From Lachnospiraceae bacterium (GTDB lineage: Bacteria; Bacillota; Clostridia; Lachnospirales; Lachnospiraceae), in contig JAILNV010000083.1 of NCBI GenBank assembly GCA_024691125.1, positions 1 through 61,641 of the forward strand: DNA of 61,641 bases, in the 5' to 3' direction. Within the stretch, counting starts at the first letter, position 1; every line of letters begins with the position of its first letter. The notes under the pieces are model-generated. The model was given only the letters and a program-made list of their open reading frames with translations, was not told where the DNA came from and did no database searches. Made by a program: the position numbers and the translations under genes. This document shows, in pieces, positions 1-61,641 of this stretch.

Positions 1-3000
1 TGACAGCCTGTCGATAGCGGATATTTTAATGTCACTGTCCGATACTATCTGGGTAACTATATGCTCATAACGTCTGATCAGAAGCTTTATATACCTGCGG
101 TCATATTTCGCCCCGTCATACTGGAATGTGACCGCAAAGCCCTCACCCTCCCCAACACTTATTGACATTGGATAATCTACCTCTTCATGCATAAGAGTTA
201 CTGTATGGTTATTATCCTGCATACCCGAATTGGGATAATTCTCATATACATAAAGAGTATGTATAAGTCCGGAAGCCTGGGCACCATCTGCCATTATCTT
301 ATCAAGAGGGCAGTCCGTAACCGGCTGCATGGCATAATAATCCTCCTGCCGCTGTCTGAATATGTCAGATACATACTCATCGTTACTCCACTTTATTCTC
401 ACCGGGATCGTGTTTATAAACATTCCTACAGCATTTACCAGTCCGTCTATGCTCCGGTCCCTGCCGGAAACAGTCTCCCCGAAGACAACATCCTCGACAT
501 TATTTTCAAATCCCAACAGCAATCCCCATACACACCCAAAGAAACAGCCTGCTGTTATCCTGTATTTCTCCGTATATATGCGAATAAGGTTTTCCGTATT
601 TTTGTCGACATACAGCATTTCATACTCTGCGCCGCTTCCGGACTTTGGAGCGCAGCCTGTCCCGTCTATACCAATACCCTCGTCAAAGTCTCCAAGATAT
701 CTGCCCCATTTTTCAAGCTTTTCATCAGATCCCCGGGTACTGCTTTCCCGTAGAAAGTCAGCATAGGAGCAGCCCCTTAAGCTTTCCTTCTTTGCCATAC
801 GCATAAGATCATCGGCACTTATTCCCTTAAGCAGCATATTGTAATAACTCATAAGGGTATCCGTAAGTATGGGAAAGCTCCATCCATCAATAATACAGTG
901 GTGTGTTGTGATAAGCAGTTCCTTTTCCTCCCATGCACAGCTGTCCTTATTAAAAGTCACACGCATCATTATATCATCAGCCGGATCTATCCCACGTTCT
1001 AAATCCTCCCGGGCAATTTCCGTAAAGCTTCTGCCGCTCACCTCCGTAAACAGCGGTTTTATGCTTCCTTCACGCATAATAACCTGTACAGGCTCTGTAA
1101 GCCCTTTATACATAAACCGGATCCTCAGTGCATCAAAACGCACAAACAATGCATTCAGTGCAGTCTCGAAGAGTTCGCGGCTCCACGTAGTACTTATCGT
1201 CAGACGGTCCTGCAGGAGATAGGCACCTGACTCAGGGTCTGAAAGATATCTGAACAGCATACCCTTCTGCAGGGGCGTCAGTTCTGCTATGGATTCTATA
1301 CTCTCGGGAGGATACGCAGTAGTAAGGCAATTCCATTCATTATCACTCAACAGCCTGTTTATACAGAGATCGGACGGAGTATAAACACGGTTATCCTCTT
1401 CGATGCACTTGGTAATGAAGACAAGTTCTTCCCTGAATCGCAATACAAGCGCACCGATGCTGTCCGTATCATAAATATCATCATACACACATTCTATGTT
1501 GATCCCCTGTTCCGTTGCCCTCAGATTGAAGGACACGGTTCCGGGCTCAATATTACGGGAATCCATATTCGCTCCCGAATATTCATCACTTCTTGATATG
1601 AGTTCATCACTTTCACTTTCAGACGAACCCAGATAGTTGAAAACCAGCCCTCCCTTATCGGCAAGATCATCAAACAGGATTCCGTAACCGATTCCCGAAT
1701 TCGGTACGGCTGCCAGAAGCTCCTTAATCTCTATGATCTGCTCATCAACATTCTTAAGACACCGGATAACTATCGGATACACTGCTGTAAACCAGCCCAC
1801 AGTTCTGTCACATACAATTCCCTCACCTATGTTCCCCCTGCCGTGGCTCTCCAGCTGTATCACAACGGGAGTTTTGTCATCTCCCGCAGAAGCGGCACGG
1901 ACAAGAGCAGCTATCAGTACCGTATCGACTCTGGCACCATAACGGTTATGTGCTACTTCGAATATTACATCAGCGACAGACTTATCTGCACAGGCCGATA
2001 CAGATAAACAGCCGGAACTCTTAACAGATGGGATTCTCATTCCCGCGAGCCTTTTATTCATACCTTCCCAGGCTTCCGAAAATCTCTCATGCAGCCTTGT
2101 CCAGTATTCCTTTTCTTTACCAAAGACAGCAAGCTCCTTTAATCCCCACAGCCTCCCGGACCATTCGCCAAAAGAAACGGAAGGCGCCGGCAGAATTCTC
2201 AGATCGTCTTCATATTCCTTACAGCTGGTACAGGATTCTTTTCCGGGAGCACCAAGGGCGTGTGAATAAAGTATGTTGAGATCACTTATTATAATGCCCC
2301 AGGATACTTCATCTATAACATAATGGTGGAAAGCCAGGAACAGCCTGTCTTTTTTTCCGTCCATGAACAATGCTGCCCGCATAACTATACCCTTCACAGG
2401 ATCCATCGATGAATGCAGCCTGTTCATTATCTCCTCTCTGCCATGTTCATCAGGAATATTATAAACATCCAGTTTGAGCGGGCGAACGCTCTCCCTATCC
2501 CTTATCCTGATATTTCCCTTTTCATCGGATATCATCCTCAGCATGCCATGACAACAGACCAGCGTGTTCAGAGATCTCTCAAGCGCACGAACGGAAGTCC
2601 TGCCTTTTACCACAAGCACAGACGACTGATTGTAATATGCAGGATTTGCAAAGTGTGATCCCGTAAATATCCTCATTACGGGCGTAGGTATCACCTTTGT
2701 ATATTCACTGTAGGATTTAACCTCCTCTCTTTCGATCCTTGATGCAAGGCTTCTTATAGTCCTGCTTCTCAGAAGTGTCGGAGCATCGGTCGCATAGCCC
2801 ATATCACGCAAAAGGGAAACGATACGTATGGCTTTTATGGAATCTCCGCCTATTGCAAGAAAATCATCCGTAACCCTTATGTCTTTTATCCCGAGAACCT
2901 TTCTGAATGCCTCAATACAATCGTTCTCTTCTTTTGTCGAGACAGATTCCGGTTCCTCATCCCTGCCGTTTCTTACAGCTTCGGAACTGCTGTAAGGCAG

Positions 3001-5892
3001 AGCTCTTCTGTCAATCTTTCCGTTTATCGTCAGCTTGAATTCTTTAACCTGTATCAGCACCGAGGGAATCATGTACATAGGCAGCCTCTCTTCGAGAGCC
3101 TTCCTTACTACATCCCTGTCCGCAGCACCATCTTTATCCGCTACGGTATAATACCCGCACAACAGCTTGTCATCATTATCATCTTTTCGCAGTACAACGA
3201 TGGCCTCATCGATCATATCAAGCGACTTCATCACGGATTCTATCTCACCAAGCTCAACCCTGAAGCCGCGTATCTTTATCTGATCGTCGATACGGTTTAT
3301 GAACTCGATATTCCCGTCCGGAAGAACACGGGCAAGATCACCGCTCCTGTACAGCCTTCCCTTGCCAAAAGGATTAACCACAAATTTACGGAGAGTCAGC
3401 TCTTCCCTGTCATGATACCCTCTTGCAACCTGTGGACCTCCTATACACAGCTCACCGGGAACACCGGTTCCGCTTAACGAATCCCCGTTCATAATATACA
3501 TTTCCATACCGGGAGCAGGTTTCCCTATAGGAACATTTTCCGTACTTATTCCTGTTTTTTCATTAATCGTACCTTTATCCGCATAAATATAACTGGACGC
3601 ATTGACTGTCGTTTCCGTAGGCCCATAGGTATTAATGACCGTTCTTCCCTTCACGCTCCACGTTTTAAGAAGAGAACGTGATGGAGCTTCTCCTCCGACA
3701 TCAACCAGTCTGAGAGATGGAAGCCTTTCCGCATCAAGAAGCTTAAGGTATCCGGGAGTCATCATAATGACAGTAACCAAATTGTCCTCACAGTAATCCA
3801 TAAGCTTATCCGGATCCTTGGTATGCTCCTCTGATGCAAGACATAGCGTACCTCCCTTTGTCAGTATATGAAAGATTTCCCATACCGACTGATCGAATAC
3901 ATAGCTGGCAAACTGCAGTACCGTATCACTGTCATTCAGATCATATATGTCTTCATATGCATCCAGAAGTGCCGAAAGCTGTCTGTGCTCAACCACAACA
4001 CCCTTGGGTTCTCCCGTGGTTCCGGAAGTATATATCATATATGCGATCTGCTCAGGCTTTATCGCAGGCAGCCTTTCAGGTGATACCGTTTCAGCCTCCG
4101 TCCCGTATTCACCGGCAGCATTACCATACAGTATCTGCTTATCGGTATAAAACACCGGCAGATTCATCTGTTCCAAAGCGTTCATGATGCCTTCCGAAAG
4201 CTTCACACCGGATATCAGCACAGCATCAGGCCTCGAGTCCCTTATAATGTAAAGAATCCTGTCATCGGGATATTCGGGTGAAACAGGTACATAACCTGCA
4301 CCTGACCTCAGGATTCCAAGGATTGAAACTATCATTTCGATACCACGTTCCGAAATAAGTATCGTCCTGCGTTCCCCGCCTTGCGCCGGCTTATCCTCAT
4401 ATGCATTAAGGAGCATGTCTGCCAGTCTTGCCGAAGCACTCCACATTTCCCCATAGGTAAGGGTTTTTTCATTAAAAATAATCGCCTGATATGCAGGGCT
4501 TGATTCTGCCCTTCTGCCTATCCTGTCAATCACGGTGTTCTCATTATGCGTAACTCCGGCAGATTTGCCGTGTTCCAACAGCCATAGCTTTTCTTCACCG
4601 TCCAACATGGATAAATCCGATACAATTGCATCCGGAGATTCAATGCAGGAAGAAATGAGGTTTACATAATGCTTGCTCATTTCGGTCATGCATGCTTCAT
4701 CAAACAGACCTGTATCGTATACAAGTTCAAAATCATAGCAGCCATTTTCCTTTCCCATCTGAATGGAAAAATCGTAGATCGGCATTTCTTCATCAATAAA
4801 GCAAAGCTCTGCCGGCTCATTATTCAACGTAGGAAGCTGACCATAGAATTCTTTCTTTGTAAAAAGCACATCAAACATCAGATGATCATGCAGTGTCCGG
4901 TCCACCCCGCCAAGGCTGCCGAAATCATGCGCTATATCCTCAAGCGCTATCTTCTGGTTTTCACGGGCAAATATCACTGTGTCTCTCAGCGACTCCAACA
5001 GCCCGTTAAAGCTTTCATCTTTTTTTAGCGATATGACAAGCGGAACAGTATTTACAAACATTCCAAGTATCGAATCAAGGCTGCTGTCTTCCTTGTTCCG
5101 CATAACCGTTCCAATTATAAACCTGCTTTGTCCTGTATAAAAAAAGAGCATAAGGGAAAATACTGATATGAAAAAAATATAAGGTGTAACACCTGATACG
5201 GCGCAGAGGTTATTAACTCTTTCGGATATATCTTTTGAAACGTGAAAGAAAATATGCCCGGCCTTTCTCCTGCATGTTTTGTCATACGTACCGTCTGCCG
5301 GCAGACGGAGCTCCCTGACGTTTTCAAATCCGTTCAAAAGCTTTGTCCATTCCGTTCTTTGCAGTTTATACTCTGTCGAACGGATCCACTGATTCTCACG
5401 CGCAGCATATTCCTTCTGATGCATTGACAGGCTGTCGAGCTTCTCACCGTTGTACAGCCGGACAAATTCGCATGCAAACAGGGCTGCTCCCATGCCATCA
5501 TTTATTATATGATGCCAGTGAAAGCTGATCCTGTCACTCTCAAGCTTCCATCTGAACAGCGGTGCACGCGAAAGATCAAGGCACAGTCCGTAAAGCTCTG
5601 CCGCATCGTCAAGCTCAGACAGCTCCAATGCTTCTTCAAGCCATATTTCATCTGCATCACAAATGGTCTGGAAAAGTCCGTTTCCGGTAAGCTGAAAACC
5701 GGTTCTCAGACTTTCATGCCTGCATATCAGCTTTTTAAGCGCCTCTATGGTCCTTACTCTCGAAAGCTTTTTCCCGGTTTTTATATATCTGCTGAAAATA
5801 TAGGTCGTATCCCCCTCAGGAAGCATCTTCTGCGCAGTATAAATCCTCTCCTGCGCTCTGCTGACCTCATATAGTACCTGTTCTTGGAACAT
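1..5892 (-). CDS. Nonribosomal peptide synthetase, C-A-T-E-C..., truncated at window edge
   Basis: Multimodular peptide synthetase; 1964 codons are visible and the frame is still open at base 1, so the C-terminus lies outside. Domain order from motifs seen in translation: condensation (about 1-440; HHIINDG at H127-H128), adenylation (about 445-950; YTSGTTGEPKG near 621, YGPTETT further on), carrier (DDFLAIGGDS, phosphopantetheine Ser about 1018), epimerization (about 1065-1520; HHYVIDEVSW at 1189, VGWFTAVYP), and a second condensation domain (from about 1530; LTPLQKGML, HHCIIDGWS at 1664). The E domain implies a D-residue, passed to a D-accepting C domain. The start ATG at 5892 has an AGGGG ribosome site and lies 13 nt after the preceding binding-protein gene, so it is probably cotranscribed with it. 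An N-terminal C domain with no upstream NRPS suggests a starter acylation or a partner synthetase elsewhere. The product is unknown. Confidence 0.95.
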   Translation of the reverse strand, partial: MFQEQVLYEVSRAQERIYTAQKMLPEGDTTYIFSRYIKTGKKLSRVRTIEALKKLICRHESLRTGFQLTGNGLFQTICDADEIWLEEALELSELDDAAELYGLCLDLSRAPLFRWKLESDRISFHWHHIINDGMGAALFACEFVRLYNGEKLDSLSMHQKEYAARENQWIRSTEYKLQRTEWTKLLNGFENVRELRLPADGTYDKTCRRKAGHIFFHVSKDISERVNNLCAVSGVTPYIFFISVFSLMLFFYTGQSRFIIGTVMRNKEDSSLDSILGMFVNTVPLVISLKKDESFNGLLESLRDTVIFARENQKIALEDIAHDFGSLGGVDRTLHDHLMFDVLFTKKEFYGQLPTLNNEPAELCFIDEEMPIYDFSIQMGKENGCYDFELVYDTGLFDEACMTEMSKHYVNLISSCIESPDAIVSDLSMLDGEEKLWLLEHGKSAGVTHNENTVIDRIGRRAESSPAYQAIIFNEKTLTYGEMWSASARLADMLLNAYEDKPAQGGERRTILISERGIEMIVSILGILRSGAGYVPVSPEYPDDRILYIIRDSRPDAVLISGVKLSEGIMNALEQMNLPVFYTDKQILYGNAAGEYGTEAETVSPERLPAIKPEQIAYMIYTSGTTGEPKGVVVEHRQLSALLDAYEDIYDLNDSDTVLQFASYVFDQSVWEIFHILTKGGTLCLASEEHTKDPDKLMDYCEDNLVTVIMMTPGYLKLLDAERLPSLRLVDVGGEAPSRSLLKTWSVKGRTVINTYGPTETTVNASSYIYADKGTINEKTGISTENVPIGKPAPGMEMYIMNGDSLSGTGVPGELCIGGPQVARGYHDREELTLRKFVVNPFGKGRLYRSGDLARVLPDGNIEFINRIDDQIKIRGFRVELGEIESVMKSLDMIDEAIVVLRKDDNDDKLLCGYYTVADKDGAADRDVVRKALEERLPMYMIPSVLIQVKEFKLTINGKIDRRALPYSSSEAVRNGRDEEPESVSTKEENDCIEAFRKVLGIKDIRVTDDFLAIGGDSIKAIRIVSLLRDMGYATDAPTLLRSRTIRSLASRIEREEVKSYSEYTKVIPTPVMRIFTGSHFANPAYYNQSSVLVVKGRTSVRALERSLNTLVCCHGMLRMISDEKGNIRIRDRESVRPLKLDVYNIPDEHGREEIMNRLHSSMDPVKGIVMRAALFMDGKKDRLFLAFHHYVIDEVSWGIIISDLNILYSHALGAPGKESCTSCKEYEDDLRILPAPSVSFGEWSGRLWGLKELAVFGKEKEYWTRLHERFSEAWEGMNKRLAGMRIPSVKSSGCLSVSACADKSVADVIFEVAHNRYGARVDTVLIAALVRAASAGDDKTPVVIQLESHGRGNIGEGIVCDRTVGWFTAVYPIVIRCLKNVDEQIIEIKELLAAVPNSGIGYGILFDDLADKGGLVFNYLGSSESESDELISRSDEYSGANMDSRNIEPGTVSFNLRATEQGINIECVYDDIYDTDSIGALVLRFREELVFITKCIEEDNRVYTPSDLCINRLLSDNEWNCLTTAYPPESIESIAELTPLQKGMLFRYLSDPESGAYLLQDRLTISTTWSRELFETALNALFVRFDALRIRFMYKGLTEPVQVIMREGSIKPLFTEVSGRSFTEIAREDLERGIDPADDIMMRVTFNKDSCAWEEKELLITTHHCIIDGWSFPILTDTLMSYYNMLLKGISADDLMRMAKKESLRGCSYADFLRESSTRGSDEKLEKWGRYLGDFDEGIGIDGTGCAPKSGSGAEYEMLYVDKNTENLIRIYTEKYRITAGCFFGCVWGLLLGFENNVEDVVFGETVSGRDRSIDGLVNAVGMFINTIPVRIKWSNDEYVSDIFRQRQEDYYAMQPVTDCPLDKIMADGAQASGLIHTLYVYENYPNSGMQDNNHTVTLMHEEVDYPMSISVGEGEGFAVTFQYDGAKYDRRYIKLLIRRYEHIVTQIVSDSDIKISAIDRLS

Positions 5893-5905
5893 TTCTTTTC
5901 CCCTG

Positions 5906-7075
5906 TTACTGTTTACTGTCTCTGTAGATATAGTCTACAATCTGAAGGTTCTTAAAAGGTATTTCAAACCCTATCCTCGAAGCTGTTGTATAGTTTACAG
6001 CCAATCGGGGGGTCGATTCGTATACCATTTCAAGCTGGTCAAATGGTACTCCTTCCTCATTGTAATCGCGGATCTGCTTAACGACATGCTTAGCCGACTC
6101 TTCGCAGTCGGTAAGTGTCACCCCAAACAATGCTCCATATGCAACAGGCACCGTACCATCCTGAGCTATGGTCATCACTCCGGCCGGTATGATCGCATCA
6201 TCAAGAAGTTCCTGCATCTTTGACTCATAATCTATCGACGCAACGGTTATAAGCAGGCAGTCTATCCCCTGATCCACAAGTTTTCTGTACGCTTTCTTAA
6301 GTTCGGAATAATACCAGTCATATTCTTCTTCACCCAGAGGTTCATCCACGTACTCGCACACAACCTCAAAGCCGTATTCTTCGGCCTTCTGTTTCACTAT
6401 ATCTATTGCGGAATACTGGTATGCAGCTTCCGAATCTTCATATACTATACCAAGCTTTTTAAATCCCAGGAACTTATAGCTTGCATCCATCTGGCGATTA
6501 TATGTTGTCGGATCCACAAGCGCATATGAATAGTCATTGTAACGCTCCGTCAGACTCTTTATTATTCCCGAGTCCACAGGGTTTGCCGAAAAAAGATTCA
6601 TAAATTTTGTCTTTTTCTCATTCTCGGCAAGATAAACCCCCGATACAGTTCCCATCGATATCATTATGTCCACATCATCTCTGTTTGCTATAACGCTGTA
6701 TTCATCCTCATCCATTTCCTCAAGATCAAAGAATACTTCCCTTACAAAACGGTATCTTGCGTTCTCCTTATTGGCATCACAGATTGCATTCCAGAGCTTG
6801 CGGGTATCGCCATAGCTGAACTTCTCTTCATAATCCACATCCTTATACTGCTCTGCGAATGATTTATCTATACTTCCTTCCTCAACGAATTCCAGAGCCA
6901 TATCAAGAAGAAGCTGCGCAAATGGACCGTATTCGTCTCCTTCTACGTATCCCAGCCGTATAACACCTGCTGCTTTATTCTGTACTGCATCCGATGCATC
7001 TGTCTTTATGCAGACTGACACGACCATCAGCGATATACATAATATCGCGGAAATTACCTTCTTATGACTTATCAT
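5906..7075 (-). CDS. Extracytoplasmic ABC-type substrate-binding protein (TrpX-like, ABC_sub_bind)
   Basis: A 389-residue protein with an N-terminal signal segment (ISAILCISLMVVSVC) and a two-lobed binding-protein fold. The C-terminal stretch (STPRLAVNYTTASRIGFEIP) resembles the ABC_sub_bind (TrpX/YtrC-like) family. The start is ATG 7075 rather than an upstream in-frame codon, because GGAGG sits six bases before it; this overlaps the end of the sensor-MFS gene by 14 nt. No ABC permease or ATPase lies beside it, and the cysteine in the signal segment does not sit in a good lipobox. It may therefore be a sensory binding protein rather than a transporter subunit. It lies between the MFS fusion and the NRPS, implying shared expression. 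The ligand is unknown. Confidence 0.85.
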   Translation of the reverse strand: MISHKKVISAILCISLMVVSVCIKTDASDAVQNKAAGVIRLGYVEGDEYGPFAQLLLDMALEFVEEGSIDKSFAEQYKDVDYEEKFSYGDTRKLWNAICDANKENARYRFVREVFFDLEEMDEDEYSVIANRDDVDIMISMGTVSGVYLAENEKKTKFMNLFSANPVDSGIIKSLTERYNDYSYALVDPTTYNRQMDASYKFLGFKKLGIVYEDSEAAYQYSAIDIVKQKAEEYGFEVVCEYVDEPLGEEEYDWYYSELKKAYRKLVDQGIDCLLITVASIDYESKMQELLDDAIIPAGVMTIAQDGTVPVAYGALFGVTLTDCEESAKHVVKQIRDYNEEGVPFDQLEMVYESTPRLAVNYTTASRIGFEIPFKNLQIVDYIYRDSKQ

Positions 7076-9299
7076 TTTTTCCTCCCTGAAGTAACATTTT
7101 GTATTTTCCCGAATAATAAAGCGACGTACTGCCATAAACTGCCATTCCGATAATCAGGGCTATGACAATGACGTTCGTTGCACCTGCCGCTCCCTTTGAG
7201 AGTCTGGACGTGATAGCCACCGGACCTATAACCATTGCAAGCTTACCGAAAACCATCTGGAGCAGCGTACTCTGCTCGGTCACCGTACCTTCCACATGAT
7301 CAAGTGCCGAATCTATGGCAACCAGTCCGAAGCAGTCCCATACACTCGTGAATATTATCGCAAGAATTGCTGCCACTATATTCGAAGTCAGTACAAACAG
7401 ACCGATACTGATGGTCTGAAGCAGCATGTATATAAACATGGCCCATCTCGTCTGGAGCCTCTTCATAACCCAGTTCGAAATGGGATCGGTAAGATATGCA
7501 AGTATCATGTAATTGAGCATAAGCAATCCTGAAACCATCGAGTTCGTCAGCTTAACCTCGTCACCGAAAAGAGGGAATGTATATTCAACATACAATGAAG
7601 CCATATAAAGCGGTATCACCACAAACACCATAAATATCCTTACCTGCGGGAAACGAAGCTCTCTTAATGCAATTCTGAATGTCAGTTTCTCTTTCTTCTT
7701 ATTCTCAGGAAAACCGGCATAATATACGAGGAACAGACACACTCCTCCAATTGCAGCTCCTGCCAGGAATACTACCGAATATGTAGTAACATCCGCAATA
7801 AGACCTCCGATCACAACACCACAGCTTATGCCCAGATAAATTGCTGCCATATACTCCACAAGCAGACGGTTGTGCATCTCTTTACTCTCCTGTCCTGCGG
7901 CATAAAGCCTTATTGCGTTAAGGACAATTCCGTCACAGAAACCGAATATAAAACGTGCAATGATCAGGAACAGCAGATTCGGAGCAAATGCACACATTAT
8001 GTATCCGATCACACCTGCCAGCAGACCTGTAGTCAGTGTTTTCCGCATCCCCAGCTTATCTATAAGCGAACTGCAGCCAAACAATCCTATCAATACTGCT
8101 GTTGAATACATCGTCTTGGGCATTCCGCTTAAGAAGGACATTGTTTCAGACAGACCACTTGCTTCAAACATCTTATCGCTGTATACCGAGAAGAACGCGG
8201 CATCCAATGCAAACGCTATTCCCTGAGCAAAGACAAACAGTCTGAAACCCGGGATATACAGCTTGTCTGCAGAACGGGTATCCTTGCATTCGATATGGTT
8301 TGTCAGGAATTTAATTGCCTCCAGGCTTATGAAGATGGTGATAAGCATCAAAATGACCACATCCACCGCATTATTCAGACGTTTGGAATTTATAAACGCA
8401 TTACTGTAGTAACAGTCTATATTGACGGGAGACTCCGCCCCAATTATCTGCATGCTCTGAGTACTCATACCTGCAGAGTCGGTTTCGTAACTGCCGGCGA
8501 ACCCGATATTTTCAAGCTCCGGGATATCCGCGGCAATATCTGACATATATTCTTCAAGTCCCGTCATTTCTTCATATGATATTCCCCTTTCGATAACCTC
8601 GTTCAAGTCATTCTCAAGGGAATGAGCAGTCATTACGGCAATCTTATCCATGGATGTACGGAATGCATCATCAACCCTCTGCATAGAAAGGCCGCAAAGC
8701 ACAAACTGCGAAATAAGAAGTACGATTATAGAGGATACCCGCATTCTCTTAACGCTTATTTCTTCTCCGCCTTTAATATAGCAGACAGCAAACGCCGCCA
8801 GTACCACACCCAGCATAATATATGTACTTATCCTGAATATATAGCTCATGTAAGCTTTTGTCGCTACATCTACCACGCCCTTGTCAAGCTTTAATATTAT
8901 CTCTCCGGCATCAAATCCGACAAAGGCATAAATACCGTCCTGTTCAATTATATACTCCTCATCAGGATTGGTACGGCGCACGTTTTTGGAAATATCACCG
9001 ACCATCTCAATGCTGTTCCCTTCGCTGTCTGTGATCTCCACACCGTTTATATCATAAGAAAGTCTGTCTATACCCTCAAGGACTTCCTTTAGTCCATAGA
9101 ATTTGTCTATAGGCTTGCCAAAGCTTAATGAGTAATTCAGTTTTTTTACGGCACTTGTTGTATTAAGTACTCCTGCATGAACGACCGTGTCCGCCTGAAG
9201 CTTACGGTAAGACATGGTTGTAAGCGCAGCCGAAAAAGAAGTCATTATTATTCCCAAAAGTATTATTGTAAGTACTACTCGCTCTTTTTTTATTTTCAT
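7062..9299 (-). CDS. Sensor-domain/MFS fusion membrane protein
   Basis: A 745-residue membrane protein. The N-terminal half has TM1 (about 9-30), an extracytoplasmic segment of about 120 residues (31-150), TM2 and TM3 (153-206), a second extracytoplasmic segment of about 100 residues (207-310) and TM4 (311-331). The C-terminal half (about 350-735) is a 12-helix major facilitator core, with a typical loop (IDKLGMRKTL) between early helices. Ordinary MFS carriers are about 400 residues, so roughly 340 residues are extra. The first loop resembles a membrane-embedded sensor domain. ATG 9299 is chosen; GGGAG lies about 15 nt upstream, and an alternative TTG at 9320 has no ribosome site. It could export the NRPS product or couple ligand sensing to transport. 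This is inference. Confidence 0.85.
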   Translation of the reverse strand: MKIKKERVVLTIILLGIIMTSFSAALTTMSYRKLQADTVVHAGVLNTTSAVKKLNYSLSFGKPIDKFYGLKEVLEGIDRLSYDINGVEITDSEGNSIEMVGDISKNVRRTNPDEEYIIEQDGIYAFVGFDAGEIILKLDKGVVDVATKAYMSYIFRISTYIMLGVVLAAFAVCYIKGGEEISVKRMRVSSIIVLLISQFVLCGLSMQRVDDAFRTSMDKIAVMTAHSLENDLNEVIERGISYEEMTGLEEYMSDIAADIPELENIGFAGSYETDSAGMSTQSMQIIGAESPVNIDCYYSNAFINSKRLNNAVDVVILMLITIFISLEAIKFLTNHIECKDTRSADKLYIPGFRLFVFAQGIAFALDAAFFSVYSDKMFEASGLSETMSFLSGMPKTMYSTAVLIGLFGCSSLIDKLGMRKTLTTGLLAGVIGYIMCAFAPNLLFLIIARFIFGFCDGIVLNAIRLYAAGQESKEMHNRLLVEYMAAIYLGISCGVVIGGLIADVTTYSVVFLAGAAIGGVCLFLVYYAGFPENKKKEKLTFRIALRELRFPQVRIFMVFVVIPLYMASLYVEYTFPLFGDEVKLTNSMVSGLLMLNYMILAYLTDPISNWVMKRLQTRWAMFIYMLLQTISIGLFVLTSNIVAAILAIIFTSVWDCFGLVAIDSALDHVEGTVTEQSTLLQMVFGKLAMVIGPVAITSRLSKGAAGATNVIVIALIIGMAVYGSTSLYYSGKYKMLLQGGKNDKS

Positions 9300-9338
9300 C
9301 GGATCAGATACTACTCCCAAAATTTATATTCACCGTCA

Positions 9339-9367
9339 ATTATAACATATTTTGTGACATATGTCTT
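9339..9367 (-). promoter_or_regulatory. Sigma-A-type promoter for the MFS/binding protein/NRPS operon
   Basis: On the minus strand a -35 AAGACA (9362-9367) and a -10 TATAAT (9339-9344) are separated by 17 bp. They lie about 40 bp upstream of the MFS-fusion start, which suggests this operon can be transcribed separately from the phosphatase gene upstream. Confidence 0.7.
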
Positions 9368-9388
9368 TGCGAATTTGTGAATTTGTAA

Positions 9389-9406
9389 GTAACTATTCAG
9401 AACAGG
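9389..9406 (+). repeat. Intergenic motif copy 1, GTAACTATTCAGAACAGG
   Basis: An 18-base motif that recurs in this window at 32.6, 46.0 (partial) and 54.7 kb, with degenerate copies elsewhere. Its core, CTATTC-A-GAACAG (9393-9405), is a near-perfect 6-1-6 inverted repeat. Here it lies between the phosphatase stop and the MFS-operon promoter, about 20 bp upstream of the -35. Confidence 0.6.
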
Positions 9407-9420
9407 TAATACCACTGGAT

Positions 9421-11556
9421 TCATGTCAGGCTCTTTATCCTGACTGCAAGCATCGTAAGATCGTCAAACTGCGGCGCATCCTTAACAAAAGCATCCACAT
9501 TCTTCCTCACATGGCCGATCAAGGCCTCGGGATCATCTTTGTTATATCTCCTGAGCACTCTCTCCAGCCTGTCGGTCGTGTACAGCTGATTTGATTTATT
9601 GGTCGCCTCGGGAACCCCGTCAGTATACAGGAAGATCATATCATTAACCGTAAGCCTCTCTTCGTTTACGGTATATACCGTATTCTCCATGGCTGCGAGC
9701 GGCAGCTTCTTCCTGGAAGGCATGATCATTTCAACGTTTCCATCGTCATGGATTATATACGGATTCTCATGACCTGCGTCAACATAGGTCATCCTGCCGA
9801 GCTCCAGATCGATCACACCCAGCCATGCCGTGACAAACATCTCCTGGCTGTTTCCCTCGCACAGTCTTTCATTGACATTTCCAAACACTTCACCGGCGCT
9901 CATCCCGGTCATCGCAAGGTTTTTGATAAGAGTTTTGGCAACCACCATAAAGAGTGCGGCCGGAACACCCTTCCCCGATACATCTGCCATTACTATCGCA
10001 AGATGATTCTCATCAACAAAGAAGAAATCATAGAAATCGCCTCCAACCTCCTTGGCCGGAGTCATTTTTGCATATATTTCGAATTCTTTCCTGTCCGGGA
10101 ACGGCGGGAATTCGGAAGGAAGCATTGATGCCTGGATACCGGCGGCCACTGACAGCTCAGCTCCTATCCTTTCCTTTTCAGCCGTTATTTCCGTTATATC
10201 CTTGATATACTGCTTCATCCTTTCGGTCATTGAACCAAAGGACTCAGCCAGCGTCTGTATTTCGTCATGAGTATCCGTATCCCATGTGAAGTCCAGATTG
10301 TCACCGTTTATATCCCTTACACTGTCGGTCAGCTTAATGACCGGAGCCGCAAGTCTGTCTGCAAGCCGCACCGATAATACCGCCGCTCCGATGCCGAGCA
10401 CGATTATAAGAACAAGCAGAAGTCCAAGCGATGACAATATTGCCGTACCGACCATTTTATTCTGCTGTTCCTTGCTTATGCTCACCTCAGCCAGCAGCTC
10501 CTTTGAAGGACTTGTCACTTCCTCCCTCGGAAGCACCGCAAGATATGACCAGCCTACCGAACTCATAGGTGCACACGCAGCATAATACTCCTTCCCGTCA
10601 AGCTCGATGGTACGTACATCCGATTTACCCTCGAGTGCTTCTTTTATAAAGGCCGCCACTCCTCCGTCCGGGCTCTTTCTTAAATCTCTTTTATTATTCT
10701 CATTTACGGCCAGTTCACCGTCGGAAGCTCCCGAGAACAGAACCTGGCCCTCATCATTTATAACGCAGGCAAAACCGTTATTTCCGATTTTATAACCGTT
10801 AACATTGGATCTTATCGTTTCAAGGTGCAGACCGGCTCCTGCCACCCCCCTTAAAACACCGTTGGCATATACGGGTACTCCGCAGGTTATAACCGGAGCT
10901 CCGGTATCACTGTCATCTATAATGCCGGTGAAGCAGGGGATCCCTTCCTCTACCGCTTTCCTGTACCACGGCCTGTCATTTGCTTCAAAAGACAAAGCTT
11001 CTCCGTTTTTCGGTATATTGTAGTCAGATGCCTTCTCCGCACATATAAATATACCGCTCGTCGAGGCGAAATAATCGGCGGACATCGAAAGATTCGTCTC
11101 ATTTACAGCCTTAAGCACCCCCTGCATATTGGCAAGAAGAGCCAGTTCCTCACTGATCTCAGGAGATTCGGGATCCACTCCGTTCCCGAATGCGGCATAA
11201 GCCACCAGCTTACCCATTTCCGGCTCACCATATTCGTAAAACTGAGCGTTGCCATACCGCTCCGAATTTAAATATATGTCTCTGGCCGAATTGGCTATGA
11301 TAGTTACTGACTCAATAAAATCGGCAAATTCATCATTCTCCGTCGCCGCTCTTCCCGCAGAAGTCTTTGCCAGTATTTCCCTTGCCAGCTTGTCCATGGC
11401 CTCTCTTGATATTCCGTCTATCCTCTGCCCCGTCTCCTTGTTTGCATCAATTATCTTTCTTTGCATAAACAAGGTCTGCATGAGAGTAAGAATGCTTATA
11501 AATATCAATATGCCCAATACCAGTATGATTATTACCCTGAATATCTTTTTACGCAT
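9421..11556 (-). CDS. dCache-HAMP-PP2C (RsbU/SpoIIE-type) serine phosphatase
   Basis: A 711-residue signalling phosphatase. Order: N-terminal TM (about 7-28), extracytoplasmic dCache sensor (about 40-360; FEANDRPWYRKAVEEG, then GVAGAGLHLETI), second TM (about 375-400), HAMP linker, then a PP2C/SpoIIE catalytic domain (about 490-710). Metal-site motifs are visible: GGDFYDFFFVDENHLAIVMADVSGKGVPAALFM and, near the end, DDLTMLAVR. Family members dephosphorylate anti-sigma-factor antagonists in response to outside signals. No anti-sigma or antagonist gene is adjacent, so the target is unknown. It stands just upstream of the MFS/NRPS operon and may share regulation with it. The ribosome site (GGGAG) is about 14 nt from ATG, longer than usual. 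Confidence 0.92.
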   Translation of the reverse strand: MRKKIFRVIIILVLGILIFISILTLMQTLFMQRKIIDANKETGQRIDGISREAMDKLAREILAKTSAGRAATENDEFADFIESVTIIANSARDIYLNSERYGNAQFYEYGEPEMGKLVAYAAFGNGVDPESPEISEELALLANMQGVLKAVNETNLSMSADYFASTSGIFICAEKASDYNIPKNGEALSFEANDRPWYRKAVEEGIPCFTGIIDDSDTGAPVITCGVPVYANGVLRGVAGAGLHLETIRSNVNGYKIGNNGFACVINDEGQVLFSGASDGELAVNENNKRDLRKSPDGGVAAFIKEALEGKSDVRTIELDGKEYYAACAPMSSVGWSYLAVLPREEVTSPSKELLAEVSISKEQQNKMVGTAILSSLGLLLVLIIVLGIGAAVLSVRLADRLAAPVIKLTDSVRDINGDNLDFTWDTDTHDEIQTLAESFGSMTERMKQYIKDITEITAEKERIGAELSVAAGIQASMLPSEFPPFPDRKEFEIYAKMTPAKEVGGDFYDFFFVDENHLAIVMADVSGKGVPAALFMVVAKTLIKNLAMTGMSAGEVFGNVNERLCEGNSQEMFVTAWLGVIDLELGRMTYVDAGHENPYIIHDDGNVEMIMPSRKKLPLAAMENTVYTVNEERLTVNDMIFLYTDGVPEATNKSNQLYTTDRLERVLRRYNKDDPEALIGHVRKNVDAFVKDAPQFDDLTMLAVRIKSLT

Positions 11557-11661
11557 CTTTTAATGTTTATCTCCCTGTTTTTTATCCGCTCCTGTGTTGC
11601 CGTATGTTTTTACTGTGTGTCTGCCCCGGCTCATATATTTCCCTGTAATGCAGCTATACGG

Positions 11662-12495
11662 TCAGTCTTTACTATCTGCTGCATACCTATCGTAAAGATC
11701 GGGTCTTCTTTCCTTTGTCCTTTGTATTGCCTGCTCATGTCTCCATTTGTCCACATTGGCATGATGTCCCGACAGCAGTACTTCCGGCACCTTCTTATCG
11801 TGCCATACCTCAGGTCTTGAATACTGAGGGTATTCCAGCAGACCTTCATTAAATGACTCGAACTCTGCCGAAACATCGTTATTAAGCACACCTGGTATCA
11901 GTCGTGATACGGCATCCACCACTATCATGGCGGGAAGCTCGCCCCCTGTCAGCACATAATCACCTATCGAGATATTGTCGGTTACTATTTCTTCAAGAAC
12001 CCGCTCGTCTATTCCTTCATAGTGACCGCACAACAGTATCAGCTCCTCTTCCTTTGCAAGCTCCTCGGCTTTTTTCTGGGAAAATACTTCGCCCTGAGGG
12101 GTAAGATATACTACCCGGAGTCTTCTTTCACCGTTAATCTCTGTGCTAATATCATCTTCTGATATTGCAATTCTTTCCGATGCTGTATTGCTTTCTGCCT
12201 TACTGTCGTCACCGGCACTGGCATTATTACTCACGGAGTTTTCATCTGACTCACCTGACTCTATCCTGTTCTTCACGGCTTCATAGCATAAATACACCGG
12301 CTCTGCCTGCATCAGCATACCCGCTCCGCCGCCGTATATGTAATCATCAACCTTATTATGCTTATTATATGCATAATCCCGTATATTTACAGCTTCTATG
12401 TTTATAAGTCCCTTATCCATCGCCCGTCCGATGATACTGGTATTCAGTCCCTGCATTACCATTTCGGGAAACAGAGTCATTATATGAAAGTTCAT
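11662..12495 (-). CDS. trmD: tRNA (guanine-N1)-methyltransferase with a low-complexity insertion
   Basis: SAM-dependent methylation of G37 in tRNA, which prevents frameshifting. 277 residues against the usual 235-250. Conserved pieces are clear: [12 protein letters not shown] at the start, [54 protein letters not shown] (trefoil-knot SAM site), and [25 protein letters not shown] near the end. The extra length is an acidic Ser/Asn/Glu-rich insertion at about residues 82-125, between the N-terminal knot strands. Usual partners rimM and rplS are not next to it. Confidence 0.96.
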
Positions 12496-12523
12496 TTCAC
12501 CCGATTCCTTATGACAGCTATTT

Positions 12524-12838
12524 TTATAAGATATTCTCTATACTTACCCTGAGTGCAGTCATTGCTTTTTCAAGCTTTTCGCGGTTCCTGTCCACCGCTT
12601 TCCCTTTGGAAATATCCTTATTTATGTCAATTATAAGCTTCTTGACGAGCTTGGTAGTATCGCTTATCTGAACCTTTTCAACTATCGTCATAGGAGACCT
12701 TTCGCTCTTTACTCCCTCCTGCGCGCGTCTTACCAAAGCATCCGCTTCACTTATAAGGCTCTTAAGCTCATCATCAGCCGTGCTGCCGGCTTTTTCACCT
12801 TTACTCGCCTCTTCATACTGCTTTTTAAAGATTATCAT
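12524..12838 (-). CDS. Small helical protein of unknown function
   Basis: 104 residues, charged and predicted largely alpha-helical ([19 protein letters not shown], then a Lys/Asp-rich C-terminal helix). No membrane segment, signal peptide or known motif is recognised. It lies 28 nt upstream of trmD in the same direction and is probably cotranscribed. The reading frame has coding-like composition, but the ribosome site (AAGGATG, about 12 nt away) is weak. Confidence 0.6.
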
Positions 12839-12953
12839 TTCAAAGTATCATCCTTTATTCCCATTATGCTTTATCCGGATTTTCTTTACTTTTACCACCA
12901 TCATTTATTCCGGAAGTCCTGATATCCGATCCTTTATAATATCGTTTTTCGCT

Positions 12954-14072
12954 TTAGTTCTTCTGCCACCCTGCAGCTATCTTCCTGTCAAGCTCTTCGA
13001 AGCTCTTAAGTCCTCCAATCGCGTCATAAGCCTCAACACAGCACGCTCCGGTGGCTGCCGCATACTTAACACAGTCTTCCGGTTTACATCCATTTAGAAT
13101 GCATGTCAGAAAGGCTGCGGCACTGGTATCACCTGCCCCCGTGCCGGACAGGATCTTATCCGGCTTAAAGCTTCTTTCATAACCTTTTCTGTCAGCCCAT
13201 GCCTTAACATCCAGAGACAGCCTCATGCTTATTTTCCCGATTTCTTCCGGTCCCTGTGTGCAGTAATACATCCCGGGTGCTCCGCATTTAATCAGCACTA
13301 TACGCGCTCCCATATCAAGACACATCCTGCCGAGAGGTTCAATATCCCTTTTAAGATCAATAACTTCCGTAAGGTCAGATCCGGGGTTCTCATTTCTTAA
13401 TCTGTCATATTTCTCCCTGTCAAGCATATAGATAAGCTCTTCTATACTCGGCACAAAAATATCCACATAAGGCAGAGTCTTTGACATGATTGCCGTCCAG
13501 TCGGCTCTTCCCGCTTCCGTATCCGGATCCAGCGCTGCGAGATCGAGACTTGTGGCAGCTCCCGCCTCTCTTACCTTGCGCATTATGTCAACCAATTGTC
13601 TTCCGCCGTCTTCGTACATTCTCTTCATGCTGGTCGGATATCCGAAATGAAATAAGGCAGCCTCTTTTATTGCATCCATAGGAAGATCATCGATGCAGAA
13701 GGTATCGTTCGCCCCGGGATTATGCAGAAATATCCTGTCTACACCCGGAATGGCAAGAACCACCGAATATGACGTGGGATCCCCTTTACTGCGTATAAGT
13801 CCCTTGGATGCATCATACTTATCGGTAATGGAGATTATCATATCTCCAAAGGCGTCATCTCCGATCTTACCGGCCAGCGTGACATCTGCGCCCAGAAGCT
13901 TCATGGCAAGACCTGTATTTGCCACCGCTCCTCCCGTATGTATATCGGCATCTCCTACGTTTATAAGGCGTCCTGGCGTCAGTATATCCTGTATGCTTTT
14001 CTTCGTCTGTTCCGGTATGCCGGGTGTTATATCAATACATATATGTCCGGCTACTACCGCCTTTTTACTCAT
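12954..14072 (-). CDS. PfkB/ribokinase-family carbohydrate kinase
   Basis: ATP-dependent phosphorylation of a sugar or nucleoside; 372 residues. The family signature GAGDTSAAAFLTCIL carries the anion-hole glycines and the catalytic Asp. The N-terminal VAGHICIDITPGIP and the glycine-rich segment THTGGAVANTGLAMKLLGA form the substrate-binding lid region. AGGGAGG precedes ATG 14072. It is a stand-alone gene downstream of tRNA-Leu and its terminator, with no transporter beside it to reveal the substrate. Confidence 0.9.
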   Translation of the reverse strand: MSKKAVVAGHICIDITPGIPEQTKKSIQDILTPGRLINVGDADIHTGGAVANTGLAMKLLGADVTLAGKIGDDAFGDMIISITDKYDASKGLIRSKGDPTSYSVVLAIPGVDRIFLHNPGANDTFCIDDLPMDAIKEAALFHFGYPTSMKRMYEDGGRQLVDIMRKVREAGAATSLDLAALDPDTEAGRADWTAIMSKTLPYVDIFVPSIEELIYMLDREKYDRLRNENPGSDLTEVIDLKRDIEPLGRMCLDMGARIVLIKCGAPGMYYCTQGPEEIGKISMRLSLDVKAWADRKGYERSFKPDKILSGTGAGDTSAAAFLTCILNGCKPEDCVKYAAATGACCVEAYDAIGGLKSFEELDRKIAAGWQKN

Positions 14073-14202
14073 ATGGTTCCTCCCTGATCATGTCTGAATT
14101 TCCATATTTTACGGTTAAAAACACACTATTTATATAGTACCACAAATTTGCCTGTTCTTCTACCATGGCATTATCCGGATTTATACAGATCTTTAACTCA
14201 AA

Positions 14203-14231
14203 AAGCTGTAAACCCTAAAGGTTTACAGCTT
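14203..14231 (-). terminator. Rho-independent terminator downstream of tRNA-Leu
   Basis: A perfect 12-bp stem (AAGCTGTAAACC at 14203-14214, complement at 14220-14231) with a 5-nt loop. Read on the minus strand it is followed by TTTTTGAG. It closes the tRNA-Leu transcript. Confidence 0.85.
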
Positions 14232-14250
14232 AAATAGCACTACCATGCAA

Positions 14251-14356
14251 CTTGCCGTCACAAGGAATCCACCGCTTCGCTATGCTCGATTCCAACTGTA
14301 TTCGTTCTCTTGCCATCCTAAGGAATCCTCCCACTTCGTGGGTCCCTCCTTAGGAT
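14251..14356. repeat. Two diverged 30-bp repeats and hairpins in the tRNA-Leu trailer
   Basis: Between tRNA-Leu and its terminator. Copy 1 (14251-14280) and copy 2 (14309-14338) both start with CTTGCC and share AAGGAATCC followed by a CTTCG segment. Copy 2 folds into a hairpin, ATCCTAAGGA (14315-14324) against TCCTTAGGAT (14347-14356), with an inner CCCAC/GTGGG stem. Copy 1 has GGAATC (14264) facing GATTCC (14288). No reading frame was recognised here. Confidence 0.65.
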
Positions 14357-14359
14357 AAA

Positions 14360-14442
14360 TGCCGGCAGCGGGACTTGAACCCGCACGTGGTTGCCCACAA
14401 CAGATTTTGAGTCTGCCTCGTCTGCCATTCCGACACGCCGGC
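14360..14442 (-). tRNA. tRNA-Leu (anticodon CAA)
   Basis: 83 nt on the minus strand. The acceptor stem GCCGGCG pairs with TGCCGGC (one G-U), and the discriminator is A. The anticodon loop CTCAAAA gives anticodon CAA (reads UUG). A long variable arm (TGTGGGCAACCACG) and T-loop TTCAAGT are present, as expected for a class II leucine tRNA. CCA is not encoded. Confidence 0.95.
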
Positions 14443-14474
14443 CTGCCGGGAATTCCCGGACAAATAACTATTTG

Positions 14475-14503
14475 ATAATATCATACCACAGGGATATAAT
14501 CAA
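14475..14503 (-). promoter_or_regulatory. Promoter of tRNA-Leu
   Basis: Minus strand TTGATT (14498-14503), 17 bp, TATTAT (14475-14480), ending about 32 bp before the 5' end of the tRNA. Confidence 0.75.
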
Positions 14504-14552
14504 GCATTTTCAGCCTTTCAAAACGCCACTTTGGAAATACCGGTCCGTAATA

Positions 14553-15800
14553 TCAATAAAATGCAAACATATCTTCATAGGTTTCGCGGCGTCTTATCAG
14601 CTTAACACTTCCATCCGAGCAGATCATCACCTCTGCCGGGCGAAGTCTGGTATTATAGGATGAACACATTGAATATCCGTAAGCTCCGGCATCCAGCACA
14701 CATACAAGATCATTGTCCTTAACCTCCGGAAGAGGTCTGTCCTTGCACAGTACATCGCCCGATTCACATATATTGCCGCATACCGTGGCTTTCTCCAGAT
14801 TTTTCTTATCTCTGTCAACCACCTTACCGTCAGAGATTATCTCGATATCATGCCACGAATCATACATGGAAGGACGTACCAGAACATTCATCCCGATATC
14901 CGTACCTACATATTTAACTCCGTAATTATCCTTGATGGAATGCACCCTTCCGAGTATCACACCACCCTCTGCCACACAGTATCTGCCGGGCTCGCTCTTA
15001 AACATCGGAGCACTTCCGTATTCCTTAACGAACTTATCAAGCTTTGCAGTGAATTCCTCAGAGAAGCTCTTCATATCGAACTCCTTCTCATCATCAAGCT
15101 TATGATAAGGGATTCCGTAACCGCCGCCGAAATCAATAAATTCCAGCTTCTCAAACCGCATCGCTATCCTGAGAAGATTATCTACAGCCTCAAGAAATGG
15201 CGTCGGATCCATATACTGCGAGCCTACATGCTGGTTAAGGCCTATGATCTTAAGCCCGTATTTATCCGCTATCTCGAACACCTTGTCAATATCGCCCTCA
15301 GGAATGGCGAATTTAGTCTTCTTTCCGGCTGTTACCACTTTCTCATGAACGCCCGCGCCGACACCCGGGTTGATCCTGACCGAACATTTTCCACCCGGAT
15401 TGATCTCTCCGAAAAGCCTGAGCTGATCAAGGCTGTCAAGGCTCACCGTAATACCGTTGTCTATCGCAAATCTCATCTCGTCTGCAGATACATTATTGCA
15501 GACATAGAATATCTTTTCAGGCGGGAAGCCCGAGCGAAGAAGCATCCTCATTTCACCCTCACTCATTGCATCGGCATTCACTCCGACAGACAGGGCAATC
15601 TTAAGTATCTCCAGATTGGTATTGGTTTTACAGGAATAATTGGCTCTGTAAGGGTATCTTGTAATAACCCTTGCCACCCTCATCATCCTGTCCCTGATGA
15701 TATCCTCATTGTAAACGTACAGTGGTGTACCGTACTCCCTTGCGATATCCTCCGGATTATTTCCTTTAAAAAAGTCGACTTCGTTAATAAATGAATTCAT
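14553..15800 (-). CDS. lysA: Diaminopimelate decarboxylase
   Basis: PLP-dependent last step of lysine synthesis, meso-diaminopimelate to L-lysine plus CO2. 415 residues, the usual length. The PLP lysine is in YSCKTNTN near residue 57. Other family marks are a glycine-rich phosphate-binding loop (DFGGGYGIPY), SEPGRYCVAEGG, and ICESGDVL, whose cysteine completes the neighbouring active site in the dimer. The C-terminal YGYSMCSSYN motif is also present. It lies 50 nt downstream of the TPR/MORN-like gene. No lysine riboswitch is visible in that gap. Confidence 0.95.
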   Translation of the reverse strand: MNSFINEVDFFKGNNPEDIAREYGTPLYVYNEDIIRDRMMRVARVITRYPYRANYSCKTNTNLEILKIALSVGVNADAMSEGEMRMLLRSGFPPEKIFYVCNNVSADEMRFAIDNGITVSLDSLDQLRLFGEINPGGKCSVRINPGVGAGVHEKVVTAGKKTKFAIPEGDIDKVFEIADKYGLKIIGLNQHVGSQYMDPTPFLEAVDNLLRIAMRFEKLEFIDFGGGYGIPYHKLDDEKEFDMKSFSEEFTAKLDKFVKEYGSAPMFKSEPGRYCVAEGGVILGRVHSIKDNYGVKYVGTDIGMNVLVRPSMYDSWHDIEIISDGKVVDRDKKNLEKATVCGNICESGDVLCKDRPLPEVKDNDLVCVLDAGAYGYSMCSSYNTRLRPAEVMICSDGSVKLIRRRETYEDMFAFY

Positions 15801-15850
15801 AATATCCTCTCCTCTTTATTCATTCTGTATTAAACCCTGTTGTACATATA

Positions 15851-17017
15851 TTAATCTATAAAACCCTCAACACCTCTTTTGGAACCGTCTGAGGTCAGAT
15901 TACTCTTTCCGTCCGATGATTTTGCTATAATATACTGTCCTTTAACCCCCGAATCCTCATCACTGATCTTCTTTGCTATGCCATTTTCGGAAGTATATGT
16001 ATAGCTCACACTACCGCTACCCTTGGCAGTACCCTGAAGAGTCATGGATCCGTTCTCAAGGCCGTCTGTATAAGTACCTGTGATCACCTGCTTCGTAAGG
16101 CCTGAAGCCCCTACTTTATCGGCATAATAATTGGAAGTACATGTACCTGTTCCGTTAGGCTTGTCATTACTCCAGGCACCATTATAAATGAAGGAGCCGA
16201 TTGCTGAAGATTCGGCATATACCGCCCTCATCAAAATACCGGTACCGCTTCTTAAGTCTCCGGAAAAATCACCGTAATAGAAGTATCCGTCTCTGTAAAC
16301 TGCGATCCCCTTACCTTCCTTCAGACCGGCATCTGTTCTTGTGCCGTAATAAAATGAGTTATCTCCGACCACCTCATCAGCCAGATCCATATACTCTTCT
16401 GTTCTGAGCATTTCCTTGACTGCATCCATATCCTCGCTCGCGAAACAGTCATATAAGGCCTTAAGCGCTTCCGAATGCGCTTCCTCGATAGCCACCCTTT
16501 CTGCTTCTTCTGCCGCAGCTGCCTCTTCTTCAGCCTGTACCCTTGCCTTCTCAGCCTGTACGGCTTCGATCTTCTGCATCATCGATTCATCACCCGTATT
16601 ATCGTATCCGGTCTGAAGAGAGATGATCATATTGTCTTCATCACCCAGGCTCTCATATATATTGGCCACTCCCCAATAAGGTGTTTTATTGGTTTTATTA
16701 TAAAGCAGAGATTTCTGGTATTGCTCCACAGCCTCTGCATTATTTGAGTTGTTTTCTGCCAGTTTTATATAAGCATAGGATATCGCATTCCTTATTTCCT
16801 GGCTTTCCGGCTCATAATTAAGTGCATCGTCATAATACTTTATGGCTGTTTCGTATTCGCCGGCATCCATATAGGAACTGCCGGTCCTTAGTATATCAGC
16901 CAGTTTATTTGCTTCGGAGAAATAACTCACTCCGTAATATACACCAAGCAAAATTGCTGCTACTATAACGATCACAGTGGCTATTGCCATCGCAATCTTG
17001 GCCTTCCTTATATTCAT
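15851..17017 (-). CDS. Membrane-anchored TPR and MORN-like repeat protein
   Basis: 388 residues. An N-terminal TM anchor (about 8-32) is followed by TPR-type helical repeats (about 38-150; AGEYETAIKYYDDALNYEPES is a clear unit). Then comes a charged Ala/Glu coiled segment (about 155-190) and a C-terminal beta-rich part with MORN-like units (YRDGYFYYGDFSGDLRSGTG, FIYNGAWSNDKPNGTG, ITGTYTDGLENGS). The C-terminus is probably outside the membrane. Such architectures scaffold envelope complexes, but no partner is evident. Upstream of lysA, same strand. Confidence 0.8.
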   Translation of the reverse strand: MNIRKAKIAMAIATVIVIVAAILLGVYYGVSYFSEANKLADILRTGSSYMDAGEYETAIKYYDDALNYEPESQEIRNAISYAYIKLAENNSNNAEAVEQYQKSLLYNKTNKTPYWGVANIYESLGDEDNMIISLQTGYDNTGDESMMQKIEAVQAEKARVQAEEEAAAAEEAERVAIEEAHSEALKALYDCFASEDMDAVKEMLRTEEYMDLADEVVGDNSFYYGTRTDAGLKEGKGIAVYRDGYFYYGDFSGDLRSGTGILMRAVYAESSAIGSFIYNGAWSNDKPNGTGTCTSNYYADKVGASGLTKQVITGTYTDGLENGSMTLQGTAKGSGSVSYTYTSENGIAKKISDEDSGVKGQYIIAKSSDGKSNLTSDGSKRGVEGFID

Positions 17018-17084
17018 AATATATACTCCCCTTATATCATAAGGATGTTGATCCCTAATGACAGTTTATTGTTTTTACTGATTT

Positions 17085-17759
17085 CTAAATATTCTCTATC
17101 TGCCAGTCTATCTCACTCAGGCCGTATTTTTTTAGATACTCATTAGCCTTACTGAAATGCCTGCATCCGAAGAAGCCTTTATATGCCGAAAGCGGACTGG
17201 GATGCGGCGCCGTAAGCACCAGCTGCTTTTTATTGTCAAGCATATCCATCTTAGTCTGTGCAGGTCTTCCCCACAGCATATACACTATCGGTCTGTCCTG
17301 TTCATTAAGCACCCTTATCGCTGCATCAGTGAATTCCTCCCATCCGATGCCCTTATGGGAATTAGCCTGATGATTCCTGACCGTAAGGACAGTATTCAGA
17401 AGCATTACTCCCTGTCTTGCCCATTTTTCAAGGAAGCCGTTATTGGGTATATAACAGCCCAGGTCGTCATGAAGCTCCTTGTAGATATTTACAAGTGATG
17501 GAGGAATCTCTATCCCCGGCTTAACCGAAAAGCTGAGGCCGTGAGCCTGCCCCGGCTCATGATAGGGATCCTGCCCCAGTATAAGCACCTTCACTTCGCT
17601 TAACGGCGTAAGGGCAAATGCATTAAATATGTCCTCAGACGGCGGAAATACCGTATGAGCCGTATATTCCTTTTTAACCGTTTCGTACAGTTGCCTGTAA
17701 TACGGTTTCTTAAATTCTGCACTGAGAGGCTTCTGCCAATCATTACTAATCGCTGCCAT
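17085..17759 (-). CDS. ung: Uracil-DNA glycosylase, family 1
   Basis: Removes uracil from DNA to begin base excision repair. 224 residues, normal length. The catalytic segment GQDPYHEPGQAHGLSFS (water-activating Asp) and the C-terminal HPSPLSAYKGFFGCRHFS (His and minor-groove loop) are both present. Its ATG shares one base with the hisF stop (TAATG), so translation is probably coupled to hisF. Confidence 0.97.
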   Translation of the reverse strand: MAAISNDWQKPLSAEFKKPYYRQLYETVKKEYTAHTVFPPSEDIFNAFALTPLSEVKVLILGQDPYHEPGQAHGLSFSVKPGIEIPPSLVNIYKELHDDLGCYIPNNGFLEKWARQGVMLLNTVLTVRNHQANSHKGIGWEEFTDAAIRVLNEQDRPIVYMLWGRPAQTKMDMLDNKKQLVLTAPHPSPLSAYKGFFGCRHFSKANEYLKKYGLSEIDWQIENI

Positions 17760-18520
17760 TACAGTCTGACTGATACTCCTCTTTTCCTTAAATAGTTCTT
17801 AACATCGGCTATTTCCAGCTCCTTGTAGTGGAATAATGAAGCTGCCAGAGCCGCATCCGCCTTTCCGTCAGTTAATGCCTCATAGAAATGTTCCATTGTT
17901 CCTGCTCCTCCTGAGGCTATAACAGGAACGCTTACGTTCTCCGATATTGTTCTTGTAAGCTCAATATCATATCCTGCCTTGGTTCCGTCACAGTCCATAC
18001 TGGTGACCAGCAGCTCTCCGGCTCCCAGCTCACAGGCTTTTATCGCCCATTCAATGGCATCAATGCCCATGTCCACACGGCCGCCATTCTTAAATATACT
18101 GAAGCCCTTGCCATCCTCACGTCTTTTGGCGTCAATAGCCACAACAACGCACTGGCTTCCGAACTTATCTGCTGCCCTTGATATAAGCTCAGGCTCCATT
18201 ATCGCTGCCGAATTAACCGCTACCTTATCGGCTCCCTCTCTTAAGATCATTCTGAAATCATCAACCGTACGGATCCCTCCTCCGACGGTAAAGGGAATAA
18301 ATATGGTCTCAGCTATTCTTCTTACCAGCTCTGCCTTGATATTTCTCGCATCTGACGAAGCTGTAATATCAAGGAAAACGAGTTCATCCGCTCCCGCCTT
18401 GTCATACAGCTTACTGACCTCTATCGGATCGCCGGCATCTCTTAAATTAACAAAATTGGTTCCCTTGACTACTCTTCCGTTATTAACGTCAAGACAGGGA
18501 ATTATCCTTTTTGTATACAT
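17759..18520 (-). CDS. hisF: Imidazole glycerol phosphate synthase cyclase subunit
   Basis: Cyclase half of the HisH-HisF synthase; it uses ammonia from HisH to make imidazole glycerol phosphate and AICAR. A 253-residue (beta/alpha)8 barrel with the N-terminal catalytic Asp in [28 protein letters not shown], and [13 protein letters not shown] for phosphate binding. The start is ATG 18520 ([11 protein letters not shown]) with AGGAGA six bases upstream; an upstream in-frame ATG at 18547 has no ribosome site. It follows hisH by 31 nt. No other his genes are in the window. Confidence 0.97.
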
Positions 18521-18551
18521 CTGTATCTCCTGTTGTAATATGATCAATCCC

Positions 18552-19169
18552 TTACAAAGTCACAAAGTTCTCAAGAATCTTTAATCCGACTGCCGAGCTC
18601 TTCTCGGGATGAAACTGGCATGCAAATATATTATCCTTTTCTACAGACGCATGTATGCATACATTATAATCAGTGGACGCCTTAACCGACTCCTCATCAT
18701 CCGCTCTTAAGTAATATGAATGCACGAAATATACATATGCTCCGTCATCTATTCCTCTGAACAGCCTGCCGTTATTCGTAAGCTTAAGTGAGTTCCAACC
18801 CATGTGCGGGATTTTTACATATTCGCCCTGCGGGATCTTTACGATATCACCCTTAAGCAACGACAACCCCTTGACTCCCGGGGATTCCTCACTGCTTTCG
18901 TACAGAAGCTGCAGCCCCAGACATATCCCAAGAAAAGGAGTTCCTTTATCCACTACTTCGTTTATTACTGACTCAAGATCATATCCTCTGAGCCTCTCCA
19001 TCGCATCACCGAAGGCTCCGACACCCGGAAGAATGACTTTGTCTGCATTCAGGATCACATCCCTTTCCCGTGTCAGAACAGCATTCACACCAAGATACTG
19101 TAAAGCCTTCTCCACGCTTTTTATATTTCCTGCGTCATAATCTATGATCGCAACAGTTGTTTCTGCCAC
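18552..19169 (-). CDS. hisH: Imidazole glycerol phosphate synthase glutaminase subunit
   Basis: Class I glutamine amidotransferase that feeds ammonia to HisF. 205 residues. The catalytic triad is visible: the nucleophile elbow [13 protein letters not shown] (Cys), and His-Glu in CQFHPEKSS near the C-terminus. [13 protein letters not shown] near the N-terminus is also typical. First gene of a hisH-hisF-ung transcript, starting 56 nt downstream of the acidic repeat protein. Confidence 0.97.
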
Positions 19170-19225
19170 TGCCTTCCTCCCTTATATGCCGTCCCTTTAA
19201 TACGGTGAAACCTCCGTTTTACCGT

Positions 19226-22200
19226 TCACATATCCTCTTCCATACCATCAAGTAATTCGGGAATGTCGGTATTAGTGCTGTTTCCCGTATCATCCGACTC
19301 ATTTACCGGATTCTCAGGCTCATTTTCCGGTTCGGTTTCGACATCTTCTGCCGCTCCGTCTCCTTCAGTTGTCGTTACAGGTTCCGTAAGAGTGTTGCGG
19401 AATTCCGATTCTTCACCGTCTATCACGGGATTAGAGTAATTAGCGTTGTTTTGCGTATTAATATCATATGCTCCCGGGCGACCCGAAACACTGTTCTCAT
19501 CAACATAATTATACAGAGCCCTCGTATATTCCTGCCCGTCACGAATGGCAAGCCATTCTCTCGCCTGATCCTTGGATACACCAAACTTCTCATCCAATTC
19601 GGATGTTATCTTGTTATCCAGCTCATCAAACTGTTCCGTTATGCCATATCTTTGAGCATTTTCCCTTTGTTCATCCACATCTCCCGTTGCCTGTACGAGA
19701 GCGTTCAGCGCATCAGCCGTCATCCCCAGCTCATAATAGTTGCTGTATGAGCGCAGCTTCTGCTGCAGTCTGTAAAGGATCAGATTCTTATCATATAATA
19801 CCTGCTGTTCTTCATTAAGTGTATGACCAAGCAGTGACATATATGTTTTCTTATAATCTCTTTCCTCGAATGAAACATAGGCATCATTCATATCATTATA
19901 ATATGGGATCACCATCGCAGACATTCCAATAAGAACACCGAACGAGAGCGTGCATATCATAATAAGCGCCACCTTCTTCTTAGGAAGCCTGGGCATCTTG
20001 AACAGCTCGCTGTCCCGTGGTTGTTTTTCTTTCTTCGGTTTTTTCTCTTTTTTAGGCTTTTTCTCTTTCTTGGGCTTTTCTTTCTTCGGTTTTTCCTTCT
20101 TGGGCTTCTTTTCCTTCTTCTTTTTCTCCTTAGCCTTGGAACCTTCATCGTCGCCCATTTCTTTAAGGATCTTTTCGTTGTCGGCAGCACCGTCCTTGGC
20201 TATATCTTTTGCGGTTTCTTCTGCGAATACGCCGCTTCCGCCTTCTTCGTCCTCATCCTCTTCACCCGGCACGGCAAGAAGGCTCTTTATGAGTCTCTTG
20301 AAGAAGCCCATCTTCTCAGTACTTTTTTCCTTCTTATCTGTTCCGTCAAGGGTGGCATTTGAGTATTCTTCGGCATCACTTAATTCCATACCGGAAAGTG
20401 CCTTCTCCATTTTTTCATTATACTCAATCTCTTTAGCGGTCAGCCCGGGAGCATCTTCTTTCTTTTCTACATCTTCTGCTCCTTCTTCGCCTTTACCTTC
20501 TTCACCCTCTTCATCAGACACCGGAAGTCCTTTTTTCTTTGCTTCCTTTGCCTTGCGTTTTTCTTCCTTCTCTTTCTCCTTCTGAGCCTTCTTTTCTTCT
20601 TTTTCTTTCTGTTTCTGAGCTTTTTTCTCTTCTCTTTCCTTCTTCTTTTTCTCTCTTGGGCTTAATTCCTCTTCATCTTTACCGTCGCCATCCACTTCCT
20701 TTAGAATGTCTGCGACCGGGTCGTGTTCACCCTGATCTGTGACAGAAGGATCCACAGCCTCGAAATTATCATTTTTATCGAGCAGATCACCTATCTGGGC
20801 TATATCTGCATCATCTTCTATTCCGGCTATGATATCGCTGAGCTCAGCATCTGCGTCAACAGCATTGCCTGTAGGCTCACCCATTTCTTCAATTGATTTC
20901 AGAAGCTGATCAACCTCATCCTCTGACATCATCTGATCTGACGGAGGATTATACTCATCTTCGGCTCCCATCTCAGACAAACCGATATCAGACATATCCG
21001 TTCCGGCTGACTGCTCTGTTCCGTCAGGCGAACCTGCATCCATATCCGTGGCAATATTTGCACCGGAATCTGTATCCATATCTGCAAATGACGAAATATC
21101 TGATCCAAGATCGGAATCCATACCCGGTTCCATGCTCATGGCAGATGATCCCGTCAAACCGAGCTCCTCTGACAATGCCTTCATATCAGCATTTGAACCC
21201 AGATCAGACATATCCAAACTGTCGGTCGAATCCATTGACGTATCTATATCGGCAAGAAGACTGTTTAACTCTTCATCCAGACTGTCCGCGGACTCCGATG
21301 TTCCCGGATTGGCACCGGTTTCATCTGTTCCACCCATTCCTTCCATGCCGGAAACCAGGGAATCTTCAGATACGTTCTCCATTTCCATGCCGATATCTGA
21401 CATAATCTCTTTCCCGATTTCATCAATTGATGGCAGATCCGGCTTATCTTCAGCATCCTCTATTGCCTTGTTGAGTTCCTCAAATGATACTCCATCCAAT
21501 ACATCGGAATTAAAATTCTCATCGCCCAATACGCTGTCTGTATCCTCTCCCGGAATATCCTCTGAAATGGTATTCAAACCGGAGTCATCCATAAGCTTTT
21601 CAAACATAGCATCCAGCTCTGCTTCTTCGCTTCTCTCTTTTTTCTTTTTCTCCTTTTCATCAAATGCTGCCAGAAGCGCATCCATCTCCGCTTCGGACAT
21701 CATATCGTCTTCCAGTTCCTCAGCCTGATTCGGTTCTGGTTCAGGTGTCGGCTCGGGAGTTACCTCCGGCATCTCAGGTACTTCCGGTATTTCCGGTGTC
21801 TCAGGAATTTCCGGTTCTTCCGGCACTTCCGGTATCTCCGGCATCTCAGGTACTTCCGGCATTTCCGGTATCTCAGGTGCCTCAGGTACTTCCTGCATTT
21901 CCGGTATCTCAGGTGCCTCGTCAGATATCGGCATATCGTCAGGTATAGGCGTGTCCCCTATGGGCATATCTCCTATTGGCATCTCATTTATCGGCATATC
22001 CCCTATGGGCATGTCTTCTATGGGCATGTCGCTGATCGGTATATCCCCAATTGGCATGTCTCCCATAGGCATGTCGCTGATCGGCATATCCCCAATTGGC
22101 ATGTCTCCTATGGGCATGTCTCCTATGGGCATGTCTCCTATGGGCATGTCACTGATCGGTATATCCCCGATTGGCATGTCTCCTATGGGCATGTCGCTGA

Positions 22201-23206
22201 TCGGCATATCCCCGATTGGTATGTCTACGATAGATGATATATCAGGAATCTCGGGTACTTCGGGAATTACTGGTGTCTCAGGCATTTCCGGTACTTCCGG
22301 CACTTCGGGTATCTCTGGCATTTCCGGTGCCTCAGCGACTTCCGGTATCTCAGGCATCTTCGGTGCCTCAGGTACTTCCTGCATTTCCGGTATCTCAGGT
22401 GCCTCGTCAGATATCGGCATATCGTCAGGTATAGGCGTGTCCCCTATGGGCATATCTCCTATGGGCATCTCATTTATCGGCATATCCCCAATTGGCATGT
22501 CTTCTATGGGCATGTCGCTGATCGGCATATCCCCAATTGGCATATCCCCGATTGGCATGTCTCCGATAGATGATATATCCGGAATCTCGGGTACCTCAGG
22601 AATTACTGGTGTCTCAGGCATTTCCGGTACTTCCGGCACTTCAGGTATCTCTGGCATTTCCGGCATTTCAGGCGCCTCAGCAACTTCCGGTATCTCCGGT
22701 ATTTCAGGGGCCTCGTCAGATATCGGCATATCCCCGATTGGTATGTCTCCGATAGGCATGTCTTCTATAGATGATACATCCGGCATCTCGGGTACTTCAG
22801 GAATTTCAGGTGCCTCAGGAATCTCAGGCACTTCCTGCTCCTCTGTCGATACACCCTCTAATGAAGAATAATCTTCTGCTATAGTATCATCCACCACAGT
22901 ATCTGCTGCCCCGGCATTATCAATCGAAGTTTCATCTTCGGCAGACGTATCAACAGACTCCTCGGATTCTGGATTTTGATCAGCTTCGGATTCAGGATCA
23001 CCTCCAAAGACATCATCAAAGTAGTCCATATCCGAATCATCCGAGTAATCTTCCTCATCCTCCTCATCATCAGCCAAAGATGCAAACAGCTCAGCCACGG
23101 AAGGCATTTCGTTCTTTCTCGACCGGTTCGCAACTTTCTCCGGTTCATTATCAGAACCTTCTATATTGTTCAATAAATTATTCAGATAATCCTCTGTTGC
23201 GCTCAT
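19226..23206 (-). CDS. Giant acidic tandem-repeat protein with one membrane span and FliM-like motifs
   Basis: 1326 residues. An Asp/Glu-rich N-terminus (1-125) is followed by a Pro-Glu-Ile/Val/Met block and more than thirty PIGDM/PISDM pentapeptides (about 125-490), further acidic regions, a Lys-rich stretch (KKEK units, about 840-900 and 1040-1075), a single TM (about 1079-1101), then about 225 residues with helical TPR-like character. The lysines before the TM predict the repeats inside the cell and the C-terminus outside. MMSEAEMDALLAAF (502) and MMSEDEVDQLLKSI (759) resemble the FliM/FliN N-terminal CheY-binding motif. Its own promoter is at 23.25 kb. No homologous family was recognised; function unknown. 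Confidence 0.85.
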   Translation of the reverse strand: MSATEDYLNNLLNNIEGSDNEPEKVANRSRKNEMPSVAELFASLADDEEDEEDYSDDSDMDYFDDVFGGDPESEADQNPESEESVDTSAEDETSIDNAGAADTVVDDTIAEDYSSLEGVSTEEQEVPEIPEAPEIPEVPEMPDVSSIEDMPIGDIPIGDMPISDEAPEIPEIPEVAEAPEMPEMPEIPEVPEVPEMPETPVIPEVPEIPDISSIGDMPIGDMPIGDMPISDMPIEDMPIGDMPINEMPIGDMPIGDTPIPDDMPISDEAPEIPEMQEVPEAPKMPEIPEVAEAPEMPEIPEVPEVPEMPETPVIPEVPEIPDISSIVDIPIGDMPISDMPIGDMPIGDIPISDMPIGDMPIGDMPIGDMPIGDMPISDMPMGDMPIGDIPISDMPIEDMPIGDMPINEMPIGDMPIGDTPIPDDMPISDEAPEIPEMQEVPEAPEIPEMPEVPEMPEIPEVPEEPEIPETPEIPEVPEMPEVTPEPTPEPEPNQAEELEDDMMSEAEMDALLAAFDEKEKKKKERSEEAELDAMFEKLMDDSGLNTISEDIPGEDTDSVLGDENFNSDVLDGVSFEELNKAIEDAEDKPDLPSIDEIGKEIMSDIGMEMENVSEDSLVSGMEGMGGTDETGANPGTSESADSLDEELNSLLADIDTSMDSTDSLDMSDLGSNADMKALSEELGLTGSSAMSMEPGMDSDLGSDISSFADMDTDSGANIATDMDAGSPDGTEQSAGTDMSDIGLSEMGAEDEYNPPSDQMMSEDEVDQLLKSIEEMGEPTGNAVDADAELSDIIAGIEDDADIAQIGDLLDKNDNFEAVDPSVTDQGEHDPVADILKEVDGDGKDEEELSPREKKKKEREEKKAQKQKEKEEKKAQKEKEKEEKRKAKEAKKKGLPVSDEEGEEGKGEEGAEDVEKKEDAPGLTAKEIEYNEKMEKALSGMELSDAEEYSNATLDGTDKKEKSTEKMGFFKRLIKSLLAVPGEEDEDEEGGSGVFAEETAKDIAKDGAADNEKILKEMGDDEGSKAKEKKKKEKKPKKEKPKKEKPKKEKKPKKEKKPKKEKQPRDSELFKMPRLPKKKVALIMICTLSFGVLIGMSAMVIPYYNDMNDAYVSFEERDYKKTYMSLLGHTLNEEQQVLYDKNLILYRLQQKLRSYSNYYELGMTADALNALVQATGDVDEQRENAQRYGITEQFDELDNKITSELDEKFGVSKDQAREWLAIRDGQEYTRALYNYVDENSVSGRPGAYDINTQNNANYSNPVIDGEESEFRNTLTEPVTTTEGDGAAEDVETEPENEPENPVNESDDTGNSTNTDIPELLDGMEEDM
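21750..22850. repeat. 15-bp tandem repeats and a 486-bp internal duplication
   Basis: Inside the acidic repeat gene. The 15-bp unit encodes the pentapeptide PIGDM/PISDM. A longer block is duplicated with a period of 486 bp (162 codons): the segment at about 21874-22045 recurs at about 22360-22531 with few differences, including an identical GTGTCCCCTATGGGC at 21951 and 22437. All periods are multiples of three, so the frame is kept. Confidence 0.85.
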
Positions 23207-23248
23207 TATAATCTCCCGAGTGGATTAAATACTATCATCCAAACTAAA

Positions 23249-23277
23249 ATATTATCATAAAATCAACCATTAAACAA
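23249..23277 (-). promoter_or_regulatory. Promoter of the acidic repeat protein
   Basis: Minus strand TTGTTT (23272-23277), 17 bp, TAATAT (23249-23254), about 40 bp upstream of the start codon. Confidence 0.6.
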
Positions 23278-23323
23278 TATTTTCCGAGAACATGGCTTAT
23301 CTTCAAACCGCATAAATCAGAAA

Positions 23324-23358
23324 AGTCCTGCAAACGCCATTACCGACGCTGCAGGACT
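23324..23358 (-). terminator. Terminator of the liv operon
   Basis: A 9-bp perfect stem AGTCCTGCA (23324-23332) with TGCAGGACT (23350-23358). On the minus strand it is followed by TTTTC, just after livF. Confidence 0.7.
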
Positions 23359-23378
23359 CATTTTGTCATTGTCTGTTC

Positions 23379-24086
23379 TTACCCTCCCAGATATGCCTTT
23401 CGTACCATATCATTATGAAGAAGCTCCCTGCCTGTACCGGTTGTAACTATTCTGCCGGTCTCGAGCACATAGCCTCTGTCTGCCACCTTTAACGCCATTT
23501 GAGCATTCTGCTCGACAAGAAGTATTGTCGTTCCCTTAGAATGCAGCTGTTTTATGATATCAAATATCTGCTCAACAAGGATAGGCGCAAGACCCATAGA
23601 TGGTTCATCAAGCATAAGGAGCCTCGGATGTGACATAAGAGCCCGTCCCATTGCCAGCATCTGCTGTTCTCCACCCGATAGAGTACCTGCTATCTGTTTA
23701 TATCTTTCCTTAAGCCTCGGAAACAGTTCATATACATTGTTTAAATCCTCATCAAGTGTTGAACCGTCGCCTATATAAGCACCCATCTCAAGATTTTCCT
23801 TAACGGTAAGCTGCTGGAATATCCTTCTTCCCTCAGGGCAGAGTGCCATTCCTTCTTTCACTATCTTATGCGCAGGTATCCCGTTAAGTATCTTACCGTT
23901 AAATTCAACGTTTCCGTTTCCGAGCTTAAGCAGCCCTGCCACTGAATTAAGGGTAGTGGACTTGCCTGCACCGTTTGCACCGATAAGAGTTACTACCTCT
24001 CCCTCATTTACCTCAAAGGAGATGCCCTTTATCGCATGGATGCTTCCGTAATATACATGCAGTTCGTTAACTTTCAGTAATGACAT
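23379..24086 (-). CDS. livF: Branched-chain amino acid ABC transporter, ATP-binding protein
   Basis: Second nucleotide-binding subunit of the Liv system. 235 residues with Walker A GANGAGKST, signature LSGGEQQMLAMGRAL, Walker B LLMLDEPSMGLAP, and switch His in TILLVEQNAQMAL. The C-terminus VRKAYLGG is typical of LivF. Last gene of the operon, 2 nt after livG. Confidence 0.95.
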   Translation of the reverse strand: MSLLKVNELHVYYGSIHAIKGISFEVNEGEVVTLIGANGAGKSTTLNSVAGLLKLGNGNVEFNGKILNGIPAHKIVKEGMALCPEGRRIFQQLTVKENLEMGAYIGDGSTLDEDLNNVYELFPRLKERYKQIAGTLSGGEQQMLAMGRALMSHPRLLMLDEPSMGLAPILVEQIFDIIKQLHSKGTTILLVEQNAQMALKVADRGYVLETGRIVTTGTGRELLHNDMVRKAYLGG

Positions 24087-24088
24087 GC

Positions 24089-24928
24089 CTAATCCTCTCC
24101 TTTACCTAAATAAGCCTCTATTACCTTCGGATTGTTCTGGATATCATTAGGCGTACCCTTTGCAATTATCTCTCCGAAATTAAGAACAGCAATACTCTCA
24201 CACACTCCCATTACGAGATTCATATCGTGCTCTATAAGAAGGATGGCAATCTTGAATTCATCCCTTATCTTCTCGATATTCTCCATAAGTTCCGATGTTT
24301 CCGACGGATTCATTCCCGCTGCAGGCTCATCAAGAAGCAGAAGCTTGGGACCTGTAGCAAGTGCCCTGACGATCTCAAGCCGGCGCTGTGCACCGTAAGG
24401 AAGTGATCCCGCCTTATATGAGGCCATCTCCTCCATATCGAATATTGACAGAAGCTCCATGGCTCTCTCATGTGCCCTTTTTTCTTCCTTCCAGTATTTG
24501 GGGAGTCTAAAAACTCCTGTAGGCATATGATAGTGTATGTTGTTATGTAAACCAATCTTAACATTATCTTCAACCGTCAGCTTGTCGAAGAGCCTTATAT
24601 TCTGGAATGTTCTTGCAATACCTGCCTGATTAACCTGAATAGTATTCATACCATGGGTATCCTTACCGTCAAGAAGTATGGTTCCCCTCGTCGGTTCGTA
24701 CACCTTGGTGAGCAGATTAAACACTGTAGTCTTACCTGCACCGTTGGGTCCGATAAGACCGGATATCTCGGTAGGACTCATTCCGATGTTAAACTCGTTA
24801 ACGGCAGTCAGACCGCCAAAATCTATTCCCAAATGGGATACTTCCAGAATGAGCGGCTTATCTTTATCACGTTCCGGAACGAAATTGGGACTGGGTAACT
24901 GTACCAGCTTAATGTCCTTATTACTCAT
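24089..24928 (-). CDS. livG: Branched-chain amino acid ABC transporter, ATP-binding protein
   Basis: First nucleotide-binding subunit. 279 residues with Walker A GPNGAGKTT, the LivG-typical FQNIRLFDKLTVEDNVKIG, signature LPYGAQRRLEIVRAL, Walker B LLLLDEPAAGMNP, and switch IEHDMNLVM. An N-terminal extension of about 25 residues precedes the ABC core. It begins immediately after livM. Confidence 0.95.
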   Translation of the reverse strand: MSNKDIKLVQLPSPNFVPERDKDKPLILEVSHLGIDFGGLTAVNEFNIGMSPTEISGLIGPNGAGKTTVFNLLTKVYEPTRGTILLDGKDTHGMNTIQVNQAGIARTFQNIRLFDKLTVEDNVKIGLHNNIHYHMPTGVFRLPKYWKEEKRAHERAMELLSIFDMEEMASYKAGSLPYGAQRRLEIVRALATGPKLLLLDEPAAGMNPSETSELMENIEKIRDEFKIAILLIEHDMNLVMGVCESIAVLNFGEIIAKGTPNDIQNNPKVIEAYLGKGED

Positions 24929-24929
24929 C

Positions 24930-26000
24930 CTATGCCGCCTCCTTCCGTGATTTCTTCATGATGTTATCTATCGTATTACGCACGAAGGTCATGGCCTTCT
25001 CATTATTTGTAATAAGCATTACCAGAATAAGGACTATCGCATATACGAGCATGCGGTAATCCTGGAATTCACGCAGGAGTTCGGGAAGCACGGTAAGAAG
25101 GGCTGCTGCTATTATCGAGCCCCGCAGATTTCCTATGCCGCCAAGAACGACAAATACAAGTACAAGTATGGATGTATTAAAGTCGAACTTCTTGGGGACA
25201 ACGGTCGAGTAATTAAGTGCATATAAGGCTCCGGCAGCACCTGCCATCGCTGCCGATGTAACAAAGGCCATCAACTTATACTTGGTAACCGGGATTCCGC
25301 AGGCTTCAGCTGCTATCCTGTTGTCCCTTATCGCCGCAATGGCACGTCCCGGACGCGAATCAATAAGGTTCTGTATATAGAAGAGAACAAGAAGTATCAG
25401 GATAATACCCACAAAGAAGGTAGATAACTTGGTAACTCCCAGTGCACCCATCGGACCTGACAGTATTGTCTTGCCGCCCGGCTCAAGATGTAGGGAGGGT
25501 TCATCCTTAAGCGAGAAATGAAGTCCCCTTTCGTCTATACCGACATACAGACAATTAAGAACATTCTTAATTATCTCTCCAAAAGCCAGAGTAACGATGG
25601 CAAGATAATCACCTCTCAAACGAAGTACGGGAATCCCTATCAGGATTCCGGCAATCCCGGCCACTAAAGCACCTATTATAAGTGCCATGATCAGCCTCAT
25701 CTGCCCGTTTGGAACGGACGATGCAAGGCTCTGGGCAACCACAACCCCCGTAAATGCTCCGACAGACATAAAACCGGCATGTCCCAGACTTAATTCCCCG
25801 GATATTCCAACCACAAGATTCAATGACAGTGCCATAACTATATAAGCACAGATCGGAATAAGCTGCCCCTTAAGTGAGCTTCCCAGATGTCCTGTTGATG
25901 ACAGGATCTGAAAGACTATAAAGAAACATATAACTATCCCGTAATTTACAAAGGATTTACTTGCTTTCTTTGACAATTTCTTTTTATTCATATCACCCAT
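24930..26000 (-). CDS. livM: Branched-chain amino acid ABC transporter, permease
   Basis: 356-residue inner-membrane permease with about 10 hydrophobic segments and the conserved LivM stretch ALSLNLVVGISGELSLGHAGFM. The EAA-like cytoplasmic loop (RDNRIAAEACGIPVTKYK) contacts the ATPases. Pairs with LivH. The start is ATG 26000 with an AGGTGAG ribosome site; 9 nt separate it from livH. Confidence 0.94.
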   Translation of the reverse strand: MGDMNKKKLSKKASKSFVNYGIVICFFIVFQILSSTGHLGSSLKGQLIPICAYIVMALSLNLVVGISGELSLGHAGFMSVGAFTGVVVAQSLASSVPNGQMRLIMALIIGALVAGIAGILIGIPVLRLRGDYLAIVTLAFGEIIKNVLNCLYVGIDERGLHFSLKDEPSLHLEPGGKTILSGPMGALGVTKLSTFFVGIILILLVLFYIQNLIDSRPGRAIAAIRDNRIAAEACGIPVTKYKLMAFVTSAAMAGAAGALYALNYSTVVPKKFDFNTSILVLVFVVLGGIGNLRGSIIAAALLTVLPELLREFQDYRMLVYAIVLILVMLITNNEKAMTFVRNTIDNIMKKSRKEAA

Positions 26001-26009
26001 GCTCTCACC

Positions 26010-26879
26010 TCAGACTTTCTCAGCTATCTTCTTCCCGAGAAGACCTGTGGGCTTGACTATAAGAACAATGATAAGTACGGCAAAAACAATGGCATCACTC
26101 AACTGGGTGGAAATATACGCTTTGGCAAATATTTCTATGATGCCGAGCAGGATACCGCCGAGCATGGCTCCCGGTATGGAACCTATGCCGCCGAATACAG
26201 CTGCCGTAAAAGCCTTGATACCGGGCATGGCACCGGTTGTCGGCATAAGCGTCGGATATGCCGAACACAGGAGCACTCCTGCTATTGCAGCAAGTCCCGA
26301 ACCTATCGCAAAAGTCATCGAAATCGTTGCATTGACATTTATGCCCATAAGCTGTGCTGCGCCTTTATCCTCGGAAACAGCTCTCATTGCCTTCCCGAGC
26401 TTAGTCTTTGAAGTGAACATTGTAAGTGCAATCATTATAATTATACTTGTTATTATGGTAACTATAGCTACTGAAGATATCTGCACATCCCCAATTACAA
26501 GATTGGGCAGATTCACCATATTGGGGAATGCCTTGGGATTGGATGACCAGATAAGAAGAGCTGCATTCTGGAGAAAATAGGAAACACCTATCGCCGTTAT
26601 CAGCACTGCCAGTGAGCTGGCCTCCCTAAGAGGCTTATATGCCAGCTTCTCGATTATCATTCCGAGTATCGTACATACAAATACCGAGAAAAGCACCGAA
26701 GGTATCACGGGCCAGCCGAGATATGAAGTCGAGCAGAAAGCCATATAACCTCCTATCATAATAACATCACCGTGCGCGAAGTTGAGCATCTTGGCAATAC
26801 CGTATACCATGGTATAACCAAGCGCAATGATCGCATATACACTTCCGAGACTTATTCCGTTAATAAGATATGATACCAT
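26010..26879 (-). CDS. livH: Branched-chain amino acid ABC transporter, permease
   Basis: 290-residue permease. It starts MVSYLINGISLGSVYAIIALGYTMVYGIAKMLNFAHGD, a textbook LivH N-terminus. ATG 26879 is preceded by AGGAGG, so an upstream in-frame ATG at 26957 is rejected. Part of livJHMGF. The gap to livJ holds a hairpin. Confidence 0.95.
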   Translation of the reverse strand: MVSYLINGISLGSVYAIIALGYTMVYGIAKMLNFAHGDVIMIGGYMAFCSTSYLGWPVIPSVLFSVFVCTILGMIIEKLAYKPLREASSLAVLITAIGVSYFLQNAALLIWSSNPKAFPNMVNLPNLVIGDVQISSVAIVTIITSIIIMIALTMFTSKTKLGKAMRAVSEDKGAAQLMGINVNATISMTFAIGSGLAAIAGVLLCSAYPTLMPTTGAMPGIKAFTAAVFGGIGSIPGAMLGGILLGIIEIFAKAYISTQLSDAIVFAVLIIVLIVKPTGLLGKKIAEKV

Positions 26880-26919
26880 ACTGCCTCCTGTTATTTGTTT
26901 TATATTCAGTATATGATTC

Positions 26920-26945
26920 AAGGAGCCGTGAAGCCACAGCTCCTT
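26920..26945 (-). other. Intercistronic hairpin between livJ and livH
   Basis: AAGGAGC (26920-26926) pairs with GCTCCTT (26939-26945), with extra pairing inside. No U-run follows on the minus strand, so it is more likely an mRNA-stability element favouring livJ than a terminator. Confidence 0.55.
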
Positions 26946-26968
26946 TATATCATACACCGAACTCAGTC

Positions 26969-28261
26969 TTACAGACCTACATATACTCCGTCCTTGATAA
27001 CAACGGCCTTGGGTGCCTTGTTAACCTCTCCGTTTGCGGTCCAGGTCATACCCTCACCTGTGATACCGTCAACAGAGAAATTGGAATCCGAGAATACCGA
27101 AACAAGTATCTCACAGATTTCCTCATTTGACTTATCCGTTACATCAAGCCCGCCGTTCTTGTCTGCATAGTACTTAAGAGCCTCATATATTGCATAAGGG
27201 CAGTCATATCCGTCAGCAGCGAACTGGATGGGAACCTCCTTGTAACTGTCCTGATACTTCTTAACGAAATTAACTGTCTTCTCATCCGTTGCATCTGCCG
27301 AGAATGGTGTAAGAAGCATAACGCCCTCTGCCAGCTTGGTATCGAAGCCTTCGAGACCGAGGATACCGTCCATACCGTCCACACCGAACATGGGAACCTT
27401 GTAACCCATTGAATCTGCCTGCTGAAGGATCAGTGAAGCGGGTGTATAGTAGATAGGAAGGAATATAAGGTCAGCACCCTTATCCTTGGCATCTGTAAGC
27501 TGAACCGAGAAGTCATTGGCTGTATCATCTGTAAATGTCGTTGTTGAAACAACCTCAAGACCAATCTCCTGAGCTTTTGCTGTAAATGTCTGGTAGATAC
27601 CGGTTGAGTAAACATCCGAGTTATTATAGATGATCGCTACCTTACTTCCGAGATTGTTATCCTTTATATACTGAGCCGAAGCAGAACCCTGGTTGGGATC
27701 CGAGAAGCACAGCTGGAAGATATCATCACCCTGCTCGGTAACAGATGTAGCCGAAGCTGAAGGTGTGAGCATGAATACACGGTCGTTGTTAGCCTCTGCC
27801 GCAACAGCAACACAGGGCGTTGTTGTCACACAGCCTACGATCGCCTGAACCTTCCAGTCTCTTAACTTATTGTAAGCGTTAACCGATTTCTCGGCGTCAT
27901 GCTCATCATCCTCGGGCTGATATTCCATCTTGAAATCAGGACTTATCGCATTGATCTCATCTACTGCTATCTGTGTTCCGTTGTTAACGGCATTACCATA
28001 CAGCGCAGCTGCACCTGTAAGAGGCCCGATCATACCTATCTTAAGCGTACCGGTAAGAGCTCCCGAACCGCCCTCTGCCGCATTTCCGGCGTCTGCTGAA
28101 CCTTCATCAGAAGATCCGGCATCTTCTGAACCCGTTTCCGCAGATCCTGCATCCGTAGATCCTGCATCTGCAGCAGGTGCGGCTCCCTGACCCTGAGCAC
28201 AGGCAGTAAATGAACAAACCATTACTGCTGACATCATAAGTGCAAGTAACTTCTTCTTCAT
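26969..28261 (-). CDS. livJ: Branched-chain amino acid ABC transporter, binding lipoprotein
   Basis: 430 residues. Signal sequence with lipobox-like SFTAC, then a low-complexity Ala/Gly/Ser/Asp/Glu linker (about 23-68) that holds the binding domain off the membrane. The mature two-lobed domain opens with LKIGMIGPLTGAAALYGNAVNNG, typical of Leu/Ile/Val-binding proteins. First gene of the operon, with AGGAGG before ATG and a consensus promoter and leader hairpin upstream. Confidence 0.95.
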   Translation of the reverse strand: MKKKLLALMMSAVMVCSFTACAQGQGAAPAADAGSTDAGSAETGSEDAGSSDEGSADAGNAAEGGSGALTGTLKIGMIGPLTGAAALYGNAVNNGTQIAVDEINAISPDFKMEYQPEDDEHDAEKSVNAYNKLRDWKVQAIVGCVTTTPCVAVAAEANNDRVFMLTPSASATSVTEQGDDIFQLCFSDPNQGSASAQYIKDNNLGSKVAIIYNNSDVYSTGIYQTFTAKAQEIGLEVVSTTTFTDDTANDFSVQLTDAKDKGADLIFLPIYYTPASLILQQADSMGYKVPMFGVDGMDGILGLEGFDTKLAEGVMLLTPFSADATDEKTVNFVKKYQDSYKEVPIQFAADGYDCPYAIYEALKYYADKNGGLDVTDKSNEEICEILVSVFSDSNFSVDGITGEGMTWTANGEVNKAPKAVVIKDGVYVGL

Positions 28262-28297
28262 AATATTCTCCTCCTTTGAAACCTTTAAAGAATCCTT

Positions 28298-28327
28298 AAA
28301 AAAGATGGCGGCTCTATCTGAACCGCC
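28298..28327 (-). terminator. Terminator-like hairpin in the livJ leader
   Basis: GGCGGCTC (28307-28314) pairs with GAACCGCC (28320-28327; one G-U), followed on the minus strand by a run of six U (28298-28303). It lies after the livJ -10 and before the livJ ribosome site, so it could attenuate livJ or terminate the upstream GH5-GT2 gene. Confidence 0.75.
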
Positions 28328-28341
28328 CTTGTTTCTTAACG

Positions 28342-28370
28342 ATTATAAGTACAAACTATTATAATGTCAA
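28342..28370 (-). promoter_or_regulatory. Consensus promoter of the liv operon
   Basis: Minus strand TTGACA (28365-28370), exactly 17 bp, TATAAT (28342-28347): a full consensus match, lying just downstream of the GH5-GT2 stop codon. Confidence 0.9.
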
Positions 28371-28378
28371 GACTTATG

Positions 28379-31300
28379 TCATATATTCAATATTCTGTAC
28401 GCAATGTTTTTCATCATATGTAACACTATTCCCCAATCCCTGTTAAGCGACTGCGGAAGCGACGGAACACGGTCATACAGTATCTGCATATATTCAAGCT
28501 CACTGTCACCATAGTCGAGTATTTCAAATGAGTATACGGTATGCCCGCCCGATCTGGAGTTTTTAAGACTACATACTACCGTATTAAGAACAGCGGTATA
28601 ATCCTCACTTTCGATCGTAACTTCCACCCTGTCTCCTATCCTGAGATCCGCTTCTTCATCCAAAAATACCCTGACATTATGTTCATTCATATATGTCGTA
28701 ACACCGTATAAGACATTTCCCGCTCCTGCATTCTTAATGCTTACAGGCTCTGCATCAATTACATTTACGTCTTCGTTATCTTCATCCCTGCCGGAAATAA
28801 GGAATACGGACATTCCAAGGAAATATGCATTCCGCAATATCCAGAATAAAAGGATTATAAGGCTCATAATATGCATGGTCTGCATAAGATACAGTATTCT
28901 TATACATCCTATTCCCGAGAGCGCCAACAGGACAATGAACGGCATCATGGTCTTTAATTTATTTTTCTCGATCTTCTTTTTGCCTGATTTATCGGTTACG
29001 GCAAACGTCGTGGTTGTAATGCCCAAAGACTCTTTTAATATCGGGAAGAGCATATAAGGCATTACGCTTGTCTCATGGATACCGCTCCATTTAAGCGAAA
29101 TAAGATTACCGCTTAAGAAGCGCAGACATATTTCCTGCATAACAAACATCGGGAACCAGTAAATAAGCAGGTCCAGCCAGCTGCAGGCAAATACCGGTAT
29201 GGCAAATGCCGAGAACATCAGGGGCGAGATCAGGTAGATCAGGTTCTTGATCGGTGAATACCAGTAACTTACGGAGCTTAAGTAACTGATCTTCTGTGCC
29301 GGTGACAGTCCCTTACGCCTTATCAGATGCAGTTTCCTTGCAGTACTTATAACTCCCCGGCCCCAGCGTTTTCTCTGCTGGATATGTTCCTTAAAGGTAT
29401 GGGGTGTCTCACCGTTAGCCAGCGGTTCGGGGAGCGCAAGGCTGACATAGCCGGCAGCTTCTATCAGCATTCCCGTAGCAAAGTCCTCGGTTATGGTTTC
29501 TGTATAGAAACCCCCGATCTCTTCCAGGGCAGCCCTGGAAAGTATCGTATTTGAGCCACCGTAAATAACGCTGTTGGTTGCGGTTTTGGCGACTTCGATC
29601 GTCCGGTAGAAGAAATCCTGCTCATTCGGAGCTGTCTTCTCTGAATACAGGGCATACTGGAACACATCGGGATCGTAAAAGCTCTGAGGTGTCTGAACAA
29701 ACCCGAGATCATACCGTTTATCTTCCGGTAACGCTTCGGACTTCTTCTTTGCATCAACAAAATACGGTATGGTCTTAAGCAGGAAATCGCTCTTTACTAT
29801 CATATCGGAATCAAGTGTTACAATATAAGGCGCACCTGTTTTTCCAAGAGCATTATTAAGGTTTCCCGCCTTGGCGCCCTTATTATCCGGACGGTCGAAA
29901 TATCCGATCCCCATTTCAGCTGCAAGCTCCCTCATCTCGGGACGCCGGTTATCATCACACAGCCAGATATGTATCTTCGACTTATCGGGATACTTTAAAT
30001 GATTACAGCCGTTTATCGTCTTCCGCAGCAGTTCTGCCGGCTCGTTATATGTGGCAATGAATATATCGACATCCGGATATTCTTCATCTTTAATAACCGG
30101 AAGTTCATATCTGCGCAGTCCCATAAGATTACCGTATAAGACCAAAGCCTCGCAGAAGCCGATCATTTCAACTATAAGAAGCACCACATTCGCGATTATG
30201 GTTATTATCATTCCGTTCTTTGGTATGGAAAATCTGATACGCCATATAAGATATGTGATCGTAAAGAAGATACCCAGGATCAAAACCACATGCTTTAACG
30301 CCATGCTTATGTTTTTTTCACTTTTGACCGCTGTTTTGTCACTGTCATAAAGATCCTTAAATGTATTATACCTTTTAAAGGTATATAAACTTATACTTCT
30401 CACAACGATCATGCTGAGGATCAGGATCAGCAGTGAAAGAAGTGCAAGCCCCGGCCAGGCCTTGGCTACCGTATAATCCCGATGATTCAAGGTATCTGTT
30501 ATCCATGCCGGGAGCATAATGCCTTCGTCCTCGGGAATTTCTATAAATCCCGGCGTTTCTCCCTGGATAAGACTTCTAACCCATTTACCATAAGAGGTAA
30601 GAGAATCCTCCGATATTCCGGCACCGGGAATATACCATGGCTTAAACATTGCCGAAGATTCATTCTTGTTTGAGAAGCTCCAGACAGTATAGCTGATCTT
30701 ATTATCATTTAAAATTTTGAACCATTTTACAGCCGATTCATAGTCGACCTTTCCGTCACCGCTTGATTCGCTGAGACCACACTCCGTAACAAATACGGGA
30801 ATCCTCTTATTAATGGCCATAAGTAACTCGTTCTGCGGGTCGGACTTATGCGTCGCGGCATAAAAATGCAGTGTATACATGAGGTTATCATATAGAAGAG
30901 GCCGCCGCCTGACCATCATAAGATTTCTGGAATAGTCCGGAGTTCCGACAATGATAACAGAATCCGGGGCGTTCTTCCTTATGACCGGTATTACCTGGTT
31001 GGCATAAGTAAATATATCCGACCAGAATGTTTCACCGTTCGGTTCGTTACATATCTCGTACAGAACATTGGGCGCATCGGCATATTCTGAAGAAATAATA
31101 TCAAAGAATTCCATCGATTCCTTTAAATGGATATTGGGATTGGAATCCTCGAGAATATGCCAGTCGACAATGACATACATATCCGAAGCAATGGCGGCAT
31201 CTATTCCCTTTCGTACCAGTTCAAGCGTGGTATTGACCCCATCACCTTTATATTCTGTGGAATAAGCCGCAAGGCGCAGCAGATCACAGTTCCATGATTT

Positions 31301-31606
31301 TGATACAGTATCAATAAGTCCGTTATTTATAAAATCGGGATACCAGGTAAGTCCATGGGTACTTACTCCCCTTAACTGAACAGGCTTTGAGTTCTTATCC
31401 ACAAGCTGTCCGTTTTTTACACTCAGTTTACCGTTAACCGACGGGCGGGGAGTCTCAACCCGGCGCGTGTAGTTATCCTGATAAGATGCTTCTTCGGCAC
31501 AATAAACCGTTGTACACATTGAGAACAAAATAGACAAAATAAGAATAATACTTACCGAAAAATACAACTTTCCATGCCGTCTGATATCTTTTTTACGGAA
31601 TTTCAT
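28379..31606 (-). CDS. GH5 glycanase-GT2 cellulose synthase-like fusion with C-terminal PilZ-like domain
   Basis: 1075 residues from ATG 31606 (AAGGAGA upstream; an earlier in-frame ATG lacks a ribosome site). Order: signal/TM anchor (about 13-35); extracytoplasmic GH5 domain (about 55-350) with acid/base Glu in YEICNEPNGE (about 182) and nucleophile Glu in VTECGLSE (about 274); three TMs (about 385-510); cytoplasmic GT2 domain with DDNRR (about 552), TLDSD (about 598), TITEDF and QQRKRW (about 745); more TMs; and a beta-rich PilZ-like end (about 960-1060). The RxxxR and D/NxSxxG c-di-GMP motifs are not seen. It resembles clostridial CcsA and CcsZ joined in one chain. Likely role: making and trimming a beta-glucan. 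Confidence 0.9.
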   Translation of the reverse strand: MKFRKKDIRRHGKLYFSVSIILILSILFSMCTTVYCAEEASYQDNYTRRVETPRPSVNGKLSVKNGQLVDKNSKPVQLRGVSTHGLTWYPDFINNGLIDTVSKSWNCDLLRLAAYSTEYKGDGVNTTLELVRKGIDAAIASDMYVIVDWHILEDSNPNIHLKESMEFFDIISSEYADAPNVLYEICNEPNGETFWSDIFTYANQVIPVIRKNAPDSVIIVGTPDYSRNLMMVRRRPLLYDNLMYTLHFYAATHKSDPQNELLMAINKRIPVFVTECGLSESSGDGKVDYESAVKWFKILNDNKISYTVWSFSNKNESSAMFKPWYIPGAGISEDSLTSYGKWVRSLIQGETPGFIEIPEDEGIMLPAWITDTLNHRDYTVAKAWPGLALLSLLILILSMIVVRSISLYTFKRYNTFKDLYDSDKTAVKSEKNISMALKHVVLILGIFFTITYLIWRIRFSIPKNGMIITIIANVVLLIVEMIGFCEALVLYGNLMGLRRYELPVIKDEEYPDVDIFIATYNEPAELLRKTINGCNHLKYPDKSKIHIWLCDDNRRPEMRELAAEMGIGYFDRPDNKGAKAGNLNNALGKTGAPYIVTLDSDMIVKSDFLLKTIPYFVDAKKKSEALPEDKRYDLGFVQTPQSFYDPDVFQYALYSEKTAPNEQDFFYRTIEVAKTATNSVIYGGSNTILSRAALEEIGGFYTETITEDFATGMLIEAAGYVSLALPEPLANGETPHTFKEHIQQRKRWGRGVISTARKLHLIRRKGLSPAQKISYLSSVSYWYSPIKNLIYLISPLMFSAFAIPVFACSWLDLLIYWFPMFVMQEICLRFLSGNLISLKWSGIHETSVMPYMLFPILKESLGITTTTFAVTDKSGKKKIEKNKLKTMMPFIVLLALSGIGCIRILYLMQTMHIMSLIILLFWILRNAYFLGMSVFLISGRDEDNEDVNVIDAEPVSIKNAGAGNVLYGVTTYMNEHNVRVFLDEEADLRIGDRVEVTIESEDYTAVLNTVVCSLKNSRSGGHTVYSFEILDYGDSELEYMQILYDRVPSLPQSLNRDWGIVLHMMKNIAYRILNI

Positions 31607-31632
31607 ATAATTGTCTCCTTGTGATATTTTGC

Positions 31633-31675
31633 AGTAACTATTAAAAACAGCACATTGTTTTTCTATTCTGAATAG
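31633..31675. promoter_or_regulatory. Inverted repeat CTATTCTGAATAG plus degenerate motif copy in the GH5-GT2 leader
   Basis: CTATTC-T-GAATAG (31663-31675) is a perfect 6-1-6 palindrome. A degenerate copy of the window-wide motif (GTAACTATTAAAAACAG) lies at 31633-31649. Both are between the GH5-GT2 promoter and its ribosome site, where a repressor could act. Confidence 0.6.
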
Positions 31676-31703
31676 TTGTGAATATTTATGTATATTTACA
31701 GAT

Positions 31704-31732
31704 AGTATACTATGCCTGTATTCTTTTATCAA
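31704..31732 (-). promoter_or_regulatory. Promoter of the GH5-GT2 gene
   Basis: Minus strand TTGATA (31727-31732), 17 bp, TATACT (31704-31709). It predicts a leader of about 90 nt that includes the palindrome at 31663. Confidence 0.75.
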
Positions 31733-31767
31733 ACAATAATTGGCAGGCAGCCGGCTCCGGTTTCAAA

Positions 31768-31816
31768 CATAACAAAAGACTCTGACCGGGCTTATCCGTC
31801 AGAGTCTTTTGTTATG
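31768..31816. terminator. Strong bidirectional-type terminator after the amino acid ABC operon
   Basis: A perfect 19-bp stem (31768-31786 with 31798-31816) and an 11-nt loop; the A/T-rich outer arms supply the U-tract on either strand. It ends the 36.5-31.9 kb operon and insulates the GH5-GT2 promoter. Confidence 0.9.
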
Positions 31817-31857
31817 CTTTTATTGTCTTTTCTTCGAAGCTTATAATGCCGCTGTAA

Positions 31858-32613
31858 TCAGTTGTTTTCCGTATAGCTTGCGCTCCACTCTGAAATAGTG
31901 CCGTCCTTAAGTCTTGTTTCAATAGCCTTGTTTATCTCATCAAGAAGTTCCTGATTACCCTTCTTTACAGCTATTCCGTACTGCTCTGCCTCGAATGCCT
32001 CCGAATCCGATACTATCTTAAGATCCGGATTATCCTTTACGTACTTCTGGGCTGTTGCCGAATCAAGAACCACGACATCGCATTTACCGTTATTAAGCTC
32101 AAGGATTGCTTCAGTTCCCTTCTTGAAGGCTTCATATTTATATCCGAGTTCCTGAACACACTGCTCCCCGGTATAGCCCTGAATAACCACTATCCTCTTG
32201 TCTGCCATATCAGATGCCTTGGCGATATCAGAGTCCTTAGGCACGATCATAACCTGAGTTGCTTCATAATAAGGGGTTGAGAAGTCTACTGACTTGGCTC
32301 TTTCCTCTGTTATGGTCATTCCGGAGATAACAGCATCGATCTGTCCGTTAGCCAATGCTATAAGCAGGGAATCGAATTCCATGTTTTCTATCTTTATCTC
32401 CTTGCCCGTCTGTTCTCCTATATCCTTTGCAAGCGCCATATCGATTCCGTCATATTCCTCTATAACGCCTTCGGCTGATATGAATTCAAACGGCGGAAAC
32501 TCCGCATTCGTACCAAATTTGATCACATTTGATGCAGAACCCTTGGATCCGCATCCTGCCAGGATCATAGCAGATGCCACTGCTGTTAATAATGCTGCTG
32601 TTACTTTCTTCAT
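31858..32613 (-). CDS. Polar amino acid ABC transporter, binding lipoprotein
   Basis: 251 residues; lipobox ILAGC, then a family 3 solute-binding domain: FGTNAEFPPFEF, YDGIDMALAKDIGEQTG, AVISGMTITEERAKSVDFSTPYYEATQVM. This pattern fits basic or polar amino acids (Arg/Lys/His or Gln); exact ligand unknown. It is the last gene of a six-gene run and pairs with the ATPase and permease just upstream. Confidence 0.9.
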   Translation of the reverse strand: MKKVTAALLTAVASAMILAGCGSKGSASNVIKFGTNAEFPPFEFISAEGVIEEYDGIDMALAKDIGEQTGKEIKIENMEFDSLLIALANGQIDAVISGMTITEERAKSVDFSTPYYEATQVMIVPKDSDIAKASDMADKRIVVIQGYTGEQCVQELGYKYEAFKKGTEAILELNNGKCDVVVLDSATAQKYVKDNPDLKIVSDSEAFEAEQYGIAVKKGNQELLDEINKAIETRLKDGTISEWSASYTENN

Positions 32614-32641
32614 AATAAACTCTCCTTAAATTGTATTTTAT

Positions 32642-32659
32642 ATATCTATTCAGAACAGG
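32642..32659 (+). repeat. Intergenic motif copy with core CTATTCAGAACAG
   Basis: CTATTCAGAACAG at 32646-32658 followed by G, identical to the core at 9393. The GTAA prefix is not conserved. It lies between the ATPase stop and the binding-protein ribosome site, in the leader of the latter. Confidence 0.6.
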
Positions 32660-32702
32660 TTAAATACTCGGTATTTTCCGCTGTCTTGGTTTCACACGTT
32701 AT

Positions 32703-33440
32703 CTACAGCACCATACTCAGGAAGGTTTTTGTCCTCTCCTGTTTCGGATGGTTAAGCACCTCATCGGGAGTACCCTTTTCCAGTACTTTTCCTTCATCAA
32801 TAAACATAAGCCTAGTGCCCACTTCCCTTGCAAAACCCATCTCATGTGTAACGACAACCATTGTCATTCCATTCGCCGCAAGCTCCTTCATAACATCAAG
32901 CACTTCGCCAACCATCTCAGGATCAAGCGCAGATGTCGGTTCATCAAACAGGATGATCTCAGGATCCATCGCAAGCGCTCTGGCTATTGCTATACGCTGC
33001 TTCTGTCCGCCTGAAAGCGATGACGGATAGTCATCAGCCTTCTCGGTAAGCCCGACTCTCTCGAGCAGTTCCATTGCCTTTGCCTTGGCTGCAACTTCGT
33101 CAATCCCGTTCACCTTCATAGGAGCCAGTGTAATATTATCGAGCACGGTCAGATGCGGAAACAGGTTAAAATGCTGGAACACCATGCCCATCTTTCTGCG
33201 GACCAAGTCAACATCAACCCCCGGCAGATTAATCTGCTCTCCGTCTATTATGATCTCTCCCGAATCCGGTTTTTCAAGCAGATTAAGGCATCTTAAGAAG
33301 GTGCTCTTACCCGAACCCGAAGGACCTATCACAACCACCACTTCACCTTCATCTATCTCTTCTGTGATCCCATTAAGAACGTTCACATTTTCAAAGCTCT
33401 TATGAAGATCATTTACTTTTATTATTACATTCTTTTCCAC
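32703..33440 (-). CDS. Polar amino acid ABC transporter, ATP-binding protein
   Basis: 245 residues of the GlnQ/HisP type: Walker [10 protein letters not shown], signature [15 protein letters not shown], Walker [21 protein letters not shown], switch VVTHEMGFA. It lies about 110 nt downstream of its permease and 90 nt upstream of its binding protein. Confidence 0.95.
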
Positions 33441-33551
33441 TTAAGCTCTCCAATCTATAACCCTGTTTTCGCGTAATATCCTACTGATCATCCTCAGTCC
33501 GTCCCACGTACCCACAGACTTCAGTGAGCCTTCAGGTATGAATAAGCTTTC

Positions 33552-34241
33552 TCAGCGTTTCTCCGACTTTCTCAGATATGCCTCATACTTCGTAAGAGCT
33601 ATGGTAAGCAGCTTGATCAGTACGAAATAGATGATCGCCGTGCCAACCAGGGGCATAAAAGCCTCATAAGTAGCGCTTTTTATAAAATCACCTGCCTTCT
33701 GGATATCCATAAGACCTACATATCCGACAATGGCTGTTTCTTTGATAAGCGTAATAAACTCATTGCCCATTGCAGGGAAAATATTCTTTACTGCCTGCGG
33801 TATCACAATGTACATCATTGTCTGTTTGGCGGTAAGTCCCAGGGATCTGCCCGCCTCTGTCTGTCCCCGGTCTATTGACAGGATACCTGCCCTGATTATC
33901 TCAGATACATATGCTCCCGAATTTATCCCGAAGGCTATCGCAGCTATTATCCATTTAGCCCAGTTGATCGTCGCAAACACAACGAAATAAATGATCATAA
34001 GCTGGGTTACAGAGGGAGTGCCTCTTATAACATCTGTATACACCTTACCTATGATCTTAAGAGGCTTCTTTTTGGAAAGGTTACACAGTGCGATCAGGAA
34101 TCCTATGACCATTCCCAACACGATCGCCAGTAGCGAAACCTTTATTGTCACCCCGATACCGCTTATGAGCAGCTTATACCTGCCTTCATTTATAAAACAT
34201 CTTGCAAACGTTTCCGAAACGCCTGCCCACCATTGCGCCAT
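33552..34241 (-). CDS. Polar amino acid ABC transporter, permease
   Basis: 229 residues, HisM/GlnP family, about five TMs. The conserved cytoplasmic loop EAGRSLGLTAKQTMMYIVIPQAVKNIFPAMGNEFITLIKETAI contains the EAA motif that docks on the ATPase. It follows the other ATPase gene by 19 nt, joining the two transporters in one transcript. Confidence 0.95.
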   Translation of the reverse strand: MAQWWAGVSETFARCFINEGRYKLLISGIGVTIKVSLLAIVLGMVIGFLIALCNLSKKKPLKIIGKVYTDVIRGTPSVTQLMIIYFVVFATINWAKWIIAAIAFGINSGAYVSEIIRAGILSIDRGQTEAGRSLGLTAKQTMMYIVIPQAVKNIFPAMGNEFITLIKETAIVGYVGLMDIQKAGDFIKSATYEAFMPLVGTAIIYFVLIKLLTIALTKYEAYLRKSEKR

Positions 34242-34260
34242 TATCCTTACTCCTTATAAT

Positions 34261-35028
34261 TTATCGCTGTTCCAGCTTACCGATGAAAGCATTAAGCCTC
34301 TCATTGTCGGAAGCAAACAGTTCTTCGGACGTTCCCTGGGAATGTATCTCACCGTTCTCAAGAAAAATGACCCTGTCCGAAACCTCTCTCGCAAACTTCA
34401 TTTCATGTGTCACTATTACCATTGTCATATGCTCGGCAGCGAGACTCTTTATTACCTTAAGGACTTCACCGGTAAGCTCAGGGTCGAGCGCAGACGTCGG
34501 CTCATCAAAAAACAGTATCTCAGGCTTCATTGCAAGAGCTCTTGCTATGGAAACCCTCTGCTTCTGACCTCCCGAAAGCTTCCCCGGATAAGCTTCTGCT
34601 TTTTCTTCAAGCCCCAGCCTCTCAAGCAGCCCCATCGCCCTTTCTTTTGCTTCATCAGCGTCACACTGGCCTGACAGCACTACAGGCTCAACTATATTCT
34701 TAAGCACCGTATAATGCGGAAACAGATTAAAGCTCTGAAATACAAGGCCGAAACAGCGTCTTATTCTCTTAAGCTCATTTCTGTCAGCATACACCATTGT
34801 ACCGCTCTCGTCCGATGCGGCAATATCACCCTTATACTTAAGGGTACCGCCATCCATCCTCTCCAGAAGTGTAGCACATCTCAGTATGGTTGACTTTCCG
34901 GACCCCGAAGGCCCGATTATTGAAACAACCTCTCCCCGGTCGACGTTTAGTGACACATTTTTAAGAACTTCATGATCTTTAAATGATTTACGTATGTTTT
35001 TTATTTCAAGTATTGATTCTTTACCCAT
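34261..35028 (-). CDS. Polar amino acid ABC transporter (second system), ATP-binding protein
   Basis: 255 residues with [39 protein letters not shown] and VTHEMKFA. It differs from the neighbouring ATPase by an insertion at about residues 66-85 (SDESGTMVYADRNELKRIRR). It lies 9 nt after its permease gene. Confidence 0.95.
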   Translation of the reverse strand: MGKESILEIKNIRKSFKDHEVLKNVSLNVDRGEVVSIIGPSGSGKSTILRCATLLERMDGGTLKYKGDIAASDESGTMVYADRNELKRIRRCFGLVFQSFNLFPHYTVLKNIVEPVVLSGQCDADEAKERAMGLLERLGLEEKAEAYPGKLSGGQKQRVSIARALAMKPEILFFDEPTSALDPELTGEVLKVIKSLAAEHMTMVIVTHEMKFAREVSDRVIFLENGEIHSQGTSEELFASDNERLNAFIGKLEQR

Positions 35029-35037
35029 AACCGTTTC

Positions 35038-35682
35038 TTAATAATAATCGAGCTTCTTCTCTATCCTGTCCATTACAAAGGCAACAATAAAATTAAAAAC
35101 AAAATAGAAAACTCCGGCAACCATAAGCGGTCCCACGCTCGCATCCTTTGCAGCAATCTGCTTTGCTATGGTAAACATCTCTGCCTGGGCAAGCACAAAT
35201 GCAAGAGAAGTATCCTTAACAAGCGTGATCGTCTCATTGGTAATGCTTGGAAGTATTATCTTTACAACCTGAGGCATAATGATACGGAAGAAGGTCTGGC
35301 TTCTTGAATACCCGAGAACCTCTGCAGCTTCATTCTGCGACCTGGGAACGGCCTCTATGCCGCTTCTGTATATCTCTGCAAAATACGCGGCATAGTTTAT
35401 AGAAAATGCGATGATGATCGCAGGAAACCTGAAGCCGGTAAGATCGAATCCGAAGATATAATATGGTGAAAAATATACCACAATAAGCTGAAGCATAAGG
35501 GGAGTTCCCCTCATTATCGCTATGTAGAACTTTATCACAGCGGATACTATCCGATTCTTAGACATTCTGCCGACGGCAACTGCCAGTCCGAGAGGCAGCG
35601 CAAACAACAGTGTCAGTAAAAAAATCTCAACCGACGTCACCATCCCCTCGGCAAGGTCTATAAGCATAACTCCAAATGACAT
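35038..35682 (-). CDS. Polar amino acid ABC transporter (second system), permease
   Basis: 214 residues; RGTPLMLQLIVVYFSPYY and the EAA loop NEAAEVLGYSRSQTFFRIIMPQVVKIILPSITNETITLVKDTSL identify the HisM/GlnP family. Starts 13 nt downstream of its binding-protein gene. Confidence 0.95.
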   Translation of the reverse strand: MSFGVMLIDLAEGMVTSVEIFLLTLLFALPLGLAVAVGRMSKNRIVSAVIKFYIAIMRGTPLMLQLIVVYFSPYYIFGFDLTGFRFPAIIIAFSINYAAYFAEIYRSGIEAVPRSQNEAAEVLGYSRSQTFFRIIMPQVVKIILPSITNETITLVKDTSLAFVLAQAEMFTIAKQIAAKDASVGPLMVAGVFYFVFNFIVAFVMDRIEKKLDYY

Positions 35683-35695
35683 AATACTCTTCCTA

Positions 35696-36490
35696 TTACT
35701 TACCTATACAGATCGACTCTTCCATTCCAAAATCAGAATAATTCTTAGCTATCTTAAGTATTGTACCATCGTCAGCCATTTCTTTAAGGACTGCCTCAAC
35801 CTCATCCCTCAGTTCGGTATTTCCCTTAAGGAAGCCCACACCGTACTGCTCGGAGGCAAGCTGCTCATCAAGTATAATGAAACTGTCTCCCTTATGAGCT
35901 ATCTGATAATTGGCCACTCCTATATCTATGGCAAGCGCATCAAGGGCACCGGCCTCCAGATCCATAAATCCGGTATTGTAATCCGCATACTGTATAAGCT
36001 CCTTAAACGTATCTGCAAGATCGGCACTGTCGCCCTCAAGCGCAGCCAGGGCAGATGAATCCTTCTGTACGCCCACACTCTTATCTGCCAGATCGGATAA
36101 CTTCGTTATACCCGAATCGGATTTGGTAACAAACACCTGCGAATTGTCAACATACGGGATCGTCCACTCATATGAATCTTCACGTCCCTGAATGGTGAAG
36201 CCGTTCCAGATACAGTCGATCGCTCCCGATGAGAGCTCCATATCCTTGGCATCCCAGTCTATCGGCTGTTTTTTTAATGTCCAGCCCTTTCTGTTGCAGA
36301 CCTCCTGCGCAAGATCAAGATCGAAGCCGACATATTCTCCCTTGTCATCCATATATCCGTAGGGTGGGAATTCCGCATCGAAGCCTACGGTGAAGCTCTT
36401 TCCGTCCTTTGATGCTTCCGATTTGGTGCAGCCCGCAAGAGCCATAACCGATACTGCTGCCAAAAGTATAAGTATTACTGATTTTTTCAT
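35696..36490 (-). CDS. Polar amino acid ABC transporter (second system), binding lipoprotein
   Basis: 264 residues from ATG 36490 (GGAG upstream; a longer frame starting at 36580 has no signal peptide). Lipobox MALAGC, then a family 3 binding domain: VGFDAEFPPYGYMDDKGEYVGFDLDLAQEVCNRKG and AIDCIWNGFTIQGREDSYEW. First gene of the two-transporter operon. The ligand is probably a polar amino acid, possibly a different one from the 31.9 kb paralogue, since sequence similarity is limited. Confidence 0.9.
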   Translation of the reverse strand: MKKSVILILLAAVSVMALAGCTKSEASKDGKSFTVGFDAEFPPYGYMDDKGEYVGFDLDLAQEVCNRKGWTLKKQPIDWDAKDMELSSGAIDCIWNGFTIQGREDSYEWTIPYVDNSQVFVTKSDSGITKLSDLADKSVGVQKDSSALAALEGDSADLADTFKELIQYADYNTGFMDLEAGALDALAIDIGVANYQIAHKGDSFIILDEQLASEQYGVGFLKGNTELRDEVEAVLKEMADDGTILKIAKNYSDFGMEESICIGK

Positions 36491-36532
36491 AATATTCTCC
36501 TTAAAAATATAATTGTCATACCTTTTATCAGA

Positions 36533-36571
36533 CCACCATACTAAAGTATACGATTTCAATTGTATTGTCAA
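36533..36571 (-). promoter_or_regulatory. Promoter and inverted repeat ahead of the amino acid ABC operon
   Basis: Minus strand TTGACA (36566-36571) with TATACT (36545-36550), a short 15-bp spacer. ATACT-AA-AGTAT (about 36538-36549) is an inverted repeat covering the -10, a possible operator. Confidence 0.5.
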
Positions 36572-36580
36572 TCCAAACAA

Positions 36581-37531
36581 TCAGGCATCATCTCTGTTCA
36601 TCCGGTTTATGATAAGATATGAAATAATAAGCAGCAAACATCCGACCGAGCTCTGCAGAAAGGAAGCAGCCGATGAATAGCTGAAGTTAGCCTGCTGCAT
36701 GAGAGCCTTATATACATAAACATCCAGCGTCTGTGTTACAGGCTGAAGCGAGTTCGAATCAAGCGGGACCTGATAGAACAGGCCGAAATCCGAGGTGAGA
36801 ATGCTTCCTATATTTAATATGAATATTGTAGTTATCGTAGTTCTGAGCTGAGGTAAAGTAATATTGAACACTCTGTCGAAGAATCCCGCGCCGTCCAGCG
36901 CTGCGCTTTCATAGAGGCTGCGGTCTATTGCGGTTATCGCGCACATATATATGATCATTGAATATCCCATGGATTTCCAGATTCCGATGCCTATAAGTAT
37001 CCCTCTCCAATACTGCGGCGACTGATACCACTGCACCGCCTGCGCGCCAAATATCTTAAGAACATGATTTATCTGTCCCTCATCTGTGGCCAGAAAGCCG
37101 TAAAGGCAATAACCCACTATTACCCAGGAGAGAAAATACGGAAGAAGCAGGATCATCTGCACCATTCCGGAGAATGTCCTGCCATGCACCTCCGTAAGTA
37201 ATATGGCCAGAAATACCGGTATAACGATTCCCGTTATCAGGAATACCACATTGTAAAAAAGCGTATTAAACATGATGTCCGGCATATCGGAAGATCTTAT
37301 AAGGAAGGAAAAATTATCAAGCCCCACCCACGGGCTGTTGACAAAGAGGTTCTTAAAAAGTCCCTCACCGGGTCTGGCCTTAAAATTCTTAAACGCAAAG
37401 ACTACGCCGAACATCGGCAGATAGCAGAACAGGCAGTACCATACCGCTGCCGGCACTGCCAACAGGGTAAGCTGCCATGTTTCCTTCCTGAAGCCCGCAT
37501 GCTGTTTTGGTTTTTTTCTCTTAAACATCAC
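36581..37531 (-). CDS. CUT1 sugar ABC transporter permease, LplB type
   Basis: 316 residues, six TMs. The N-terminus (RKETWQLTLLAVPAAVWYCLFCYLPMFGVVFAFKNF) and EAA loop (YESAALDGAGFFDRVFNITLPQLRTTI) match LplB/YteP permeases that import oligosaccharides or uronides. It overlaps the binding-protein gene by 4 nt (ATGA). No ATPase is in this operon; systems of this kind commonly share an MsmX-type ATPase encoded elsewhere. Confidence 0.93.
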   Translation of the reverse strand: MMFKRKKPKQHAGFRKETWQLTLLAVPAAVWYCLFCYLPMFGVVFAFKNFKARPGEGLFKNLFVNSPWVGLDNFSFLIRSSDMPDIMFNTLFYNVVFLITGIVIPVFLAILLTEVHGRTFSGMVQMILLLPYFLSWVIVGYCLYGFLATDEGQINHVLKIFGAQAVQWYQSPQYWRGILIGIGIWKSMGYSMIIYMCAITAIDRSLYESAALDGAGFFDRVFNITLPQLRTTITTIFILNIGSILTSDFGLFYQVPLDSNSLQPVTQTLDVYVYKALMQQANFSYSSAASFLQSSVGCLLLIISYLIINRMNRDDA

Positions 37532-39024
37532 TCAATCCATTCATCCAGTTTACTGTTTATGTCTTCAAGCAGCTCGTCCATCCCCGCTGCCTTCATTCTC
37601 TTCCGCATCTTCGGGATGACCTCGTCGGGATCACTGGTTCCTGTGCGTAGCTCGGCTGCATAATCACTGTATATTGCCTGAAGCGCCGTGATTATATCCT
37701 CCTTGGGTGTCTGGTCATAAGTAAATCCATTGGTCCTGCTGTATATACCATCAGTCCTGTATTCTTCATAAACACCCTCCCACTGGTTGGGATCCGCCAG
37801 GAAATCGGTGCTTACCGACTCAACCGAAGCATTCACCACGGAACCTGTAAGATACAGTCTGGTATTATACCTGTCCTGCCCTGTCTTAAGCCTTAATACA
37901 GTTCCGTTCGGCAGATATTCAAAATGGGTGCCTTCTATACCGTAACCCAGTATATCCCTGAATTTCCTGTCTGTGCCGAGAAGTTCAAGGTACTTCAGAC
38001 AGGCCTTTGCATGTTCTTCATCACAGGCCGCACAGATTCCGAACATGGCTCCCTGCTCACTTGTTCTCGAAATATAAGGGCCGTCATATATTGAAGTTTT
38101 TACATTAAATCCCCAATCTGACGGATTCGAATATCCCTGATATCCCTTCCATGCAACACCCCATCGTACAGGTATCGTTTTGTCCGCAGCCGTCGAATCG
38201 ATTGTGGCGGCATCCGGATGTATATATCCGGCCATATACCATTTATGAAGCAGCCTGAATCTGTTCATAAGCTCTTCACTGTCCCAGAAAGCTATCGCCC
38301 GGGGTTTTTCACCCTCCGCGGTATAAGGGATGACCACGATCGGGTTCACGATCCTTTCAAGGAAATTAAGATAACCCGCAGCTCCGCCCTTACTCATTTC
38401 CAGAGGATATTCCGAAGGATGATCCTCCTTGTAGGCCTTAAGATATGGCTCAATATCGGCGAAATCCATCCTCTCCGGGATCTTCATCCCTTTCTCCCTC
38501 TCAAAATAATCCGAGTTCAGTCTGAACATGTTTTCAGAACCCATATCCTTAAGGGTGGGAACACCGTAAATATGTCCGTCTATCTTCGCACAGTCCCAGT
38601 AATCGCCTATGATCCGGTACAGGTCGGGAGTTTCTTCCCTTACAAGCTCCGTGATGTCATAGTAGAGCTCTTCCGACGCGTTTTTATCGAATCTGTTCAC
38701 AAATGAGCTTGTAAATACCATATCATAATATTCACCGGAAGCCATCATAAGATCGATCTTATCGGATGGCTGGAATTCAAGATCAACCGTCACCCCTATC
38801 TTTTGTTGCGAAACTTCGTTTGCTGCAGCAATAACCTTCTTTGCATCAAGGGGCACATTTCCGTTATCATAAGTGACAACCCTCAGTCTTATGCCGTCTC
38901 CATCATTATCTGATGCCGTATTTTCCGAGCATCCCCCAAGCATAAGCGCATCAAGACATGCAAGCATGATTATTGAACAGACCGTAACATAGTATATAAA
39001 CCGTCTATTTTTCATATCCTTCAT
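37528..39024 (-). CDS. CUT1 sugar ABC transporter, extracellular binding lipoprotein (LipO type)
   Basis: 498 residues; signal sequence with lipobox MLGGC near residue 32, then a large family 1 binding domain (about 50-490) as in LipO/YtcQ proteins that work with LplB/YtcP permeases. The substrate is unknown, probably an oligosaccharide. Overlaps both flanking permease genes by 4 nt. Confidence 0.92.
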   Translation of the reverse strand: MKDMKNRRFIYYVTVCSIIMLACLDALMLGGCSENTASDNDGDGIRLRVVTYDNGNVPLDAKKVIAAANEVSQQKIGVTVDLEFQPSDKIDLMMASGEYYDMVFTSSFVNRFDKNASEELYYDITELVREETPDLYRIIGDYWDCAKIDGHIYGVPTLKDMGSENMFRLNSDYFEREKGMKIPERMDFADIEPYLKAYKEDHPSEYPLEMSKGGAAGYLNFLERIVNPIVVIPYTAEGEKPRAIAFWDSEELMNRFRLLHKWYMAGYIHPDAATIDSTAADKTIPVRWGVAWKGYQGYSNPSDWGFNVKTSIYDGPYISRTSEQGAMFGICAACDEEHAKACLKYLELLGTDRKFRDILGYGIEGTHFEYLPNGTVLRLKTGQDRYNTRLYLTGSVVNASVESVSTDFLADPNQWEGVYEEYRTDGIYSRTNGFTYDQTPKEDIITALQAIYSDYAAELRTGTSDPDEVIPKMRKRMKAAGMDELLEDINSKLDEWIE

Positions 39025-39938
39025 CCCTTTACCGATCCCACAGCCATTCCGGTCTTTAAGAAACGCTGGAAAAACGGGAACAACAGCATCACAGGCAATA
39101 TCACCACAACAACCATTGCCATTCTTATCGTTACGGCAGGCGGCGTATAAGACTGCATGCCCGAGAAATACTGTGCATCCCTTGTAATGGTATCTATGCT
39201 CCTGTTCATGTTTACAAGTACATACTGAAGCGGATACAGTTCCGTATGATTACTGTCTATATACAGAAGAGAAGGATACCAGCTGTTCCAGTACAGAAAT
39301 ATCTGAAATACTGCAACCGTCATAATTACCGGCTTGGAGAGCGGAAGTACAATTCGTGTAAGTATCTTAAAATGTGAACATCCGTCCAGTTTCGCCGCTT
39401 CAATCAGTGAATCGGGAACAGATTCCCTGAAATAATTTCTCATAATAAGGATATACCAGGTCGAGCACAGTCCCGGCACTATCAGCGCAATATATGTGTT
39501 TTGAAGATGAAATATCTGCGTATATACCATGTAGTTAGACACCAGGCCGCCCGAAAACAGCATGGGAATCATGATAAATACGAGAAGAGCATTCCTTAAA
39601 CGGTATTCCGTTCTCGAAAGAGAATATGCCATCGGACACATCAGTATAAGCCCGACAATCGTCGCAGATAAGGTTATCAGGACCGAATTGCCCAAGGCTC
39701 CGGCCAGATACACGCCCGAAGCAACCAGATACCTGTAAGCTTCAAGAGAGAATGAATTCGGAAAGAAGCTGTACCCTTCCTGTGTCACGCTTTGCTGTGA
39801 AGAAAAAGATACTATGAAAACAAGCAAAACAGGAAGAAAGCACACAAAACACAGGAACGCAAACAACAGAGTCACGATCCTGTCAGTTCTTACCGAATAT
39901 GCACTGTCTACAGGTCTTATATAATCATCCATCTCCAT
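39021..39938 (-). CDS. CUT1 sugar ABC transporter permease, LplC/YtcP type
   Basis: 305 residues, six TMs; EAA loop SLIEAAKLDGCSHFKILTRIVLPLSKPVIMTVAVF and the C-terminus FLKTGMAVGSVKG are typical of YtcP. First gene of the three-gene operon. Its ribosome site is poor: two in-frame ATGs (39938, 39932) lie near weak GAG/GGAG sequence, so the exact start is uncertain. Confidence 0.92.
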   Translation of the reverse strand: MEMDDYIRPVDSAYSVRTDRIVTLLFAFLCFVCFLPVLLVFIVSFSSQQSVTQEGYSFFPNSFSLEAYRYLVASGVYLAGALGNSVLITLSATIVGLILMCPMAYSLSRTEYRLRNALLVFIMIPMLFSGGLVSNYMVYTQIFHLQNTYIALIVPGLCSTWYILIMRNYFRESVPDSLIEAAKLDGCSHFKILTRIVLPLSKPVIMTVAVFQIFLYWNSWYPSLLYIDSNHTELYPLQYVLVNMNRSIDTITRDAQYFSGMQSYTPPAVTIRMAMVVVVILPVMLLFPFFQRFLKTGMAVGSVKG

Positions 39939-39965
39939 AATCTCATATAAAATGTTATATTAGAC

Positions 39966-39995
39966 ATTATACCTCTTTTATATCAATATTGGTAA
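39966..39995 (-). promoter_or_regulatory. Promoter of the CUT1 sugar operon
   Basis: Minus strand TTACCA (39990-39995), 18 bp, TATAAT (39966-39971), in the 306-bp divergent region shared with the repeat-protein gene. That region also holds the promoter at 40110; nothing else was identified in it. Confidence 0.55.
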
Positions 39996-40109
39996 GCTAA
40001 AAAATGAACTTATTCTACCACATCTTGTATACTGACTGAACCGGTCATACAAAATATACTGACAATTAGGTAAATATTCTCAAATGTTACAAAAAGTCAG
40101 CAAATTAGC

Positions 40110-40138
40110 TTTACAATCCCGTCCCGATAGTTTATAAT
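40110..40138 (+). promoter_or_regulatory. Strong promoter of the secreted repeat protein
   Basis: TTTACA (40110-40115), 17 bp, TATAAT (40133-40138). A leader of about 100 nt follows, ending in AAAGGAGA about 10 nt before ATG. It predicts high expression. Confidence 0.85.
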
Positions 40139-40244
40139 GTGACTGATGCATTCAAGAAAAATAATAGATTGGGCCCAATACAAAAAGTATAATTTATCTA
40201 TTTATTTGCATGATTTTGCTTATTTATGAAAGGAGATTTTTATT

Positions 40245-41180
40245 ATGAAGAAAACTGAGGTTATAAACAAGATTGGTAAGTTAATCGGAGCAGCTGCCAC
40301 ATTGGCGCTCACAGTATTTGTTACAACAGCACCCGTACAGGCTGACGTTATTTCGGAAGCGCAGAGCGGATATGAAAAGGGTATGGCTTATCTTCAGTCA
40401 ACACAGCTTTCTCCAGATTCTTCTGTCATAAAGGAAGCACAGAGCGGATACGAAAGAGGCATGGCTTATCTTCAGTCAATACAGCAGTCTACAATAGCAG
40501 CAGCGATCGAAACAGATCGTCAGGCAAGCGCAGGCGCTGTTGCCGGACAGGCTTATCTGGATGCGATCGAAGCAGCTACCGCACAGGCTGCCGCTGCAAG
40601 AGATGCTGAGGCTAAGAGTGGATTAGAGCGTGGTTATCAGTATCTGCAGTCTATTAATGAAGCTACCGCCAAGGCTGCTGCTGCAAGAGATGCCGAAGCT
40701 ATAAGCGGTTTAGAGCGCGGCAGACAGTATCTGCAGTCTATTAATGAAGCTACTGCCAAGGCTGTTGCTGCAAGGGATGCCGAAGCCGTAAGCGGCGCCG
40801 AAAGAGGATTGGCTTATCTGTGGTCTGTAAATCCTTCTTTGGTTCCGGAGGCAACGAAGGATATCCAGAGAGGTTATGAATATCTGGATTCCATTAACAG
40901 GGCTACCGTTGTTGCTGCCAATGCAAGAGATGCCGAGGCTGCTGCAGGTGCCGAGAAAGGTCTTGCTTACCTTAACTCAATAAATGAGGCTACTGCCAAG
41001 GCCGCAGCTGCAAGGGATGCACAGGCTGTGGCAGGAGGCGAGGCAGGCCTCGCCTATCTGAACTCCATAAACGTTGCAACTGCCAACGCTATGGCTGAAA
41101 CCAAAAGACAAGCTGCTGACGGACTTACAAGAGGTTGGGCTTACTTACAGGCAATACATGCTACAGTAGGAGCACCCTAA
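40245..41180 (+). CDS. Secreted alpha-helical protein of about ten 29-residue repeats
   Basis: 311 residues. A clean signal peptide (1-33, cleavage after APVQA) is followed by repeats to the C-terminus. The best-preserved unit reads AAAARDAEAxSGLERGxQYLQSINEATAK; others vary around G-x-x-Y-L-x-S-I-N. Alanine-rich with evenly spaced charges, it should form amphipathic helices or a coiled solenoid. No cysteine, sortase motif, SLH or LysM domain is seen, so it is probably released or loosely wall-bound. It has its own strong promoter and terminator, opposite in strand to its neighbours. No known family is recognised. It could be a surface-layer-like, adhesive or biofilm matrix protein, or a signalling repeat; this is inference. 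Confidence 0.88.
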   Translation: MKKTEVINKIGKLIGAAATLALTVFVTTAPVQADVISEAQSGYEKGMAYLQSTQLSPDSSVIKEAQSGYERGMAYLQSIQQSTIAAAIETDRQASAGAVAGQAYLDAIEAATAQAAAARDAEAKSGLERGYQYLQSINEATAKAAAARDAEAISGLERGRQYLQSINEATAKAVAARDAEAVSGAERGLAYLWSVNPSLVPEATKDIQRGYEYLDSINRATVVAANARDAEAAAGAEKGLAYLNSINEATAKAAAARDAQAVAGGEAGLAYLNSINVATANAMAETKRQAADGLTRGWAYLQAIHATVGAP

Positions 41181-41251
41181 GAAATACGAAAATACAAATC
41201 GGGTTTGATTGGGTTATAAAGTTTAAATGATATAAAAAACACTAACACGCG

Positions 41252-41289
41252 CAAAAACAACAGGAAGACGGAGCTTCCTGTTGTTTTTG
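41252..41289. terminator. Bidirectional terminator between convergent genes
   Basis: A perfect 16-bp stem (41252-41267 with 41274-41289) with a 6-nt loop. CAAAAACAACAGGAAG and its complement give A/U tails on both sides. It serves the repeat protein (+) and the cyclic-nucleotide-binding gene (-). Confidence 0.92.
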
Positions 41290-41296
41290 TACTGTT

Positions 41297-41803
41297 TTAT
41301 ACTTTATAATTCATCACGTTTATCTTATTGTATGGTCCGCCCGGCGGAAAACCACTGCCATATACCGCGTAACTCCTGAGGTTTCGCTTCGCCTGCCGTA
41401 TAACATCAACATCTCCTGTCGAACCCTTCTTAATTTCTTTTGCCAGTATATCTATCTGTCGTTGCATCACTAACATCATATTTGCCATATTTTTCATTAT
41501 ATCTATGATATTCCTGTGATTTTCCTGTACGAAATCCCCTATTTCTCCCTCGGATATCCGCAATGCATACACGTTGTCAAACGCTACCACCGTATATATT
41601 GACGGCTGATGAAGAAGCAGACCGAATTCCCCGAAGCACGCAGGCGCTCCAATGAGTCCGAGCAGGACTTCATTTTCCGTACCGTATCCGGTATACAGTT
41701 CTGCATGCCCCTTTATTATCTTATACATATCTGTACTCTTCTCTCCCTCTCTGAGGATCATACAATCCCTCGGGAACTTAATGATCTTTCCGTTATCTGC
41801 CAT
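41297..41803 (-). CDS. Cyclic-nucleotide-binding-domain protein without a DNA-binding domain
   Basis: 168 residues from ATG 41803 (GGAGGGG 8 nt upstream; an in-frame ATG at 41839 has its ribosome site only 2 nt away). An N-terminal CRP-like cNMP fold (about 10-110; KFPRDCMILREGEKSTDMYKIIKGHAELYTG, then ACFGEFGLLLHQPSIYTVVA). It carries FGE but lacks the full phosphate-binding RSA. A helical segment and a Gly/Pro-rich tail follow; there is no HTH. It may be a stress or redox sensor or part of a complex. Downstream of the nuclease/ATPase gene on the same strand. Confidence 0.8.
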   Translation of the reverse strand: MADNGKIIKFPRDCMILREGEKSTDMYKIIKGHAELYTGYGTENEVLLGLIGAPACFGEFGLLLHQPSIYTVVAFDNVYALRISEGEIGDFVQENHRNIIDIMKNMANMMLVMQRQIDILAKEIKKGSTGDVDVIRQAKRNLRSYAVYGSGFPPGGPYNKINVMNYKV

Positions 41804-41904
41804 CCGGCCGCCCCTCCGTTTCTCAAGCTGCCCGGACATCTCTCCTATGTCCGGAAGCTTTTATATTTGCTATCCGCATTTGCGTATTCATTAAAGATTC
41901 TCTG

Positions 41905-43344
41905 TCAGTGGCTCTGAAGAACCGACAGTAAAACCTCGAATACTTCAGGATTGTTCCTTACTATTATGCCCAATGATGATTTTGCTCTGTTAAGACCATG
42001 AAACAGACGGCGAACCCGGTATTCTCCTTCTGCGCCGCATCTTAAGTATCCGTCCTCATCGTATCCGAAAGTCTCGTCCATGAGCATTACCACCTTATCG
42101 AACTCACGGCAGGTTGCTTTAATATTATCATCAATATACGTATATCCGTATTCAATGCAGGCCTCAAGAAGGCGCCTCTCCTCTTCCTCGTCATTGGCAT
42201 AATACAGCATCACTGCCGGATACCTCTTCATTTTATGATTTCCCGTGCATCGCATTATACAGCTTATAAACGAAGAAAGCTCACTGTTCATCCTTATTCT
42301 GTTGGTAAGCCTGTATTTCACTATATCCTTATTCGCATTTACGGCTTCACCTGTATCGAGAGGACGTTCCTTTGGGCAGATAACTGCTTCATGGTCATAG
42401 GATATAATAACGTTTCTACCCGATCTGCTGCTGTATCCGATCAGCTCCTTCAGGACATCAGGCTTCATTCTGTGCCCTTCATCAACAAATATATAGTCAT
42501 AACCCTCAAGTTCCGGCAATGTGTCAATTCCATGCGCCGGATAGAAATCAATTCTCTTGAGCCTTTTATCCAATTTATCCATCTCCTCCGGGAAAGATCC
42601 GAAATGAAGGACTATCACCCTTTTCGCAGAAGATGTCAGCTCCATCGCAAGATCATAGAGCAGCAGAGTCTTCCCGGTACCCGGTAATCCGGTAAATCCC
42701 TGAACACGCGGCTGAGCTTGAGGCAACGGTCGTGACAGACCTTTAATGATATGTTTTTTAATATCCTTCTGCTGTGAGGTAAGAAAATAATTTCCTTTAA
42801 GGAAACGATCCGGATCGGTAAGCGGTGAAATAAGATAGCTTTCCTCTTTAAAAAAGCTGTCTATATTATCTTCTACACATCCGTTCTGAGCCGCAATATC
42901 CCTATACAGCGTTTCGAAGCTCTCATCGATAAGGTTTCCGCTGTTGCTCAGACGGACCAGTCTGTCTTCACTGCTTAAATATGTGTATGAACGGATAGAC
43001 CTGTTAAGCGAAGCCAGATAACTCCGGTTCAGCATAAGCTGCCGCTTAATACGGTCATCTTCCACGTTATGGCTTTTAAGCTCAATATTGATCACCGTAT
43101 CACTGTTGATACTCAGCAGGTCAAACTCCTTTCCAAGCTTTGGAATCGTATATGAATAGAAGAAATCCAGCTTCCCTATAGATGCTCCGCACTCCATAAG
43201 CCTGTCGCAAAGCGCTGTCAGCCCTTCTATTTCCCAGCCCTTTATCTTAAGGAAGTATTCTCTTTTCGACATCTGGCGTTCGAGTCTTGCCAGATCACTG
43301 CTCTTCCCTACCCTTGTCAGTGCATAAATATTTATTGTTTTCAT
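41905..43344 (-). CDS. Nuclease-like/SF1-helicase-like ATPase (DUF2075 type)
   Basis: 479 residues. The N-terminal part (about 1-190) has a possible PD-(D/E)xK pattern: Asp in GKEFDLLSI, then INIELKSHN. The C-terminal part is a P-loop motor: Walker A GLPGTGKT (about 218-225), Walker B YDYIFVDEGHR, ISYDHEAVI, and the motif VI-like HGLNRAKSSLGIIV. This resembles NERD-helicase and DUF2075/Schlafen-type ATPases, some of which act in phage defence. No toxin, methylase or other defence gene adjoins it. Divergent from hydE. No strong ribosome site was found. Confidence 0.75.
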   Translation of the reverse strand: MKTINIYALTRVGKSSDLARLERQMSKREYFLKIKGWEIEGLTALCDRLMECGASIGKLDFFYSYTIPKLGKEFDLLSINSDTVINIELKSHNVEDDRIKRQLMLNRSYLASLNRSIRSYTYLSSEDRLVRLSNSGNLIDESFETLYRDIAAQNGCVEDNIDSFFKEESYLISPLTDPDRFLKGNYFLTSQQKDIKKHIIKGLSRPLPQAQPRVQGFTGLPGTGKTLLLYDLAMELTSSAKRVIVLHFGSFPEEMDKLDKRLKRIDFYPAHGIDTLPELEGYDYIFVDEGHRMKPDVLKELIGYSSRSGRNVIISYDHEAVICPKERPLDTGEAVNANKDIVKYRLTNRIRMNSELSSFISCIMRCTGNHKMKRYPAVMLYYANDEEEERRLLEACIEYGYTYIDDNIKATCREFDKVVMLMDETFGYDEDGYLRCGAEGEYRVRRLFHGLNRAKSSLGIIVRNNPEVFEVLLSVLQSH

Positions 43345-43464
43345 AAACCAGGAACCTCAAACATCATATAGATGATCATAAGCGATGCAAAAGAACCGTC
43401 TCCCATGTTCAATTTTATCATGAGCCACCGGTACATACAATGCATTTTGAGCCCTGTACGGTTG

Positions 43465-43493
43465 TTGACAGCCAAATGATAGAGATATAAAAT
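43465..43493 (+). promoter_or_regulatory. Promoter of hydE-hydG-hydF
   Basis: TTGACA (43465-43470), 17 bp, TAAAAT (43488-43493), about 40 bp upstream of hydE. Confidence 0.85.
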
Positions 43494-43532
43494 ATGTTGG
43501 AAACTCTTATAATTCCTTCAGGAACTTAAGAT

Positions 43533-44567
43533 ATGTACAGAAAATTAGCAGACAAGCTGGCAAAAAACTCTGTTCTTGACAGAAATGAATATCTCACACT
43601 TATACGAAACAGAGACTCAGTCAGAGAATATACCGCACAGCTTGCAACAGAAACACGAAGACATCATTACGGCGACCGCATTTTCATCCGCGGTCTTATA
43701 GAATTTACCAATTATTGCAGGAATAACTGCTACTACTGCGGTATAAGAGCCGGAAACAAATGTGTCGAAAGATACCGGCTCAGTCCTGAGGAAATACTCT
43801 CATGCGCTGACTCGGGCTATGAGCTTGGATTCAGGACCTTTGTACTGCAGGGTGGCGAAGACAAACACTTCACGGACGATTTGCTGGTTTACATAATCTC
43901 AGAAATAAAGAAACGGCATCCCGACTGTGCAGTAACCTTATCTGTCGGCGAACGATCCTTTGAAAGTTACCGGCTGCTCAGAGAAGCCGGCGCAGACAGA
44001 TATCTGCTTCGTCATGAAACCGTAAATCCATCGCATTACGGAATGCTTCATCCGCAGAACATGAGTCATGACAACAGGCTGAAATGTCTTTATGCTCTAA
44101 AGGAACTCGGTTATCAGACAGGAGCCGGTTTTATGGTCGGATCGCCCGGGCAGACCGATGAAGATCTTGCAGATGAAATGCTGTTTTTAAAGGAGCTTGA
44201 TCCCCAGATGGTCGGGATAGGCCCTTTTATTCCGCATAAGGATACACCATTTAGTACAGAGGAACCGGGAAGCGCGGAAATGACGACTTTTCTTCTCTCC
44301 CTCATACGCCTGACTCTGCCCAGGGTTCTTCTTCCCGCTACTACCGCTCTCGGGACCATAGATCCCCTGGGACGTGAAAGAGGAATCATGGCCGGCGCCA
44401 ATGTACTTATGCCTAACCTCTCTCCTGCCGGTGTCAGAAATAAATACCTTCTATATGATAATAAGATATGTACCGGCGATGAAACCGCGCAATGTATAGA
44501 ATGCTTGAAAACCCGGATTACAAAAACCGGTTGTATGATAGTTACTGAAAGGGGCGATTATAAATGA
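43533..44567 (+). CDS. hydE: [FeFe]-hydrogenase H-cluster maturase, radical SAM
   Basis: 344 residues. Radical SAM enzyme that contributes to the dithiomethylamine-bridged diiron subcluster of [FeFe] hydrogenase. The cluster motif is NYCRNNCYYCG (Cx3Cx2C, about 70-77), followed by FRTFVLQGGEDKHFTDD. The HydE-like sequence MVGIGPFIPHKDTPF is near residue 230. Its TGA overlaps the hydG ATG (ATGA). Confidence 0.96.
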   Translation: MYRKLADKLAKNSVLDRNEYLTLIRNRDSVREYTAQLATETRRHHYGDRIFIRGLIEFTNYCRNNCYYCGIRAGNKCVERYRLSPEEILSCADSGYELGFRTFVLQGGEDKHFTDDLLVYIISEIKKRHPDCAVTLSVGERSFESYRLLREAGADRYLLRHETVNPSHYGMLHPQNMSHDNRLKCLYALKELGYQTGAGFMVGSPGQTDEDLADEMLFLKELDPQMVGIGPFIPHKDTPFSTEEPGSAEMTTFLLSLIRLTLPRVLLPATTALGTIDPLGRERGIMAGANVLMPNLSPAGVRNKYLLYDNKICTGDETAQCIECLKTRITKTGCMIVTERGDYK

Positions 44568-45985
44568 TCAAATATGATGCACATTCCATGAAGGCAGAGG
44601 AATTCATTAATGACGAGGAAATCCGCCAGACTCTGGAATATGCGGGCGAGCATAAGAATGACATCTCGCTGATAGATGAAATAATCAGAAAAGCCAAAGA
44701 CCGCAAGGGCTTAAACCATCGCGACGCCAGTGTGCTCTTAGCCTGCGAGGATCCGGATAAGATAAGGGAAATATATGATCTTGCCGAACAGATCAAGAAG
44801 GATTTCTACGGAAACCGTATTGTATTGTTTGCTCCGCTGTATCTTTCGAACTACTGCGTTAATGGCTGTCTCTACTGTCCATACCATCTTAAGAACAGGC
44901 ATATCCCGAGAAAGAAGCTGACTCAGGAGGAGGTAGCCAGGGAGATTACAGCTCTACAGGATATGGGACATAAACGCCTTGCCATCGAATCCGGCGAAGA
45001 TCCCGTCAATAATCCCATCGAATATATCCTTGACTGTATAAACACTATCTACTCAGTCAAGCATAAGAACGGAGCAATACGGAGAGTAAATGTAAACATT
45101 GCCGCTACCAACGTAGAGAATTACCGTAAGCTTAAGGATGCAGGCATCGGAACCTATATTCTGTTTCAGGAAACATATAATAAGAAGAATTATGAGACGC
45201 TCCACCCCACCGGACCCAAGCATGATTACGCATACCACACCGAGGCGATGGATCGTGCCATGGAAGGTGGTATCGATGATGTGGGTGTGGGTGTACTGTT
45301 TGGTCTTGATAACTACGCATATGAATTCGCCGCTCTGCTCATGCATGCCGAACACCTTGAAGCTGTTCACGGAGTAGGACCGCATACCATCAGCGTTCCC
45401 AGAGTAAAGAAAGCCGATGACATTGATCCCGGAGATTTCGATAATTCACTTAGCGATGAAATGTTCTGTAAGATAGCCGCCTGCATACGTATAGCGGTTC
45501 CCTATACCGGTATGATAATATCGACCCGCGAGACACCCGAGGTTCGCGAGAAGATCATCCGTCTCGGCGTAAGCCAGATAAGCGGCGGCTCAAGAACATC
45601 CGTAGGCGGTTACACCGAAGCTGAGCGTCCTCATGATACGGAACAGTTCGATGTCTCGGATAACCGGACCCTTGATGAGGTGGTAAACTGGCTTATGCGG
45701 GCAGGATACATTCCCTCATTCTGCACAGCCTGCTACCGCGAAGGCCGAACCGGAGACCGTTTCATGGAGCTGTGCAAATCAGGACAGATTCAGAACTGCT
45801 GCCACCCCAACGCCCTTATGACGCTCAAGGAATTCCTTATAGATTACGCCTCAGAGGATACGGCTAAGCTTGGTGAAGCAATGATAGACAGAGAGATCAA
45901 TAACATTCCTGCACAAAAAGTAAGGGAAATAGTAAGAGAACGCCTTGTTAAGATAGCTGCCGGAGAAAGAGACTTCCGGTTTTAG
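44564..45985 (+). CDS. hydG: [FeFe]-hydrogenase maturase, tyrosine lyase, radical SAM
   Basis: 473 residues, the usual length. It splits tyrosine to CO and cyanide ligands for the H-cluster. The radical SAM motif is CVNGCLYCPYHLKN (Cx3Cx2C). The C-terminal auxiliary-cluster motif is CTAC followed 22 residues later by cysteine (Cx2Cx22C), as known for HydG. Translationally coupled to hydE. Confidence 0.97.
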   Translation: MIKYDAHSMKAEEFINDEEIRQTLEYAGEHKNDISLIDEIIRKAKDRKGLNHRDASVLLACEDPDKIREIYDLAEQIKKDFYGNRIVLFAPLYLSNYCVNGCLYCPYHLKNRHIPRKKLTQEEVAREITALQDMGHKRLAIESGEDPVNNPIEYILDCINTIYSVKHKNGAIRRVNVNIAATNVENYRKLKDAGIGTYILFQETYNKKNYETLHPTGPKHDYAYHTEAMDRAMEGGIDDVGVGVLFGLDNYAYEFAALLMHAEHLEAVHGVGPHTISVPRVKKADDIDPGDFDNSLSDEMFCKIAACIRIAVPYTGMIISTRETPEVREKIIRLGVSQISGGSRTSVGGYTEAERPHDTEQFDVSDNRTLDEVVNWLMRAGYIPSFCTACYREGRTGDRFMELCKSGQIQNCCHPNALMTLKEFLIDYASEDTAKLGEAMIDREINNIPAQKVREIVRERLVKIAAGERDFRF

Positions 45986-46003
45986 CATAAACCGGACAGA
46001 TTT

Positions 46004-46015
46004 GTAACTATTCAG
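46004..46015 (+). repeat. Partial intergenic motif GTAACTATTCAG
   Basis: The first 12 bases of the window-wide motif, placed between the hydG stop and the hydF start. The second half (AACAGG) is not conserved. Confidence 0.45.
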
Positions 46016-46042
46016 ATGCCAATACAGGAGAACGTCAATTAC

Positions 46043-47257
46043 ATGAGTCTTAACGATACACCTACGGCCGAACGCACTCATATCGGATTCTTCGGTCTTC
46101 GAAATGCCGGGAAAAGCAGCCTTGTAAACAGGATAACCAACCAGGAAATGTCCCTTGTCAGCGATATCAAGGGCACAACTACCGATCCGGTGAAGAAAAG
46201 TATGGAACTGCTGCCCCTCGGCCCCGTTACCATTATAGATACACCGGGCTGCGATGATACGGGCAGCCTCGGAGAACTGAGGGTTAAAAAGACCAAAGAT
46301 ATTCTTAAAACATGTGATATTGCCATACTTGTTACCGAACATCATACACCGGAGTCTGCTGAGAATGAGCTCATAGATCTGATAAAAAGCCGTTCAATCC
46401 CCTACATTATCGTCAAAAACAAATGCGATACCGATAATGTAGGCAATAAAGCCGTGAAGAGCGATATAAATGATCAGGAGGATTTCTCCGACATCCGTGT
46501 AAGTGCCCTAACGGGTGCCGGTATCGAAGAACTTAAAGAGCGTATTGCCCTGCTTACAAAAGATATGATCAAATCAGTACGATTGGTTGCGGATCTGCTG
46601 CATCCTCATGATACAGTAGTTCTCGTGATCCCCATAGACACTTCAGCACCCAAAGGCAGACTGATACTTCCCCAGCAGCAGGTGATCAGAGATATCCTTG
46701 ATGCAGGCGCTGTAAGCATGGTCACGGGAGTTAATGATCTTCCTGATACGCTGGTTTCGCTTAAGAAGGAGCCCGCTCTTGTAATTACGGATTCTCAGGC
46801 CTTCGGAAGAGTAATGAAGATGGTTCCCGAAACCATCCCTATTACATCATTCTCCATTCTCATGGCAAGATACAAAGGATTCCTGAAGGAAGCCCTTAAG
46901 GGCGCCGAAACTATAGGAAGGCTTGAAGACGGAGCCAATATCCTTATATGTGAAGGCTGTACTCATCACAGACAATGTGAAGATATAGGAACGGTCAAGC
47001 TTCCGAAATGGCTTAAAGAATACACCGGCAGGGAGCTTAAGCTTTCATTTACTTCAGGGCACGGATTCCCCGAAGATCTGTCTCCGTATGATCTTATCAT
47101 ACACTGCGGTGCCTGCATGCTCAATGACCGGGAGGTAAGCAGCCGTATGTCAGAAGCTCAGGCTGCATCAGTACCATTTACCAACTATGGAACGGCTATT
47201 GCTTTCATGAACGGCATACTTTCCCGTTCTGTCGCACCTCTCCTGCCCTTCCTTTGA
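46043..47257 (+). CDS. hydF: [FeFe]-hydrogenase maturation GTPase and scaffold
   Basis: 404 residues. It accepts the diiron precursor from HydE/HydG and passes it to the hydrogenase. GTPase: GLRNAGKSSLVNRI (Walker A), DTPGCDD (G3), NKCD (G4). The C-terminal [4Fe-4S] site is CTHHRQC followed by HCGAC, matching the CxH...HCxxC pattern. The start is ATG 46043 (MSLNDTPTAER, as in homologues); an ATG at 46016 lacks a ribosome site. It converges on the HAD-like gene with only 16 nt between stops and no terminator seen. Confidence 0.97.
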   Translation: MSLNDTPTAERTHIGFFGLRNAGKSSLVNRITNQEMSLVSDIKGTTTDPVKKSMELLPLGPVTIIDTPGCDDTGSLGELRVKKTKDILKTCDIAILVTEHHTPESAENELIDLIKSRSIPYIIVKNKCDTDNVGNKAVKSDINDQEDFSDIRVSALTGAGIEELKERIALLTKDMIKSVRLVADLLHPHDTVVLVIPIDTSAPKGRLILPQQQVIRDILDAGAVSMVTGVNDLPDTLVSLKKEPALVITDSQAFGRVMKMVPETIPITSFSILMARYKGFLKEALKGAETIGRLEDGANILICEGCTHHRQCEDIGTVKLPKWLKEYTGRELKLSFTSGHGFPEDLSPYDLIIHCGACMLNDREVSSRMSEAQAASVPFTNYGTAIAFMNGILSRSVAPLLPFL

Positions 47258-47272
47258 TGACCGGCGGATCAC

Positions 47273-47788
47273 TTATGATGAGAATTCTCTCTTTTTGATC
47301 TGTTCGGCCCGCTCTACTATTTTCTCTTCCCAGTCGTCATCCTGTGCATCGAGCTGATAGGTATTGAATCCATACTGTCTTCCCAATGTACATATGACCG
47401 TTTCATCATCAATATGAAGTGATATCCTGTATCTGCTCGGAACCTTCTGGGGAAGCGTTTCCTTATTATCCCTCTGCACCTCTTTAAGATGTCTCGTCCC
47501 GTTTACTATACCGTCAAAATGGATCCCGTAAAGAAAAAACAGACTTCTTATATATGCCTCAGTACGAAAGGATGAAGTGTATACCCATACCTCATAACCC
47601 ATGTCCTGAAGGCGGTTTATAAGACGTGGTGTACCAAGGCGAAGCCTCTCCTTAAATATCCTGTTTAAAGGAAACATAAGAGGTGGTTCAGTCTTATGTG
47701 TTTCGGGATATACGAACAGAACCTCATCCAGATCAAAGGAAACACGCATTTTATTATTTATATTTTCAGTTTTTCTCTTCTTTATCAT
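47273..47788 (-). CDS. HAD-like small phosphatase-type protein
   Basis: 171 residues. FDLDEVLF near the N-terminus matches HAD motif I (DxDxV/T), and VWVYTSSFR fits motif II (Ser/Thr). The rest (residues 25-165) aligns along its length with the C-terminal domain of the upstream gene. The start is uncertain: ATG 47788 overlaps the upstream stop by 23 nt, and ATG 47749 gives MRVSFDLDEV but has no clear ribosome site. Substrate unknown. Confidence 0.7.
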   Translation of the reverse strand: MIKKRKTENINNKMRVSFDLDEVLFVYPETHKTEPPLMFPLNRIFKERLRLGTPRLINRLQDMGYEVWVYTSSFRTEAYIRSLFFLYGIHFDGIVNGTRHLKEVQRDNKETLPQKVPSRYRISLHIDDETVICTLGRQYGFNTYQLDAQDDDWEEKIVERAEQIKKREFSS

Positions 47789-48674
47789 TGGCTTCTATCT
47801 TCTTTACCGCATCCTCAACAGCTGCCGACCAGTCATGCGCCGGACCTTTTATATCTATCTGATCATATTCACCCGACTGCCCGTCGATCGCTATAACCAT
47901 ATCGTTATACAGGTTCAGGGTAGTTTTGTATTTCTTCTTCATTATCTCTTTAATATGTTTTTTCCTGGCCTCGCTTGTCTTTTGAAGCCTTCCCGAAGCC
48001 GTTATGATTCCGTCAGGCTTTATCCTATGCTTTCCGAGAAGTCCTTCAATATAATCAACCGAGCAGTAGTCAGAGGTAAAGACCCATACATCATAGCCCT
48101 TAGCCTGAAGGAAACGGCAAAGAGCAGGGAATCCCAGCCTTATATTCTCTTTATATCTTATGTTTGAAGGAAAAGTAAGCTTCTTTTCTATCGGATACTC
48201 CGCTTCATTTACAAAAATAAGCTCATTAAGATCGATCGTTACCCTCTTGGTATTCCTTGATTTCTCAATTATATTGACAATATCCCCTTCATGAGTCAGA
48301 TTAAGGATCTTGATAGGCGCTCTCTTTACCCCAAGTCTTATAGCCGCTGCCCATCTGTGATGTCCGTTTATGATCATATATCCCTCGGGATGCATTCTTT
48401 CCACCATAATACGGTCATCCATTCCCTCCCAGGCACTGTATCCTCGGGACATCTCTTCCTTCATTCTTTTCTCATAATCTGAAATGATGGTATAACTGGG
48501 TCCTACATCCGGAAAGGTGAATTCATCATCCGGATTGGGGTGCATGTTTGTACATCTTGTTTTTCTTACGAGCAGGCGCCTTAAAAGTCCTGATTTAAGA
48601 GGAAACCATACCCCCTCATATTTCTTGATGTCATTAGCAACGAACTCGCTGAATTCGGTTTTTACAGCCGCCAT
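47766..48674 (-). CDS. ParB-like domain fused to degenerate HAD-like domain
   Basis: 302 residues. The N-terminal part (about 1-135) carries the ParB/sulfiredoxin-type box IINGHHRWAAAIRLGVKRAPIKIL (His-His-Arg nucleotide-binding motif). The C-terminal part (about 140-300) is a paralogue of the downstream 171-residue protein, with the same WVFTSDYCSVDYIEG order. However, motif I reads IDLNELIF, so the second catalytic Asp is Asn and the domain is probably not a phosphatase. The gene overlaps the catalytic paralogue, implying a two-protein unit. No known pathway recognised. Confidence 0.75.
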   Translation of the reverse strand: MAAVKTEFSEFVANDIKKYEGVWFPLKSGLLRRLLVRKTRCTNMHPNPDDEFTFPDVGPSYTIISDYEKRMKEEMSRGYSAWEGMDDRIMVERMHPEGYMIINGHHRWAAAIRLGVKRAPIKILNLTHEGDIVNIIEKSRNTKRVTIDLNELIFVNEAEYPIEKKLTFPSNIRYKENIRLGFPALCRFLQAKGYDVWVFTSDYCSVDYIEGLLGKHRIKPDGIITASGRLQKTSEARKKHIKEIMKKKYKTTLNLYNDMVIAIDGQSGEYDQIDIKGPAHDWSAAVEDAVKKIEANDKEEKN

Positions 48675-48702
48675 AATGCCTCCTTATGTCTGTCATGAAC
48701 AG

Positions 48703-49047
48703 TTAGTTATTCATACATATCTCTTTCAACAGTTCCATCCTCTTCTCATGTACATACGGTTCCACATCGTGACTGTTGATTATATGTGCACCTATTATGA
48801 TGTGATCTTCGAATTCCTCGATACGCCTGATCTCCAGCTCGAACTGAACAACCTCCGAGGTATCCAGCCCCGTGGCCATTATCATATCACCGGATCTGAA
48901 ATCATGCTTTGCTTCCTCCCGCTTTATCCGGAGCGCTATACCGCTTTCGCTTATATTTTCCACTACGCCTACCGTTTCGCTGTTCTCAGAATATATAAGA
49001 CACAATATACCGGATCTGATCCGTGAAAAAATACGTCTTTCCTCCAT
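48703..49047 (-). CDS. Single-domain PilZ protein
   Basis: 114 residues from ATG 49047 (AGGAG upstream). Both c-di-GMP contacts are seen: RIFSR (RxxxR, residues 4-8) and NISESG (D/NxSxxG, about 29-34). It should therefore be a genuine c-di-GMP receptor. Such proteins modulate motility or exopolysaccharide output. A longer frame from 49146 is rejected because it starts inside the upstream gene and lacks a ribosome site. Confidence 0.88.
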   Translation of the reverse strand: MEERRIFSRIRSGILCLIYSENSETVGVVENISESGIALRIKREEAKHDFRSGDMIMATGLDTSEVVQFELEIRRIEEFEDHIIIGAHIINSHDVEPYVHEKRMELLKEICMNN

Positions 49048-49074
49048 TGGAATTCTCCTGTTATCATATTGTTT

Positions 49075-49107
49075 TGAATAGTTACAAATCAGAACAGTCC
49101 TGAATAG
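49075..49107. repeat. Cluster of intergenic-motif half sites upstream of PilZ gene
   Basis: Minus-strand GTAACTATTC (49077-49086), plus-strand CAGAACAG (49090-49097) and CTGAATAG (49100-49107) all match halves of the window-wide motif. They overlap the end of the MglB-like gene. Confidence 0.4.
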
Positions 49108-49117
49108 CAACTGCATA

Positions 49118-50170
49118 TTACTGCATTCTGATAAAGTCCTGTACATTCACATAGTCTATCCGTCTGTAATCAACATATACCGATCGTGAGCCGGCATTTC
49201 CCGTCACCGATGAATAGTTTCCGGATGTGGACAGCTCATATGACAGACGGATTATCTTTTCAGCCTGACCTATGGCATCATTGTAAACCGTACCTTCCAT
49301 TTTCTTCATCTGAACCAGTTCGAGGGCTTCTCTTATACCATCCACACCCACTACCAGAGGCTGGTCTTCTCCTCTGTGTTTAACAGCCTCAAGCGCACCT
49401 ATTGCCATCTCATCGTTATTCGATATGACCATCTCTATTCCTTTGGGATGCTCATCAATAAGCGCAGCCATCTTACTCTCAGCCTGATCCCTGTTCCAGT
49501 TGGCAAGCTCATCTCCTATCCTCTCTATCGGAATTCCTGCCTGCTGTATCGCCTCTATGGATATCTGGGTCCGGATCAGTGCATCCTGATGCCCTATTTC
49601 CCCTTCCAGTATAACGAACTGTATCACACCGTCATCATTTCTGTCCACCTGTTCGAAACGTTCCTTGTCCGATAGAGCATCGATTACGATCGCAGCCTGG
49701 AGAAGGCCCGACTGTTCGGCATTGGCTCCGACATAAAAGAGCTTATCCCACCTCTCCAGATCCTCGGCTACCGGCTCCCTGTTAAAAAACACCACGGGCA
49801 CATCTGCGCTCCTTGCCTTATCTATGATCACAGTTGCATCTGTCCTGTCTACCAGATTAACACAGACAACATCATAGCCTTTATCTATGAAACCGTTCAC
49901 CTGATCATTCTGCGCCAGCTGGCTTCCTCCGGCACTCACTATGTCAACCAGAATAACATCTCCCGTTTCCTTCTCGATCTCTCTTGCCCAGGTGTTCATC
50001 CTTGCGCAGAGCTCTACTATGAAAGTATCATAGACATCATTTACGCTTACTCCTATACGGATGTTTCGGTTCTTCAACGGCTCGTTTCCGGCCCGTCCGT
50101 CACTTCCGCATCCGCAGAGGATGCAGAGGACCGCCGCAAAGAGAAGGGTGGTTATCATATATCGTTTCAT
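49118..50170 (-). CDS. MglB-like periplasmic sugar-binding lipoprotein
   Basis: 350 residues; signal sequence with lipobox ILCGC, then a family 2 (Peripla_BP_4) fold. IRIGVSVNDVYDTF and DRNDDGVIQFVILEGE are visible; the latter matches the calcium-binding loop of galactose/glucose-binding proteins. ISNNDEMAIGALEAVK is also MglB-like. Probable ligand is galactose or glucose. No MglA/MglC partner is adjacent, so it may feed another transporter or act as a sensor component. It follows a pair of 40-bp direct repeats. Confidence 0.88.
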   Translation of the reverse strand: MKRYMITTLLFAAVLCILCGCGSDGRAGNEPLKNRNIRIGVSVNDVYDTFIVELCARMNTWAREIEKETGDVILVDIVSAGGSQLAQNDQVNGFIDKGYDVVCVNLVDRTDATVIIDKARSADVPVVFFNREPVAEDLERWDKLFYVGANAEQSGLLQAAIVIDALSDKERFEQVDRNDDGVIQFVILEGEIGHQDALIRTQISIEAIQQAGIPIERIGDELANWNRDQAESKMAALIDEHPKGIEMVISNNDEMAIGALEAVKHRGEDQPLVVGVDGIREALELVQMKKMEGTVYNDAIGQAEKIIRLSYELSTSGNYSSVTGNAGSRSVYVDYRRIDYVNVQDFIRMQ

Positions 50171-50205
50171 TTTATGCTTCCTGTTTCTGTTTACTGTTTT
50201 ATTTT

Positions 50206-50285
50206 CTGAGCATCCGCCGTTTATATCGATAATCCGGTATCTTTACTGATCATCCGTCGTTTTTATCGGTTATATGGTATCTTTA
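50206..50285. repeat. Two tandem 40-bp direct repeats upstream of the MglB-like gene
   Basis: Unit 1 50206-50245 and unit 2 50246-50285 are about 80% identical (CTGAGCATCCGCCGTTTATA against CTGATCATCCGTCGTTTTTA). They sit between the anchored binding protein and the MglB-like gene, where an AraC-type regulator could bind. Confidence 0.7.
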
Positions 50286-50331
50286 CAGGCAGGCTGCGGC
50301 TCTGTGTGTTTTCAGCACATCAGCTCTCATT

Positions 50332-51309
50332 TTACCGCGCAGTCGGGAACAGCAGTCTCTGGTTAGACTCATCATACATATTCTGATGATCAACCACACC
50401 GTAAGCTATCGGATAAGCAGCATACTTATCCGCTTCTTCCCTGTCTCCCTCACGTTCCGAAAGAAGCCTCTTAAGCCCTATATATCCCATGCTGAATTCA
50501 TCCTGATAAATAAGAGACTTTATCAGCCGGTTATCTACGTAATACACGCTCTTGCTGCTGTTAGCTATCCCGTATATCTTAATATCCTTGTTAAGGTTAA
50601 GTGTAGCATCCATAAGCTCTTCCACGGAGCCTGAATCAAGCGCGATTATGACATCCACCGCCTCCTCGGTAAGCTTTCTCTGAAGGAAGAACTGCGCCTT
50701 CTTGTCTATCTCCTGCTCATCACGTTCCCATATTACAACATCATCCGCATAATGAATATCCGTGTTAAGCAGTGCATCCAGTCTTTTCCTGACACTGTCA
50801 CGCTGTATATGATCGCAGATCACAGCAGCCTTTATCCAGTCTTTTTCGTTATCATCTATAGTCCCGGCGAGAGCCTGAGCCATTTCCGCGTCATCTGCAC
50901 CGGTTACGGGCACATCAGGATCTCCCGTTCCCGATTCAACAAAAGCATATGGAATACCGGGCGGATTATTCTTAATATAACTGCCTATAGCTTTGGCATC
51001 ACATGCCGCTATGAGAAGCGCATCAGCCCCGTTCAAGGCTTCACGTCTTATTAGCGCCGTCTGTTCCTCAGGATCATCATCCGAAGACATGGTTATAAGA
51101 GTAACCTCCGCATTCATATCTGCTGCCGCAGTATCGGCTCCCTGTTTAAGATTATCCCATCTTCTGTTGTCCGAACCGTATACAATGAGTGAGACCTGGA
51201 TTATCGGCTCCGTTTTCCTCATTAGATTTACATAATATCCCACTTCTATGAGCATGAGCAGGAAAATCACAATGACCACATAGAACATAGGGGTTCTTTT
51301 TATCTTCAT
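50332..51309 (-). CDS. Membrane-anchored sugar-binding-like sensor protein
   Basis: 325 residues with an uncleaved N-terminal TM (about 9-29, no lipobox) and an extracytoplasmic Peripla_BP_4 fold (about 38-320; LIVYGSDNRRWDNLKQGADTAAADMNAEV). Its ATG overlaps the histidine kinase stop (ATGA), so the two are made together. This arrangement parallels clostridial XylFII-LytS, in which an anchored xylose-binding protein presents ligand to the kinase. The ligand here is unknown. Confidence 0.85.
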   Translation of the reverse strand: MKIKRTPMFYVVIVIFLLMLIEVGYYVNLMRKTEPIIQVSLIVYGSDNRRWDNLKQGADTAAADMNAEVTLITMSSDDDPEEQTALIRREALNGADALLIAACDAKAIGSYIKNNPPGIPYAFVESGTGDPDVPVTGADDAEMAQALAGTIDDNEKDWIKAAVICDHIQRDSVRKRLDALLNTDIHYADDVVIWERDEQEIDKKAQFFLQRKLTEEAVDVIIALDSGSVEELMDATLNLNKDIKIYGIANSSKSVYYVDNRLIKSLIYQDEFSMGYIGLKRLLSEREGDREEADKYAAYPIAYGVVDHQNMYDESNQRLLFPTAR

Positions 51310-53111
51310 GACAGTTCTCCCCCCTTCTTATAATCCTCATATGTGATCTTAGGCAGATGGATCCTTACAGTAGTACCCTCATCCAGTTCACTCTCGATCT
51401 CCAGACCGTAATTTCCCTTAAAATACAGCTGAATACGCTGATTGACGTTCCACAGGCCTATTCCCGATCCTTTTCCCCTGGTTCTTGACTTTTCCGTCAG
51501 AAGGGTCTTAAGCGTTTCTTCGGGAATACCCATACCGTTATCGGTAACCTCTATATAAATATCCCCATCCTTCTCATATCCCTTAACGCTTATCTCCGAA
51601 TCCTCATCCAGTGAACCGTAGTAAATTGCATTCTCAATAAGCGGCTGCACGATGAGCTTGATAGTACAGAAGTCCTCTATTGCAGGATCTATATCTATGT
51701 TTGAAGTGAATTTGTTTTTATAACGAACCTTCTGAATACTGAGATAATTCTGGGCATGTCTGATCTCGTCCCTTATAGGTATGATATTGTCACCCCGGCT
51801 TAAGCTGATACGGAACAGCGATGCCAGAGAGGTCACCATATCTATAGCGTCTCTGTACCTGCTGCTCTCGATCATCCAGATAACCGAATCGAGCGTATTA
51901 TACAGGAAATGGGGATTTATCTGCGACTGCAGGGCATCAAGCTCACTTCTGCGCTTATCCCTCTGCTCCTTAACCATATCCTCCATGAGCTTTCTCATCT
52001 GTACAACCATTGATCTTATGGTGCGTCCAAGATGCATGATCTCATGTGTGCCGCCGACATAAATATGCTCCTCACTCAGATCTCCCTCCTCAAGCTTCTT
52101 AACACTCTCGTCCAATTGTCTGAGCGGATCGGTAACCCTTGAAGAAATGAACATATTACCCGACAGGACCACAAAGATCATCCCTGTCAGTATCATTACC
52201 ATAAATATCCTGGTCTGTGACAGACTCAGTGTCAGATCCTTCGTAGGAGTTACACTTACTATCCGCCATCCCGTATATCCGATGGTCTTAACGATAACGG
52301 ATCTCTCCTCACCGTTATAATTCTCTATATGGCTGCCGTCCTCATACCCAAGTGCCGCCCTGTTGTTTTCACTTATAAGTCCCGAATAAATAGCACGCTG
52401 TCTCGGGTGATATATTATCTCTCCGTTTCTGTCCATGAGATACATATAACCCCTTCCGCCTTCATTAGCCTTCATAAACATCTGCTCTATGGCGGAGAAA
52501 TCCATATCAACCAGAAGAATACCTCTCTGGATATTCGCTCCTCTGGTAAGCTCTACGCTTCTGCTTAAGGATACTACCCAGTAATAGCGGTAGTTGCTGT
52601 TCTCAAACATGTTCTGCACATGCGGGGTGGAAAAATGGATATCAGCTATCTTTTCATCGGCGCTCTTAAACCACTCCTGCTTACTGAAATCAACGCCCTC
52701 TTTTCTTCCCGAAACCGGGGATGCGCCGATCAGAGCGCCATCCTTCGTTACGCATGCGATACTGACGATATTGCTCTTATTTGCCTCATACAGAAGATCC
52801 ATTTCGCCTATAAATGAATCCTTGGACAGATCAGTCCTTTTAACAACCGAATAATAGAACGAATCCGAAACACTCATCATATTCCGGATATATGTGTTAA
52901 GATTCCAGGCAACCTGTTCAAGCACCTGCTTATCCTTCTCAATGGCATTCTCCCTAAGTCGCTCAGAAAACCTGGAATACATCGCAAATCCAGTCATCAG
53001 CACTCCGAGAACGGCGATCAGAGAAAAGGATATCGATATGATAAACTGGATACTTCTGCGTTTATATGTATTTTTTACTGCCGAAACCAGCCGGTTTAGT
53101 CTTTTATTCAT
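51306..53111 (-). CDS. Sensor histidine kinase, YesM/LytS-like
   Basis: 601 residues. TM1 (about 21-45), extracellular dCache-type sensor (about 50-290), TM2 (about 305-327), HAMP (about 328-380), then a His_kinase (PF06580) domain with phosphoacceptor His in LQSQINPHFLYNTLDSVIWM (about 400). A HATPase follows with DNGMGIP and GKGSGIGLWNVNQR. Pairs with the adjacent AraC-type regulator. Overlaps the response regulator stop by 4 nt. Confidence 0.95.
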   Translation of the reverse strand: MNKRLNRLVSAVKNTYKRRSIQFIISISFSLIAVLGVLMTGFAMYSRFSERLRENAIEKDKQVLEQVAWNLNTYIRNMMSVSDSFYYSVVKRTDLSKDSFIGEMDLLYEANKSNIVSIACVTKDGALIGASPVSGRKEGVDFSKQEWFKSADEKIADIHFSTPHVQNMFENSNYRYYWVVSLSRSVELTRGANIQRGILLVDMDFSAIEQMFMKANEGGRGYMYLMDRNGEIIYHPRQRAIYSGLISENNRAALGYEDGSHIENYNGEERSVIVKTIGYTGWRIVSVTPTKDLTLSLSQTRIFMVMILTGMIFVVLSGNMFISSRVTDPLRQLDESVKKLEEGDLSEEHIYVGGTHEIMHLGRTIRSMVVQMRKLMEDMVKEQRDKRRSELDALQSQINPHFLYNTLDSVIWMIESSRYRDAIDMVTSLASLFRISLSRGDNIIPIRDEIRHAQNYLSIQKVRYKNKFTSNIDIDPAIEDFCTIKLIVQPLIENAIYYGSLDEDSEISVKGYEKDGDIYIEVTDNGMGIPEETLKTLLTEKSRTRGKGSGIGLWNVNQRIQLYFKGNYGLEIESELDEGTTVRIHLPKITYEDYKKGGELS

Positions 53112-54703
53112 GCTTTCTTCTGACGATACTTAGCCGGCGACGTGCCAAACTGTTTTTTGAAAACATAACTGAAATACGTGGGCTCTTCATACCCTACCAT
53201 CCCTGCGATAACATAGCTCTTTTCATCCGTTTCCTGAAGCAGCCTCACCGCTTCGTCCATACGTACCTTCGTAAGGTACGAGACAAAATTCATTCCCGTT
53301 TCCTTCTTAAATACCGTTGAGAAGTACGTGGTACCTACACCAAGGTGAGAACAGAGCATATCGACATTCAGAGAAGAATCGGCATAATGCTCCTTTATAA
53401 ACGCCTCGGCCTTTTCTCCAAGCAGTCTGCTTGCACCCAAACGTTCCGCACCGATCGCTTTCTGCAATCCACTGCACAGTTCGCTTAACCACTCCGTAAT
53501 CTCATCAAAGGAATGGAATCTGTCTATCTTATCAAGCAGCACCCTGGTACTCTCCCAGTTGGATTCAAGCCTGTAGGTCACCGCCACACGGGTCAGTTCT
53601 ATGATAAGCTCCGTACAGTACAGCCGAAGCTGGGGCATGGATGCGGACAGCTTCTTAAGATGACCCGTAACCTCATTTACAACTCCTTCAAGAGACGCAC
53701 TGTCACCTACCTTTATCTCCGTTATCAGCCTTCTCATCAGATCCTCATCTATCGTAAGGACGTCATTGTTTCTCGGTTCCACATCATCAATATAGATTGC
53801 CTGATCTCCGGGCATAAGGAGCCTGTATCCCACCGCTTCCCTTGCCTCCGCAAATGAACGTGGGATATCCCGGACATTACCGTATACCCTGCCTACACCG
53901 GCCGATGTATTAAGACCGTACTGCTTTGCTGCCAGCTTACATATCTGATCCATTCTGGCAATAAAGCCCTTATGCTCCTGTGTACTCTTTAAGCCTGTAA
54001 TAACAACAACCGTACCAAGATAATTAATAAAGATACTATTTCCGTATCCCTCCAGACGTTCCTGCGTAAGATTCTTAAGAGATATTCCCAGAAGTCCGGG
54101 ATTAAGGGGCTGCGTGTTCTGTGTATCCTCCTCCATCCCCAGTACACTGACCGTATAGAAGGCATCATCCATCGTTATACTGTAATCCAGCAGTCCCCTC
54201 TGTATCTGTTCGTTGTTAAGATGTCCCTCCAGAAGGCTCACCATGAACTGTTCCTTAAGGACCGGGAGGCTCTCATCATAGAATTTCTTAAGTCTTTCTA
54301 TGTTATGGCGCCTGTCGAAATCCTCATCCAGCCTTTCCTTGATCTTAAGAAAGACCTTTATAAGCTCTTCTGAATTGATCGGTTTCAGAATATATTCCTC
54401 TGCGCCCAGCCTGACAGCTTCCTGGGCATATTCAAACTCATCATATCCCGAGAAAATGATTATCCTTACGTCCGGCATGGTTTCCTTAAGCCTGCGGCAG
54501 AAGGTAAGACCGTCCATAAAAGGCATATGGATATCCGTAAGCACCACATCCGGAGCGTACTGTTCCGCCTTTTCCAGAGCATCCTCACCATTGTCAGCCT
54601 TAGCAACCACGCTATATCCTATCTCATCCCAGTTGATACATCCCGCAATGGCTTCTCTGGCTTCTTCCTCATCATCAACAAGCATAACCTTATACAGGTT
54701 CAT
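53108..54703 (-). CDS. Response regulator, AraC-type, YesN-like
   Basis: 531 residues. Receiver (1-120) with acidic pocket DDEEE and phosphoacceptor Asp in VVLTDIHMPFMDG (about 56), a long middle region (about 130-420), and a C-terminal AraC HTH (about 425-530; LCSHLGVGTTYFSTVFKKETGMNFVSYLTKVRMDEAVRLL). It probably activates the flanking sugar transport genes. AGGAGG before ATG 54703. Confidence 0.95.
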   Translation of the reverse strand: MNLYKVMLVDDEEEAREAIAGCINWDEIGYSVVAKADNGEDALEKAEQYAPDVVLTDIHMPFMDGLTFCRRLKETMPDVRIIIFSGYDEFEYAQEAVRLGAEEYILKPINSEELIKVFLKIKERLDEDFDRRHNIERLKKFYDESLPVLKEQFMVSLLEGHLNNEQIQRGLLDYSITMDDAFYTVSVLGMEEDTQNTQPLNPGLLGISLKNLTQERLEGYGNSIFINYLGTVVVITGLKSTQEHKGFIARMDQICKLAAKQYGLNTSAGVGRVYGNVRDIPRSFAEAREAVGYRLLMPGDQAIYIDDVEPRNNDVLTIDEDLMRRLITEIKVGDSASLEGVVNEVTGHLKKLSASMPQLRLYCTELIIELTRVAVTYRLESNWESTRVLLDKIDRFHSFDEITEWLSELCSGLQKAIGAERLGASRLLGEKAEAFIKEHYADSSLNVDMLCSHLGVGTTYFSTVFKKETGMNFVSYLTKVRMDEAVRLLQETDEKSYVIAGMVGYEEPTYFSYVFKKQFGTSPAKYRQKKA

Positions 54704-54738
54704 TTCTTATCCTCCTGCTTAGAAGCCCGCTCAAAACA

Positions 54739-54756
54739 GTAACTGTTCAGAACAGG
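54739..54756 (+). repeat. Intergenic motif GTAACTGTTCAGAACAGG
   Basis: 17 of 18 bases match the copy at 9389. The core CTGTTC-A-GAACAG (54743-54755) is a perfect 6-1-6 inverted repeat. Located between the binding-protein stop and the response-regulator start. Confidence 0.65.
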
Positions 54757-54767
54757 CTCAAAATATA

Positions 54768-55958
54768 TTACTGAAAGAGCTGCTCTTTTGTATAATACCC
54801 TCCCCCGATAAGTATTTCCTCATAATTCTCCTCATCTATGATCACGGGATCACACAGATACGCCGGTACCGTAAGCACGTTATTATTGTATTGAAACGTG
54901 TCATTGATCTCAGGTTCACTGTTCTCAAGCAGTGCCTGGACCATTGTGACGCACTTGGCTGCAAGTATCCTCGTATCTTTATATATGGTCATTCCCTGCC
55001 TGCCCTCTGCTATATTCTTTATCGCATTTTTCTCGGCATCCTGACCGGTTATAAGCGGAAGGCTGTCCTCTGACAATCCGGCATTCTTCCATGCCTTAAG
55101 GATACCGTATGCGAATCCGTCGAAAGCCGAGCAGGCGATATCAAGATCACCGTCTCTGTAATATTCCTTTATAAGATCAGAACACTTCCCCTGCGCGGTA
55201 TCCTCAGACCATCTTAAAATACACGTTTCATAGAACGATGTCCTTCCCGATCTGCATACAAGCGTACCGTCATCAAGATAAGGCTTAAGCACCTCCATAA
55301 GTCCCTTATACAGAAACAGGGCATTGTTATCATCCGGAGAGCCCATAAAAAACTCAATTGTATACGATCTTCCGGACTCCGAAGCCTTCTTAAGCCCCAT
55401 ATGTTCGCTTATATATTCTCCGATAAGGGTTCCAACCTTCTTGTTGTCGAAGGAAGCATAATATGATACCGCATCCGTATCCATCAACAACCTGTCGTAA
55501 GCTATTACTGATATTCCGTTATCCCTGGCTTTTTTCAGAACATCCACAAGCTTCGTCGAATCTATCGAAGAGATCACCAGACAGTCCGCCTCATTGCGGA
55601 TCATTGATTCTATCTGGCTGATCTGAAGCTCTATATCATCATCTGCATACTGCAGATCCACTTCATATCCAAGAGTCTCAAGCCTTGCCTTTATGCTCAT
55701 GCCGTCATTTATCCAGCGTTCGGAAGTCCTTGTAGGCATAGCAACTCCCACCCTCTTGACAGGGGTGCTGTCTTCATCTCTTCCTTCATATACAGAGCCC
55801 AGGCCCTCAATCTCTCCTCCTGTATATGCATCCGTTTCATATCCCGCAGCAGACGACGTTTTACCGGAATTTTCATTTACGCCCTGCAAGGATGCGCATC
55901 CCGTGCATGACAGAATAAGAATAAGTATATTTAATATAGTAATAAGCCTTGTCTTCAT
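54768..55958 (-). CDS. XylF/ChvE-like sugar-binding lipoprotein, regulator-linked paralogue
   Basis: 396 residues from ATG 55958; signal sequence with LILSCTGC. The mature domain (about 80-390) closely parallels the 58.9 kb XylF-like protein: VGVAMPTRTSERWINDG, DLQYADDDIELQISQIE, AYDRLLMDTDAVSYYASFDN. It precedes the response regulator by about 65 nt and is probably the sensory rather than the transport copy. The start has no visible ribosome site; a GTG at 55994 is a poorer alternative. Confidence 0.88.
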   Translation of the reverse strand: MKTRLITILNILILILSCTGCASLQGVNENSGKTSSAAGYETDAYTGGEIEGLGSVYEGRDEDSTPVKRVGVAMPTRTSERWINDGMSIKARLETLGYEVDLQYADDDIELQISQIESMIRNEADCLVISSIDSTKLVDVLKKARDNGISVIAYDRLLMDTDAVSYYASFDNKKVGTLIGEYISEHMGLKKASESGRSYTIEFFMGSPDDNNALFLYKGLMEVLKPYLDDGTLVCRSGRTSFYETCILRWSEDTAQGKCSDLIKEYYRDGDLDIACSAFDGFAYGILKAWKNAGLSEDSLPLITGQDAEKNAIKNIAEGRQGMTIYKDTRILAAKCVTMVQALLENSEPEINDTFQYNNNVLTVPAYLCDPVIIDEENYEEILIGGGYYTKEQLFQ

Positions 55959-55971
55959 AAATACTATAATA
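55959..55971 (-). promoter_or_regulatory. Possible -10 element implying a leaderless transcript
   Basis: Minus strand TATTAT (55966-55971) lies only 7 bp before ATG 55958, immediately after a terminator U-tract, and no ribosome site is present. A -35 is not clear. Confidence 0.35.
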
Positions 55972-55974
55972 GCA

Positions 55975-56010
55975 CAAAAAAGCTGTCTTTTCACCAGAAG
56001 AGACAGCTTT
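55975..56010 (-). terminator. Terminator after the xylH-like gene
   Basis: AAAGCTGTCT (55979-55988) pairs with AGACAGCTTT (56001-56010); on the minus strand it runs into TTTTTT. It separates the xylFGH-like operon from the regulatory genes. Confidence 0.85.
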
Positions 56011-56034
56011 AATGCTTAAACAGTTTAATATATA

Positions 56035-57210
56035 TTAACCTTTTTTACGCTTTGAAAGTACGTCCATAGTTACGGCACCGAGAAGAACCGCACCTTTTAC
56101 TATCTTCTGGATATCTGTAGACCATCCGAAGAGGGACATACCGTTGTTAAGAATACCCATTACGAAGGCTCCGACTACAGCACCGACTATTGTACCTGCA
56201 CCACCTGCAACCGCAGCGCCACCGATGTAACATGATGCGATCGCATCCATCTCGAAACCGTCACCGGCCTTAGGTGTTGCCGAACCGTTCCTGGCTGCAA
56301 GGACTATACCTGCAAGTGCTGAAAGAACGCCCATGTTAACGTATACCCAGAAGAACACCTTGTTGGTATCGATACCTGACAGATTGGCTGCCTTACGGTT
56401 ACCACCGAGAGCGTAGATCTGACGGCCCGCAACAGTCTTACTTGTTATAAATCCGTAAATTGCGATCAGGATGACCATGATAAGCAGTACAAAAGGAAGT
56501 CCGTTGTATCTTGCCAGCTTATAGAAGAAGAACCAGATGATAAAAAGCATAACTCCAAGCTTGGTTGCTGTCTGCCATGTCGGATTTATCGCAAAATTAT
56601 ATTTCTTCTTTGTTGCAATGCTCTTCATCTCCGAAACCACAAGAATAACCGAAGCGATTATTGCAACAAATATACTTACAAGATCAAGCGTTCCGTCTCC
56701 GAACGGTATCTTCATAACAGGCAGGAAGCCCGCTCCTATGAAGTTATACGACTGGTCGAAGGGACCCTTGGTCTGTGCCTGAAGCAATGTATAGGTAAGA
56801 CCGCGGCCCATAAGCATTGTTGCCAGAGTTACAACGAAAGGCGGTATTCCAAGATACGCAATAAAGAATCCTGCAAAGATACCTGTAAGAAGACCTACAA
56901 GAAGTGCAGCTATAATGGCGATCCACATGTTCATCTTAAGGTCTATCATTATGATACCGGCTACCGAACCGCATACAGCTACCACCGAGCCTACACCCAG
57001 ATCGATGTTACCTGTAAGTACGCACAGCAGCATACCTATTGCCAGGATTACAACGTAACCATTCTGCATTATAAGGTTATTGATATTCATGGGTGAAAGA
57101 TTAGCACCCTTTGTTAACACAGCAAAAATCAGATAAATTGCTATCAGGGCAAAAAACATTCCGTACTGTTTCATGTCCATTTTGACGATTTTTTTATTCT
57201 TAGTTTCCAT
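56035..57210 (-). CDS. Sugar ABC transporter permease, XylH/MglC family
   Basis: 391 residues, about 10 TMs. [27 protein letters not shown] and [33 protein letters not shown] are family hallmarks, followed by the glycine-rich [31 protein letters not shown]. Exports no substrate; it forms the channel for XylG/XylF. Overlaps the ATPase gene by 11 nt. Confidence 0.95.
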
Positions 57211-58765
57211 CTTCGTCTCCCTTCCTGTTATGAGCCATAATACACTGCATAATCCTCTCCTGCGTTACCTCTTCGCTGGTGAGCTCTCCTGCGATCGCTC
57301 CTTCATTTATAACGTACAGCCTGTCACAGGTTCCGATTATCTCCTGCATTTCTGAGGATATTACTATTATGGCCTTTCCGGCCTTGGCCAGTTCATTGAT
57401 GACACAGTAAATCTCATATTTGGCGCCTACATCGATACCTCTTGTAGGCTCATCCATTATAAGCACATCGGGCTGTGTCAGCATCCATTTAGCAATGACA
57501 ACCTTCTGCTGGTTACCGCCGGACAGCGATCCGACTACCTGTTTGATGGAATTTGCTTTGACATTTATCCTCTTCTTATATTCCTGTGCTGCCAATATCT
57601 CTTCATTCGCGTTAATAACGCCATGCTTTGAAAAGAACTGTGGCCTTGCGGCTATTGCCATATTTTCTTTTATATCGGCTATAAGATTAAGCCCGTAGGT
57701 CTTACGGTCCTCGGAAATATAAGCCAGCTTGGCTGCTATGGCATCCTTTACATTCCTGATCTTAACCTCTTTTCCGTTTACAAGAACGGATCCCGATATC
57801 TTCTGACCGTAGCTTCGCCCGAAAATACTCATTGCAAGCTCGGTTCTTCCCGCACCCATGAGTCCTGCGAGTCCCACTACCTCTCCGGCACGGACTTTAA
57901 TATTTATGTCCTTAAGCATCTGCCTGTTTTCGTCGTCCGGATGAAATACGTTCCAGTTCTTTACTTCAAAAATAACATCTCCAAGCATTATATTCTCACG
58001 CTTGGGATAACGGTTGGTCATCTCACGGCCTACCATAGCCTTAATGACCCTGTCTTCCGTATATTCATCCCGACCCTTTACCAGAGTCTCGATACTCTTA
58101 CCGTCACGGATTATCGTGATCGAATCAGATACATATTCTATCTCATTAAGCTTGTGGGAAATGATGATAGAAGTTATACCCTGTTTCTTAAGCTCCAGCA
58201 TGATATCCAGAAGCTTCTGGCTCTCTTCATCGTTAAGTGCCGCCGTAGGCTCGTCTAAGATAAGCAGCTCCACCTTCTTGGCCATTGCCTTGGCTATCTC
58301 TATAAGCTGCTGCTTTCCTACACCGAGGCTGTTTACGGGTACGTTTACATCCTCATGCTCAAGGCCTACCCTCGCAAGCACTTCCTGTGCACGGCGCCTC
58401 GTCTCCGTCCAGTCGATAACGCCCTTCATACTGGTACGCTCATTGCCCAGGAAAACATTCTCCGCTACGGACAGCAAAGGACTGAGAGCCAGTTCCTGAT
58501 GTATTATAACTATTCCCTTTGCTTCCGAATCTCTCAGATTATGGAATGCGCATTTTTCACCCTTGTATATGATGTCACCCTCGTAAGTACCATGCGGATA
58601 AACGCCCGAAAGAACATTCATAAGCGTTGACTTACCGGCACCGTTCTCACCGCACAGAGCGTGGATCTCGCCCTTCTTTACCTTGATATTGACATCATCA
58701 AGAGCCTTCACTCCGGAGAACTCTTTAGTTATGTGGTTCATTTCCAAGATGATGTTATCCGACAT
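57200..58765 (-). CDS. Sugar ABC transporter, tandem ATP-binding protein, XylG/MglA family
   Basis: 521 residues with two ABC cassettes. First: [39 protein letters not shown]. Second (from about 265): GLMGAGRTE with a degenerate Walker [36 protein letters not shown]. The asymmetry is normal for this family. Couples ATP hydrolysis to monosaccharide import with the neighbouring permease and binding protein. Confidence 0.96.
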
Positions 58766-58794
58766 TTTAAGCTCCTTATTCTTTCTTATAAAAC

Positions 58795-58818
58795 GGGTGG
58801 CAGCTTATGCCGCCACCC
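58795..58818 (-). other. Intercistronic hairpin between xylF-like and xylG-like genes
   Basis: GGGTGGC (58795-58801) pairs with GCCACCC (58812-58818), extended by inner pairs; a GTTTTAT follows on the minus strand. Probably a partial terminator or stabiliser giving more binding protein than ATPase. Confidence 0.65.
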
Positions 58819-58851
58819 TATTTGGTTTTCAGGTTATCGGTCTATACTTTA

Positions 58852-60033
58852 TCAGTCAGCAAGCTGATCCTCTGTATAGTAACCGCTGTCGATAAGTACT
58901 TCCTTGTAGTTGTCCTTGTCAACCGGGATAGGCTCGCAAAGGTATGAAGGAACTGTGATCTTACCATTGTTGTACTGGTCTGTATCATTGATCTCAGGCT
59001 CTGAACCTTCAAGAACTGCCTGTACCATTGTAACGCACTTCTCAGCAAGGAGTCTTGTATCCTTAGAGATAGACATTGTCTGCTTACCTGAGATGATGTG
59101 CTTTGTAGCCATAAGCTCTGCATCCTGTCCTGTTATCATAGGCCAGTTAGCATCTGTGTAGCCTGCGCCCTCAAGAGCTGACATACATCCGTATGAAAGT
59201 CCGTCGAAAGCTGATGCGATGATGTCAAGATCTTCATCTGCATAGTATCTTGTAAGGATATCCTCACATCTCTTCATAGCTGTCTGCTGATCCCATCTTA
59301 AGGTGTTGTTATCATCGAACTCGATCTGGCCTGACTTGCATACAAGAGAACCGTCATCAAGTAAAGGCTGGATCTGCTCCATAAGACCTGCATAAAGCAT
59401 ATGAGCGTTGTTATCATCGGGTGAACCCATGAAGAGCTCGATGGTCTTGGGATCATCCTTGGTAGCTCCGCAATGCTGAACGATGTACTCACCGATCTTG
59501 GTACCAACACCCTTGTTATCGAATGTTGCGTAGTATGAAACTGCATCTGTGTTCATCAGAAGTCTGTCGTAAGCGATGATCGGGATTCCTGCATCCTTAG
59601 CCTGTGCCTCTACGTTTACAAGAGCATCTGAGTCGATAGCTGCGATAACCAGACAGTTAGCGCCCTTAGCGATCATGTTCTCGATCTGTGAAACCTGAGC
59701 CTGAACGTCGTCCTCTGCGTACTGAAGGTCTACTTCATAACCAAGAGCCTCAAGCTGCTTCTTCATGTTTGAACCATCGTTGATCCATCTCTCTGAAGAC
59801 TGGGTAGGCATTGCAACTGCAACCTTCTTGCCTGCTCCGCTTGCTGCGGGTGCTGCTGCTTCATCTTTAGCTCCTGCGTCCTCTGCAGGTGCTTCTGCTG
59901 CCGGTGCTGCATCTGCTGCGGGTGCTGCGTCTGCTGCCGGTGCGGGTGCTGCCGGTGCTGCCCCTGCACATCCTGCAAGCAATGTTGCCACTACTGCTGC
60001 GCTCATAAGAATACTGAGTAATTTCTTTTTCAT
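58852..60033 (-). CDS. XylF/ChvE-like monosaccharide-binding lipoprotein
   Basis: 393 residues; lipobox LLAGC, an Ala/Pro-rich linker (about 24-70), then a Peripla_BP_4 fold: VAVAMPTQSSERWINDG, AYDRLLMNTDAVSYYATFDN, IELFMGSPDDNNAHMLY. This type binds xylose, arabinose or glucose. First gene of the uptake operon, with GGAGGG before ATG. Codons are strongly biased to a few types, as for abundant proteins, unlike its paralogue at 54.8 kb. Confidence 0.93.
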   Translation of the reverse strand: MKKKLLSILMSAAVVATLLAGCAGAAPAAPAPAADAAPAADAAPAAEAPAEDAGAKDEAAAPAASGAGKKVAVAMPTQSSERWINDGSNMKKQLEALGYEVDLQYAEDDVQAQVSQIENMIAKGANCLVIAAIDSDALVNVEAQAKDAGIPIIAYDRLLMNTDAVSYYATFDNKGVGTKIGEYIVQHCGATKDDPKTIELFMGSPDDNNAHMLYAGLMEQIQPLLDDGSLVCKSGQIEFDDNNTLRWDQQTAMKRCEDILTRYYADEDLDIIASAFDGLSYGCMSALEGAGYTDANWPMITGQDAELMATKHIISGKQTMSISKDTRLLAEKCVTMVQAVLEGSEPEINDTDQYNNGKITVPSYLCEPIPVDKDNYKEVLIDSGYYTEDQLAD

Positions 60034-60224
60034 TGACCATTCCCTCCTTATGTCAATACATGTTTTTGAAAACTGTAAAATCCGCTTCTGGACCCTACGT
60101 TTAACACTATAACAGGGAAAAAACCAAATAAAAATAAAATATTCTTCACTTTTATTTAAGAATCATACACGTAACATGTAAGTAACTGAATGAAAAACCG
60201 GCCGAAAATATACCATATATTGTG

Positions 60225-60240
60225 GTAACCGTTCAGACAG
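60225..60240 (+). repeat. Degenerate intergenic motif GTAACCGTTCAGACAG
   Basis: Matches the window-wide motif with a substitution and a two-base deletion. It lies between the cheV terminator and the xylF-like leader. The rest of this 326-bp gap holds an A/T-rich leader with a possible minus-strand TATAGT near 60104 but no clear -35. Confidence 0.35.
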
Positions 60241-60250
60241 ACGCAAAATA

Positions 60251-60285
60251 AGTGAGCCGTAAGATCTTAAGTCCTACGGCTCACT
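60251..60285 (-). terminator. Terminator of cheV
   Basis: A perfect 11-bp stem AGTGAGCCGTA (60251-60261) with TACGGCTCACT (60275-60285); TATTTT follows on the minus strand. Confidence 0.85.
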
Positions 60286-60359
60286 CACTTATTTACCAAC
60301 TGTTTACTTAGTACGTGCTAAGATTATGTTTGGAATATTAGGTTTTTGCTCATTTATGT

Positions 60360-61259
60360 TCATTCTTTCTTCAACAGCTTGTCGATCTCACCTACAAGCT
60401 TTCCTATCTCAGGCTTTGATAACTGGGCGTTAGCGCCGAGAGCCTCTCCCTTACGTCTCATTTCCTCATTAACAAGTGATGAGAATATAACAACCGGCAG
60501 ATGCTTAGTCCTGTCATTCGACTTGATCAGCTTCGTAAGCCTGTGGCCATCCATCTGTGGCATCTCTATATCCGTAATAACACAGGCGATCTTCTCATCC
60601 AGCTTACCGCTGTCAAGGCATTCGTTGACATAGTTCCATGCTGCCAGACCATCCTCTGTTCTCTTCTGGTTAACATATCCGGCCTTGGTAAGCGCATCAC
60701 TGATGAGCTTGTTAAGCAGATGCGAATCCTCCGCGATAAGTATGGGAAGGTCACTCCTCTCTCTGTTCCCGAGAGCTTCGATCTCGGCTATCTTAAGACC
60801 GGTCTCAGGTGAAATATCGGTTACGATCTTCTCGAAATCAAGTATGATAACAAGCCTGTCCGCCATCTTGATGATACCTGTTGAGATACCCTCCTGATCA
60901 TTATTGATCGTTGCATCCGGCTTGATGATCTGCTGCCATGAATATCTGTTAATACCCACAACCTTATCTACATGGAAGGCAACATCCAGCTTATTGAAAT
61001 TGGTTATTATAAAAAGCCCGCCCGGTTTGCTCTCACCCAACTGAAGCGCATTCCTTAAATCTATCGCCGTGATCATCGTTTCACGCGGCATGAATATTCC
61101 CTCTATACTCGGATGAGAATTCGGGACCGGAGTGACCGGCTGATAATTGATAATTTCAGTAATCTTGGCTACATTAATGCCATAAGAGTTCTCCCCCAGC
61201 TTGAACTCAAGTATTTCCAATTCATTCGTACCGTTTTCCAATAAGATCTTTGTGTCCAT
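60360..61259 (-). CDS. cheV: Chemotaxis coupling protein with receiver domain
   Basis: 299 residues. A CheW-like domain (about 12-155; ILEFKLGENSYGINVAKITEIINYQPVTPVPNSHPSIEGIFMPRETMITAIDLR) links chemoreceptors to CheA. A CheY-like receiver (about 172-299) has acidic residues in IAEDS, phosphoacceptor Asp230 in VITDIEMPQMDG, and a Lys in SKPEIG. CheV adjusts adaptation. It is expressed alone, with its own promoter and terminator, as in many motile Bacillota. Confidence 0.96.
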   Translation of the reverse strand: MDTKILLENGTNELEILEFKLGENSYGINVAKITEIINYQPVTPVPNSHPSIEGIFMPRETMITAIDLRNALQLGESKPGGLFIITNFNKLDVAFHVDKVVGINRYSWQQIIKPDATINNDQEGISTGIIKMADRLVIILDFEKIVTDISPETGLKIAEIEALGNRERSDLPILIAEDSHLLNKLISDALTKAGYVNQKRTEDGLAAWNYVNECLDSGKLDEKIACVITDIEMPQMDGHRLTKLIKSNDRTKHLPVVIFSSLVNEEMRRKGEALGANAQLSKPEIGKLVGEIDKLLKKE

Positions 61260-61298
61260 ACCTTCACCTCATCAGTAAAATTGACCGTTATAAAAAGT

Positions 61299-61318
61299 CT
61301 GTGTTCATTATAACACAG
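61299..61318 (-). promoter_or_regulatory. cheV -10 element within an inverted repeat
   Basis: Minus-strand TATAAT (61307-61312) is flanked by CTGTGTT (61299-61305) and AACACAG (61312-61318), a perfect 7-bp inverted repeat. The -35 is weak. This could be an operator or an activator-dependent promoter. Confidence 0.55.
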
Positions 61319-61429
61319 TTAATCACAAAAATACACAAAAAAGATAAAAATTTCATAAATTTTCTGATAAATCTGCATTAGTCCCCAAAACGTTACATTT
61401 ACTATACTGTTATGTTACAATATTACAGA

Positions 61430-61640
61430 TTACAGCAGCGAAAATGTGGACTCGCCTCCCGCTCCCACTACAACCAACGACAGTGAACCGATCTGTTCTG
61501 CAAGCGCCGAATCAACCTCAAAAACCAAAACCGTATCGACGCTGCTGTCCGCATCGATCATCTCACGGTAGGATTTAAGATCGTTAAGAAGGATGGTCAT
61601 CTGTTCATTTACTCTTGTCGTTCCGTTTATAAGCGCCCTG
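61430..61640 (-). CDS. 3' end of an unknown gene, truncated at the right edge
   Basis: The last 69 codons, ending TAA at 61430. The visible peptide (RVNEQMTILLNDLKSYREMI..., then VLVFEVDSALAEQIGSLSLVVVG) has no recognised domain. Direction is the same as cheV. Its start lies outside the window, so no function can be given. Confidence 0.55.
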   Translation of the reverse strand, partial: RALINGTTRVNEQMTILLNDLKSYREMIDADSSVDTVLVFEVDSALAEQIGSLSLVVVGAGGESTFSLL

Positions 61641-61641
61641 A

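Follow-up and report, generated by a model that had tools for sequence, protein, structure and literature searches.

The window analysed here, the whole 61,641-nucleotide stretch of contig JAILNV010000083.1 (assembly GCA_024691125.1, Lachnospiraceae bacterium), holds a plus-strand gene for an alanine-rich repeat protein, flanked by two genes on the minus strand (37528-39938 and 41297-41839). The locus raises the question of what such a repeat protein is made for, and whether its units build a structure outside the cell or bind something there.

A signal peptide and ten 29-residue units

The repeat gene occupies positions 40245-41180 of the plus strand in the open reading frame list (311 codons). 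Its first 33 residues (40245-40343, +) read by eye as a signal peptide, with a lysine-containing start, a hydrophobic core and a predicted cut between VQA and D. The same type of ending, P-[VA]-[KQ]-A-[DE], was recognised by eye in all 17 aligned family members. The mature protein of 278 residues (40344-41177, +) has a mass of 28.7 kDa, an alanine content of 25.5% and a pI of about 4.8, and consists of ten units of the 29-residue type. Their anchors, of the form G-x-x-Y-L (G-x-x-Y-L-x-x-I-like), fall at residues 46, 72, 101, 130, 159, 188, 210, 239, 268 and 297, giving spacings of 26, 29, 29, 29, 29, 22, 29, 29 and 29, seven of the nine being exactly 29. The self-match of the protein reached 0.43 at offset 29, whereas in none of 1000 composition shuffles did the best value between offsets 3 and 119 rise above 0.195. 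The initial annotation had described ten repeats behind a signal peptide, and this description is confirmed. Compared as DNA, the three remaining 87-nt copies of the main family share only 61-75% identity with the reference copy, which marks an old protein repeat rather than a recent slippage array, the protein pattern having been kept and not the DNA.

Two segments depart from the regular unit. The sequence V-N-P-S-L-V-P (40827-40847, +), within the unit shortened from 29 to 22 residues, forms a kink or turn according to the alignment and AlphaFold2; N196, P197 and L199 are invariant in the 17 aligned members and P201 is kept in at least 90% of them. The C-terminus carries a conserved end, A-I-H-A-T-V-G-A-P (41151-41177, +), that does not resemble an anchor; H305 and G309 are invariant in the 17 members, and nine of these end in I-H-A-x-V-G-A-P. 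Pfam and NCBIfam scans of the repeat protein gave no anchor domain of the sortase, SLH or lipid type, and inspection by eye revealed neither an LPxTG motif with a hydrophobic tail nor a lipobox cysteine. As cysteine is absent from position +1 of the predicted mature protein, it is not a lipoprotein. The protein is thus apparently exported on the strength of its signal peptide, as had been proposed, while its designation as a surface product is unproven since no surface anchor was recognised.

Searches of Pfam, NCBIfam, PHROGs and the PDB sequences placed the protein in no named family, in line with the earlier remark that none was known for this unit. Pfam was queried with the window protein and ten homologues, NCBIfam with the window protein, and PHROGs with the window protein and four homologues; hits to families in these libraries were weak, taken as compositional and rejected. 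With E values up to 1, the Pfam scan of the window protein returned Exo70_N alone, below its cut-off. Terminase_5 marginally passed in two homologues (20.5 and 20.6 bits for a cut-off of 20.3), over 19 residues and with no stretch passing by itself, and PHROG matches down to 2.1e-5 in a diverged homologue likewise contained no passing stretch. As to a mobile-element origin, which was rejected, plasmid and phage sequences gave no match to the repeat protein at E up to 1e-5. A viral-contig match (28% identity over about 100 residues) lay inside a phage-like open reading frame and was judged compositional. Among the literature matches listed, from a search that subscription papers mostly escape, no paper dealt with the protein. 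The family is new in the libraries searched, yet structurally of a known kind.

Predicted helices and a conserved stripe

Two AlphaFold2 runs, based on shallow alignments of 17 and 9 rows and with the best of five models considered for each, agreed on two very long helices separated by a single non-helical residue, 196. Helix 1 spans residues 60-195 (40422-40829, +) and would be about 20 nm long if continuous; helix 2 spans residues 197-308 (40833-41168, +) and would reach about 17 nm. In one run, pLDDT values averaged over blocks of ten residues were 79-97 and 86-97, respectively. Mean pLDDT was 85.9 with the 17-row alignment and 88.0 with the 9-row alignment, with pTM of 0.57 and 0.54. AlphaFold2 readily gives alanine-rich sequences as single long helices. 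The helical design anticipated from the sequence is supported by the predictions, while the solenoid suggested as one possible fold was dropped, being present in neither run.

In order to see how the unit is conserved, we collected 121 units of exactly 29 residues from the 17 members, 103 of which are distinct. The ten positions that vary least are I5, T9, L2, G27, Y1, A12, A20, A18, A29 and D17, and glycine occupies position 23 in 75 and position 27 in 87 of the 103 units. On a helix making 8 turns per 29 residues, Y1, A12, G23, I5, R16, G27, T9, A20 and L2 are adjacent within 100 degrees, so that conserved residues line up in one stripe (L-I-T-A-R-A-G-G), which includes the conserved arginine. 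The conservation moment is largest at 8 turns (0.346, permutation p = 0.00046, or 0.006 over 14 frequencies). The units had been cut out at an anchor with a bias of its own towards positions 1, 2, 5, 6 and 27, so the test was repeated with these positions neutralised: the peak was still at 8 turns, but it was weaker (0.197, p = 0.017) and 10 turns came nearly equal (0.186). Cutting instead at R-D, an independent anchor, with positions 16, 17 and 19 neutralised, yielded 40 distinct units, a moment of 0.351 (p = 0.0001) and the same face angle of 42 degrees. A18, A29 and D17 are constant although they lie off the stripe, and the diverged subfamily exhibited no stripe peak (25 distinct units, p = 0.95). 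The irregular spacings of 18 and 22 residues, and those of 47 and 51 that contain them, are near whole turns, whereas 26 and 27 are not (7.17 and 7.45 turns) and 55 is also less close. In the core assignment that we adopted, the distances along the stripe, 3-4-3-4-4-3-4-4, can be read as a heptad and two hendecads. Hydrophobicity shows no peak at 8 turns (0.109 compared to 0.239 at 9 turns), indicating that the stripe is not a textbook hydrophobic seam. Altogether, the computations lend good support to the helix and to its conserved face.

Expression signals, distribution and genomic context

The gene is preceded by a sigma-70-type promoter, TTTACA-N17-TATAAT (40110-40138, +), with 11 of 12 consensus matches, and by a ribosome-binding site read from the sequence as GAAAGGAGA (40228-40236, +). 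A hairpin scan revealed an intrinsic terminator with a 17-pair stem and a T run (41251-41290, +), which may also serve the convergent gene. An RNA match of the sraL type over this terminator, on the minus strand, scored below the gathering threshold and was not believed. Promoter-like sites numbered 7 in the region for 6.0 expected, so that the promoter match is by itself weak proof; terminator-like sites numbered 4 for 2.5 expected, the hairpin at 41251-41290 being the longest. Homologous genes provided a comparison, made on 19 of the 22 family open reading frames from 21 clustered regions, with the start of the G021 gene one base off. In 14 of these 19 genes the best upstream site was TTTACA followed, after 17-18 bp, by a -10 element with no more than one mismatch; it lay 69-106 bp before the start, and the other five genes lacked it. 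The exact pattern occurred 7 times in the 3.52 Mb assembly, compared to once for a reversed-pattern control. A purine-rich element similar to GAAAGGAGA is also found upstream of homologous genes, and a terminator-like hairpin lies within 160 bp downstream of 12 of the 19 and is absent after seven. The promoter, the terminator and the orientation of the gene against its neighbours, as first pointed out, all stand.

Codon usage was assessed with a codon adaptation index (CAI) referenced to 19 ribosomal-cluster genes. The repeat gene scored 0.643, compared to 0.564 ± 0.023 expected for the same protein written in local codons, and the highest of 2000 such simulations was 0.642. This is above background and places the gene sixth of 43 when ranked with 42 hand-chosen genes of the window. 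A paralogue in the same genome (at C170), 74% identical, has a CAI of 0.743, within the ribosomal-cluster range of 0.637-0.774. The family is probably highly expressed, as the initial annotation had suggested, judging from this codon bias and from a promoter that has stayed with the gene in several locations. Compared with its orthologue in G008, the gene shows dN of 0.018 and dS of 0.452, and purifying selection on it is strong.

The genus that carries the family belongs to the rumen Lachnospiraceae. A search with the single protein matched 20 of the 37 genomes sampled from this genus, own genome included, at E up to 0.001, and a profile (A2) matched 21 of the 37 at 1e-5. The four named relatives are Lachnospiraceae metagenome-assembled genomes, two of them from goat rumen. 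Among 397 genomes sampled from the family Lachnospiraceae (own included), the single query added one match, in G260, which was rejected as it lies inside a transporter-like open reading frame. Profile A2 gave four further weak matches (E 0.0017-0.005), which were also dropped: three share a signal peptide or coiled-coil composition, and the fourth covers profile positions 3-41 only, in a stretch without a closed open reading frame of 150 residues. In a phylum sample of 398 genomes, own genome alone matched at 0.001.

These 397 and 398 genomes thus yielded no accepted relative outside the genus, with the exception of one possible diverged relative. A profile of the diverged subfamily matched a 192-residue open reading frame in G165, a genome of another genus (E = 6.6e-9). 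The aligned part is the N-terminus, 55% identical over 44 residues to a member in G028, and in both genomes the gene adjoins mscL (L020, 297-1920; L083, 1495-2073). Contamination of G165 is 6%, so that this open reading frame could be misbinned. The same profile also matched G213, at profile positions 1-54 and at the place of a weak match already dropped. The mscL neighbourhood may possibly be the ancestral location of the family. Diverged family genes occur as tandem pairs in G015, G028 and G029 (L016, 97-1983; L020, 297-1920; L021, 666-2349), with 29-residue units built around A-A-A-D-R-D, and one of them has nine successive spacings of 29 residues. The family therefore occurs in one genus and, in diverged form, possibly in one other.

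Within the genus, the gene and its promoter have moved together to a new place several times. The 21 regions compared fall into six contexts, each common to two or three genomes, and seven regions that stand apart, one of which (L049) yet shares genes with the recX context. Neighbours assigned by Pfam include recA, recX and RNase Y (L041), ribH and yicC (L045) and alaS (L051); recA recurs in six regions and two contexts. ABC ATPases are found near the family gene in four regions, and large signalling-type proteins in four and five. Open reading frames were picked greedily in this comparison, which missed at least one family gene (a longer copy in L051). The most telling of the recurrent neighbours, which adjoins the repeat gene in the window (41297-41839, -), is a small protein with a cNMP-binding domain. 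A homologue 58% identical adjoins the family gene of G010 (L043, 3408-3920) in an otherwise different context, and one 79% identical is found in G008 in the same context as the window. Since it neighbours the gene in three of the 21 regions, this protein is a lead rather than an established partner, although a link between the two is possible.

Other genes of the window deserve mention. A 1117-residue protein (28379-31732, -) combines an N-terminal GH5 cellulase domain with a family-2 glycosyltransferase in Pfam, and reads by eye as a putative cellulose synthase. A 1326-residue acidic protein (19226-23206, -) contains long arrays of short repeats of the M-P-I-G-D and P-E-I-P-E types, then a Lys-Glu-rich stretch and one hydrophobic segment; it had no Pfam match at E up to 0.001. 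Downstream of the repeat gene, 43533-47257 (+) encodes a radical-SAM protein and HydF, both assigned by Pfam, and HydG, recognised by eye, likely a HydE-HydG-HydF hydrogenase maturation set. Between them, 41905-43344 (-) encodes a 479-residue P-loop protein whose weak resemblance to the Schlafen group 3 helicase domain does not reach the Pfam cut-off.

Proposed packing, possible binding and comparison with known designs

We favour, with a probability of about 0.5, the reading in which the product is an abundant exported rod that packs through its stripe into coiled-coil bundles or fibres. The gene would make an abundant exported structural protein which, once the signal peptide is removed, would form very long alpha helices. 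Eight turns in 29 residues, or 3.625 residues per turn, come close to an undistorted helix and would keep the rod nearly straight. Leu2, Ile5, Thr9, Ala12, Arg16, Ala20, Gly23 and Gly27 of every unit would then face one side, next to Tyr1. The bulky Y-L-x-x-I residues of a helix would pack against the groove of small residues (A20, G23 and G27) of its neighbour; recurring every 43 Å, this contact would hold the rods together laterally in extracellular coiled-coil bundles or fibres. Between two arms, the conserved N-P-x-L-x-P break would act as a hinge or as a hairpin turn. In favour of this reading count the repeat spacing, the agreement of the two predictions, the conserved stripe, the irregular spacings of 18 and 22 near whole turns, purifying selection, codon bias, the retained promoter and the joint variation of arm lengths on either side of the break. 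Against it count the missing hydrophobicity peak at 8 turns, the arginine within the stripe, the lack of a stripe in the diverged subfamily, the nearly equal value at 10 turns in the neutralised test, the shallow alignments, the spacings of 26 and 27 residues, the rank of the gene in codon bias, and the failure to find a significant Foldseek match or an anchor. The odds that the rod associates with itself are about even; export in practice, abundance, fibre formation and a role in matrix or adhesion are what we infer from these features.

The rod could instead be a soluble secreted monomer or dimer, folded as a hairpin, whose stripe binds a glycan, host mucin, plant fibre or protein and which forms no fibre. 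We regard this as a serious but clearly less probable explanation. The stripe is conserved without being strongly hydrophobic and offers Arg, Thr and Tyr, and a hairpin fits both the N-P break and the lengths of the two arms flanking it, which rise together (Spearman 0.69, p = 0.02, for 11 of the 17 members, which are not independent). Foldseek gave no PDB match at E up to 0.001, and its non-significant entries include antiparallel hairpins, the chemoreceptor coming first (E = 0.13) and an Smc coiled coil third. These share long antiparallel helical arms with the model, but they are intracellular, match at E 0.13 or worse and have no family in common with it. Against binding, neither Pfam nor NCBIfam recognised a binding domain, and one might expect a binding face to show more variation from repeat to repeat than is seen in the stripe.

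Several other readings account for part of the data. A lipid-surface or foam-active protein in the style of apolipoproteins, perilipins or synucleins, lying as an amphipathic helix on membranes or air-water interfaces, would suit a long helix near 3.6 residues per turn that is rich in alanine and has no anchor. It is improbable, since the hydrophobic moment of the unit is low at 3.625 residues per turn and the units often have a conserved glycine at positions 23 and 27. A tandem precursor cut into many small signal or antimicrobial peptides could likewise be expected to show a signal peptide, similar units and a near-consensus promoter. It is very improbable: by eye, no dibasic or other constant cleavage site separates the units, conservation tracks the helix phase and not one short core peptide, and the recurrent neighbour clusters, few of which were scanned, do not look like modification or peptide-export genes. 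A stress-protection or ice-binding helix, of the LEA group 3 or type I antifreeze style, is hardly credible: alanine is abundant and Foldseek listed the very long helix of the hyperactive type I antifreeze protein of winter flounder (4ke2, 22% identity), an alanine-rich protein with 11-residue repeats, but at a non-significant E of 0.97, offset 11 was outside the 12 strongest self-matches, the LEA group 3 model included in Pfam was not matched at E up to 1, and two of the four named relatives come from goat rumen, which is warm and wet.

The packing rod can be taken further, to a bacterial counterpart of coiled-coil silk, a bolder proposal that we consider rather unlikely. The product would be a highly expressed, secreted, supercoil-free 29/8 helix with an Ala/Gly groove and a Y-L-x-x-I ridge, zipped every 43 Å into extracellular fibres; gain and loss of whole repeats would tune fibre length among species of the genus, and the gene with its promoter would form a mobile, self-contained cassette. 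To our knowledge, it is unusual for a Gram-positive exoprotein to be designed as very long helices with a near-straight 29/8 period. Should the rod self-assemble, the known bacterial matrix polymers would gain a coiled-coil fibre tunable by its repeats, and biomaterials a simple, modular unit. The protein would also offer a direct way into the role of a gene strongly conserved in one genus of rumen Lachnospiraceae.

Two known systems invite comparison. SF-assemblin is described as a protein of about 30 kDa with an alpha-helical rod of ~240 residues made of consecutive 29-residue motifs, forming 2-nm protofilaments (PMC6070942, PMC8435291). The repeat protein likewise has consecutive 29-residue units in a long, predicted helical rod. 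However, SF-assemblin is a eukaryotic, intracellular protein of flagellar roots, whose head is non-helical and whose motifs each comprise four heptads and a skip residue, whereas the unit of the repeat protein can be read as a heptad with two hendecads and an Ala/Gly-rich stripe, and a signal peptide is present. Pfam includes an SF-assemblin model, which was not among the matches of the window protein at E up to 1; given this and the apparently differing unit, we did not file the repeat protein as an SF-assemblin, nor as a silk protein. Honeybee silk, a structural material, is made of proteins with a central alanine-rich region of ~210 residues forming a long coiled coil with small core residues (PMC12284834). 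The likeness is one of structural design, an alanine-rich long coiled coil; no kinship was detected in the Pfam scan of the window protein. The repeat protein is rich in alanine and has Ala and Gly in its stripe, but its period is 29/8 instead of plain heptads. The insect silk is a heptad-based heterotetramer of four proteins, whereas the repeat protein has an internal 29-residue repeat. By working principle, SF-assemblin and honeybee silk would be the closest designs to the predicted rod.
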